From Lunularia cruciata (lineage: Eukaryota; Streptophyta; Marchantiopsida; Lunulariales; Lunulariaceae), in contig OX419756.1 of the NCBI GenBank assembly GCA_948567375.1, forward strand, positions 38,702,333 to 38,766,332: a stretch of DNA of 64,000 bases. Direction: 5' to 3'. Numbering within the stretch: position 1 is the first letter of the stretch; every line of letters begins with the position of its first letter. The notes beneath the pieces are model-generated. The model did not search any database and had not been told where the DNA came from. It saw only the letters and a program-made list of their open reading frames with translations. Below are positions 1 to 64,000 of the stretch, piece after piece. The position numbers were made by a program, and so were the translations under genes.

Positions 1-1850
1 ACATATAGTAGCTTAACATCAACTCTCCACACTTTTGGTACAAAATAGTTTCACAAAATCCATGCTTAATCAATGGCTACTCCAAACCTATACTCTAAGA
101 GCTACTTCCAACTTGCACTCTAAATAGAGACTTTCTACGCATTTTTGTGAGGAATTAGTAAGAAAATTCATAATGAGATAACTCTTTTATATAGCTCTGA
201 TTTAGATCTTCTAAACTCAATTGAAAGCTTGAAAGGTAAGGTTTCAATGATATATAGGAAGACTCAATCTGACCACTAAAGCTCTCTTGACAATCTCTCA
301 AACTTAACCCAACTTTGGAATTCTAATTCTAATTTTGAAACTCCAATCAAAGCTCTACTCTTGGTTCTTTGCAAAATTTTGCTAAAGTTTTGGCTTAGAA
401 ATTAAGAGAAGTATAAGTAACATTCAAGCCAACCAAAATCCCTTAAACCATGATCCCAAACAGTAAAAAAATTTCAATCAAATGTAAGTGTGAATAAAAC
501 AAGCTATTTGTGCATATGATAATGATTCATTTGAAGTTTGATCTATAAGATCTCACTAATCATAAACCCTAAGTCAAAAAGAATGTAAATTTTAGTTTTT
601 GTACCCCTATTTAGTCTTTTATGATTTTTGACATCTGAATCCAGAACCAATTCCTAGATATGGGTAAATTTCCAAATTTTGCTTACTTTTGAGCTCTATA
701 TACTTAGGTATATTTGATCAAAGACCATGAATTTTCACAATTAACTTTCACAATTTTCACAAATTTCTATATTTGAGTAATTCACATTAACTTTTTGCAA
801 AAAATTACAAGATCTAGTACCAAAAATACTACCTAATTTTCAAATTTTGATTTACACCAGAATTTGAGATGTGAACAAAACTCCAAACTTGATCATGATC
901 TCCATCCCAATACCTTGACTTCAAGTCTTCCAACTTCTATCAATTATATCAAGCTCAAAATCAACCCAAATGTACCATTTTTTGGGCACAATGCAAACAA
1001 AGTCTTGTATAATCTCTAACCCAACTTACAAATCACAAAAGGCTTTTTTGGAACTCAAAAAATTTCCTAAATTGTGTGCTTGGGTGTGAATTAGAACACC
1101 CCTCCCTTGCTTGCATTGATCATATTTCAAGCATTACTCACTCAAAATGTCATGTTTTTTGTCTTCAAATTGTAGACAAACTACTCTTTGTGACATCATT
1201 CTACATATTTGAAAAAACTTATTCTTGAATTGGTTGGAGTTAACTCCTTGTACTTTGAACACTTGGCAACTCCACCTTTTGACATGTGTACCTATAAACT
1301 ATAACACCAAAGCCTTGAGCAAGATGTTTGTGCATCTTTCTTTACAAAAGAATGTAAATAACTAAATCCCAAACTTGCCCATAAGAAATCACATGAAGGA
1401 TAATAGGATTAAAATTCTCTATCATTATATTATGAACTTATATCCAAAATGAGTTACCATCCAAGCCTAGAAGTGATCATGGTGCAAAATCTGAAGCTCA
1501 ATGAGAAAAGGGTTTTGGAGAGGTAGATCATGAGCATTGAGCATCTCTTGGTTGAACTCACTCTTAGACACTCTTGCTCTCATACTCTACTGCCATTCTC
1601 AAACACCCAAACTTCTATGCCTACTCTCACTTGCAACTTGAAAGATTAAAAAACACTACTCTCTACCTAGCATCTATCATCTATATATATCAAAGTCTTG
1701 GAAGAGGACACGATCACAATCGACATATCCAATTACCTCAATGTACATGGATTGCTCACATGGCAATGGATCAACCATATGATGTTTTGCATAATCTACT
1801 AGAACATTACGTTGATAAAAAACCGTAAATTATCTTTCACTTGCTAAGAA
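1..1850. other. AT-rich DNA without a recognisable gene
   Basis: No open frame here resembles a known protein. The stretch is AT-rich, with scattered short homopolymer runs and no inverted or tandem repeat that stands out. The 84-residue plus-strand open frame at 1574-1828 ends in residues that could be a decayed part of the copia gag upstream of the protease region, but I cannot show this. Confidence 0.5.
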
Positions 1851-1963
1851 AATCACAATACAACACCAATGTTACCCAACATATGACATACTACATCCAA
1901 ATCTTTGTTATATACAAAATCACTTTTGGTGTACAAAAATATTTACCTAGGAGATGATAGTTA

Positions 1964-2146
1964 ATGCTCCATAAAGGCATTGGTGATGTTCAAATTATTT
2001 TGAACAATGGGAGTAAGACCATCTTCAAGGACGTTCTTGATGTTCCTGCACTAAAGAAAATTATATTCTTGTTGTATCACTTATACCAATCAGGTGGAAG
2101 CTTTGTCATACATTCCAAAGCATTTGTCATTAAGAACATTGCATGA
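1964..2146 (+). pseudogene. Copia protease/gag-pre-integrase fragment
   Basis: The translated fragment contains GIGDVQIILNNGSKTIFKDV followed by LDVPALKK. This is the usual 'G.G.V.....G....L.DVL.VP.L..NL' stretch between copia protease and the integrase zinc finger. Upstream, at about 1865-1960, a frame-shifted piece reads like the end of the protease domain (an AHMTYY-like segment). The segment ends at 2146 with an in-frame stop, before any intact integrase zinc-binding motif. Non-functional. Confidence 0.7.
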
Positions 2147-2335
2147 GATCAACTTGCCTTGGATGCAACAACTACAAGCAAAGTCTTCCATACTTGGACT
2201 AGCCTCATGTTCCCTTTAGAGTTTACCTTTTCTTTTAGTATGCGCTCAAGCAAAGTCTTTGTGGAAACTATTTCCCAAGAATAGTGCCACCCATGCTAAA
2301 GATCTACTTGATATCATCCATATATATTTGTTTCA

Positions 2336-2500
2336 TTGAGAACTAACACTTTCTTTGTACACAAATATTTTATTACATTCATTAATGATCATTCAAGATA
2401 TACCTATTTGTATTTGTTCTCAAGAAAATCTATAGCATTTGCCAAGTTCAAGGAATATCAAGCACTTTTCAAGAAAGAAAATCAAAACTCTTTAATCCAA
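2336..2500 (+). pseudogene. Copia integrase core fragment
   Basis: The open frame contains YFITFINDHSRYTYLYLFSR, the standard start of the copia integrase core (family pattern 'YF.TFIDD.SR..WVY.L..KS'). The first catalytic Asp of the DDE triad falls in the N-D-H of this motif. The rest of the core, including the other two acidic residues, is not visible downstream. The start codon reported by simple ORF calling is TTG-like and has no meaning for a polyprotein fragment. Confidence 0.75.
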
Positions 2501-2539
2501 CAACGCCTTGGAATAAAAATCTGGAAAATTTGAAAAACA

Positions 2540-3300
2540 GTGTACTCACCACTGGATCCAACAACAGTTCACAATCCCAAATAATCTTCAAATAGAACAA
2601 ATAGAACAAATAGCAAAGCAGATAAATAAAATAATTTGAATGCATTGGAGTAATGTTCATGTACGTTGGACTCTCTCATGGCTACTACGGCAAAGTAATC
2701 CATGCTGCCACCTATCTGCAAAATCATTCTCCTTCTTGAGCCATTCCCAACAGCATTACTCCTTACTTGTTGTAATCTAGAATCTATCTTGATCTCTCTC
2801 AACTGCAAGTTTTTGGGAGTTCTACATATGCTCACCTCAAGAAACTCTGCCAACATTTCCCTATCCTTTTTTTCTTCTCTGGCCACATAGGCCAAGGCAT
2901 TGCCTCCCTTTGTGCTCATTGATTCTCTCTATCTATATGGCCTTTGTTAACCTTACAAACCCTAGTTGTGCCCATTGATCCTTTGCATCCACAGTCACCA
3001 TCCACCAATGCAAACCCTAATTTTATGCCTATTGATCCTTTTCATCCATGGCCATTATCAATTTCAGTAAGCCCTAAACTGCATTGGATGTTAGCCCATT
3101 GCAAGCATTGGCAATGCACATTCTAGTGCAATTTCAATCTTCTCCAAGTTATGCTTCATAAGGTTATGCTCCTTTGCTGCACCAACAACCCAGCCCTTAT
3201 ATTACACTAATGATTTGCTACTCATGAGTCTCCTTCTCCTTCCATGCATGCAGCATGACCTTTGTGGGGGAGCAAGTATACTCAAAGTTCTCAAAATTTA
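2540..3300. other. Unexplained segment inside the copia element, with a minus-strand 116-codon open frame
   Basis: Between the copia integrase and reverse transcriptase lies about 760 bp with no copia similarity. On the minus strand an open frame of 116 codons (2569-2919) is basic and moderately hydrophilic at first and strongly hydrophobic at the C-terminus (FKLFYLSALLFVLFVLFE). I do not recognise it. The plus-strand part at 2944-3126 is a run of proline-rich, low-complexity codons with internal repetition (short P-I-D-P repeats). It may be a captured host fragment, a nested insertion or chance. Confidence 0.3.
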
Positions 3301-3499
3301 TGGCTAGATATGAATCAAAGAAGAGAATAGACAACACAACAATTTTTTGAGTTATATAGAGGTTTGGAAGCATGTACCATCCACCTTCAAACATGCCATG
3401 GGAATTTTCTGATGCTGATCAATGGCAGGAGGATATCAACAACAATTTTTATCTTTGGAGAAGAACAACATCTAGACCGTGACTGAATTACAAAAGATA

Positions 3500-4300
3500 A
3501 GAATATTATTGATTGTAATTGGATTTTTTATCTCAAATACAACTTGGATGGCTCCATCAATTAATACAAAACCTATTGGTGGCCAAAGTTTATTCTCAAG
3601 TATATAGAGTAAACTTTACAAAGAATTTTTCTCCTATAGTAAGAATCACATCCATTTGAATTATGTTTGCATCGGCTGCACAGTTCAATCAAGAAGTACA
3701 CCAGATAAATGTAAAAATCACCTTCTTAATAGATACCTAGATGAGGAAGTCTACATGAAACTCCAAAAAGGGATACATACCTCTACTTATAAATCATTGG
3801 TTTGTAGATTGAACAAATCCTTATATGGTTTAAAACAATCCTCCAAAAAATTATATTTAAGTATTGATACATACTTGCTTCAAAGTAGTTTCAACCAAAT
3901 GAATGTAGATCATAATATCTATATCTATCATGGATTTGATGTAGATTTTATATCTGCACTCTACTTAGAAGACTGCATACTCATCAGTGTATCTATGGAG
4001 CTGATCAAGTCTATATAACAAAATATATGCTTTGCATTCTACATGGTAGATCTAAAACAAGTATATCAATGCCTTGGAATGCAGGTATACATTGACAAAC
4101 AACAAGGATGGATATGGATGACTCAAGCAAGTTATCTGCAAGAGAAACTTGATGAGTTCAACATGTCCAACTATAAAACAATCAATACACACTTGGAACC
4201 AAGACTAAAACTATCAAAGTTACAATGTCTTGAGATAGAGGCCAAGAAAGTAGAAATGGAGTACCCTTTCAAGCTGCTATTCGAAGCCTAATATGGGCAA
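3500..4300 (+). pseudogene. Copia reverse transcriptase relic
   Basis: Fragments in order: an N-terminal DGSIN.YK region around 3545, VYMKLQKG (3752), CRLNKSLYGLKQSS (3808), DHNIYIY (3908), then SALYLEDCILIS (3953), which replaces the copia YVDD catalytic box with YLED. The thumb region follows at 4043-4291 (YQCLGMQVYI and ASYLQEKLDEFNM). Several frame changes and stops separate the pieces. Loss of YVDD and the breaks show the enzyme is inactive. Family assignment is firm because the 'SLYGLKQ' box is specific to copia-type polymerases. Confidence 0.85.
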
Positions 4301-4429
4301 ATGATATATACTGGACTATCCTATGTTGTGAGTAAATTCTCTCATTTTATGTACAATCCATGAATTATTCACTGGAAAGCTAAAAAAAAGTCTTTAAAAG
4401 GTTTTATTTGCTACTTTTAGGGTAGCCAG

Positions 4430-5040
4430 GACACTGGACTCTGATCCATCACAATATAAGGCATACATGAGCTACATCAATTTTTTATGCAGATTGGGCT
4501 GGATGCCTAGACACTAAAAGATCTACTTTGGGCTATTGTTTCAGGCGGTTTAGTGGTTCTTGTCAACTGGACATCCAAGAAACAAAAGTCTCTGGCTTTG
4601 TCCACAAAGCCACACCACAGAAGCAGTATATATGACTTTATCCAATACTACTACTGAAGTTGTCTAGATAAGAAGCTTACAGCAAGAGCTAAATTTTGAA
4701 GGAGGAGCCACTACGTTACGTTATAACCAGAGCACAATAGCACAAGTCTACAATCAAAAGAGTCAAGACTATCTAAAGATATAGATATTAGATATCATTA
4801 CATCAAAGACTTATTAGAGAGTGTAGAAATTGCACAAGTCTATCATCGAATGAGTCACAAACTATCTAAATATATAGACACTAGATATCATTACATCAAA
4901 GACTCATGTATAAATTGGTATTGTCTGTATTCCTACTTTGATCATGGTCGCGGATATCGTAATTAAATCTTTAGTTAGGGACAAGCATTTGTACTTTTGT
5001 GACAAACTCAGTCTCACCTTCAAGACAGTAGGTATTAGTT
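4430..5040 (+). pseudogene. Copia RNase H tail with a 92-bp tandem duplication
   Basis: The frame ending the polyprotein reads AQVYHRMSHKLSKYIDTRYH then YIKDS, the equivalent of the family's 'N.VFH.RTKHI....HF.R' box. It is followed near 4960 by VADIVIKSLVRDKHLYFCDK, the usual last motif of copia RNase H ('VADI.TK.L....'). The H-x-R-x-x-H box is present twice: 4740-4831 and 4832-4920 are imperfect direct repeats with a period of 92 bp. The duplication post-dates function because it disrupts the frame. Confidence 0.7.
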
Positions 5041-5317
5041 TTAAAAGATCTACTAATCTCCTGCTGCCACGTTAGACGGAGGCTGCGGCCCCTCTCACTC
5101 TAGAAGTATTTATGTTTAGGTTTTAGGGCACTGCTCACTTATTAAGCCTGTAATTCTCATCATTGTAATCAACTCATCAGACAGGCTCGTCCTTCTCACC
5201 TCAATACAATCCTTTCTTGCACATCATATTATCTAATGATCCCAGTTACAAAAAGCCGTTGTAGTTTAGTTGTGCAGCCCATCCACTCATCTATATTGCA
5301 GGCTTGTAAGCAATTGG

Positions 5318-5358
5318 CATGAAGTGATCATGAAGTGATCATGAAGTGATCATGAAGT
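5318..5358 (+). repeat. 11-bp minisatellite, 3.7 units
   Basis: The unit CATGAAGTGAT is repeated perfectly three times and then for eight more bases. It lies between the copia remnant and the polygalacturonase gene. It looks like simple replication slippage. No function is suggested. Confidence 0.95.
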
Positions 5359-5884
5359 CCTAGAATATAATTGTACAAAGATGGTCCTTGGGCTCATGAA
5401 TCTCCTAACGAGACTTGCAGAACTCAATTGGGCAGATACTTGAGAGAGCTTTGGGAGAACTGCTATTCAATCTGCTATATCCTCAGAGCTATCAAAAATA
5501 AGATGCTATCTACACATAGGCTGTACTTTTTAGCTTTGTCTACATATGCTAACTAGATCTTTGAAGAGAGAGAGCTTGGGCTTGAGTACATCTAATCTCG
5601 TTCTTCTTCAGCGTATGACGAAACTACTTACTGCAAGAGAGTCCCAACTCAAAATACAAGAAACTCTTCAAAAACTAGTGACTAATTACGTCCGCATCCT
5701 AAAGCCCAGGTTCTAGATGTATGTACATTTCCAAGTGTTTTCCGCATGATTTTCTCCTATCTAGCTACTTGGATATATCACCCAGAGTTAAAGAAGAGAT
5801 TCACCTGGAAATCTTGGAAGACAGATTACCGGTGTTCTCGGCGATCTGATTTCCTACATGTTACTTACACAGATTTCGACTTAT

Positions 5885-8800
5885 TCATACAATGCGTGTG
5901 CCAGGGCATAGACGTTTGTTAGCCATGAGTTGTGACTTCCAGAACATCACCTTGGTGGTTTGCATGCAGTCCTTGATGCCAACAGTAGACGAATAACCAT
6001 CCACGGTGCCATAGGAATACCAGCAATAGGATCCACCTTTGAAGTTTACGCTTGTTCTGGATCCATGAGTGGGCCATAAGTTAACATTGATCATGCTCAA
6101 GGCAGTGCAAGGAACTCTTTCGTTGCAAGCAATATAAACTGCTTTGTTTACGGGATTGTAGGTCCCGATGATGTTTCTGTATTTGATGTTAGAGATCGCT
6201 ACCGCCTTCCTCGTAAGATGCTTGGAGTTACTAGAGTCGTGGTAGTTTTGATCAATTACTACAGGATTAGTTACATTTCTCACTTGAATGTTCTCGAAGA
6301 TGACGTTATTAATAGATCCAGATCCTCCCTGCAGTCCATATATGGATTGACCAATAGGATTAGTGTACATGTCAGTTCGTCGAAACAGAATATTTTCACG
6401 CTTGCAATAATTCACAAGCAGTACTATAGCCAAAATTCCTCCTCCATCTTCGAATTCAACTTAGCTTAATTGCAATATATTTCGCAAAGTACCTGAGATG
6501 ACTACTGGACATCTTTAAAAAATTGTCAAGAAGGCAATAGTGAGATCCAGGAACAGATAGACAGCTCGTAGTGCTGGCTATCTGTTAGCATGTGACTGTA
6601 CTTGCCTGCCAAGTTGTGATGCTTACTACACCAGCGGTACTTTCGACACTCCCGTTAAGCACTCGTATGTCTGAAACGCAACCAGTACTTCCCTTCGCGC
6701 CTAGAGGTCCAATGCTGCGAAAAATCAATTGTGATTCGTTATAGACGGTCACCCTAGTTTCGTTGCATATGTAATCGACTTGAAGCTTTGGCAATGATTA
6801 GATTCGGACACGAAAAAGTTCTAATTCATAGCATACAAATTGGTTAAAATTGGCAGTTGAAATTTCTGGTGCAAGCAAACGTCAAAACTTTGAAAATATG
6901 GTGCCGGTGATCTTACTAAGCACATCCAGTAATTTCACCTTCATGCACATGTAACTTAAAGTGAAGAGACGAATTCTGACCTTATACCACGCCCACCAGG
7001 CCCGCACTTGAAGTTCCTGATTTCAATATCAGATGATCCAGACTGAATATGAATGCAGTCGTTACCTGCAGGCCGGGTTACAGGACTTTCAGATCAGTAA
7101 ACGTTCTGAACAAATAACGTATGTATTTCTTCTGGATGTCGAGATCCTTAAAGACTGTCCAGTCTAGATAGTATTATTAGCAATCAAGTGGCGCAAGAAA
7201 GGAAAGACGACTAATATAATCAGCTAGCTTTCAGAAACTATTATACCAGTTGCAAATCCCCTGGTTGACTTACGAGATGACGGTGTTACGCAAGGTGATT
7301 CTGATGGTAGAGTATCTCAATAGGGAGAATTCGCATGTTAGAAGTGGAGACTCGAGAAGACACTATTGCGTCAACGTACCAGTTGAAAATGTGGAGTACT
7401 CCACAGTAGCCTTTAGCGTATTACTAAACTGTATACCATCCGTGTCAGGGCTGTTCCCTGGAGAAATTGCATTCAAAGTGTTCACAAGAACTTTTGAACA
7501 TGTCTGGAAGTCCAAGTGGACTTGTGGAGCGTTTCGGATTGTCAACTCCTTCACCACAATATTCGTACTTCTGGATATTAGCACTGCACTTGGGGTCCTG
7601 CAGAGTTTAGTTCCGAGTTCGGCCTGAACACGAAAGATGAAATGACAGCATGATTAATATTCTCGAGAATGTCAGATGGAACTCGTCATAGTTGAGGTTT
7701 TAAACTCAAACTATCTTCACAATATAAGTTTCTTTATCTTTAGCTCAAAGTTGATCATGCATCTGCAAGCATCTCAGAATTGGTTATGGACTGTTGTTCC
7801 AAATCATAGTTGATTCTGGCTATACTTTCAATGGAGTGTTCTAGTGTATATCAGAAGTGAATGATTACTTCTGCACTTAGATCTACCTTCGTCGAATGAA
7901 TTGCATCAGTATTAGTTAACTAAGCATTTTGCTCTCCTCAACGCATGCAGATGTTACAGTATAATACCTTTTTGCATGTTTTTGACCACCACGATGCTCC
8001 ATGGCCGTCAATAACACCTGACCCCGTGATGACAAGTCCATTCAATCTACTGAACTTTAACCACCACTTGTTCATGGTTTTCCCGGGCCATGCAGCTGAA
8101 TCAGAGGGTTGAGCTAAGATGGTTCCATCCACCTGCATTGAAGTTGAAAATTTGTCTCTTCTAAAGTCAGTTATTGTGAAAAGATAGCCAACAAACACGC
8201 ACCAATTTCCAAAGCTAATCTCGATACCAGAATCTGTGCACTAAAATCTGGAGAATGGAAGTGATATTTGCTTTTCTCGGCGAGATGGCCCTGGACTACT
8301 ATCAATGCTTACCGGAGTCGTGCAGTTCAGCTAAGATCAGATGTAGGAGCTGTACTAAGGTCAAAAGACAGTGATTTCGCCGTCTGCTTATATCCTGATG
8401 ATACCAATAAAGGAACATTCAAAAATTCCTAGAATCTCATAACCAGGTCCCCACCTTCAGAATAGTGTTGGTGCTGCAAGGTCCATCAAAATGAATTGGA
8501 GCGAGCAGAAAAACTTTGCCAGCAGGAACGATCACAACACCTCCAACAGTTGCACATGCGCGGGCCCATGCTTTTTGAAAAGCCTGTGTCCATAGAACAG
8601 TTGCTTAGTCACATAATTTTTCATGGAACTAACACATCAGATTTATATTCACAAATTCAGTTAGTCCATTGTAATCCACGTTTAATACATTTTCTGATCA
8701 TATACTTGCTTCTTCAAGTCCTAGGTAGTTGACCTGACTGTCGTGCTTTGCAGTCGAGCATTTCTTCCTTTTACTCTAGTAGTGTCACACGAGATAACCC

Positions 8801-9789
8801 CGCCTGGCGATTCGAAGTTATCTTCTTGTCAACTGGCTACCCAGTTCACCCGTTGAAGGGGTGGGGAAACGCGCGAACGCACGCTGGTGTGCTTCCTGCC
8901 TGTTGAGGTGAAAAGGTGACAAGGTCTAGATTGGAGCTGCAAACTGCATGGAGGCTGATTACCCAACTCTTTGAGAAAAATTAACAAAACGATCGATGCT
9001 TATTCCGTAAATGAACATCTCCTCTATACTGTCACTTCCATCTGAAACTGCTACCATATTCGTGAATGGTAGATGACACAAAGCGACCGGAGAATACTAT
9101 GACTCGTGGACCTTGCTAATCAGCGCTGAACTTTGACAGAAAACAATCTACATGAAGTTCCCGATGGTTAAGGACACCTACAGAGGTTGTATCATTGTAT
9201 CAGCTAAAAATAAAAGCTTTCCTAACTGTAATATTTGCGCTTAATAGACGAGAGCCTTCTATATCTGAATATATGAATGTTCAAACACCCACTGTGATAC
9301 TTGATTGACGAAATGGGTTTCTGCTGCAAGCTAAATGTAAAAACGGGTTTGACGAAGATAGAAGTAGAGACAAATGAAAGGAATTTTTGTGAAGCCACTC
9401 ATATAAATTTCTCCTTTCTACAGCTAATAACTTGTCCTTGTGAATAGCATTGCTAGCTTCACTGCGGTCATCGCCAGTAATTCCCCTTGCAACTCACATT
9501 GTCCAAAACCAGTCAACGATTCAACATTTCATACCTGAGTATCACAGCTCTTTCCGTCTCCTCTAGCTCCATGATCCATCACATTAAACTCGTTGCTCCA
9601 AATGTAAGGCCAAGAGTTCAACAGCTGCCTGCGATCTCCATCTCGAACTCCATCCAGAACCAATTCATCGTAACGAGAGGTATGTTTTCTGAAAGGAGAG
9701 GGCAATGCCATACCTATAGATACTCGACTCCATACCTCCAGCAGCATTACACACACCACAAAAGCTTTAGCTTTACCGATTGAAGCCAT
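5885..9789 (-). CDS. Polygalacturonase-like protein (GH28), 7 exons, catalytic residues lost
   Basis: Minus-strand exons: 9535-9789, 8455-8583, 7968-8132, 7380-7623, 6981-7065, 6606-6714, 5885-6328 (stop included). They join in frame to 476 codons. All introns are GT-AG except the sixth, which starts GC (CAG/GCAAGT). Residues 1-30 form a signal-peptide-like hydrophobic stretch, implying secretion to the wall. FNVMDHGARGDG (68-79) is the GH28 entry motif; the body resembles the At1g48100-like plant clade. Hydrolysis of pectic homogalacturonan is the family activity, but the active site is altered. Motif I SPDTDGI keeps Asp245. Motif II reads G-N-D-C (265-268), not G-D-D-C. Motif III reads CGPGGRGI (285-292), lacking the catalytic His. 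Motif IV RIK reads S-I-T (324-326). The protein may be a non-catalytic wall protein or a young pseudogene with an intact frame. ATG at 9789 was chosen because it opens the signal peptide. Confidence 0.9.
8584..9534 (-). other. First intron of the polygalacturonase-like gene
   Basis: This 951-bp intron separates the signal-peptide exon from the rest. The donor reads CAG/GTATGA and the acceptor GACACAG/GC on the minus strand. No repeat or second gene is visible inside. It is the longest intron of the gene; the others are 183 to 344 bp, apart from those of 266 and 277 bp. Confidence 0.8.
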
Positions 9790-10000
9790 CACTTCTTCGT
9801 CCACAATCTTCTAGCTAATCGATGGCAGATATTACCACTATGAAATTCTCGAGCGTTGGCTTTCTAATTTGATAACTAATACATAGATACTTAAGTTTTA
9901 ATGATTTTTGATCCTGATCCGGGTGAAAACTGGCTATGGATCCGAGAGATGGGTATTTAAGAGGTCGAATGAGTCCAGAATCCTGAGATCTTGAGTGAGG
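9790..10000 (-). promoter_or_regulatory. Probable promoter and 5' leader of the polygalacturonase-like gene
   Basis: On the minus strand a TTAAATA element lies near 9955, about 165 bp before the ATG at 9789, in a reasonable position for a plant TATA-like box with a leader of roughly 130 bp. A 183-codon minus-strand open frame across 9815-10366 has no family resemblance and ends before the gene, so I read it as chance. No other element is recognised. Confidence 0.3.
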
Positions 10001-10409
10001 CCGACATTGACTGGAGAACGTGCAAAAACTATTCATGGCTACGCAAGCAGATCTGATTTGGAAACAAAACTTTCCAGTTACACAACTGCTGATATTTAGA
10101 CGCGTCGATCCAGCGAACAACCTTTTCAGCTGATTGAATAACCCATGTCTGAAAGTCTCACTGGTCCGATCCCATGTACAAGTACGAAGTATTTCTGCAC
10201 GTACTAATGAGGGGCAGGATTCGTTCTTCGGCTGGACCCTTCCCTCTTGAGTTTGACTGGACCTTGAGCTTGAATACTGCGGTACCTCTTTGATCAATGC
10301 ATGATCCCATGAAACAAGGAACACCCCATCAATGATCAATTCGAGAAGACACGACGGCAGCACCAAACCAAATGGGTTGGGGAACTCGTAATTAGATCAA
10401 TAGAAGACA

Positions 10410-10709
10410 TCACATAGTTCCAGAATTGGCAAGCACAGTAGCAGCAGTCATGGGGTCGGGGATTTCGGGAGTCGTTGTTTTGGCATCAAGAGTAGGTGCG
10501 CGTGTCCCAAAGACTACAGTACTGTAGACTGAATTGTTTGCAAACTCAGCAATTGCCATTGAAGTTTGAAACCCACTTCTCCACCATGACCGCTGATGGA
10601 ATGTCTCGTGGGTATCCCGACGAGTTTGTGCTGTGATCAGTTCGTTCTTAGATGCGCCCCCGAGCTTCAATAGTGCGACCACTACTGCTAAGCTTCGGCC
10701 AAGCGACAT
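10410..10709 (-). CDS. Hypothetical small secreted-type protein, 99 aa
   Basis: An ATG at 10709 opens a 99-codon frame starting MSLGRSLAVVVALLKLGGA, a short basic start plus hydrophobic core plus small residues that would suit a signal peptide. The remainder is polar, with WWRSG near the middle and a Thr/Pro-rich tail. I recognise no family. There is one Cys-free chain, so it is not a disulfide-rich peptide. A pyrimidine/purine-rich leader lies upstream (TCTCTCTC on the minus strand near 10741). It may be a real small gene, a first exon, or a chance open frame. Confidence 0.3.
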   Translation of the reverse strand: MSLGRSLAVVVALLKLGGASKNELITAQTRRDTHETFHQRSWWRSGFQTSMAIAEFANNSVYSTVVFGTRAPTLDAKTTTPEIPDPMTAATVLANSGTM

Positions 10710-10806
10710 TGTCAGCGGCACGATAATTATGTTGTTCTTTTAGAGAGAGAACTTTCTTCTGTCTTTATCTTCGGGATATAAATATCTTAAGTTCTAATAT
10801 CAAACT

Positions 10807-18845
<8,039 letters not shown>

Positions 18846-20300
18846 GAGCCAAAATTAACACCACTTCACGCTTGACTGACAGCCTACGGTCCTCCTATTC
18901 CTGCTTGTTCTTACGTGGGGCCAGCGCATATGGATGCCCCATCATTATCCTACAGGGCGTACGCCCTTATCCTCAGTCGTTCGATTCTCGATCCGTCGGT
19001 GCATAGCCCACCTCCACCCGTTCATCGACCGGGCTGTGTGGAAGATTCCCTCTAACTTAAAGGTCCCTCGGTAACTTATATCTGTCCATGTACTCCCCAG
19101 GCACACAGCACCCCCCCCCCCCCACAACCCAACTTTCCTTTCGACATGCCTCTGCTGTTTCGAGCCATGGACGGTCGACCGCATTCCTGGCCCAGCTCCT
19201 CTTCTGCAGGCAGCCCCTCGTCCAGTTCCAACCCTTTTCTGTACGCTTCCTTCGCCCGCCCTCTTACCCTTTCGGGCTCGGCCTCGGCTCTGTTCCTTTA
19301 ATGTGTACTAGGTGCTTTTCTGTCCAAACCAGCGTCGGCCCCATTATTTATTCCCGTGATTCACCGGGGGGGAATATTAAATGCGTACCATTGCTGCAAA
19401 CTCGAGGTACACCGAAACGATTTTCCCCACCAGTCAAATAATATTTTAAGCGCTCGACAGAGCATCTTGGTACTCTCTTTCTTAGATATTGGAGGATATA
19501 TCTACGGGGAAATTTATTGCTGCGGATCCCAAGATCTTGACAATGATGAAATGTCGTGATGCTTTCTGCCAGTTTCTAGTGCTATAAATCTGGAACGAGA
19601 CAAGCAGTCCGTTCGCTAGACGAGACGGGCAGTTCTGCTCTTGCTGTTGGAAGACTAGAGTTCTCTGCTAGAGTGCAACGCCAGAAACAAGCCAGTCAAC
19701 CTCCAGGCACGTCGGCCCACTTTCGTATGATCTTTCAAATGAACCCCATGGCCTTGGTTTCTAAACCTGTCTCATTTCTGGCATTTCGTCTTCTTCCAGT
19801 CGGAAGAAGACGAAGAACGTCGAATCCAAGGTGGGTACGAGCTGCCAAGTGCTTTGTTAAGTGCTTCATACCGAGGAAATCATAAAGAGAATAGACTACG
19901 TCAAGTCTTCTATTCAAACGACCAGCATGTTCATCCCAGATCGTGAAGATCCCGTTCCTGTCATGTCATGCGTCTGCCAAACATAATCTTTTGATCGTTA
20001 TCTAGTACCCTGAAAGCGTAAAAGACTCCCAAAGTCTTGTTCTGGTAGTCTTTTGGGAAAAGTAAGTTCGCATAAAAGTCCATCCTTCCTTGGCCAAGTT
20101 TCTTAGGACAAGGAGATGGGATTCATCTTTCAAGAGAGACACACGGGATATGGTGATCAATTAAATAAAAATGACATATCTAGGATGCGGATTTTCAAAG
20201 ATGCTTGTAGTGTTACATTGAGTAGAATCAATCGGGGTAGTTTTTAAGGTAGAACAGGATTCAGGTGAATACTCGTAGTTATCCGTGAGCCCCTGACGTT
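18846..20300. other. Intergenic region upstream of SnRK1
   Basis: No supported gene. Contents are C/T-rich stretches, a run of 13 C at 19111-19123 and a hairpin at 19785-19814 listed separately. Short open frames on both strands are not conserved in any way I can see. The composition is less AT-rich than beyond 20300, where the gene island ends. Confidence 0.5.
19785..19814. repeat. Perfect 13-bp hairpin
   Basis: TTCGTCTTCTTCC and its exact reverse complement flank the loop AGTC. The position, in a region without a recognised gene, gives no clue to function. It is too short for a typical plant miRNA precursor. Confidence 0.85.
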
Positions 20301-23300
20301 ATTTCAGTTTCTCGATAGTTATTTATATTTATTCATTTCTTGCCTTTCTTAATACTTATGTTGAGTTCATCCCCTACAGCAGATATTCTCAACAAATCAT
20401 ATTTTTGTTTATTTCAGCTATATTATTTATTGAAATCTATTTACGGTTCATTAAAACGTAATTGCATGACAAATTGATGCTACTAACCGTAATGTACATG
20501 AGAATGATGGTTCCCCAATTGAAACTCATGACAATAACATCATGTACTGCTTAGTAACTAATGAATCTTTCCTTTCCTCGAGTAGAACATTGGCTTTACC
20601 TTTCCAGTTTCTACCAAATACAGAAATTTTGGAAATTTTGGAAATTTTATTTTTGATTACTAATTTCTCAACAGTCTATTAAGATGAAATAAATCATAGT
20701 GAAAAAGAAGAGTGCTTAAATGGTTTATTCATGGTTAATATAATAGCAATTAATCAAATATAGAGGAAACCATATAAAGAATATAAAACTCTCTTTATCT
20801 TTCATTGGTGATATTCTTCATAGTTTCTACAAAATACTTCACAACAAGAATAGGCTTTGAAATTGTTAAAAATTAAATGCTACCAAATAGTTAAGGGTTT
20901 CAGTTTGAAATTTTACAACATTGCTATGTGAGAAGGTAAATGAATAACTCTATTCCGCAAATACTAACTTGATACGCTAGAAGGTTAATCTCACCATACA
21001 ATTGAATGGATCCATGAATTTATTCCTCAAGTTTTATTGAAGGTAAAATCAAGCAACTATCAACAGAAAATAAAGAAGTATCAATTAGGGCACTTAATAA
21101 TTTCTTAGATTGTTTAAAAATTAAGAGTACCATTATCCAATTACAGTTTTGTAAATTTTTTATGAGTAATCTCATAAATATGTGAATATACTAGTGTGTA
21201 ATAAGGTAACCCAAATTTTGATTTGTTTAGCACTTTCTATAAATCGATAATGTCTTGTTTTTATACTCTCTCTCTTTATTTATTCGATAAACTTATTTAA
21301 TTCCAATGCCTATGATCTCTATTAGATGTTTTCTAATACTTTGCTCTTGAACTCTTTTCACAAAATCCATGTTTAATATCTAATCAAAAGTGATTGATAC
21401 GACCTTGGTTTTCTAAACTCTATAAAGTATCTCCACATGCAATTCATAAATTTTTATAAGAGCATTCATTAACATTATCATTTTGCTATTGAATACTATA
21501 CTAGGCAAATTAAAAACTTCTTGTATATATTATAGTTAATAAACCTTTTTAATTATCCTAAGCTACAAAATTGTTTCAACTTCAAGATGCAAGAAAAATA
21601 TAAAACCAACAATATATTCCGATTCATCTTGTCTTTTTTTCATTCATCCTAGTCAATCTAAGATAAGTAATGAAGATTAGTAATTTAAACAATATCTCTA
21701 TATGTTAAGAAATACATTTAATAGAAGTTTGCTTCTTCGATATTCTCTTAAGAGTCTCTTCCATGTATTGATGGGCCTGATTTTCTGAACATAAAGGTTA
21801 GCTTCATTGTATATTATCCAAGTTTGCTTTGCTTCTCTATAAAGTTAACTTGCTTTTACTCTATATAAATCAAAGCTTTAGATAATAAGTAGTGGATTCA
21901 GTATTACTTTTCCAAATCCTCAAGTTTATCTTTTTTTGCTATTGAATTATTCAGGAGTTTTTATTAATTTTGAACTTATAATAAACCATTATAAGTAGAT
22001 TTTATTTATGTAAAACATGTTTTATAATAAATGAAATATTTTGTTTTAGTTAATTAATATAACCTCTTCAAGCTAGGAATCAATTTCACAAAAATTAAGT
22101 AGGAATAATACCCATACTAACTATTCTAATTTCATTTCTCATCAACTATCATGAATTCTTTTTCTTTTTCTCCTACCACATTTCCTTTTATTGGGATAAG
22201 AGACATTTAAAATTTATTTATTTATTTATGTTTGGAATTCATCCAAAGGTTCTTAATGCATGAAGTAAAAAGTATCCAAGTTTATTTTTTATTCTATTCT
22301 TATTCCTAAAATAATTTCAAGAATTGGCTAAATATCTCTTTTCAATTTATGGTATTGTATAGTAGATTTCTTATAGTAGATTTTATACTTAAATTTAGTA
22401 GTTTTGATAAGGGCTGCTTAGTTTCATATTAATCATGGATGTAGCATAATACCTTAGTACTGATTATTTCAGTACTAAGGTATTATGACTGTTTGATAGA
22501 TGCTATTTTTGACCTTATCTTGAGAGTATTGTGAGTTGTTGTACTATTCTGATTGGCTTATGATTCCCAGATTATAAATGATGAGCCAAAAATTAAATTA
22601 AATAAAATATAGTCAATTTTCATGGATCATCTAACCATTAGATAAGCAAACCAACATAAAAGGATTTAAATTGAAGAACAATTCTATGATATGTCTTAGG
22701 AGGAAATTTATCCCAAGTCTCAATTAACTTGTTTTGATCCTATTCAAATGTTTCAACTAGCATGAAATCCATATAGCTTGAACTTATGTTTCCTTTTAAG
22801 CTCAATAGCTTTGAAGAAACCTAGGTCCAAACTGGATAAATGGAATGTTTATATTACTAATACACAAGTGATTTCTATTACAATCAACTCGTCTTAGCTT
22901 TTCAATAATTTATGGTCATGAAAAAAAATGAAGTTCTAAATGTGCAAAGTAATTTTATTTCTTGTTATGATATGATCATCTATATTTACCCTAAACACTA
23001 AACATCATATCCTAAATTATAAGTTTACTTTTTATGTAACTACTTTTAACCATTGGATCAGCCAAAACTCCAAGCCATTGGGTAGATCATAACCTCCAAG
23101 CATGACATAACCTGAATGTGTCTCCCTTTCCCTTTGACTTGTTTCTCAATATGAGGTGGTACAATGGCACAGTCAAGATTCTTAACTTGGACCCAATGGC
23201 AAAGCCATAGCCATCATATAGTGCTAGTTAGTACTAGACTTAATGATATTTGGTTTTTGTGGTGTAATAAGATGCTAAGATATGTATAATAGAAGAAATA

Positions 23301-23400
23301 TTTTGCTAATATATAAAATAGCTTTGTAGGAAGTACAAACAGAGTATACCTTTTAAAATTACATTTTGATATTTTTCTCAAATTTCTTCTATTTAAACAG
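20301..23400. other. Very AT-rich gene desert
   Basis: About 3.1 kb of strongly AT-rich sequence without open frames of note on either strand except a 68-codon chance frame. There is no LTR or TIR pair apart from the 22445-22487 inverted repeat listed separately. It is probably decayed repeat DNA. Confidence 0.5.
22445..22487. repeat. Perfect inverted repeat, 19-bp arms, 5-base loop
   Basis: The left arm (22445-22463, CATAATACCTTAGTACTGA) is matched exactly by its reverse complement (22469-22487) across the loop TTATT. The arms are uninterrupted in otherwise decayed DNA. It may be a foldback-type insertion or the tips of a minimal MITE. The surrounding bases show no clear target duplication. 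Confidence 0.9.
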
Positions 23401-23405
23401 CCAAG

Positions 23406-23512
23406 TAAAGGTGGTGACACACATTTACGAGAGTGGAATTATTTTTTGTAAAGCAAAGGTGGTGACCCACCTTTGCTTTATGAGAGTGGAATTCTTTTTT
23501 TTGTTAGTTTAA
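23406..23512. repeat. Imperfect ~50-bp direct duplication, with a 14-bp hairpin inside the second copy
   Basis: AAAGGTGGTGAC begins both units (about 23406 and 23455), and both continue to GAGAGTGGAATT followed by a T-rich tail ending TTTTGT. Within the second unit, TAAAGCAAAGGTGG (23449-23462) is followed by TGAC and its exact reverse complement (23467-23480). The first unit lacks the pairing arm, so the hairpin arose after or with the duplication. Confidence 0.85.
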
Positions 23513-25860
23513 TAAGAGATAATAGGAGGTAGTATAATAGTAGGAGACAAAAATAGAGGAATGTTTGTTATTTGTTGGTTGAACTTGTAATATGGCTTAG
23601 ATGATGCCTTTACTCTCATGGGTCTACAGGTCTAAAGGATGAGGTGCAAGACCACTCCTAAAACAAGGTAGCCTATAGAAAGAAAGACCATTGTACTAAT
23701 AATAAAGACCAAACATCTTGTCATTTTAACCACAACAATGTATGAACTGTTCATCAAATTTGTCACTATGAACTTCATGATATTTATAAGAACTAATCAA
23801 CCACTATGACTTTGTGCAAACAAGGAAGACAAGTAAAAAATTTCAAGGGGTAAGACAACTCCCGCATGTTTGTGTCTCAAGAACAACTGAAGCATATTCA
23901 ATTGGTATGACTGCACTGCCAAAGAATAGAAATGCTTACCATTTCTATAGATTAATGTGTCTTCACAACAAACATGTGACCAATCTTTATTGACCGCCAT
24001 GATTGCCAAATGATGGAATGGTTGGCCTTCACTAAAATTTACAAACTCACTTCATACCATGAACTTTTTGCATTCTCACTTTTTACTTTCACCAATGCTT
24101 TTGTGCTTTCTACTTTTTCAACACTTTGTTAGTGTGAGAGCTCATTCTTGGCGTGTTACAACTCATTCTTGGTGTGTTTGTGAGAGGATTTTTTTCTAGA
24201 TACTTATCTTAGCTTTTGTCCCTGATGGCATTTGTGGCTCATAAAATCATAAACAAACCCTGAGATTTTTGAGTGTGGACTCCATCTCAAAGTAGAATAC
24301 ACTAGATTATTTGCTATGCAACTTGAACATATTTGGCATTTCCATATGAGAAGAAATTCAAGACAATGATAACACAAGTAGTAATTCATAGGAGGTAATC
24401 CTACCTTTTGGATAGAAGATCATTGGCAATAGATTCTCAAACATGAAACCTCTCCATTTGGCCAAATATTTATAGATACTCCTATGGTTGTAATACAACA
24501 ACTTCAGACCAAGATGGACAAATTGTTTGATGAAGCCAAAATAACTATGGCTATTGAGTGGATTACCTTAAAGATCCTATCCATCAAGTAGTCACCAAAC
24601 TTATCATAAAGTTATTCAAAACCAAACAAAAATCTTATGTCAACTTGAACTAAGCCATCTTCTTCCAGTTCCTTCACAAGAAAAAACCAATAACTTGGGC
24701 ACAAATGTTTTATGAACGAGTAGTTGAATTAGTATAAGAAATGAAAGAGTAAGGAGCTGTTATGATCATTTCATCATTTGTAGTTCACTTCTACTCAGGC
24801 ATGAACCTCTTATAAAGGAAGAGAAGTAAAAATTACACAAGTTACAATCATCACTTAGACTTCTTCAATACACATCTAGATGTATAACAAGAATGGAGAA
24901 ATATTTGCTAGTAGAGGAGAAGTATGCAAGCCCCAAGAAGTTTGTACTAGTAGATTAATCATACAACATAACAAACCTTTGGAAGCAGACAATAGCCATA
25001 CGTCCCAAATTTCATGCCTCCAAGAAGTAAAAATAAACCACCCCAGTGATAGATGTATCATCATGCAAAAATAGAAGCAAACAAGCAAACAAAGAAGAAG
25101 AGTGAAACAAAGGAGACATAGAAAAAGCAAGAAATTTATATCACACATGCCTTAGATTGTGGGAAAGCCACCTCTAAGAATAGCAATGGAGAGTGAGAAG
25201 CAATAATTAGTTCACTCATATTTTTTCACCTATCAAGGGCAATGAGATGGACATTAAGGGCATGAAAGACAAAGCCAAATCATCTCAACAAAGGCAATGA
25301 TAGATGCAGCTCTCTTGTGGAGGAGAAAATGATGGTGGTTGATGACAAAGACATCCCTATTTTCCACTTGAAAAGAACACCCAAGAAAGTAGCCACCATC
25401 ATGGACTTCATCCTAAGTTCCCATGGTAACAAAGTAGCGTTGTCAAGAAGAGAGTAGGTCAAAAAAGTTCATACAAATGAACCCAGCTATGTTACCAATG
25501 AACTTGGTATAGAAAAGGATCTTATTTCAAAAGAAGAGGTTCTTAAAATAAAATAAAAAGGAGTCCATGGGAGGATGATTGCAGGACAAAAAAATAGATG
25601 CAAGTGTGGCCAAAAATGCAACCACAACATACAAGGAGATGGAGATGGAGAAGGACCAGCCCATGAGCCCACTATTGGTAAACAAAGTAAGGGCAAAGAC
25701 TCATCATATGATGGGAGACCTTCTCCATGAGGTAAAGCCCAATGGTAACTCACTCTTGTGGTTGATGATGATATATATTATCAACAACATGGGACCAACG
25801 ATGGAGGCACTATAGGAATATTTACCTTTCTACCACAAGCTAACAACACCATCATGGATC
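23513..25860. other. No recognisable gene
   Basis: Short open frames on both strands look like chance. Around 24430-24860 the plus strand reads partly like a decayed coding sequence (many sense codons between stops), but I cannot assign it to a family. No repeat pair was seen. Confidence 0.4.
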
Positions 25861-27250
25861 CATTAACAGGCATAAGGAAACTTCACCCTCTTGCATAAAT
25901 TAGTGTGAAGGATAAGGCCTTACTTTGTAGTGAGCTTAACAATGTCAAAAAAAAGCTTACTATGGACAAAACTTGTTCTCAAGAGAGAGATCATTTGTTT
26001 GAGGAGTACCAAAAGGACTAGCTCAAATGAGAGAATGTCCTATGAGACTTGAAGGCAAACCTTGACACTCTAAGTCACAAAGTTGCATAACAACAAACCA
26101 AACATGACAAGCAACTTCATGTACAAGATGAGGAGGTAGCATCTCTACCAAATTAGTTGGACAAAGCCTATGTCAAGATGATTGTAGCAAAAGCTTGTTA
26201 TAAGAACCTTAAGAGGGTATGATAGACCTTTGTACAGTAACCTCCCACTTAAGTACGCAACTTGAACTTGGAGGGTATGTGCGAACTTAACCGCTAGGTG
26301 CGTACTTCAGATTACTTTGTCCCAAATTGCATGCACTCAAAGAGCATGTTGAAGGGCAAGCGGTGGATGATACTGATGACCCTTCTCCTTGGGTTGAATG
26401 CAAGTTTAGAGATTGGAATCATATTTTAGGATATCAAATCTCTTTATAAATGGGTCCTCGATATTGAGGACAAGCTGCTCTACTCTGAAGTTCAAACGGA
26501 AGTTGAAGAAACCTTCAAAGAATTATGTGAAATATACCAAAGCAAGGGCTGCGAGGTTGCCATCAAAGCTAAGTGCAAAAAACTTCAAAATTTGCATCAA
26601 ATGATGATTAATGACATGTACAACTTATAAACATTGAACCCTAAATTTTCAACCAGAATATGCACACTTAATGGGGATGCGTACTTTAATGGGTGTGTAC
26701 TTAACCGGGAGGTTACTGTATTCAAGAGCTTAATATGAGCCTAAAGCATCAAAAGGAGAAGGAAGATAATTTGAAGGTAAAGGCTTGTGACAAAGTGATA
26801 GTGGAGCTCCAAAGTGAGCAAACAAACTTGGAAAACAAATGGACGTGGCTACTTGCAACAATAGGGTATATGGTGATTCAAATCCTAGACCAACTAGAGT
26901 AGATAGCCAACAAACACCCATAGCATATGAAGTTGCAAGACCTCAAGATATGAATTGACACATTGGAGAGAAAGGGCTATTTTTGGTCAAACAAACAACT
27001 TAGAGCATTATTGGTCAAACTTTAGAGCCATATCTACTCCAAGTTCCAAGAGATAGAATCCAGCTTGGCATGAGAATTTGGCAATTATAAGAAGGAGCTT
27101 GTAGAGCTTATCTAGCTATATAAAGGCAATGGGAGTTTTTTTGTAAGTGCCAGCCTACCTTGCAACAAACAAGTAATTGATTCATAAAAACTAGCATTAG
27201 ACAACCTTGTATGATATAAACCTTTGGCAACTTAGTAGAGAATGACTATG
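25861..27250 (+). pseudogene. Relic of a long coiled-coil protein, interrupted by a TIR element
   Basis: On the plus strand, pieces such as SERDHLFEEYQKD, LKANLDTLSHKVA and, after the transposon, QELNMSLKHQKEKEDNLKVK and LQSEQTNLENKWTWL are rich in Lys/Glu/Leu with heptad-like spacing. Many stops and shifts are present. The 484-bp TIR element at 26235-26718 sits in the middle, and coding-like sequence resumes beyond it. Similar Lys/Glu-rich relics occur at 35211-36080 (minus) and 56480-57730 (plus). Together they look like one repetitive gene family, probably carried by retroelements. The host protein is not identified. Confidence 0.5.
26235..26718. mobile_element. Non-autonomous TIR transposon, pogo/Tc1-mariner type
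   Basis: The 25-bp terminal inverted repeats match at 22 positions and begin CAGTAACCTCCC at both ends. TA lies directly outside each end (26233-26234 and 26719-26720), as expected for a TA target-site duplication. CAGT termini with a TA duplication are typical of pogo/Tigger-like members of the Tc1/mariner superfamily. The 484-bp interior has no transposase. A stretch at 26490-26600 reads ETFKELCEIYQSKGCEV and might be a transposase or cargo remnant, but I would not insist. Inserted into the coiled-coil relic, so younger than it. Confidence 0.85.
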
Positions 27251-27351
27251 ACACATCTTATAGTTAGTATAGGATGGACCTTGTGTTTGCAGTTCAAGGT
27301 TCTCTATACTAGTATGCACTTTTTTGACCTTAGTTAAGACATGATCTTATG

Positions 27352-28082
27352 TGTAATCTTGCAAGGATAGTAGACGTTAAGAGAAACACACAATTTCACA
27401 CTCAATCTCCGATGCCCCTAAAGGAACACCTTGACTATATTATATAGCAAAGTGGACTTCCTTGAAGGAAGCTCCACCCTTGGATCACATACATGGATTG
27501 GTGACATGTCAGCAATCTCTACCCTTAGATTAGTTGCATGCATGGGTGACATGTTGGTTCTGATCCTATATGAATGGTCAAACCTTCTTTGACCAAAGGG
27601 AATCTTTAGAGAATCTCCAAATCATGTGGGTGAGGAACCGTTGGAAAGCTCTCAATGAGACAAACTTGGGGAAGGGAGAGATAGCATTTTCTTTATTTTT
27701 TGGGGAGGGGGTGATTTGCACATTTTCAAGGTCTAATTCATCCATTTAGCCATCCAAAATTTGGCTATGAAATTTCTAGGCTATTTTTAACTTTTGCTCT
27801 ATTAGTAAAAGTCCTCTTTTGGTAACAATTCTATCTGATCTACCTTACCCATCATGTATAACATCCTTCTAGATATAACTGAGCCTATTTTCACCTTTGG
27901 ATGATATGTCTAGCTTTTGGTATTATAAATTCAAGCTATTTTTGGTTCTTGCATAATTAGTAGAAGTACTCTCTTGGTGATACCTCTATTTGATTTACCT
28001 AGCCTATCACACATAACATCATTCTACGTGTTACCAAGTTAATATCAACCTCTAGCTAATATGTCTAGCTATTGGTATTACA
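27352..28082 (-). repeat. Solo LTR 1 of the chromovirus family
   Basis: Ends are TGTAATC...GGTATTACA, with the U3 side at the right. Perfect 5-bp target duplications TTATG flank it (27347-27351 and 28083-28087). No primer-binding site or polypurine tract adjoins, so it is a solo LTR left by recombination. The body shares its segments with the LTRs listed at 33266, 36229, 37127, 38907, 53658, 60208 and 61405, for example the GGATGGGTGACATGTTGG box and the 'GGCCTAATTCATCCATTTAGGCCT'-like palindromic region. Confidence 0.9.
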
Positions 28083-30200
28083 TTATGAATACATCCACAA
28101 GACAAATAATAGTAAAGACAAGAGGTTGAGGTGGCCATTCCACATAGTCCATGCCTATTTAAGATTAGATTAGGATAAGATAAGATAGGTCTTTTGAGGC
28201 ATGGATTTAATTGAAAGATTTCTAGGACATTGCAGCCACTAGATCTCTTTGGCGGCTTTCTAGATCATGTATAAAAGGCTTTAGCCCATTGTTCACTAGG
28301 TTCTTTTGTTGCATCATTCCTTTGAAATTAAATGGATTTTATATCATCAAGACAATTGACTCGGTGTATGTATATATATCTATGTAGTGTATGAATTATT
28401 ACATGTCCAATTGAGTAGAAGTGAGGAATATTGACATAAGAGCATAAGCACTTGAATGAGTTGAGACATTCATGTGGAACTAGAATATTCATCTTTAGGT
28501 GCCTTGTAGAGGTCAAAGACAATATAATGATAGTTTGCCAAACACCTAGAGTATCATGAAGTAACAAGAGACTATAAGATTAAGTAGCATGATCCATGTA
28601 GGACTCTTGTGATGTTGTACTTTTTGTGAAAGATAGAATCCTACTTCACCATTGTAGTCATCAAGATGATCCTAATTTTTCTTTAGACGTGCATTCCATG
28701 ATACTAATTGTATGGCTTCTTTGTCTTATTGATCCATTATGATCATGAACTTTGTGATATGAAAAAAACTCCAAATATAGACGATTGTCTCAACAATATG
28801 AATTTGGAATCCGATAGTATAAGAGAATGACATGGAGATTCCAAGGCAAATTGACCTTCATTATGAATGAACCATTTGGATTAGATTGTTAATGAGAATG
28901 ATTACTCTTGATTTATCTTTTTTAAGTGCACTAGGTGTGATGACATTGCACACTTTTGGGTATGACTCTACCCAAGTGGTTAAATATGCAACAATAGATG
29001 GTCCTCAATATGACATTTAATCTCATTTTTAATCATCTCCAACTCATATCTTCTTGGGACAGAGCTGTTTTCATCAAATTATTATGAATTTGAATGACAC
29101 TTTATTATTACATGATTCTTCTTAAAAATAAATATTATATTTTTACTTTCTTTCAAAACTCCACATGTAATGTATGACACACTCCTATTATCATGGCACA
29201 TTTGGAACTTCTTAAATGCTTAAAATTGTTTGATTACATTTCATATGTAATAAAAAATATAGATCAATTAGGCTCAAAAATCATAAAATCTATATTTTTA
29301 GCTTAAATATATTGATATGTTTAAAATATATAATACAAAAAAAATAAAATTGATAATATTCTAAATAGCCAATTTTAGAGTAACATTTTTACAAATTTGA
29401 GTATATTATTGACACTTGTATATATTTGATATTTTTAATGAATTTTTATGTCAAATTTTATCATTCTTTATAATATGCTCTTGTATATGTTTATGTATAA
29501 TTCCATCTTCAATATATCATAATCAGTATATAGTCCTCTATATATAATATTTATAATATGGATTTTCTCCAAAAAAATTAATATAAAAATATATCATGAA
29601 AAATATCATGAAAATAAACATAAAAATAATATGATTTTCTACATATGCCAATATAAGTAGCATACATAAAATATAGTATTTATAAAGTAATAAAATAAAA
29701 AATGATTTCAAAATTTTGATTATCTTCCACAACAAATTAACTATTTTATCTAAATTTCTATACTTACTCTCTTTCCTTTGCAATTTTATCCTATTTTGTA
29801 AAAGATCAAGAGAGAAGTAAGAGTATATAATATCACATTCAAAACTCTAAAGTGCATGAAACTATGAATGCTTAACCTAAGCTTGGGTTTTGGTATTTAT
29901 AGGTAACCTAGGTAAAAAACTCACAAGAAGCTTCCCATGAAAGTTCCATCTAGAAGCTTCCTTTCTTGAGTGAAAGCTAAGTTAGCTTTTTACTTGGTGT
30001 GCAAGCTAAGCCAATCATTTGCTTGGCTTGCAAGTTAAGCTAGTTGTGGAAGCACACAATTAATTGATGGTAGTTTGCATGTGAAAATAGTGATTCTTCA
30101 CCAAAAACATATGTGCAAAATTCCTAATGGTTGGACCCCAACTATAAATTTGCAATCTTAGCTCACACAACTATTTCTCCAATTTTCAAAATTTCATGAG
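28083..30200. other. AT-rich DNA, no gene; includes one copy of repeat family C
   Basis: 28083-29790 has no supported gene and becomes extremely AT-rich from 29100 to 29760. From about 29790 to 30060 a minus-oriented copy of repeat family C is visible: it shares 'GCCAAG...GCTTAGCTTG' segments with 54291-54650 and 63521-63830. No other structure is seen. Confidence 0.5.
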
Positions 30201-30562
30201 GAGTCTTAGGCAATTTCATAGACAAAAATTGTGAGTTGAGAGTTGGGGATTTAAGAGATTGGATGAGCATGTGCTCAAGGTAGCTCATGATTGTCAAAAA
30301 AGGATTGTGAATAAGCATGATTTTGCTAAAGCAAAGAAGACATAGAGTGCCTCCCTAGCTGATTTTGGCATCACCTAGAGTGAGTCTTAGGCAATTTCGT
30401 CGACAAAAATTGTGAGTTGAGAGTTGGTGATTTAAGAGATTGGATGAGCATGTGCTCAAGGTAGCTCATGATTGTCACAAAAGGATTGTAAATAAGCATG
30501 ATTTTGCTATAGCAAAGAAGACATAGAGCGCCTCCCAAGCTGATTTTGGCATCACCTAGAGT
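30201..30562 (+). repeat. 181-bp tandem duplication, two copies
   Basis: Both units (30201-30381 and 30382-30562) begin GAGTCTTAGGCAATTTC and end ATCACCTAGAGTGA, with only scattered substitutions between them. The start of the following protein relic lies directly downstream, and the duplication may include its 5' flank. Confidence 0.95.
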
Positions 30563-33250
30563 GAGTAAGTGTGCACTCTATTATCAAGATGATTATATTC
30601 ATGCAAGAAGACTGGACTTATTATTGTGGAATTGGAGGTTGAGTAATCTAGACATGATAATAGAAATCAAGGACAATATGGACCTGGGACTAGAAGCATT
30701 AAGAGGTAATATATTTACTTGGACCAAGGCACATTGTCAGTGCTTGAGCTAATGGTGAAAAGTTGTCCAAAGGTGATGACCATAGACACTCTATGTGCTC
30801 ATCCCAAGGGCAAACTTCATGACAATATTGAGGTATCATTAATTGATAAGAAGTTGAGCAATGGCTGGCAATTCAGGGAGTACAGAGATCCCAAGTGGAG
30901 AATTGAGTTGGAGGTAGTCATGGAGCTCTTCAAGTCCAAAAGAATGACTTATGCCAATTTGAGCCCGATTGTCTTCTGCCATTACTTCCACAAAGGACAA
31001 CACATGAATTGTGCCAAGATATTCTATGAGTAAGTTTGTGAGATATGTGGAGATATAAATAATAAAGATGGTGTCATGCTTATGATCCTTTGTGATACAA
31101 TTTTGTATTGGTATAAAGTTGCTCACAAAGGAGGAGAAGAAGCAATTCACCACCCAGTTCTCCCCAAGGAATATTTTTGCACACACTTGAAATCAGATAT
31201 TGAGTACAAGAAGTACAAATTAGCTGATAAGAAGTATGAAAAATCAAAGAACATGTATATGCACATAGAAGAGGTCTACAACACCCCTAATTACTCACAA
31301 AAGACAAAGGAGTTTGCGGTATGACCAAAGGAGTAGGCAACAAGAGAGTGAAAAGCATACATAATCCATGACTCCTCCAAAAATACCAAGAAAAGGATGC
31401 TCACAACAACATAGAAGTAGACATTGTGTTTGAGGAAGATATCATGATGGAAGAAGATCATGACGGTGACAATGCAGAAGGAGGTATTGCAAAGACACAT
31501 TTTTGAGGGAATGAAGCAATAGGGAGTGGAGTTACAAGCCAAGGAGAGGAGAGTAAAGAATCCTTCACCCATATCAAGCTCTCCATGGACTCAAAAGCAA
31601 TGAAGATTGCCCAACAAGATTGGGTGCAATTGGCACCACCAAGAGAAGACTTGGCAAATGAAGTAGTAGAAATCCATTCACCACTAAAAGGAAAAGTGGA
31701 CCACCACAAAGTCCTATGGTGAATCATCCTTCTAGGGTGGCAACAACTATTGTAGTAATAGGAATTTACCTTTTATTTACTTTTTCTCACTAAGGGTACT
31801 AGTTTGTATAAAATATTGGGACTTTGTTTTGGAGCTAGAACTCTTCAAATCAACTTCCTCTAAGGAAGATGTTTTGTACATATAAAATGGGAAAAACCCA
31901 TTGATAGAAACTGGTGAAGAAGGAAGGACACCCTCTTTGGAAGAGTACACTCTTTTATGAAGGACTACACTTCTCTTTGGAGGATGACACTCCTTAAGGA
32001 AAGAACAAAAACTTTAGAGGACAAATGAATAGGTTTTAAAATGGATTCAAGAACACACATAACCCATGAACCTTAGGGGCTTAAAACAAGAGGAAAATTT
32101 CTTTTGAATAAGTCCCATTGCACTAAAGGAGAATGAGGAGTGTATCCTCAAGAAACCTTGTTAAGGAATTCACACTTTGGTTGTGAGCAATTCAAAAATT
32201 TGTCAAAGGATCCTTAGTTCAGTTAAGTAAGCATGATGGAATGAAGGATTGAGTGTGTAATTGGTCAAGAGAATAATTTATTTTCTATCAACATGGCTCA
32301 AAGGAATAACTTGAATTAGAAGATCCAGTTGGTTGACATTGGAAGATGGCAACACAAGCACCCCTTCTCCAAAAGCTACAATTAAGCTTTGTGTGGGAAT
32401 TGGGAGTATATCTTAGGAGCAATGGCAATGGAAATCCATATGAAGAAGGTAGTAGTATAAAGGAAAAATTGAAGGTTTGGACACCATTCCATTGGAAAAA
32501 GGTATTGGGGATTGATATTGGAGTAGCAAGCAATTTCACATTTGAGCACAAGTTTAGAATGACCAACAAGACGAAAAACCACTCATTCACAAAAAAGAAT
32601 CTGTCAAACAGACGAGTGGTGGTTGACTACAAGAATCGAAGATGATGCAAGATAGTAGGGATGTTGATGAAGATCTAAGAACACCAATGGAGCACATACT
32701 TGACCAATTCATGGCAACCTCCTTTGAGCATGTCTTCTCAAATAGTCCAACCACTTGGAGGCTTATTTTCCATGAGTATGTATAGAAGTTATATGGTGTG
32801 TTTGATGGACAAAATCCTCATTACTTGACATCCTTTGTTGTCCAATTCCACATTGGCAAGGACTTACTCATAGAGGAGGAGAAGGTGGAGTTTTCATTTC
32901 AAAAAGTGACGTAGTCTTGGCTTGAAGAAGACCCTAAAGGACTCCAGCAATTGTATCTTATGAAAGCAATCAATAGAGAGTATATGGAGAGACAAGACTA
33001 TTCATATCTCCAGTTAGAAGGATAAGAAGCAAAAGTTCAACAACTCTTCTATTTCAAAGAGAATTACACAAAAGAAACAAAAAAAGCTCTACATGATTAA
33101 AGAGTGAGAGAAGAAGGAAAATCAAAGAAGCGGACCTTCAAGAAAGCAAACCAAAGACCAATCAAGTGAGGAATCTTCATGAGGTAAACCATGAAGTTGA
33201 TTCACACAAAGAGGTCAAAGTAAAAAAACTCCAAATGAAGAAAAGGAAGG
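30563..33250 (+). pseudogene. Relic of an uncharacterised retroelement-associated protein
   Basis: A series of plus-strand fragments in changing frames reads as coding: RGNIFTWTKAHCQCLS (about 30700), ELMVKSCPKVMTIDTL, SKRMTYANLSPIVFCHYFHK (about 30940) and, near 32346-32640, VWELGVYLRSNGNG and FHWKKVLGIDIGV. I do not recognise a family. The minus-strand stretch 55088-56267 carries parallel pieces (RRNSYTWTKEQWKNVL, then KWAHMFYLQ, in the same order), so both are copies of one repeated gene. A chromovirus LTR follows directly at 33266. The function is unknown and this copy is broken. Confidence 0.5.
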
Positions 33251-33265
33251 AAGTGATAAGGATAT

Positions 33266-34005
33266 TTGAATATTCCAAGAACAAGAGAAGAGAGAAAATA
33301 CAGATTACACACTCAACATTTGGTGAGCCAAAGGAGCACCTTCTTTTTATTATATAGACAAAGAGGATATCTTCCAAGGAAGCTCCACCATAGGATTAGG
33401 CACATAGATAGGTAACATGTCATCAAGCTCCACCCTTGGATTACTTACTTGGATGGGTGACATGTTGGTCTAGGTCCTATCTGGTTGGTCAAACAAGCTT
33501 TGACCAAAGGGAATCTTCTAAGGAATCTTCTTGTAGGAGTCTTAGAATCACATGAGTAAGGTACCGTTGGAAAGCTCTTGACAAGACAAACAAGGGGTGA
33601 GGGAAGGCTAGACTTTCCTCCATCGGAGGGGGGGGCATCTGCACATTTTTGAGGCCTAATTCATCCGTTTAGGCCTCCAAAATTGCCTTCAAAGATTTCA
33701 AGCATATTTTGGTTCCTACTCTATTAGTAGAAGTCCCCTTTTGGTGATACCTCTTTTTGATCTATTTAGTCCATCATGTGTAATATCCTTCCAGATGTTA
33801 CCAAACCAATTCTCACCTTTAAATCATATGTCTAGCTATTGGTTCTAAGGTTCTCAAGTCTATTTCAGTTTCTTCTCTATTAGTAGAAGTACTCTTTTGG
33901 TGATACTTCTATCTGATCTATTTTGACCATCATGTATAACATTATTCTAGATGTTACCAAACCAAATTTCACATCTAGATCATATGGCTAGCTCGTGGTA
34001 TTACA
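33266..34005 (-). repeat. Solo LTR 2 of the chromovirus family
   Basis: The left end is a mutated form of TGTAATACTCC (TTGAATATTCC) and the right end is GGTATTACA. Flanks GATAT (33261-33265) and AATAT (34006-34010) fit a 5-bp target duplication with one change. Neither a primer-binding site nor a polypurine tract adjoins. About 740 bp, like LTR 1 and longer than the 594-bp version at 37127. Confidence 0.8.
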
Positions 34006-35210
34006 AATATTGACTTCCTAGACATCAACACCTTGTATACACTTGAATGTGATCCCCCATTTGGCCCAAAGAAGTTACCCATCTAGAGCTTAGGATAGGA
34101 TAGTGAGGTTGCTTAAGCATAAGCTCCTCAAAAACCAATACACAATGAACCCATGTGATAACCCAATGTTAATGTTCTAAGAGTAAAATGGCAAGAACAT
34201 ATTGATCCCACAAGGATATGGGTTGGAAATATCTAAAAGTGAAAGGAAAGTGTCATAATGTGCAAATTTTTATAATTTTTACCTCTTAGGCAAGAAACAA
34301 TTCTAATATGAGGGCTAAGGACCCAATGCATTGCTCTATAATAAACCAAAAATATCCCAAATGACTCTTAAATCTACTCTAACCAAAGTTGCACTGAAAG
34401 TGATGGCTCATTTACCCTAAAGTTCACTTTGCCTTGAACCCTCAACCTCAATGACATGTTCTACCCTTCCTCAAAGGTACACCACCAAAGGAGCTTAATT
34501 TTCAAGTGGATGTCCTTGAATTTCAATTTCATATTACTTGTGGTAATTAGGACCAATCAAATTTATCACAAGACCACTCTACATATTTAGAATCAAATTG
34601 CCAATCCTCTCACTAGGATTCAACAAACTAAAATCCTATTAGTGAGAGGATTCAACCAACTTAAATCCTATTGTGAGATTTTCACATCTTTTCTTGCAAG
34701 GGCATTCAAAACCAGACATTAGGTGAATAAAAACTGATCAAAATAGATGTTGGATTGTACAAAAAGTTGCATGAAAAAGTAGACTTTGAGATAATCAAGC
34801 TAAAGCCTTTTCTAAAAAGTGTGCTCTTCACCAAACTAAACTACATTGCTAAGCAGCAATTATGGTCATAATTTCTATCTTATCCTACCAAATTAAGCTT
34901 TCTACAAGTGCAAAGGAAGCTATCAGTTCTTCCTCAAAGCATGCACTACATGTATAAATTTCCTTCCCAACTTACCATACCAAAGTGGTACTCAGTCAAG
35001 AAGGTGGTACATAACTAACTTTCTTTTCGGCCAAAGTTTTTGGTCTTGTTCTAAATTACAAATTTACAAGGAACTTCTTCTTCTAAGAGGATAAGTTTTG
35101 GAGTTTTTGCAAGTATCTACTTGGTCCTATGTACAATTGCTAGAAAACATAGTGGAATCCAACATAAGTTAATGTGATGGTTCCTTTTAGTATTCCAAGA
35201 TCCTTTGGCT
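34006..35210. other. No recognisable gene
   Basis: About 1.2 kb of AT-rich DNA with no homology I can see. A short imperfect direct repeat, AGTGAGAGGATTCAACCAAC versus CACTAGGATTCAACAAAC, lies near 34610-34670. Nothing else stands out. Confidence 0.4.
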
Positions 35211-36080
35211 CTACAATCTATTGAGAAGAGCACACTTTGCTCTTGAGATGTCAAAGAACCTACTTGATGCACTCCTTATAATCAACAATCTCAAATGGGT
35301 AGGAATTATAGACTTCACTAAACTTCCTATCAATATGGTTTTGGAGGCTAAGAGTGAATTGGTGCATCTTCTCTTCCTTGTAAGTCTTCCCTTCAAATTT
35401 CTAAAGTTGTAACTTCAATTTGTGGATTTGGCCTTGGTTGCTCTTCCTTTGGTTTCCTCCTAGAGAGCTCCACAAATTGAGTCCAGACTTCTTCTACTTG
35501 TTAGATTCCTTCTTTCTTCTTCTCTTTCAACTACATACACTTTGCTTGAAAGTCTTCTTGGAGTGCTTGTGCATTTCATCTTGTTCTTCCTCCTTCTTCA
35601 TGGCCAAAGCTAATCCCTTTGCTTGGGCATCCAATTGTAATGCAACCTCCTCCCTACATTCAAGCAATTTAACACCTAAGATGGCATTACTTGGGCATTA
35701 GTATCATTGAGCTCCTAGCATGAGCTATGCATCTCCTTGTCTCTTGCTTGTAGATGATCTTCATAGTTGAGCTACATCTACTTCTTCTTCATTTGTTAGT
35801 TCCCCTATTTGAGTACTCATTTGTATTCTTTCTCTTGGTTATGGTGAGCGTAATTAAGAGACACCTTATGCTTCTTCCCTTCTAGAAATTCCCAAATCAA
35901 TGAGTTCACCTTCTTGGCCTCCTCCTTGAAATAAATTTGACCCGATTGACTTCTTCCTACAGCTTGTCATACTTTGCTTTCTTTGTGCATCCTTCTCACC
36001 AAGGTAGTGTAATCTATGATTTATAGACACTCCTATTGATATTGTGGCAGCATGACTTCCATTAGTTGTAAAACCACCCT
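35211..36080 (-). pseudogene. Coiled-coil protein relic, minus strand
   Basis: On the minus strand, KLLECREEVALQLDAQAKGL, AMKKEEEQDEMHKHSKK and similar Lys/Glu-rich runs with heptad-like spacing appear from about 35680 down to 35520. Pieces at 35211-35396 belong to the same class. Stops interrupt. The type resembles the relics at 25861-27250 and 56480-57730. It ends just outside the 3' LTR of the chromovirus at 36229. Confidence 0.4.
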
Positions 36081-36228
36081 CACCAAATGAATGGCAAAGT
36101 GTGCTCCCTCCAAAACTTGGCGTGTGGGTTGGTTGGCTTCCTCTTCTCTATCATGTTGAACAAGGACTTCTAATCTGTAATAATTTGGAGTTAGCAAAAA
36201 TTCTAGAAGAAGCTCATGTGTTAGAAGG

Positions 36229-36823
36229 TGTAATACTCCAAGGACAAGAGAACTCCCAAGAGAAACACAAACAAGAAAACAAAAAGCTTCACATTCAATT
36301 CTCCGGTGCCCCAAAGGAGCAGCTTGTCTTTATTATATAGCAAAGAAGATCCACTTAAAAGAAGCTCCACCTTTGGATCAGATACATGGATTGGTAATAT
36401 GTTTGCAAGCTCCACCCTTAGATTAGTTGTATGGATGGTTGACATGTTGGCTTTGTCCTATCCGCTTGGTCAAATAGGTTTGACCAGAGGGAATATTTAG
36501 GGAATAATTTTATAAGAAGCTCAAATCATATGGGTGAGGTACCATTGGAAAGCTCTTTATGAGACAAAAAGCAAGGGAAGAAGGAAAGGCTTTTACCTTA
36601 GAGTCAAAGAGAATCTTTTCAATTTTGAGGCCTAATTCATGTATTTAGGCCTCTAAAATTGCCTGAAGGTTGCAAGGTGTTTTTGGCTCCTACACTATTA
36701 GTGGAAGTACTCTTTTGGTGACACCTCTAGTTGATCTACCTAGTCCATCATATATAACATCCATCCAGATGTTACCAAGCCCATTTCCACTCCTAGATAA
36801 TATTTCTAACTACTAGTATTACA
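36229..36823 (-). repeat. 3' LTR of the chromovirus
   Basis: Ends TGTAATAC...GTATTACA, 595 bp. On the minus strand it is directly preceded by the purine tract AAAGGGGGGAGG and then TT, which fixes the orientation and its role as a 3' LTR. Just upstream, the pol frame ends with the EDVAS...KGG-type tail typical of chromovirus C-termini. Confidence 0.9.
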
Positions 36824-36849
36824 AACCTCCCCCCTTTCAAGATGCAACA

Positions 36850-37060
36850 TCCTCGTTGCAAAGCTATTGCTCAAAAGATTGCACTAACACCAATGTATTG
36901 GTCAAGTTGGTTGTTAGCCCCCATGTTGCCTCATACAAAGGGTACCCTTTCCAATGTATAAGATATTCCACATGCAGATGGTGAGAACCACGGGTGTGCT
37001 TCTAAAGAATGCATTTGATTTCATTATTCCTCTATGCCATCAATGAGTGTTGGACAAGGT
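36850..37060 (-). pseudogene. Chromodomain at the integrase C-terminus
   Basis: The minus strand encodes HLHVEYLIHWKGYPLYEATW (36921-36980), the core of a chromodomain (family pattern 'EYLVKWKGYP..EATWE'). It is followed by a short tail, a stop, and NEDVAS just before the polypurine tract. Chromodomains guide chromovirus integration to methylated histone tails. The surrounding frame has stops, so this copy is not functional, but the domain is well preserved. Its presence classifies the element as a chromovirus. Confidence 0.9.
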
Positions 37061-37071
37061 CTAACGTCTTT

Positions 37072-38375
37072 TATGGAAGGAAAGTGCGGTGGTTGGGCTG
37101 CATATTTGCATAGTAAGGAAACATGGTGTAATACAAGTAGCTAGACATTTATTTAGAAGTGATAATTGGCTTGGTAACATCTAGAAGGATGTTGTGTACA
37201 ATGTGCTAGGAAGATCAAACAAAGGTGTCACCAAAAGAGTACTTCTACTATTACGGCAGAAGCCAAAATAGCTTGAAAAATTTAGAGCCAATATTGGAGG
37301 CCTAAATAGATGAATTAGGCCTCAAAAATGGAAAGACTTATCCTTCAAGAGCAAAAGGCTTACCTTCCCCCACCTATGATTTGTCTCATTGAGAGCTTTC
37401 CAATAGTACCTCACCCACTCAATTTTGAGTTTCCTACAAGAAGATTCTATAAAGATTCCCTTTAGTCAAACCCATTTGACCAACTAGATGGGACAAAGAT
37501 TAACATGTCACCCATCCAAAAAACTAATCCAAGGATAGAGCTTGCGGACAAGTCACCAATCCATGTATCTACTCAAAGGTGGATCTTCCTTTGAGTGGAT
37601 CTTCTTTGCTATATAATAAATAGTAGGTGCTCCTTTGGGGCATTAGAGTATTGAATGTGAAACTTGCATTTTCTCTCTTTAATCTCTCTTGGAGAGAGCT
37701 CTTGTCCTTTTAGTATTACACATAGAACATTGGATGGATCTTCATGTGTGGCGGTATCTTGAGGTAGTGGGCCACTATACCAATTTTTTGAAGGATAGAA
37801 AAAGGGCAAAAAAAACAGATTCCACCTTACGAGGGCCAACTAATGTGAGGTTGGTTGTGTACAACTAGACTTGATCCTCAACATTGAACTCCATGTTCCA
37901 ATGATGTGCATTTGCATATTGTTTCTAGCAATTTTGGGCAATTTGCAACCTATGCATGGCATTCTCCACACCCTCTTGGATTCTAGAAACAAAGTGTTGA
38001 CAACATCAACCTTGGTCAAGTTCTTGTATGGAAGGAAAGTGCAATGGTCGGGATGCATATCTTCATAGTAAAGAAACATGGAACATTGGATAGATCTTCG
38101 TGTGTGGTGGTAACTCAATGTGGTAGGCCGTTGTACCAATTAGATGAAGGATGAAAAAAGGCCCAATAAAATGGATCTAAGCTTACAAAGGCCAACTCAT
38201 GTGAGGTTGGTTGTGGACAACTAGACTTGATCTCCAACATTGAATTTCATGTGCCAATGATGTATATTTGCATATTTTTTTTGGAAATTTTGGTCAACTT
38301 GCAACCCATGCTTGGCATTCTTCACACCATGTTGGATTCTAAAAACAAAAGTGTTAACGTCAACCTTGGTAGCCA
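37072..38375 (-). repeat. Tandem duplication (about 355 bp) of the integrase C-terminal region, one unit carrying an LTR
   Basis: Unit 1 runs from TATGGAAGG at 37072 to about 38026 and includes a 594-bp LTR. Unit 2 runs from TATGGAAGG at 38027 to about 38375. Without the LTR the period is about 355 bp. Shared landmarks include ACAACTAGACTTGATC (37860 and 38217) and the GGTTGGTTGTG box. On the minus strand both encode the integrase C-terminal domain, e.g. KFNVGDQV leading to a histidine- and proline-rich stretch. The unit without the LTR preserves the empty target site. Confidence 0.85.
37127..37720 (+). repeat. Solo LTR 4, inserted into the duplicated integrase region
   Basis: TGTAATACAAGTAGCTAG...TAGTATTACA, 594 bp, oriented opposite to its host. 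Flanks CATGG (37122-37126) and CATAG (37721-37725) are a 5-bp target duplication with one transition. The second tandem unit shows the uninterrupted site (AAACATGGAACATTGG near 38079-38096), a direct proof of insertion after the duplication. Confidence 0.92.
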
Positions 38376-38442
38376 TCGGGTGGATTTTCATCAAGCTCAA
38401 AGGTATGAAAGGATACTTTCCATACATGAGGAAGAATAGCAT
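38221..38442 (-). pseudogene. Chromovirus integrase C-terminal fragment
   Basis: The open frame reads FFLMYGKYPFIPLSLM..., equivalent to the family 'SPF.L.YG..P..P' motif that closes the integrase core. It then has an HGVKNAKHGLQVDQNFQKKY linker and KFNVGDQV, the start of the GPY/F module ('F..GD.V'). Only 73 codons stay open. It belongs to the same element as the core at 38443-38906. Confidence 0.8.
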
Positions 38443-38906
38443 GACCTATGTGGATGTAATCACTAAATTGTTGTAGGAAAATTCCACTAGTGGAAGTAAG
38501 GTATCCCACCTCTCTTGCTCACTTAAGGTGAAGCCCTAGAGCATGTTCTTAATAGTGTGATTAGCCTTCTTTATTTTTCCATCAATTTGTGGATGGTAAG
38601 TTGGAGACATGGCTAGTTTGGTTTTGAAGACACCAAAGAGTTTTTGAAAAATAAATGAGTGAATTGAATGCCTTTATCTATGATAAGCACTCAAGATAGG
38701 CCATGGTGAGAAAAGACTACATCTTAGTACAATTGAGCTAATTATGGAGCAGTCACATCTTTGGTAGTAGGACACACATGAATCATTTTGCTAAGTTGGT
38801 TGACAAAGAATACAATGGAGTCAAACTAACCCTAAGGTAGTTTTGGGTAATTCACAAATCAGATGCATGCTTGCTTGTTCTTAATGTTGTGTAGGAGTAG
38901 GGAGGG
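38443..38906 (-). pseudogene. Chromovirus integrase core
   Basis: Minus-strand pieces FDSIVFFVNQLSKMIHVCPT (first catalytic Asp region, family 'YD.I.VVVD..SKM.HF.P') and VLIIDKGIQFTHLFFK (second Asp, family 'SD.G..F.S.FW') are clear. The frame is interrupted by stops. At 38906 the sequence is cut by an LTR insertion. The upstream part of the same integrase resumes at 49362, beyond 10.5 kb of nested insertions. Confidence 0.85.
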
Positions 38907-39236
38907 TGTAATACCAATAGCTAGATATATTATCTAGAGGTGAAAATTGGCTTTGTAATATTTGAAAGGATTTTATGTATGATGTGCTAGATAGATCAGA
39001 TAGAGGTGTCACCAAAAGAGTACTTTTACTAATAGGGTAGGAGCCAAAAATAACATGAGAACTTTAGAGCTACTTTTGGAGACCTAAATGGATGAATTAG
39101 GCCTCAAAATATATAGTTTCATTTCTCCAAGGTGTCGTGCGTATATACATCGCTACAAAATATATATTGCTGTCAACATCATACACTATAGAAGCACAAC
39201 TCACACATAAATCATACATAGACTCTAAAGTGCCAC

Positions 39237-39687
39237 AATAATCAGATTTCTTACCACTCTCAACTCAACTCAACTCAGATCAGTACTTGATTTGTCACTC
39301 TATAAAATGCCAACAACTGGGCACTGATTATAGTCAAGCCACACCCACTCAAGCATAGAGAATCCAGGTGACGCTTGCCGGCCTCTGTCCACCATAGCCG
39401 GGAACTCGAAGGCTCAACATCAAAGAAGTGAGCTCTTTGGAGCTCACTTCGAAACTATACCCCCTGGACTTGAGCTAGCACTAAAACCCTAACGGTCCCG
39501 CTGACGGCACACTTGACGGTGTGAACGGTGCAAAGTGACAGTGGGCCCCACCATGAAGTCAGTACCCCAAACACAAAATCTGACCATCGGAAAGCAGTCC
39601 TTGAAAAACTGCTGAAATAACTCTAACTACTATCATTGGAACTCCAGTGTCCGAGCATCTAGATGCGGAACTACAAATGGCATGACA
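39237..39687 (-). repeat. 3' LTR of the methyltransferase element
   Basis: On the minus strand it starts TGTCATGCC and corresponds base for base to 48540-48990 over about 450 bp. By eye roughly 90% identical. A 107-bp direct repeat flanks it on both sides (39133-39239 and 39690-39796) and is absent beside the 5' LTR. The purine tract CTAGGGGGGCG (39797-39807, minus) precedes the inner copy. The true LTR boundary at this end is therefore ambiguous. Confidence 0.85.
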
Positions 39688-39689
39688 AC

Positions 39690-39796
39690 TGTCGTGCGTG
39701 TATACATTGCTACACAACATACATCGTTGTCAACATCATACACTATAGAAGCACAACTCACACATAAGTCATACATAGACTCTAAAATGCCACAAT
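39690..39796. repeat. 107-bp direct repeat beside the 3' LTR (inner copy; outer copy 39133-39239)
   Basis: Both copies begin TGTCGTGCGT and end GCCACAAT, sharing CATACACTATAGAAGCACAA. They differ at about ten positions. The inner copy lies between the polypurine-like tract and the LTR; the outer copy forms the external end of the element. Possible explanations are a composite or tandem LTR, or transduction of 3' flanking sequence. Confidence 0.9.
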
Positions 39797-39963
39797 CGCC
39801 CCCCTAGCTGGCGGTTAGATCCCTCTAACTCCAGATAGCCATCTACTTTAAGTATATGGTATACCCTCTAATGGGCAAAGATCAGGAGGCCGGGTGCTAT
39901 GGAGCCCCATCGTTAGTTGCCTGTCTACAATCTATACCATATCAAGAATGAACTAGCTATAGG
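39797..39963 (-). other. 3' untranslated region with polypurine tract of the methyltransferase element
   Basis: Lies between the integrase/PHD stop codon at 39964 and the 107-bp repeat. The minus strand carries CTAGGGGGGCG just before the repeat, a good polypurine tract candidate for plus-strand priming. Nothing else is recognised. Confidence 0.6.
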
Positions 39964-40188
39964 TCAAGTACATCTAGGACATAGCCACTGTCCCTGAGGA
40001 ACCACCATGAGGGGAGGAGTCATACATGCCATATGCCATCCTCTCAAACAACTATCACACACTAACATAGTAGCAGCTCCACCAAAAGAGCCACATAACA
40101 TACTCCTCAAGCCTGCACGTACAAGTGCCAAGCTTGGGTCCATAGTACCATCAATGTTTGGGAGGTGGCATGGTGCACAATTGCGCAC
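39964..40188 (-). pseudogene. PHD-type zinc finger at the C-terminus of the gypsy integrase
   Basis: The end of the pol product reads VRAGLRSMLCGSFGG, then MLVCDSCLRGWHMACM and TPPLMVVPQGQWLCPRC, then Thr and the stop. This is the PHD pattern C-x2-C, C-x2-C, H-x2-C, C-x2-C, with TPPL and G-x-W-x-C-P-x-C as in canonical PHD fingers. The first Cys is Ser here (AGT at 40102-40104, one base from TGT). The preceding segment (CAPCHLPNIDG) follows the integrase GPY/F-like module. PHD fingers usually bind the H3 tail; a targeting role, like that of a chromodomain, is inference. The open frame starts at a non-ATG codon because it is an internal part of a polyprotein. Confidence 0.8.
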
Positions 40189-40395
40189 ATGATCCCTTCA
40201 AAGAACACCATCACGTCCTTCTAACACAAGGACTCCAGATGGCAAAACCTCACGCACTCTCAAGATAGTGCGGCCTGTAGAAACATCAAGTGTCGTCAGT
40301 GTTGTCTGTTGTAGATATACATAGTTGCCTAGATGAAATCGACGGATCGAGGGTCTATAACCTCCTCCTTGAATGGTAGCATAGCGTAAAGTATC

Positions 40396-41216
40396 TCAAT
40401 GCTGAGCAATTGCCAAGTTCTCAAAGGCCATCGGCATCACTCTCCGAAAGATCTCTGCCCGTTGAGAACATGCGCTCATCCATACATTGGGGTCATCCAA
40501 GTCCAAAACTACAGTAGCATCTAGATGAATGGCTGCAATTAAATGTGGATCTTGTCCATAGAGTAGAATTATGGAGAGAAGGATGCTAAGGAGGCTTGCC
40601 GGCTGAACCGATAGCCCATGGCCAACCAAGGTAATTGGAGATCCCAATCTCCCAAGTGGCCTCTCTGCAAACCATACTTTTGCAATCCTCTCTTCACCGT
40701 CTAAACCACTCTCTCTACTAAGCCATCTGCCTCAAGGTGATCTCGAGATGTAGTACGATGATCAATCAAAGCCTTGTCACACAAGACCTAAAACTCCCCC
40801 AAGAACTCTGTACCCTGATCAGTCAAAACCTCAGTTGGTGCACCAAAATGACTAAGAACTCAATCCAAGAACAAGTAAGTTGTCCCTTCACTAGACTTGT
40901 CAGGAAGTTCCACCAACTCAATCCACTTGGAGAAGTGCTCCACCATCACCAAAACATACCGATAATGTCTCACAGTCAGCGGTAAAGTCTCGGAAAAGTC
41001 CAAACTCCAACGGTAACCCAATCCCATGATAGGTAATAGGTGTAACTATGGCATAGGAGCATTGAATGATGCTCTAACTTGGTCACAAACCACACATCTG
41101 GTAACAAACTGCTGTACCTCGGTTTGCATACCGTGCCACCAATAATGACTCTAGAGTAAGCTATATGTATGCTTTACTCCAAAATGTCCTAGCTCCTCAT
41201 AAGCATGACAGACCAA
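40396..41216 (-). pseudogene. Integrase of the methyltransferase element
   Basis: From upstream: a zinc region with H-x4-H (ELGHFGVKH) and C-x2-C (TRCVVC) near 41090-41190. The catalytic core follows: Asp in WSLDFSE (about 40990-41010), Asp in VLTDQGTEF (about 40803-40830) and Glu in DGLVERVVQTVK (about 40700-40734), the D,D-E triad of retroviral-type integrases. The stretch YGQDPHLIAA and the 83-codon open frame 40396-40647 follow as the core end and linker. Stops occur where homologues would have Arg or Gln. The frame differs from that of reverse transcriptase, so at least one frameshift lies between 41666 and 40647. Confidence 0.85.
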
Positions 41217-41660
41217 CTATGGTCTCTGTGATGGAAGTGGTACTTCTTGCACTCTACCATCCTCCCATACACGCAAAAGGTGTCCACACTCCAATCTGAA
41301 CCGTCTGGCTTGCTGAAGAACACGGTCTCTCTCCTTGGCCCCAACTGTGCCACCTACAACACCAGTGCAAAGATAGTCCATCACTAAGACATCGTCATGA
41401 ATGTCTCGCTGAATTGTACCAATATCCTCACTCTCTGGATCTGTGACCTCAATAACTCCTCCTGTATGCGCTAAGAGAGATACCACCAAAGCCTTTGCAA
41501 ATATACACAGGCCAATGCATGCCAACCTGGCACCATCTCCTCATCTGTCTCACCATGCCAACGTGCTCTGGTTTGATTCCGCTGGCTTGGACATGGGTTT
41601 CTACTCAACCCATCTGCATCACGGTTCACCACTCCAAGCTTGTGAACAATTGTGAAATCA
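41217..41660 (-). pseudogene. RNase H to integrase linker
   Basis: The open frame 41217-41525 (102 codons) reads FAKALVVSLLAHTGGVIEVT then ARRFRLECGHLLRVWEDGRV, equivalent to the variable tether before the integrase zinc region. Upstream of it, at 41530-41660, pieces DADGLSRNPC-like complete the RNase H end ('N..ADALSR'). No enzyme motif lies in it. Length and position are as in other gypsy elements. Confidence 0.6.
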
Positions 41661-41665
41661 TACTC

Positions 41666-42900
41666 CTATAAAATCAGAGCCCATCGTGCAAGCTTCCTTG
41701 AAAGCTTGTCGGACTCCATCAACCACTTCAACGGCTGATGATCAGTGATGAGAGTGAAGGGGTTACCAAATAGGTAATATCGGAAATGTGCTACTGCCCA
41801 AACTGCTACCAAGCACTCTCCCTCATATGAACTATACTTTGCCTCCATTGAACTGTTGGAGCGACTAGCATAGGCCACCACAAACTCCTTCTCCTCATCA
41901 TCATGTTGGGTGAGCACTACTCCAAGCCCCAACATACTCCAATCAGTGTGAACCTGAAATGGTCATCCCCTGATCGGTCTCCTCAAAATAGAAGTAGATG
42001 TCAACCTCTCCTTGAGCTCTACAAAAGCTCTCCCTTGCTCATCTCCCCAACACCACTCCTGTGTAAGCTTGGTCAGCTTCATCAAGGCCTTGGCAATGGC
42101 ACTAAATCCTCTAACATAGCGGCGATAGAAGTTTGCCAACCCAAGGAATGCTTGCACTTTGCTCACATCCGTAGGCCAAGGAATACGTGCAATAGCCTCC
42201 ACCTTGGTCTGCTGAACACCAAGTTCTCCGGGGTAGATAGTGTGACCCAAATACTCAACCTGCTCGTGGAAGAACCTACACTTCCCAGGATGTAATTTGA
42301 GTCCATGAGATCTCAACCTCTCAAACACCTCCAACAACTATCTCTCATGCTCCTCCACAGTAGTGCTATAAACCAAAATGTCATCAATATAGCACCGAGC
42401 AAAATCCAATCCAGCTAGGATCCTATCTATGACCCTCTTGAACTCAGCAGGAGCATTCTTCAACCCAAATGGTAAGAACCTCCACTGATATAACACATCC
42501 TTACTGTGAGGATCAATAGCCCAAAATGTTGTCTTGGACTTATCCTCCTCCTTGATTGGCAATTGATGATATCCCGCTTGAAGATCCAAAGTACTGAAGA
42601 CCTTTGCATGCCCAATCGCATCAAAAATCTCCTCCGCTGTAGGCATGGCATACTGATCAGCCCTGGTTTGTCAGTTGATAGGACGGTAATCTCCACACAT
42701 CCGCCTATCTGTATAGTTGCCATGCATATCCTTCTTGGCTGGCATCACTGTCACTGATGCATACTCTCCATGTGAAATCTCCACCAAACCAGCCACAAAA
42801 AAGTCACTACTTTGACTCTGAATCAATGTCCTCTCCATATCACTATATCGATAAGGATGTCAAAAAACTGGTGTGTTGCTAGTCAGCTCAATCCATATAC
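41666..42900 (-). pseudogene. Reverse transcriptase and RNase H of the methyltransferase element
   Basis: Motifs in order on the minus strand: HPYRYSDMER (about 42850), PAKKDMHGN and CGDYRPIN (about 42700), FSTLDLQAGYHQLPIKEEDK, FGLKNAPAEFKRVIDRIL, the catalytic box CYIDDILVYS (about 42380), LHPGKCRFF and VEYLGHTI, AFLGLANFYRRYV, then RNase H with HTDWSMLGLGVVL, YASRSNSSMEAKYSSYEGEC and FTLITDHQPLKWLM. Every standard gypsy motif is present, and YIDD replaces YVDD as in many plant elements. Stops at 42860, 42671, 42338, 41963 and 41666 interrupt an otherwise single frame shared with the upstream methyltransferase. Confidence 0.95.
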
Positions 42901-43390
42901 CAGGTCCCTTCAAAGCACCCAAATCCTTCATACTGAAGGCAAAACAACTCGTGTGACTCCTCAAGAACCTCCAAACCCTCCGTCTTTCCTCTCCAATAAG
43001 CTTGGGTCCAAGATCTGGCTCCCAAGTATCCTCTGTAACTGTAGTAGGAGTGGAAGACGTACTGATTGGCTGTTACACTGGGCCCTTGGGAGCAATAGTG
43101 TCATGCTCCCGATCACTAGAGGTCCCAACCTCTGTGTGAAAAAGTCCCTCCACTCTGGCTGCAAGCTCCACACGTCCTCTAGCTGCATCCCATGTGGACC
43201 AAGGGTGTAATCCAAGTAGCCCACGCTCACATGGATGGACTCCAAGTAGACCACTCTCCCTAGTAGCTACTTGATGTGTCCCAAGAATACCATGTCCACT
43301 CGGTCCATCGCCCCCAGCATGTGCCTGAATTGTCTTGATAGGCACAGGGCTCACAAGTGTCCAAGTGGTGATGCCTATCAAGCGCCTCCT
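42901..43390 (-). pseudogene. Spacer between methyltransferase and reverse transcriptase
   Basis: In frame with both neighbours. It reads as Gly/His/Leu-rich low-complexity repeats (GLLGVHPCERGLLGLHP) and then an acidic stretch. It has no enzyme motif. One TAA lies at 43073-43075. It probably acts as a flexible linker or contains a protease cleavage region; this is not shown. Confidence 0.6.
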
Positions 43391-44370
43391 ACGTTGCTCT
43401 ACCAAGCCAAGGCTCACAATCCAGGTCAAACAGTTCAGGTCCATAACCTGACCTAACACCTGACGCCTGGATGCCTCTGACAATGTTGGAACAACAGTAA
43501 TACCGGTGCAAAAACCCATCACCCGCTCTCTCTCATCAGCATTGGGCTCCACCAACTATTGTAATTGTGAGTCCCAAACAAGTCCAAGTCCTCTCTCTCA
43601 AAAAGCATGAGAGCCTGGGAAACTCATGAGTGTGGGAAATGCAGCTCTATGCTGTCCAACTAGGTTCACCACTGCCAAAGGTGACCTATCAGCCACTACC
43701 ACTGTCTGAGACTGACGCCCAACATCCAAGATATCATCAACAAGGATGTGGTCAAGTTGCTGAATCCCATCATAAGCACGTTGTAGAACCTCTCTTGGTA
43801 AGAGGTTTGTCCACCAAAGACGAAGACGATGAGCTCGTGATCCCACTCTGGCTACATCTAACAATACAGCAGGTCCCATCCAAGAATGGACCTGATGTGT
43901 ACTTGCCACCACTCTAGTGCAAGAATCACCCATCAAGGGAACGTTCTCCAAAAGGTAAGCTGGAGAAACAGACTGATGAACCTGGAGATGTTGTAGTATC
44001 CATAACATCTCCCAAAACACACCAGAACAAGGATATTGAAGACCCAAACCGCGGCCCGCATGTGTATGTCCCTAACATGGCCATCCATAAATCACCAAGT
44101 GAATAGGCCCATGTCTCTCTAGGTCATGCGCCCCCAGTAAGGAAATGTCTCCTAGTAGGGCCTTCTGGTAACCTCTGACTGTTGACATTGGTAATAACTC
44201 TGGATACCGATAGGCCAAGTGTGCCACATGATGTAGAGTGACTCGCCTAGCAGTCTCATCTCTCTCTACATACAAGTACCTCTGTACTTGGATACCCGAC
44301 TGTAACACCGCAACTAGTCTGGTGCTGATCCTACCAAACAACTCCAATAGGCATATCTCCTCTATTGGAT
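43390..44370 (-). pseudogene. C5 cytosine DNA methyltransferase domain in a gypsy pol frame
   Basis: Motifs in conventional, unpermuted order. Motif I ICLLELFGRISTRL (44317-44362) with the S-adenosylmethionine loop partly degraded (family F-G-G-I/x-G-T-G). Motif II acidic YLYVERDETARR. Motif III-like GDISLL. Motif IV VIYGWPC (44075-44095), Cys being the catalytic nucleophile, followed by a TAG at the usual Gln. Motif VI YLLENVP (43922-43962). Motif VIII SRAHRLRLWW (43813-43853). Motif IX/X region DERERVMGF (43505-43547) and LGQVMDLN (43390-43470). The family methylates C5 of cytosine in DNA. Three stops (44072, 43598, 43556) break this copy. DRM-type permutation is excluded by the motif order. 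The closest plant clade is undetermined. Confidence 0.85.
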
Positions 44371-44947
44371 ACTGCCAAGCAATGAGTGTGGTATCCAGAG
44401 GTGTCAAAGCAATCACCTCTGGAGGCTCATCCTCACACTCATCTCCTGATGGTACGAAGGCTCCACTCCAAGCCTGCTGCACCAACTGATCTACATGTTG
44501 CTGCAATACCTCCTCTGAACTCCACAATGGAACATCCAAGGTGGATGGAACAATCCCACTCGTACTCCATAGCCAAGTGATCTCCTTTGGTACTGGAGTA
44601 TCCTCTGCATGGGCGTTCTCCTCCAACAAGTCACCAAGCCAAGTAACTGCACCGCTGAAAGCTAAAACTGATGCTGCCATGGTCCCGGACTGTAGTGAGC
44701 CAAGACTGCCACTACTGAAGCGTACTGGTAGGTGACATATCCGTCCCTCACTAGACTTCCAACCAGGTCTATAAGAGGCTGTCTCCTCCCAATAGTCAAT
44801 GTTGAAACCCATAGGGTATAACACTGCTTCCCCAACTAGCACATCATATGACTCAGCTATCGTTGCAATAGCCCGAGCTCTCACCACCGAGCTATCAGTC
44901 GGATCACCAGGCTGAACCTAGACAACAAGCTCTCCACGTGTGATGTT
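44371..44947 (-). pseudogene. Uncharacterised domain between protease and methyltransferase
   Basis: An open stretch of the same frame (part of 44072-44887) precedes motif I. It includes YPMGFNIDYWEETASYRPGW, SGAVTWLGDLLEE, a Trp-rich piece (KEITWLWS) and an acidic segment ending DECEDEPPE. I do not recognise a domain. Position suggests an N-terminal extension of the methyltransferase or a linker after protease. Confidence 0.5.
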
Positions 44948-45577
44948 CTATGTCAAACCACCACCAAGAGATGTCTGGATCTGAAATGGACACCTCTCCA
45001 CATCGGTCTTCCATAACTCCAGACCAACAGCTGTAGCCTTCCCCAACATAAGGGGTTGCGCACCAGAGTCTAACAAGACTCTCTGTGGTGTATAGACCTT
45101 CCCTGAAGGTCCCACCAAACAAAAAATCCCCCTCTGGTTATCCAATAGGACAACACCAGGTGTAAACCGTGCTCTCTCAAAGGCCGGTCTAGTTGGCAAC
45201 TCCTCTAGTCTAGCCGCTGCTGCCTGCCATAAACCACTGGTCGCTGAATGGATCCCATGCTCCTCAACCAAGTCAACTCCACTACCAACCACCTCTAGTC
45301 TAGTAGTAAGAACTGCACCATCCCTACTCTCACACAATGTGGCAGCCAACCTGAATACTGGGGTTGGGTCAACTCCCAATGTAAACATGTCACTTGCTGA
45401 AAACAAAGGATGCTGCATAACCAGCTGAGCCGCCCCCAACATCATGCTAGACTCAGTCTGTGTAGTAGTAGGTGGCTGACTAGCAGGTAGTCCATCATGT
45501 ACTCCATCACCACCTACCACACCTGCACTTGGACGCCTAGGAACCATGGATGTTGTCTGCAATGCCTCAGATAGCAT
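44948..45577 (-). pseudogene. Retroviral-type aspartic protease and N-terminal linker
   Basis: The catalytic flap-side motif VLLDSGAQPLMLGK (about 45040-45085) matches retroviral-type proteases ('hDSGAs'), followed by VGLELWKTD in the position of the usual second hydrophobic strand. It is preceded by about 130 residues of Ser/Thr/Pro-rich linker starting after the zinc knuckles. The 209-codon open frame is in phase with reverse transcriptase and methyltransferase. The active Asp is intact. Confidence 0.8.
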
Positions 45578-45598
45578 GAAAGACTGGGGAAGTCTGAC

Positions 45599-46162
45599 CT
45601 ATCTCCCAACCTCTCCTCTTTGTGGTTCCAACTCCATTGATGCTCCTCTAGGCTTTGGAGCAAGTACTGCACTCCTAGTCACTGCTGCAGATGCATCCAC
45701 CTGTGCTGCTCCACACATGAAGTCCAAAGCATCTCTATCACCAGCATATGAGGTGGAAGCCTCTGCACCCAAATCTGATCTCCTTTGAGCAATAGCCATA
45801 CTAGCCAATCTTTGCTCCAATTGCTCAATCCAAGAAGCCATAGTTGTGTCAGAACTAAGGGCAGGTATTACACCCCTACTAGGTGTAGATCCTCTACCAC
45901 CACCTCTACCACCTCGTCCTCCATGAACTGGAGCTCGTCTACTACCTACCATAGCAGCCCTACCACTCCGTAACTTTGGGTGTAGGTCAAAACACCGGTC
46001 ACTAATGTGACCAAATCTGTGGCAGTGCTCACACTGCCTCTGTGATGGCTGTGATGCACTAGAGGTATCAGGTTCGCTGCCCTGATTACACTCTCTCCGA
46101 TGGTGAGGTCTACTACAAGTCCAACAAGCAACACCACCACTCACTAGTTGCTGCTGACCCAA
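45599..46162 (-). pseudogene. Gag nucleocapsid with CCHC zinc knuckles
   Basis: Two knuckles: CWTCSRPHHRREC, an imperfect spacing of C-x2-C-x3/4-H-x3/4-C, and CEHCHRFGHISDRC, a perfect C-x2-C-x4-H-x4-C. An Arg/Gly-rich basic run (GGRGGRGGGRG) follows, typical of nucleic-acid binding. Nucleocapsid packages the element's RNA. The frame matches the downstream pol. Confidence 0.85.
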
Positions 46163-46167
46163 AAATG

Positions 46168-47340
46168 AGGGTAAGGATCTAACTCCACTAGGCCCTCCAC
46201 TCGCTCCATAGGATTTGGGTTGTCCACCCTGTCCTCAAAAACCAACTAGGCGTGGTGCACTCTGCTACACTCGAGAAGAAGTCACAACCCTGGATGAGGT
46301 CTCCCTACCAAATCCAGATGTCACCACTCTCTCCTCCACCTATTGTGCTCAATACGCTCAGCCAAACCAAAGACTACTGCCAAAGTGGGCGAAGTAGCCT
46401 GCAACAACGTAGCATCACAAACTCTACGTCCCAACTCCTTGTCCAGTATCCCATACCAAAACTGGATTGCCTAGGCCTCAGTAACTCCCTAAGTGAAACT
46501 GATCAGCCGCTTCATGCAAGTGTATGCCTCGCGTAGGCTCTCTCCAGCCTTCTGCTGGAACTCTTGCAAGCTCCTCAGCTTGTCAGTCCGCACTCCTTGG
46601 TAGTTCTGCCTCAAACATAGGAAGAACTCCACCATGGGGTTAAACCCCGGTACCACACCACCTCTTGTAGCGGTGCTTCCACTCGTAGTAGCACTATCTC
46701 TAGCTAGTGCACCTCCACTAGCTCCACCCACACTACTCGAGCTAGAACTCGTAGGTCCAGCCGATCTACTCCTGGCCACCAAGCTTGAAGTGATGGAGAC
46801 ATAGTGTGGAGACCAATATTGTCTCCATAACTCAATCTCCTCCAAATGAGCTCTCCTGAACTCATGGTAGTCATCCATCGGCGGACCCTCTAAGTGCTGA
46901 AACAACCCCTTCCATGCCATGAAGGGTGTGAACAAAGTCAGGTTCTGATCTGCTGCAGATCACACCAACTATCGAACTCCTGGATGAAGTCATCCAACTC
47001 AATGGTACCCACTATACCAAAGTAACGCCTAGGGCCTTTGGAGGCCCCATAAATCTTGTTGATGTCCCACAACAACGGTGCGGACACACCAAGTGCACTC
47101 TCAACTGAATCAGCTCTTGTGTCGAACTCCAACTCAGAGTCAATCTCCTTCCTCACTAGGACTTGAGATACCGAGCTGATACCAAGCACCACTCCAAGTA
47201 AACCCACTGCGTATTGCAGTGCTAACTCCTTTGGAATCTCCAAAGAACTCCGTCATGACCAAGTAATTGCAACAGCAAACCCCAACCGCAAGTTGCAACC
47301 GCAAGTGCCCCACCAAGTGCCAACACCAACTAAACACCAC
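46168..47340 (-). pseudogene. Gag capsid region of the methyltransferase element
   Basis: Two open stretches (46938-47243 and 46489-46935) separated by a one-base frameshift near 46935. The downstream one includes GLFQHLEGPPMDDYHEFRRA and FFLCLRQNYQGVRTDKLRSL, the 'F...L.Q' retrotransposon gag core, and 46168-46488 continues with AIQFWYGILDKEL. Downstream stops lie at the ends of each piece. Capsid assembly is the family role. The N-terminal initiation codon is not certain. Confidence 0.75.
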
Positions 47341-48539
47341 CCACTAATGTAACTCTAACCGAGATAACTACACTAGGGGAAAGGGCAACCTGTAACCTGC
47401 CATCATAACACGCACTCTCACGGTCTACAGATCATCACTTCCTACTTCACTGGAGAGAAACAAAGGTAATCTAACTAGTCATCACTCCAGCCTCACCACC
47501 AAGAGCACACCAGAGCACCAATGCTCAAAAGGCAGGGTACCTCACACAAACGTGGTGCACAAACAAGAAGCAGAGAATGGAGGAGATCCAATCACAAAAA
47601 ATCTAAACAAAAACCCTCCATCTCATAACACAACATGGGACTGACTCTGCCACCATTTGGCATTTGACATAAGAGAAGTTCGTATCTAAGTCCTAAACTA
47701 CGAAGATCACCAATAATGGGATCAAACTGCCTCTCCTAGCCAAAGCTACATGTGTATAAATAACAGTGGCATAGTCACTAGGACAACAAGTGAGGGTGGA
47801 CCAGTTGGCTAGGGCACCAGTCTAGGAACAAGAGATCTAGGGGTCAAACCTTGTTGCGCACAATCTAGCAGGAAAGGCAGATTTTGCCAACCAATGACCA
47901 AGATCTACTCTAAACTAGCTAGCTTCTAGGCCTTCGTAGCCTCTCATAGCCCATAGCCCTATGCCTCAAAGCCTCAAAATTCAGCCAAATGATGCCTTTC
48001 TTGTTGCCACTTTGAACCTCCTCCAAAATTGGTGAAACTTCTCCAAATCTGCGAAACTCTTCCAAACTAGCAAAACTCCTCCATATCTGGCCAAAATCTG
48101 ACGTAAATCCCAACCAAAATCTGACATAAAATTGACATAAACCCTAAAGATGGTTGTCCCCCAAATCCCTTGCTAACTTTCAATTCGAGCCAAATTGACA
48201 ACACAAGTTTTTCCAAATCACAAATTCATGAGAAGAGCTTCCCAACTCCACCTTCAATTTGACTTTCTAAACCCAACTTGCAGCAAATTGGTCCTGCCTT
48301 CACCTCTTGAGCTCAAAATCACAACCACTGCTTGAAAATTGCTCCTTCTTTGCTCAAAATTTGGCCAGCACTTCCGCACACCATCCAACTAACTGCCAAA
48401 TCTGCATCAAATGAATGAGCTTCTATACACTAGGGAAACACTGAACTTGAATCGAGCTACCAACGATCCACCGAGCTTGGAGATACCACCAACACTCAAA
48501 GTTCCTGCACCCGGTTTCCCCCTGACTTCACTTCTCTGA
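47341..48539 (-). other. 5' leader of the methyltransferase element
   Basis: About 1.2 kb between the gag start and the 5' LTR without long open frames. The minus strand reads ATCAGAG right after the LTR end (near 48539), seven bases shared with the initiator-Met tRNA primer-binding site (TGGTATCAGAGC), whose first part is missing. This is a weak primer-site candidate. No packaging signal can be inferred. Confidence 0.5.
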
Positions 48540-48990
48540 TGTAATCAGATTGCTTACCACTCTCAACTCAACTCAACTCAGATCAATACTTGATCTGTCA
48601 CTCTATAAACTGCCAACAACTGGGCACTGATTACAATCAAGCCACACCCACTCAAGCATAGAGAATCCAAGTGATGCTTGCCGGCCTCTATCCACCATAG
48701 CCAGGAACTCAAAGGGTCAACATCAGAGAAGTGAGCTCTCTTGAGCTCACTTTGAAACTATACCCCCTGGACTTGAGCTAGCACTAAAACCCTAACGGTC
48801 CCGCTGATGGCACACTCGACGGTGCAAATGGTGCAAAGTGACAATGAGCCCCACCGTGAAGTCAATACCCCAAACACAAAATCTGACCGTCAAAAAGCAG
48901 TCCCCAAGAAACTGCTGAAATAACTCTAACTACTATCATTGGAACTCTAGTGTTAGAGTATCTAGATGGGGAATTACAAATGGTGTGACA
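48540..48990 (-). repeat. 5' LTR of the methyltransferase element
   Basis: On the minus strand starts TGTCACACC and ends GATTACA (TG...CA). It lies directly inside the right half of LTR 5. About 90% identical by eye to 39237-39687, most differences being transitions. Confidence 0.9.
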
Positions 48991-49361
48991 AAGGAAGACT
49001 AGGCTGGCCTTCCTTCCCTTATGTATCTTGTCAAGAGCTTTCTAACAATATCTCACCCACATAATTATAAGATTCCTATAGGAAGATTCTCTAAAGATTC
49101 CCTTTGGTCAAAGATTGTTTGACCAACCAGTAGGATCAAAACCAACATGTCACCCATGCATGCAACTAATCTAAAGGTAGAACTTACTAACATGTCACCT
49201 ATCCATGTATCTTATGTAAGGGTAGAGCTTCCTTTGGGAGAATCCTCTTTGCTATCTAATAAAGTCAAGGTGCTCCTTTGGGACATCAGAGTATTGAGTG
49301 TGAAGCTTGATGTGTCTTCTCTTGTGTTTTGCTTAAGGTCCCCTATCCTTGGAAGATTACA

Positions 49362-49628
49362 AAGAGGTTGAAGGAGTCCGGCAAGAGCTTGATTAGAAAC
49401 TCTATTTTGTTGATAGAGTAGGCAAATTTGAACATACTCCATCACATTGTTGTTCATCTTGGACCAATAATTATGCCATTTGAATGCATCTAAAGTCTTG
49501 TCCACTCCAACATGACCTACAATGGCAAAATCATGGCATTCTACTATGATTGTGGTTCTTATGTTTGTGGCATCTAGGATCCATAACTTACCATCATAAA
49601 AGATGATCCTTGGGTATTGGTTATGCAC
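49362..49628 (-). pseudogene. Chromovirus integrase zinc region (H2C2)
   Basis: The frame reads ECHDFAIVGHVGVDKTLDAF...NYW, then VQICLLYQQN. This is the integrase H-x-H...C-x2-C zinc region, with the last Cys changed to Tyr. It ends in the family NQALAGLLQPL stretch at 49370, where LTR 5 interrupts it. The downstream core is found at 38443-38906. Part of the host element. Confidence 0.85.
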
Positions 49629-49806
49629 TTGGATGAGTGAGTCCCTACAATCTATGGGTTATTTTTTTAGCAGCAAGAATCCTTGGTCAGAATTTTGGGT
49701 TTGTCTTGACCTTTACCACTTGATTGTTTGCCATATGTATTTAAGTGAATGTATTTACAAGTTGCTTCTTGCCTTCTACATATGTGATTGTCATGTTGAA
49801 CCATTG

Positions 49807-49839
49807 TCTCTACTTTACCTACTCTAGGTAAAGTAGAGA
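49807..49839. repeat. Perfect 14-bp hairpin at the duplication junction
   Basis: TCTCTACTTTACCT and its reverse complement flank ACTCT. It sits exactly where the first unit of the 353-bp tandem duplication starts, so it may have promoted slippage. Confidence 0.85.
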
Positions 49840-50530
49840 TAATAGGGAGGCCTAATTTTGTGTGTCTTGAGATAACCTAGAGATTTGTGGTGTGTCTCCA
49901 CTACAAATGATTTCTTGTTAAGGTAGTACTTCTAATGCTTGGTTGCAAGAACAATGGTCAACTTTTTTTGTTAAGCAATGTGATAGTTATGTTTTGCCAA
50001 GAATTTGGACTGCTCTTTGTTTGGGATTGTTCTTTTTGCAAATCTTGATGCAATTATAGCCAACTTGATTGGATGTTTTAGGTCATACCATTTCAAGATT
50101 GGTGCATGTAGTAATGTACCTTTCAATTCCTAAAAGGCCAATTCTTGTGTGGTTCCTTACATCCACTTCTTCCCCTAAGGGTAAAGTAGAGACAATAGAG
50201 AGGCCTAATTTTTTGGTCTTGAGATAACCTAGAGGTTTGTAGTATATCTCCATTACAAATGCCTTGTTGCTAAGATAGTACTTCTAATGCTTGGTTGCAA
50301 GAACAATGGTCAACTCTTTTTGTTAAGCGGTGTGATAGTTATGTTTTGCCAAGAATTAGGACTGCTCTTTGTTGTAGAATTGCTCTTATTGCAACTCTTG
50401 ATGCAGTCATAGCCAACTTGATTGGATGTTTTAGGTTATACCAATTTGAGATTGGTGTATGTAGTAATGTATCTTTCATTTCCTAAAAGGCAAATTCTTG
50501 TGTCGCTCCTTACATCTACTTCTTCCTATT
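49827..50530 (-). repeat. 353-bp tandem duplication in the chromovirus RNase H region
   Basis: Both units begin GGTAAAGTAGAGA (49827 and 50180) and share CTTGGTTGCAAGAACAATGG and AGCCAACTTGATTGGATG at the same offset. Unit 2 ends near 50530. The minus strand here is the reverse transcriptase to RNase H junction, but no clean frame remains. Confidence 0.9.
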
Positions 50531-51200
50531 ACCAAGTAATGTTGTTAAAGGTTGTGCAACCTTGGAAAAGTTCTTGAAAAATCAACAATACAACCCTATT
50601 AATTCCAAGAAATGATTGAGTTGAGTCTTATCTTCTAGAGCACCCCATTTCTAGATGACCTCTTTTTTATAGATTGATACTTGGATACCTTTTGCACTTA
50701 GTCTATGCCCCAAGTAGTCTACTTCATACTTGCCAAACTTGCACTTTGAGAGTTTGGCCTACAATTGATTTTGTTGAAGAATAAGGAGGACTTCTTGAAG
50801 ATGTTGCTTGTGCTATGTCATTGTCCTACTATAGACTAAGATCTCATGAAGGAAAATAATAATAGATGTATCTAAGTATGGATAAAATATATCAAACTCA
50901 TGAAAGTGGTTAGAGTGTTGGTGAGGCCAAAAAACATCATTAGGTACTCAAAGTGACTATACCTTGTTTGAAATGTAGTTTTATGCATGTGTTCCTCTTT
51001 AATCCTAATTTGGTTGTAACTACTCTGTACATCAAGTTTTGTGAAGTGCTTTGCCCAATTGAGTTGATCAAACATGTCATCCATGCAAAGTAATGGGTAT
51101 TTGTTCTTCATCATTTGTTGATCTAGTCCCCATTAGTCATTGCCCATGCACATTTTCCCATCTTTCTTCACAAACAAGACAAGAACTCCATATGGTGAAA
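50530..51200 (-). pseudogene. Chromovirus reverse transcriptase relic
   Basis: From the minus strand: NKYPLLCMDDMFDQLNWAKH and FTKLDVQSSYNQIRIKEEH (the 'FSKLDL.SGYHQI.I' box, at 51060-50990), FQTRYSHFEYLMMFFGLTN, ILVYSRTM near 50820 (from the region of the catalytic YVDD/ILVYS), and KCKFGKYEVDYLGHRLSA. Several stops and shifts are present. The assignment is secure. Confidence 0.9.
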
Positions 51201-52091
51201 CATTTGGTTGGATAAATAGTTTTTTTAGCATACCTTTGATTTGAGCCTTACGTTCCTCCAACTCTTGAGGTGATAGTAGACATGGGGCCTTACAAAGAGA
51301 TGTCTTCACAAGAAGTATTTGGATTTAATGATCTTCTCTCATTTTTGGTGGCAATCCTAAGGGTAAATTATCCAAAAAGCCATCTTGGAACTCATTGACA
51401 CTATCTTTCAATTTCTCAAAAATTTTTCCATATAGTTGTGCACTCTAGACTTCTCTTAATAGACCCATGAAATATCTATTTGTCTTACCAATAGATGTGG
51501 TCCCTATGACAGTGAGGGTAGTTCTTGCCTTCGTGATCTTTCTTTAACCCCAAAGATTTTCCATTGGCTAGTTCTCATTACTTTTGTTCTCCAATTGACC
51601 ACGGGATTGTAGTGCTTCATCCATGGCATGCCTAAGATAGGATCATAATGAGCTAACTATATCACTTACCACTTAATTGCTTCTTGATACTCTCCTACAA
51701 AGAGTGTTGCCTTTTTGAATAACAACTCAATCCTCTCTATTTGACCATTGGGTAACTCTACTTTGTCACTCTTATCCTTCTTTAGTTTCATCTCCAGCCT
51801 TTTTGTAGTAAGGCAAGACAAAAAAATTATTTGTTCTTCAATGGTCTATCAATACTCTTGCTTGATTGCCTTCTAAGACTCCATTTATGACAATTAATTA
51901 TACTTTTGTCTTCTTCCGCATTTGCACACTCACCCTCTTCTTCCCTCCACTTTTACTCTTCTACATTGAGCTAGTAAGGCTAGGAGGTACACTTATTGGT
52001 GATATTTTTTTGATGTGATTTTAGCATCCTCTTCTTCAATTTGTTTCTCCATGTGGTTCAAAAGTTGCTTGTATAGAAGCCAAGGGCCTCT
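51201..52091 (-). pseudogene. Chromovirus protease and connection region, heavily decayed
   Basis: By position it lies between reverse transcriptase and the zinc knuckle and should hold protease. The minus strand shows fragments such as VVNWRTKVM near 51600, but I see no clear D-S/T-G motif. Stops in all frames are frequent. Confidence 0.4.
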
Positions 52092-52150
52092 AGGATGAAG
52101 ACCACAACAATTGATGAGTATGTGCCCAACTCGGCTACAATTGTAACAAC
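52092..52150 (-). pseudogene. Chromovirus gag zinc knuckle
   Basis: CYNCSRVGHILINC is a perfect C-x2-C-x4-H-x4-C knuckle. CGLHPRGPW follows. Nucleocapsid region of the host element. Confidence 0.85.
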
Positions 52151-52364
52151 ATCATTGTTCTACTCAAGCCCTTTTTCCTTGTGGGAGTCCATCTTTCCTT
52201 TCTTTGTCCCATCCTCATTCTCCTTAGAGTGGTTGTGCTTCTTGGTCTCAAAACAAAATTTTATCCAATTTTACAAGAGCTTGTCTACCAAAATTGGATG
52301 TCCCAACCCAATAGTGTTGCATCAAGACAACCCATTCACTTCTTCCAAGCACCTTTGTTACTCT

Positions 52365-52679
52365 CTAAGTGCATGCAATGGCTTCAAACACAATGCAAGG
52401 ACTTTGTACCATTACGTATTGGCAAATTTTTTCTTTTAATTCCCATTTGAAATTTTCAAGAGCTTCTAGTGGACTCATATCAATTATCATAACCAGTAGA
52501 TTAGGAAATACCTCCACATACTCTTGTATCTTATTCTTCTGCTTCAACCCTACAGTTGTGTTTGGGCCATCTACATGGAATCCACATATTGGAAATTCTT
52601 GAGCAACCCTTCTTGCATTGTTTTCAAAGTGATCTTTCTTCCTTTTGCCAACAATGATTGTTCCTAAGCATTGTACCAT
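52365..52679 (-). pseudogene. Chromovirus gag fragment
   Basis: The 104-codon minus-strand frame includes ALENFKWELKEKICQYVMVQ and SPCIVFEAIACTL, the usual end of the gag core ('F..GL...I...V....P..L..A...A'). Earlier parts of gag at 52680-53300 have drifted. It stands upstream of the zinc knuckle in element order. Confidence 0.7.
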
Positions 52680-53657
52680 GTGAGGGTTTTATTGATCAAG
52701 AACCAACATGCAAACACGCTTGCAAAATGATCAATGATTCTAATTTGAATTATCAAAAGTATTGATTCATTCTTAAAATCTAGTTTTCTACTACTCTCAT
52801 GGTTCATAGTCCCTTGTAAGGCTCAATGTTGCACATCTTCTTCATTCATAGTCATAATGTGGCTTTGTTGTTGACCAAGGTTGGTGTCATTGGCACAAGT
52901 GACTCTCCAAGTACTCTGGCCATTGGTGTTGGGTTTTGAGATGGTTCTCCATTTTTTTTTACCTCTTTTGTCATCTTGCTCTCCCAAAACTCATTCAACA
53001 TCCCCTACATTCCTTCATTAGACCTTGCAACTACGGCTCCATGATTTGTACACATTGCAAACACTCAATTGTTATTTTCTACTTCAATGGAGTGTTAGTA
53101 TGATCACTCAAGACAAGGCATGGACTATTGGGACTATGATTGTGACCTCAAAGGCTATCACTCATTGATAATATTCTTCACCAAAGTTGCAGACTATGAA
53201 ATCTCTATATATTACTTTTGATCTAACCACACAACGGATTTTACTTGCATATTTGAAAGGGAGAAGATTTGGTACATTCAGACCCATTACATCATAACAA
53301 AATGAAGATTGTCAAATCTTTCTCTATATCATATATCATCAGAGGTATAATTAATGGGTTTGGTGAATTCATCACTTTGTCCAAGAATCTATTCCAAAAT
53401 GATAAATGAGATGTACTCTCACTTGCTCACATTGGATGTACATAAATTTGATATGGAATGGATTTAAGGATGGAAAGTGGGGTGTAAGAAATTTTCCTCT
53501 AGGCATTTCCAGCCCATCCTATCCTCTCACTAAAACACCCCTAGTCCATCAATCGAGCTACATTTTCTCCCCTCAAAATTACTCAATCTTAATAATCTAT
53601 GTTCCTCCAAGAGGGATGATCCACTCTTTTGGAATAAAACACTTGATTTGACACCAT
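52680..53657 (-). other. Chromovirus leader with primer-binding site
   Basis: Directly after the LTR end, the minus strand has TGGTGTCAAATC (53656-53645). It matches the plant initiator-Met primer-binding site TGGTATCAGAGC at 9 of 12 positions, the changes at least partly of the G/A type. The leader beyond it resembles 59430-60207, the leader of another copy. Confidence 0.8.
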
Positions 53658-54245
53658 TCTAGTACTCCAAGGACAATAGACCCCCAAGAGAAACACAAGC
53701 AAGAAAACACAAAGCTTCACACTCAATACTACGGTACACCAATGGAGCACCTTGTCTTGATTATATAGCAAGAAGGATCCCTTTAAAGGAAGCTCTACCC
53801 TTAGATTAGATATTTGGATTGGTGACATGTCAATGAGCTCCACCTGTAGATTAGTTGCATGGATGGGTGACATGTTGGTGCTTGTCTTATCTGGTTTGTC
53901 AAAATAGTTTGACAAGAAAGAATCTTTAGGGTATCTTCTTGTAAGAATCTCAAAATTACATGGGTGAGGTACCATTGGAAGCTTGAGACAAAGTGAGGGA
54001 AGAAGGCAAGCCTCTTCCTCTAAAGGGGAAAAATGCCTCCATTTTTTAGGCCTAATTCATCCATTTAGGTATCTAGAATTGGGCTTGAATTTTTCAAGGT
54101 ATATTTGACTCATGCCCTATTAGTGGATGTACTCTTTTGGTGACACACCTATCTTATATACTTAGTCCATCATATATAACATCCTTCTAGATGTTACCAA
54201 ATCATTTTCCACCTCTAGGTAATATGTCTAGCTATTGGTATTATA
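53658..54245 (-). repeat. 5' LTR of the chromovirus
   Basis: 588 bp, same family as 36229-36823 in the same orientation. The left boundary is the mutated terminus TCTAGTACTCC; the right boundary ends GGTATTATA (from GGTATTACA). The adjoining primer-binding site proves it is a 5' LTR. The right flank is GTAGA. Confidence 0.85.
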
Positions 54246-54284
54246 GTAGACTAAGCTAAATATAACAAAAAATCTAGACTAATT

Positions 54285-54650
54285 TAGAATGTACTAGAAG
54301 CATTAAGGAAGCTTGTGGGTAAAATATTCTTGAAGCACATACTAAGCTTCTAAGAACTTTCCAATTTTAGAGTAACTTGTATGCCAAGTTGATGGTTAAC
54401 TTAGCTTGTATGCCAGGTAAATGGCTAGCTTAGCTTGAACTCCAAGTAAGGTCAATCCTAAAGGGAACCTTCCTTGGAAGCTCCTTTGGAGCCTTGTACC
54501 CAATTTATCTATGGATACCCAAGCTAAGCTCAAGGTTGGCATTTGGAATTTCTCTTCCTTGAGAGTCCCCATGTGATCTTCCACTCCAATATTCCCTTCT
54601 CTTATTTCTCTCCTTGATCTTTTATACAATCCTTCCTCTATTGGTGCTAG
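54285..54650 (+). repeat. Repeat family C, copy 2
   Basis: Shares long diverged segments with 63521-63830, e.g. AACTTGTATGCCAAGTTGAT and a T/C-rich end (TTCTCTCCTTGATCTTTTA versus TTCTCTCCTTGGTCTTTTA). A reverse-oriented copy lies at 29790-30060. Probably an LTR of a third retroelement; ends not determined. Confidence 0.7.
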
Positions 54651-54699
54651 AGTATCCACTACTTTGATATCAATTTCTTCATCTTTGGCTCCATCCTTA

Positions 54700-56300
54700 T
54701 CTCTTTCCCAAATGCCTTCTTGAATTTCAAGCCAAAGTTTCTTCCCTTCTTAAGAGGGTGCATCCTTCTTTATCTATGATGAGGATTGAGGAATGGGGCT
54801 ACAAGGTTTGGGTAATGTAGTTGTTATCCCCTCTTCTACTCCTTTGACCCTCCTTTGAGTAGATTGAGCATCCTTGTATTGCTTTTCTTTTCCTTCTTCT
54901 TCCTTATAAAGTAAAATATCCTTCATCCTCTTGATCATCTTCTTTCTTTTTTGTGTCTTCCTCTAAAGCTACTTCTTCCTCTTGATTAAAAGTTACTCAA
55001 ACAATAAGAGATTCTTCTTTGCTCTTTTCTTCCTTGGAGAAGTAATTTAGATTGGAGGAATGCACTTCTTCTTGGGCTTGGGCCCTGCTATGTCTTCCTC
55101 CACGCATACAAATTTTGCCTATCTTGGCAAATCCTACATCTACTTCTTGATACTTCTTGATCATCCCTCTTTAGGTTGAGAAGTAGAGTCCCTATGGGGA
55201 AGTAGTGGCAAGGGAACAACATCATATATGGGTAGGTGGATCCTCCTTTGTCTAAGAAATCTTGGTGAAGAGTTTGTGCTTGTAGATAGAACATGTGAGC
55301 CCATTTTATAGGTTTCCTCTCATACATTATAGAAGAGAAATTCTTCAATATTTGTGAAGTAAGTTGTCAATTTGTGTCATAACAAATTCATAATTGCATT
55401 TGACTATTTGGCTAGATCCTTATAGTTGAGATCCTGCAAACCATTGTTTTGGTCCCTTCAATCATCTCATTATTGGAGTACTTTGTATCAATCATCATTG
55501 CTCTAAATGGGCTTACATTTGGGCTTAAAACATTCTTCCATTGTTCTTTGGTCCAAGTATAGGAATTCCTTCTCAAATCCCTAGTACTTTTTTCCCTCTC
55601 AACCATTGTCTCATGAATCATCTCAAAATCTATCAATCCCAAATGCTTGCTCTTGATCCTTCTCTTCTACAATACATTACCTATTGATTTATTGTTGGAC
55701 TTATAAGGATAGCTTTGGAGGCCTTTCTCATGGGTTTGTAGAAAAATACCATCTTTGCTTGACTACTAAAGGAATAGGACAAATGTAGTTTGGCTAAAAG
55801 CTATGAAATATATGAAAGTGAGTACTTCGTTGCAAATTTGAGTTGTGATTCTAGACTAAAGAAAGATTGACATTGTGAAAAGTGGAATAGATCATTCCAT
55901 AATTTCTTTGACAGGCAAAGTCTTTAGTCATTTTTCAGCAAAGAAATAGTTGGTCACTCCCTTGAGTCCTTGTTATGTATTTAATGAGTAGTACTACCCA
56001 CAAAACATCCTCTTCCTCAATAGTCCTAGTTACTAAGGTGAATAATGAGCCAAATGCTAATTGCTTTCCTTGCAATGCAAACCATCCTTCTTGAATGAAA
56101 ATGGTTCTCCTTGAACTAGGTGATGGAACAATCAAATGGTCATACAACTCTTGACTTTTTTTGGCTTTGGGACAAAAGGTGACTAGCAAAAACTGATTTG
56201 AATTGATTTGTAGTCTTAACCAAAGTGCTCTCTGGCCAAAGATTCTTTTGTACAAATATCTTTGCATTCAGATTCTTCTCTACCAAAGCTATTTGCCTTG
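54700..56300 (-). pseudogene. Second relic of the uncharacterised retroelement-associated protein
   Basis: Minus-strand pieces in order: an N-terminal segment at 55935-56267 (RIFGQRALWLRLQINS), EKSTRDLRRNSYTWTKEQWK at 55412-55642, RKPIKWAHMFYLQAQTLHQD at 55088-55348, and an acidic, Lys/Glu-rich tail at 54700-55080. They parallel 30563-33250 on the plus strand. Family unknown. Stops separate the pieces. Confidence 0.5.
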
Positions 56301-56479
56301 AGCCTTCTTTTGTTTGGTGTAAGATATGGTATTCTCTGTCTAGTTGACCTCCAGGCTCATTATCTCTTGTTCAGGTTGTTGCCTCATTAGGCACAACTCT
56401 AAATAATACTATATTTAAGAGCTTCCTTCTCAAAGAATGTAGTAACCTATATCATTTCTTCACAAATAAAGATCAAATT

Positions 56480-57730
56480 AAAGAAAAAATAATAAGGAGA
56501 AAATGTGGGACAATGCTCAACTCTTGCAAGAGTTTGACAAGATACCTATAATAGAAAAAGTAAAAATAACTCTTGACAAAGAAAAGCATATTTTGAAGGA
56601 AATGACTAAAGTAAGGCATACTGCAAAAAATCTATCACCTCTAATGACCCTTTATACTTAGTACTGAATATATGAAGAGAGTTGTCCAAATGTGATAGAG
56701 TACTCATTCATGGTAGCAAAATGCACACTCGATTCCAATTTCACAAAACTTTTATGATGTCTCAAGAAAGTTAAATTGTTAACCTATGGGAGGAGCAAAA
56801 GAAGCATAGAGCCTAATCAATTGCCTTAAGGAAGACCTAATGGCTTTGAAGGAAGCAACTCAAGAAAAGATAAAGAGTGAGCACTTGAAGGTGGTGAGAA
56901 TCACTAAGTTAAAGAAGGAGCTCACCATAACTCACGTGTTGCTATATGATCAAGCAAAACTCCAACATGAGAATAAGATAGTGAAGAGTCACGTCAAAGA
57001 TCTTTGAAAGGAAGTAGAGGATCTAAAATAGAAGACCAAAGTCAAGAAGGAGCTCAAGGAGAAGTTCAGTAATTCAAAGGTCATGTAAGTAGATTTGATC
57101 ACTAAAGGAGATGTGGCAGTCATTTAGAAGATGTACTATGAAGTGGCAATAACCAAATTTTGAAAAGAGACCAAGCTTCACATTGAAAAGTACCAAGCAA
57201 AGATTCTATTATTGCAATACAAGGAGGTGCAATTGAAGACCACACTTTCATAAATAGATGTTAGCATGAATGAAGACCTAAAGAGCCAACCAATGATCAA
57301 AGCAAAGATATGAGATATTGATCAACACAAATCAAAAGTACAAGGTGTTGAAAAACCCAAAGGAGAAGTGAAGGTAACTAAGTGCAAGGAATTTGTGGGA
57401 AGTAAAAAAAACCAAATATTGTAAAGAGGATGTGTAATGCATTAAAGACAATGATAATCAAATTCATAGAAGCCACAACTTTTGCAAGGGAATTCCATGA
57501 ACTCAAGTTGGCCAAACAACAATCAATGCAACTCCTTGAGGATCAATCACTAGAGAAAATAGTGCTAGGCATTTGGGTTAAGGTAGAAATAAATCCTAAG
57601 GGGCTCAAGGAGAACCTATGCATGACTCTTGAAGACGTTAAGAATAAATTTGAAGAGGAAATCATGGAATAAAAACAAGAGCCTTCCATGGAACAAGAAA
57701 AAAATCTTCCACAACAATTAGACAAAGTTA
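56480..57730 (+). pseudogene. Coiled-coil protein relic
   Basis: Plus-strand Lys/Glu-rich frames such as SEHLKVVRITKLKKELTITH, KAKILLLQYKEVQLKTTL and, in the open frame 57430-57672, HELKLAKQQSMQLLEDQSLE. Many are separated by single stops. Predicted as a long alpha-helical coiled coil. Similar to 25861-27250. No motor or transposase domain is visible. Confidence 0.5.
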
Positions 57731-59430
57731 TTTGGTGTGGAGATGCTCACCATTACAAGTCATGATCTTGAATCTTAACTACTTGTCTTGGGTCTTGGAC
57801 ATTAGGAGTTTGGTATGTTTTGTAACTCTTGAGTCAATCAATTATTTAAGTCTGACACCCAAAGTGCTTTTTGTTCAATAACGTAAAGAGTACCTGAAGC
57901 TACTCATTGCTTTCTCAAATTCTTAGTAAATATTTTGTGTTTTGTTTGTGCCTTGAGTGAATAATGTCAATAAAGCTTCCAACTATCTTTGTGCTTTATG
58001 TCATGAGTAAAACTTGTTGGTTTATTGGTTGTGATGCCTTGAAAGACTCTAATGTGTTGTACTATCCCTAAACTCCTGTGTGCATAGACTAAGAAGAGAC
58101 CTACTCACAAAGATGTTTACTTTGAAAAGAGCAGCATCTTGTGAAGGGTGAAATATGAATCTTCAACAAAACATCAACAAGATCTTTGAAAGGAGAAATT
58201 ATCTTTTGAAAATCTGCACCTTCACAAAGATAATTTTGGTTACCTTTGGGAAGAACAAAACTTTATGAAGGGTAAAATGCATATCATCCAAAGATATCTG
58301 GGAGACCTTTGAAGGAAGTCATATCTTGAGTTTGAACCATGATTTTCTAAGACTAATTTGGACTTAGCTTAGCATGAATGAGTGATTCTTTTGTAATTTT
58401 GCCAAAGTGTACCTTGTTGGTATCATTTCTCATTTTAAGAATTTGTCTTTGCCCAAGCGGATAAATAAGAAAATAGTAAAGGACTAGAAAGGTGACATGT
58501 TTTTATGAATCTAACCATACTTCAATTGTATCCCTATGGGAACTAATTGTTACTCATTAATACAATACATTTACTATTCAATGGGTTGTTACATAGACCA
58601 AAAAATTGGTACCACTTCCAAGGATGCAAATCCTTGGGAGTGGTTGGGATTGGAAAATACCTTACAATTAAGAGGTGAATATCTCCAAGTGAACGTATAC
58701 CTAGTGAATATGCACGTGCTCAATGCTATCAAGGATAATAGAAGAAGCTTGCAAGTGTCAAAAGGAAATCAAAGAGAAAACAAGAACTTTGTCAAGAATG
58801 TGCTAACCATCATGAGCTAAATCCAAAAATCTTGGAGGAGGTCAAGGCAACCCTTGATTGGCTTGACCGGTTGAAGAAAGAAAATGTGCAGAATACTAGT
58901 GGAATGTCATGATAATTTATCACCTCACTTCCTTTGGCAAAAGATATCAAATTTCTCAAGAAAGTTATAAAAGATTATTTTGCATTTGAGCTATCTAAAG
59001 AAGGTGTTAACCTCCTCCTTGCTTACATGTGGAGGTTAAGAGTATCAAAAACCCTACCAAAGATATTCTACTATGGCTTGGATGAATATTTGATGAGTTA
59101 ACTACCCAAGGACTCATGCAAGGGAAGAGCAACTTCCAAGGAGTGCAATCCAACACCTTCAAGCGATAGAGGTGCTAGTAATTTGGAGTCTAGATCTCCT
59201 CATTCTTATTCTAATCTTGACACCACCAAGAAATCATCACCCCTCTTATCATTACCACTACCTTAAACGATGCCAACTGATGTTGTAGTTCCTTTCATTG
59301 GACAAAAGGCTTGTATTTAGTAATTTTCATATTTATTATTTTAAATAATACAAATATATTACTTAATTTTTAAAAAAAAAATAACATATAGTTATATTAT
59401 GGATTTCTAATGCTAGGCCTTAACACCACT
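57731..59430. other. No firm gene; weak coding relic at 58536-58820
   Basis: The open frame 58536-58820 has 94 codons, unusual Asn/Tyr content and no family match. The rest is AT-rich with a poly-A stretch near 59370. I support nothing more. Confidence 0.4.
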
Positions 59431-60207
59431 CAACCATCTTTCCAAAGATGAGTTACCAAAAATTTTAAGATGAGAAGACAAAGAAGATCCATATACATTC
59501 ATCAAGGAGTTTCAGTCTATTACAATAGCAAATAAAGGAGATAATGATGCTCATAATTCTGAATAGTTCCTACTCTATTGAGAAAAAAAACCAAGGAGTT
59601 GGTATACTCAAGCAAGCTAGACTTTGATCCATGTAGCAAGTTGTGCAATAGTAAAACAAGGATGTATTGATTGATTTATGTAACTTGATTAGAGGCCAAT
59701 GTATTTTCCACATGAAATAATTTAGAACCAAATTGGAAGGAGAGATTGTGTGATTACACAAAATACTACTTTTGGTCTCACTACATAATGAATTTCTACT
59801 TGAGTGTTGAAAGAGAGAGGATTTGGGAAATTCACATCCATAACATCATAATAGAATTTAGATTGTCAAATCCCACTCTCTATTGTATCCCACTACAGGT
59901 AGAATCACCAGGTTTGGTGAGCTCATCACCTTGTTTATGAATTTTACTCCAAAGTGATAAATTATAAATACTCTCATTTGCTCACCATAGATATACATAA
60001 CCTTGATGTGGAATGGATTCAAGAATGGAAACCTAGGTATGGGAAATTGTCCTCCCGATGCATCCATTCCATCTACTCTCTAAAGTCCTTCCTAAGTCTT
60101 GCAATTACTCTATGTTCTCCACCTCAAATCACTCAATTTCAGTAGTTAGTGTTCTTCCATGAGGAGTGATCCACTCTCTTGGACTAAAACACTTGCTTTG
60201 ATCCCAT
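59430..60207 (-). other. Leader of another minus-strand chromovirus copy
   Basis: The primer-binding site TGGGATCAAAGC (60206-60195, minus) matches 10 of 12 positions of TGGTATCAGAGC. The adjacent GTGGATCACTCCTCATGGA segment is also present at 53590-53625. The rest of that element's coding region is not found intact to the left: the copy is truncated or diverged. Confidence 0.75.
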
Positions 60208-60961
60208 TGTAATATTCAGAGGAGAAGAAAAGAGAGAAAACATAGATTTCACACTCAATCATGTGATCCCCCAAAGGAGCACCTTCTCTTTATGATATAG
60301 ACAAAGAGGATCTCCTCCAAGGAGACTCCACCATAGGATTAGGCAAACTGATAGGTGATATGTCAGCAAGCTCCACCCTTGGATTACTTACTTGGATGGG
60401 TGACATGTTGGTCTTGGTCCTATCTGGTTGGTCAAACAAGCTTTGATCAAATGGAATCTTTAAGGGAATCTTCTTGTAGGAATCTCAAAATCATGTGGGT
60501 GAGGTATTGTTGGAATGCTCTCAACGAGACAAAGCATGAAGGAGGAAAGGTGGACTTTCCTCCTCTATTTGTGGGGGGGGGGGGGGAATTTGCACATTTT
60601 TAGGTCTAATTTATCCGTTTAGGCCTTTGAAATTGCCTTCAAAGATTTTAGGCATATTATGGTTCATACTCTATTAGTAGAAGTTCCCTTTTGGTGATAC
60701 GTCTTTCGGCTCTATTTAGTCCATCATGTGTAACATCCTTCCAGATGTTACAAAATCAATTATTGTCTTTAAATCATATGTCTAGCTATTGGTTCTAAGG
60801 TATTTAAATCTATTTCGGTTTCTACCCTATTAGTAGAAGTACACTTTTGGTGATACTTCTATCTGATCTCTTTTGACCATCATGTATAACATCATTCCAG
60901 ATGTTACCAAACCAAATTTCACATCCACATCTAGATCATATGGCTAGCTCTTTGTATTATT
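60208..60961 (-). repeat. 5' LTR of the truncated chromovirus copy
   Basis: About 754 bp, starting TGTAATATTC and ending near GTATTATTG. It contains a run of 14 G at 60573-60586. Long form of the LTR, like LTR 1 and 2. The primer site next to it gives the orientation. It sits against a plus-strand gypsy RNase H relic at its right end. Confidence 0.8.
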
Positions 60962-61404
60962 GTTGATTTGGATGATTTTAAGTTTATCATTGGAGCTATG
61001 TTGCAACAAAAATATCTAGATGGATTAAAATCCAATTGCCTTTGTATCTCACTAAGTAAACACAACAGAAATTATTTTTTTGGCTTGAGATCAAGAACAA
61101 TTGACATTGGTGTATATTACAAAGGTATGAAGACATTGCTTCTTTGGGAAACAAGTGATAATGCAAGTCAATCACAAATCCTTGTTGTGGACCTTACATC
61201 TAGAGTGCATGAAGAGTTTGTATCATTGATGGAAGTAATCACTGCAAATGCTTGATATCAAGCTTGAGAACAAACACAACAAGTTTTATGTCATTCTCTA
61301 TCATGATTACTTGATTTGAAGATTCTTTGTGAATCTCCCATGATAATATCAATCACCATGGTGTTGACAAACTCAAAGGTACACACACAGTTCAAGATTA
61401 CAAT
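60962..61404 (+). pseudogene. Gypsy RNase H relic, plus strand
   Basis: The frame opens VDLDDFKFIIGAMLQQKY, equivalent to the RNase H start 'DASDFAIGAVLQQ'. About 90 further codons remain open, with RNase H-like alternation but few matches. It probably belongs with the integrase relic at 61996-63240, the two being separated by a solo LTR. Confidence 0.55.
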
Positions 61405-61990
61405 TCTAATCTTCTAAGGACATGAGAATACAAGAGAAACACAAGAGAATAAATACAAGGCTTTAGCTCTATATACTATAATGCCCCGAAAGGACCACCT
61501 TGTCTTTATTATATAACAAAGAGGATCCTCTCAAAAGAAGCTCCACCTTTGGATAAGATACATGGATTGGTGATATGTTAGCAAGTCTACACTTAAATAG
61601 TTGCATGGATGGGTGACATGTTGGTCCTTGTCCTATTTGGTTGGTTAAACAAGATTTACCTAATGGAATCTTTAGGAAATATTCCTATAAGAAGCTCAAA
61701 ATAGCATGAGTGGGGTATTATTAGAAATCTCACAATGGGACAAACATGCAAGGAGATCATAACTTTTTTTGCACAAGGGCATTTGGCAATTTGCAATGCC
61801 TAACTCATCTATTTAGGCCTCCAAAATTGGCTCTAAAGTTTTTTGGGTTTTTGACCTTTACCTTATTAGTGGAAATACTCTTTTGGTGATACCTCTATCT
61901 AATCTACTTAGAACATCATATATAATATCCTTCTAATATTATTAAGCCAATTTCTACCTCTTGATAATATTTCTGGCTAATGGTATTACA
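61405..61990 (-). repeat. Solo LTR 8 of the chromovirus family
   Basis: Starts TCTAATCTTC (mutated terminus) and ends GGTATTACA, 586 bp. Flanks ACAAT and ATAAT make a 5-bp target duplication with one transition. It separates the plus-strand RNase H and integrase relics. Confidence 0.85.
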
Positions 61991-61995
61991 ATAAT

Positions 61996-63240
61996 AGGTC
62001 CCCTTCTTTCATTTTGAGCAAAGTTGTCTAGCTGCACATGACAAGGAATACAACATCTTTTCAATGAAAGATAGACTTTTATTTTGCAAGAACAAAATCT
62101 ATATTCCAGTTATGGAAGATCTATGATTGGTGTATCTTCAAAAGGTGCATGACTTACCAATAATTGGTCATATGGGGGTAGACAAGATCTTGAGTACCAT
62201 ACAATGTCACTTGTGGTGGCCAAACATGGCACAAAAGGTTTAAGAATTTCAAACATGGTACAAGAGGTTTTAGAATTTCTTTGATCTTGTGAGAGCTACC
62301 AATACAACAAGGCCAATAACCGAGGTTTAGGGACTACTCCAGCCACTCCCCATTCCATCTACTCAATGGAACATGTGAGCTCAAATCTCATCATATTTTT
62401 GCTAAAGATGGACAAAGGCCTTACAAGAATTGTAGTGTTTGTTTATATGCTTAGCAAACAACTTCATTTGGTGCCTACTATGGATATGGTGGATGCTTCA
62501 ATGTTGGCCAAAATCCATTTCAACATTAGACTACGGGATACCATAGGTTCTCATCCAATCATGATCCTTGATTTCCTAGTAAATTTTAACAAGCACTATT
62601 CAAGCTACTAAACACATGTTGCCTTGTTTATGGCCTATCATCCTCAAATTGATGGGTAAATTGAGCAAGCCAATTATACTTTGGAACATACACTACATGC
62701 TTTTATCAATGTTCATCACATCAATTGAGATACTTATCTCATGGTTACTAAATTTGCCCTTAATAATTCCAAGCAAGTGAGTTTTAGACTTTCTCCCTTC
62801 TTTCCTAATTCAACATCCACTTATTCCAAATTCTCTTCTTGCTCCACCACCATCTCAAGTCCCTCATACTTCTACCTTCTTGTCCATGTTGTCTAATTCC
62901 TTACACCAAGCTAAGTCTCATCTTCTTGTTGCTCAAATTTTGGCAAAAGCAATATGTTAGTCAACATCATTATGATCTCACCTTTCAAGTAGGTGATTGG
63001 ATCATGCTTTCTTTTCGTAACCTCTCTTCTTTCTTGACACCCAATCTTGTTAATTTATTGGCAATTGGATTGGTCCATTTGATATTACTTAAATCATCTC
63101 TCGTATTGCCTAAAAACTTACCTTTCCTAGTCATTTTTTATCCATCTTATCTTCCACATTTTGAAGTTAAAACCCTATACTTCTACCCATTTTCCTTTTT
63201 TGTTTGTGCCCAAATCACTCCCTCTAATCCATATCAATGA
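61996..63240 (+). pseudogene. Gypsy integrase relic, plus strand
   Basis: A zinc-region piece LPIIGHMGVDKIL (about 62155-62195), then VYMLSKQLHLVPT (first Asp region) and HPIMILDFLVNFNKHYSSY (second Asp region, near 62555). Next comes AYHPQIDG near 62640, the family 'AYHPQTDGQTE' box with the catalytic Glu nearby. The tail 62839-63240 is open but diverged, with HHYDLTFQVGDWIMLSFR, the start of the GPY/F module. Stops and shifts abound. Confidence 0.8.
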
Positions 63241-64000
63241 TCATGAAGAATACAAGTTTACCATATACTTGCACATTGTGATATCCAATGTGACCACCAA
63301 TGATACATTGAATATAAGATCCTTTGGATAGTGTATTATCTTCACAATGCCACATAAGACACTCTTTATCATCTCCACAATGCACAAACAACTCTATGAG
63401 AGTTTGAAGATTCCATGGCAACAAGGATGTCACCAACAAGTAGTGGGAAAATATGTAATAATATGGAGTCAGTAAGAGCTACATATATTTTAAAAGAGGT
63501 AGAACTATCATATATCTAAAAATTCTAAGAATATTCTTGAAGCATCCACAAAGCTTCTTAGTGAGAAGTTTTTAAGAACCTTCAAGGGATTCATTAACTT
63601 GTATGCCAAGTTGATGGTTAGCTTAGCTTGTAACTTAAGTAAATGGCACTCCAATAAGGTGACTTCTAGAAGGAACAATTCTTAGAAGCTTCTTGGGAGC
63701 CTTGTACTCGAATCAACTATAATACAAAAGCCCAAATTCAAGCTAGGCATTTGAAGTTTTCCTCACTTGAGTGTTTCAATGGGATCTCCCACACTCATAT
63801 TTCTCTCCTTGGTCTTTTACAACTATGACTCTACAATAAAGCACTTCTTGAGAAAGAGAGATGTTTATTATATTGGATAAATAAAATAATAGCAAAAGTA
63901 TTGGCATATGAACAAGGTGAATATTGCCAAAATGAGCAAATATAGGTTACTGTTCCAAGGTTGATAACTTTACTTGAAAGTTTGGTTAGTCATTCAAACT
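63241..64000. other. End of window: repeat family C, copy 3, and AT-rich DNA
   Basis: 63521-63830 is a copy of family C in plus orientation (see 54285-54650). The rest shows no gene. The element may continue beyond the window. Confidence 0.6.

Follow-up and report, generated by a model that had tools for sequence, protein, structure and literature searches.

A decayed gypsy-type retrotransposon carrying a DNMT3-class methyltransferase domain in the liverwort Lunularia cruciata

In a 64-kb stretch of Lunularia cruciata DNA (hereafter the window), one inserted element occupies positions 39133-48990 of the minus strand, i.e., 9,858 bp. Its coding regions read, in order, gag, zinc knuckle, protease, cytosine-C5 DNA methyltransferase (DNMT), reverse transcriptase (RT), RNase H, integrase, and PHD finger. 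We consider it probable that this is a decayed member of an old gypsy-type retrotransposon lineage of streptophytes, in which a DNMT3-class methyltransferase is one of the element's own domains, and that the enzyme would be made at the level of Gag and methylate the element's cDNA. An initial annotation of the sequence had placed a methyltransferase inside the pol of a gypsy element. It is indeed a domain of the element's polyprotein; however, it belongs to the Gag-protease open reading frame (ORF) rather than to pol proper, because it lies upstream of an in-frame stop that is conserved in the window's clade.

The limits of the element are apparent from the repeat that it interrupts. When the flanks (38905-39132 and 48995-49330) are rejoined with one AAGG removed, the resulting sequence, joint included, can be aligned at 73-78% identity with seven further copies of a ~600-bp repeat found at other places in the window. 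Since these alignments are gapped near the joint, the ends of the element, with termini TGTC...GACA, are known to a few bases. The 4-bp sequence AAGG is the target-site duplication, with copies at 39129-39132 and 48991-48994. The interrupted repeat is itself dispersed, with at least eight copies about 72-86% alike within 35 kb on both strands (27379-28082, 33266-34003, 36228-36831, 37125-37721, 53660-54243, 60207-60959, 61407-61991, and both element flanks, which are one copy split by the element). The window also contains two-copy tandem duplications at 49827-50526 (period 353 bp) and 30201-30566 (period 181 bp). Searches across the 64 kb with Rfam, at gathering threshold, and for tRNAs gave no matches.

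The element does not end in two complete, alike terminal repeats as a plain long terminal repeat (LTR) element would, and instead shows split direct repeats in the layout A1...B1-A2-B2, all on the minus strand. Repeat A1, at the 5' end (48542-48990), is 91.1% identical to A2 (39239-39687) over 449 bp, with a K2P distance of 0.097. Repeat B1 (39690-39796), immediately 3' of a purine tract, is 91.6% identical over 107 bp to B2 (39133-39239), which forms the 3' end and has its last base in common with A2. A reading as plain LTRs of 450 bp, with the additional 107-bp unit beyond the 3' copy taken for host DNA or for what is left of a tandem, is ruled out by the empty-site alignment, which places that unit inside the element. 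The purine tract, GCTAGGGGGG (39799-39808), resembles a polypurine tract, and the B1/A2 junction GACA-NN-TGTC (39684-39693) holds both ends of the element. An identical tract is present at position 6936 of a relative on contig CADCWO010000201.1 (hereafter L055), followed by a GACA-NN-TGTC junction with a spacing of 115 bp, exactly as in the window. It is the position of the junction that counts, not the motif, because base counting predicts about one GACA-NN-TGTC per 64 kb. The L055 sequence is truncated before A1 and shows no second B end, so that the layouts are comparable at the purine tract and the B1/A2 junction. The same A1-B1-A2-B2 layout is known from PAT and Ngaro elements (PMC4157794), which use a tyrosine recombinase, whereas the element in the window encodes an integrase and is flanked by a 4-bp duplication.

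Using tblastn with the L055 proteins, we found that the window copy follows a single frame from 46132 to 41498, after which there are two frame changes. This agrees with the initial annotation, which had read zinc knuckle through RNase H in one frame, with a protease upstream and RT downstream of the methyltransferase. The gag fragment (46492-46959) matches PF03732 at an E value of only 0.066, and aligns by tblastn to L055 at 46659-46498 (31%, E = 3e-06). The zinc-knuckle region (45602-46234), in the DNMT frame, was recognized by eye from its Cys/His pattern, is covered by tblastn from 46132, and has no Pfam match. The aspartic-protease-like region (44951-45136) matches PF13650 at only E = 0.14, and its LDSGAQ motif also occurs in ORF1 of L055. 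These Pfam matches are weak, and the gag and protease assignments rest mainly on alignment to relatives. Downstream of the DNMT, the RT (41966-42670) is interrupted and matches PF00078 in two parts (E = 1.5e-18 and 1.7e-05), RNase H (41669-41962) matches PF17917 (E = 1.2e-32), the integrase region (40572-41498), in a shifted frame, is 58% identical by tblastn to residues 526-834 of L055 ORF2, and a C-terminal PHD finger (39967-40197) matches PF00628 (E = 4.1e-10). The copy is broken, with three stops in the DNMT, more in the RT, and the two frame changes in ORF2.

These domains place the element with Ty3/gypsy by its pol, as had been proposed: the order is protease, RT, RNase H, integrase, and, among the best 60 of 265 matches in the Protein Data Bank (PDB), the one nearest to the L055 RT is Ty3 (6.7e-100). 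Within the same 60, the L055 integrase matches that of PFV (3.3e-19), and its PHD finger resembles those of PHF12, UHRF1, CHD4, and KDM5. An integrase acting with a short target duplication is evident from the rve and H2C2 domains of the relatives, the AAGG duplication, and the empty site. The tyrosine recombinase of DIRS elements was not found, its place being taken by the integrase, seen directly in the relatives and by homology in the window.

The DNMT domain (43316-44419), with limits set by a profile that combines six relatives with the window copy, contains the C5-methyltransferase motifs in order within the minus-strand frame 44917 to 43076, as the initial annotation had listed them. 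When its pieces were searched separately, Pfam returned no match even at an E value of 1, which we take as the insensitivity of short, decayed queries. With X at the three internal stops, the domain matches PF00145 at E = 0.0022, which is below Pfam's cut-off, and it matches DNMT3A chains at 4.8e-08. Identity to the relatives reaches 68% (E = 2.5e-149), a match far beyond chance. At the 60 columns conserved in at least 90% of 84 aligned relatives, the window agrees in 54, differs in five, and has a stop in one. The agreement extends to the catalytic Cys, the ENV glutamate, and the two R-x-R arginines; the motif-I glycine is altered.

Among methyltransferases with solved structures, the closest class is DNMT3, whose chains match at 8.4e-11 vs. 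0.009 for DNMT2. Motifs I to X are unpermuted, and DRM chains matched the first half only. The predicted fold of the window's closest relative is also DNMT3-like. The methyltransferase is DNMT3-class by sequence, motif order, and modeled fold of that relative. Human DNMT3A and DNMT3B have the same motif order, catalytic residues, and predicted fold in their catalytic domains, with 22-26% identity in structural alignments. They differ from the element in their ADD and PWWP domains, neither of which was found among the 24 relatives scanned, instead of which the element has a PHD finger at the far end of its polyprotein.

How widespread is this domain in related elements? Two protein searches, with 44 and 67 matches, yielded 95 distinct relatives, which are protein clusters from more than one assembly rather than counted loci; the 67-match search scored the 8,000 candidates sharing most words. 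The domain profile matches all 95. Other copies lacking the domain would have spoken for a one-off insertion; the relatives instead keep it, and we regard that explanation as refuted. An organism is named for 28 of the 95: 22 are from Marchantia, three from Sphagnum, two from Calypogeia, and one from Closterium sp. NIES-54, with no Klebsormidium or vascular plant among these 28. Three relatives (P0043, P0092, and P0094) are very divergent, with long branches in the DNMT tree, and P0043 (29% identity) may represent another retroelement family or a host gene.

A scan of genome contigs found seven loci in 162 stretches, namely one full relative, L055, and six loci from Streptomyces and Saccharothrix. 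The L055 DNMT is 47.8% identical to that of the window. Its contig is filed under a cyanobacterial genome, has 52.3% G+C, and carries an open eukaryotic-type retrotransposon; it most likely comes from an alga or plant and was assigned to the wrong genome bin. Viral contigs searched with one relative (P0005) contained no further relative, and the 54 loci in 96 stretches that they gave against the relatives' alignment (24-53%, mostly short) were read as ordinary phage or bacterial C5 methyltransferases.

We built a DNMT tree of 85 rows, comprising the window, 83 relatives (12 short ones were dropped), and a fragment of human DNMT3A as the outgroup on which the rooting rests. A 27-row clade (100/100) of this tree unites the window with every named liverwort and moss row. 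That the host is a land plant, as the initial annotation had supposed, is borne out by a neighboring SnRK1 (AMPK alpha) gene, which points to a liverwort among the matches listed. This gene (13101-17800, minus strand) has about ten exons, and residues 290-520 of its by-eye assembly show 87% identity with Marchantia polymorpha, 67% with Calypogeia fissa, and at most 53% with others, among 120 listed of 440 matches. These values indicate a near relative of M. polymorpha rather than that species itself, and would suit a different Marchantia as well as an allied thalloid genus. Another neighbor is a polygalacturonase (GH28) gene with several exons (5888-9798, minus strand), one of which matches PF00295 at 7.9e-20.

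The position of the DNMT differs between relatives. In the 24 of the 95 scanned for domain order, it lies before RT/RNase H or next after the protease in one group (P0019, P0050, P0053, P0074, P0094, P0079, P0020, and P0072, to which L055 is added from outside the 24), and after RNase H in P0077, P0087, P0091, and P0040, P0077 combining RT, RNase H, DNMT, integrase, and PHD finger in a single 1,649-residue protein. Eight more (P0078, P0081, P0084, P0088, P0089, P0090, P0095, and P0038) have the integrase as the next domain after the DNMT, no RT lying between them, and we infer that they share the order with the DNMT after RNase H. Four (P0073, P0045, P0047, and P0075) were left unassigned; in P0075, Pfam shows only an integrase 3' of the DNMT, and the intervening sequence looks like the start of an RT. 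The DNMT tree includes 11 of the 12 relatives with the domain between RNase H and integrase, and all 11 fall in one 16-row clade (99/99), of which they are the scanned rows. In an RT tree of ten rows, drawn from DNMT-bearing elements, P0077, P0087, and P0091 group together (91/89), as do L055, the window, P0050, and P0019 (97/98), and P0079 from Closterium joins the first of these groups with weak support (77/84). The DNMT and RT trees agree on the main groups.

Host DNMT3 genes could have been captured twice, once for each position, instead of once with a later move, as might be suspected from the existence of two architectures and from the separate, well-supported clade formed by the second. 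We find this possible but doubtful, since both kinds of DNMT have many conserved columns in common, the pols of either kind have a C-terminal PHD finger, and the grouping of the RTs parallels that of the DNMTs. Domain shuffling has a precedent, because two domain orders coexist among the DIRS-Dnmt3 elements of Symbiodinium (PMC5890265). Those SymbioDIRS-Dnmt3 elements resemble the window lineage in carrying a DNMT3, in their DIRS-type character, and in having two orders, and differ from it in their tyrosine recombinase, where the window lineage has an integrase and a Ty3-type RT.

The stop that separates DNMT from RT (43073-43075) looks ancestral rather than a product of decay, on sequence comparison. 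L055 is a single frame of 1,162 open codons (gag, zinc knuckles, protease, and DNMT; open at the 5' end), a UAG, and 1,047 open codons from RT to PHD finger. The context of this stop is AAG UAG CAA UCA, and that of its homolog in the window is GUG UAA CAG CCA. Both fit CARYYA, the tobamovirus readthrough consensus, which acts on UAA too (PMC3542737), and which follows only 14 of 7,907 stop triplets on both strands of the window and L055. We checked the end of the upstream ORF against a shared HPWxxW motif that follows the domain in 26 relatives of the window's clade and P0039, 12 of which show it, the rest giving no pattern match. Nine of the 12 end 32-39 residues past the motif (38 in the window), and P0046, with a variant motif, ends like these nine. 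P0004 ends after 18 residues, and P0047 and P0075 continue for 120 and 295 residues into RT-like sequence, run-ons that may be due to gene models. Outside this pattern, P0074, P0079, and P0094 have DNMT and RT in one protein with no stop between. The RNA 3' of the L055 stop is strongly structured (z of -4.64 vs. shuffles), and that 3' of the window stop folds no better than shuffles (z of +0.77), which speaks for readthrough in L055 but lends it no support in the window.

The RT of the window's clade is therefore probably made by readthrough, a reading that draws on two DNA sequences, the window and L055; reinitiation at the stop may be an alternative. Because an in-frame stop in a readthrough context stands between gag-protease-DNMT and RT, the DNMT is probably made at the level of Gag. 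The parallel is with readthrough of the tobamovirus replicase at UAG-CARYYA (PMC3542737), which has the same stop context; in the element, the stop divides Gag-protease-DNMT from RT, and readthrough is predicted.

We propose the following mechanism. Ribosomes would usually stop 3' of the DNMT, so that Gag-protease-DNMT would be the main product, with RT-RNase H-integrase-PHD appended by occasional readthrough. The particle would then contain the DNMT at about the level of Gag, and the enzyme would methylate new double-stranded cDNA there or in the preintegration complex, before integration. The integrase would insert this methylated cDNA, perhaps guided by the PHD finger, and the element might benefit from camouflage in a methylated genome or from self-limitation. 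Action on cDNA or the preintegration complex is the most likely role in view of the place and conservation of the DNMT, the CG methylation produced in yeast by SymbioDIRS-Dnmt3 domains, and the proposal, already made in 2018, that such elements methylate their own copies (PMC5890265). In its most specific form, which we put forward tentatively, an ancient gypsy lineage of streptophytes with DIRS-like split repeats makes a de novo methyltransferase at Gag stoichiometry via a leaky stop like that of tobamoviruses, its cDNA enters the genome CG-methylated, and in a sister branch the enzyme has shifted to a place beside the integrase. If true, the element would set its own epigenetic state, with many copies of the enzyme per particle.

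Past methylation is suggested by the repeats. In the alignment of A1 with A2, 40 of 450 sites differ, 34 by a transition. The proportion of C/G sites changed is 10 of 27 for CG, 10 of 46 for CHG, and 14 of 148 for CHH (Fisher's test: P = 0.0007 for CG vs. CHH, P = 0.039 for CHG vs. CHH). We infer from this bias that CG and CHG methylation, as carried out by plant hosts, has acted on the insertion; with regard to self-methylation, the bias is neutral. The element as a whole is unremarkable, since its CpG observed/expected ratio (0.33) is near that of the rest of the window (0.35).

In place of the element's own cDNA, the target of the enzyme might be host chromatin or genes, on which it would act in trans as a counter-silencer or by disturbing the methylome in general. 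If made at the level of Gag, it could be released from the particle, and the L055 PHD finger resembles, among the best 60 of 265 PDB matches, those of the H3 readers UHRF1, KDM5, and PHF12. Host-wide effects have also been discussed for Symbiodinium (PMC5890265). We nevertheless judge trans action unlikely: a de novo methylase would be an odd counter-silencer where the host silences by methylation, and the location of the DNMT inside a polyprotein with protease and RT favors the particle.

It is even less probable that the domain is kept for nucleic acid binding or RNA methylation, in the manner of DNMT2, rather than for DNA methylation. DNMT2 has the same fold class, RNA methylation has been raised for a LINE type, and the KnitGypsy-Dnmt3 domain gave no methylation of yeast DNA, a result that its authors call inconclusive (PMC5890265). 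Against such a use, the relatives conserve the catalytic Cys (79 of 80 letters), the Glu (84 of 84), and two Arg (77 of 82 and 79 of 81), and DNMT3 chains match far better than DNMT2. That the methyltransferase is a dead passenger, inserted once into a decayed gypsy element, as its three stops might suggest, is very improbable given the 95 relatives carrying the domain, the 1,162 and 1,047 open codons of L055, and the agreement of the two trees.

The precedent named in the initial annotation, from charophyte algae and dinoflagellates, is real (PMC5890265). In 2018, de Mendoza et al. (PMC5890265) described gypsy elements with a DNMT3 and DIRS-like repeats from Klebsormidium nitens. Their KnitGypsy-Dnmt3 likewise has a DNMT3 domain in a gypsy polyprotein and, according to the legend of their Fig. 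4, DIRS repeats with gypsy domains, the same arrangement as in the window. Compared by description rather than by sequence, the two differ in host, an alga vs. a land plant, and the text on KnitGypsy-Dnmt3 has no readthrough, PHD finger, or second DNMT position, unlike the window lineage; the second position may already be drawn in figures of that paper. Its main text makes no mention of Marchantia, moss, Sphagnum, Physcomitrella, or readthrough. Retrotransposon DNMT3 in streptophytes is mentioned, with reference to the 2018 work, in a paper from 2025 (PMC12344493), and another paper states that such transposons are absent from land plants, such as tracheophytes (PMC6338049), which the annotated proteins from Marchantia, Calypogeia, and Sphagnum contradict for bryophytes. 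We found no report of DNMT-bearing retrotransposons in liverworts or mosses in the open-licence PMC papers searched (including PMC6453930, PMC10952607, PMC8616336, PMC10538959, PMC9861306, and PMC11244446), and within these papers bryophyte members with an empty site and a leaky stop look new.

Taken together, these findings extend a phenomenon known from algae to land plants, with relatives among liverworts and peat mosses as well as in an alga. Since Marchantia is a tractable land plant, what a retrotransposon gains from a DNA methyltransferase becomes testable, and the leaky stop would provide a specific, checkable prediction on the dose of the enzyme.
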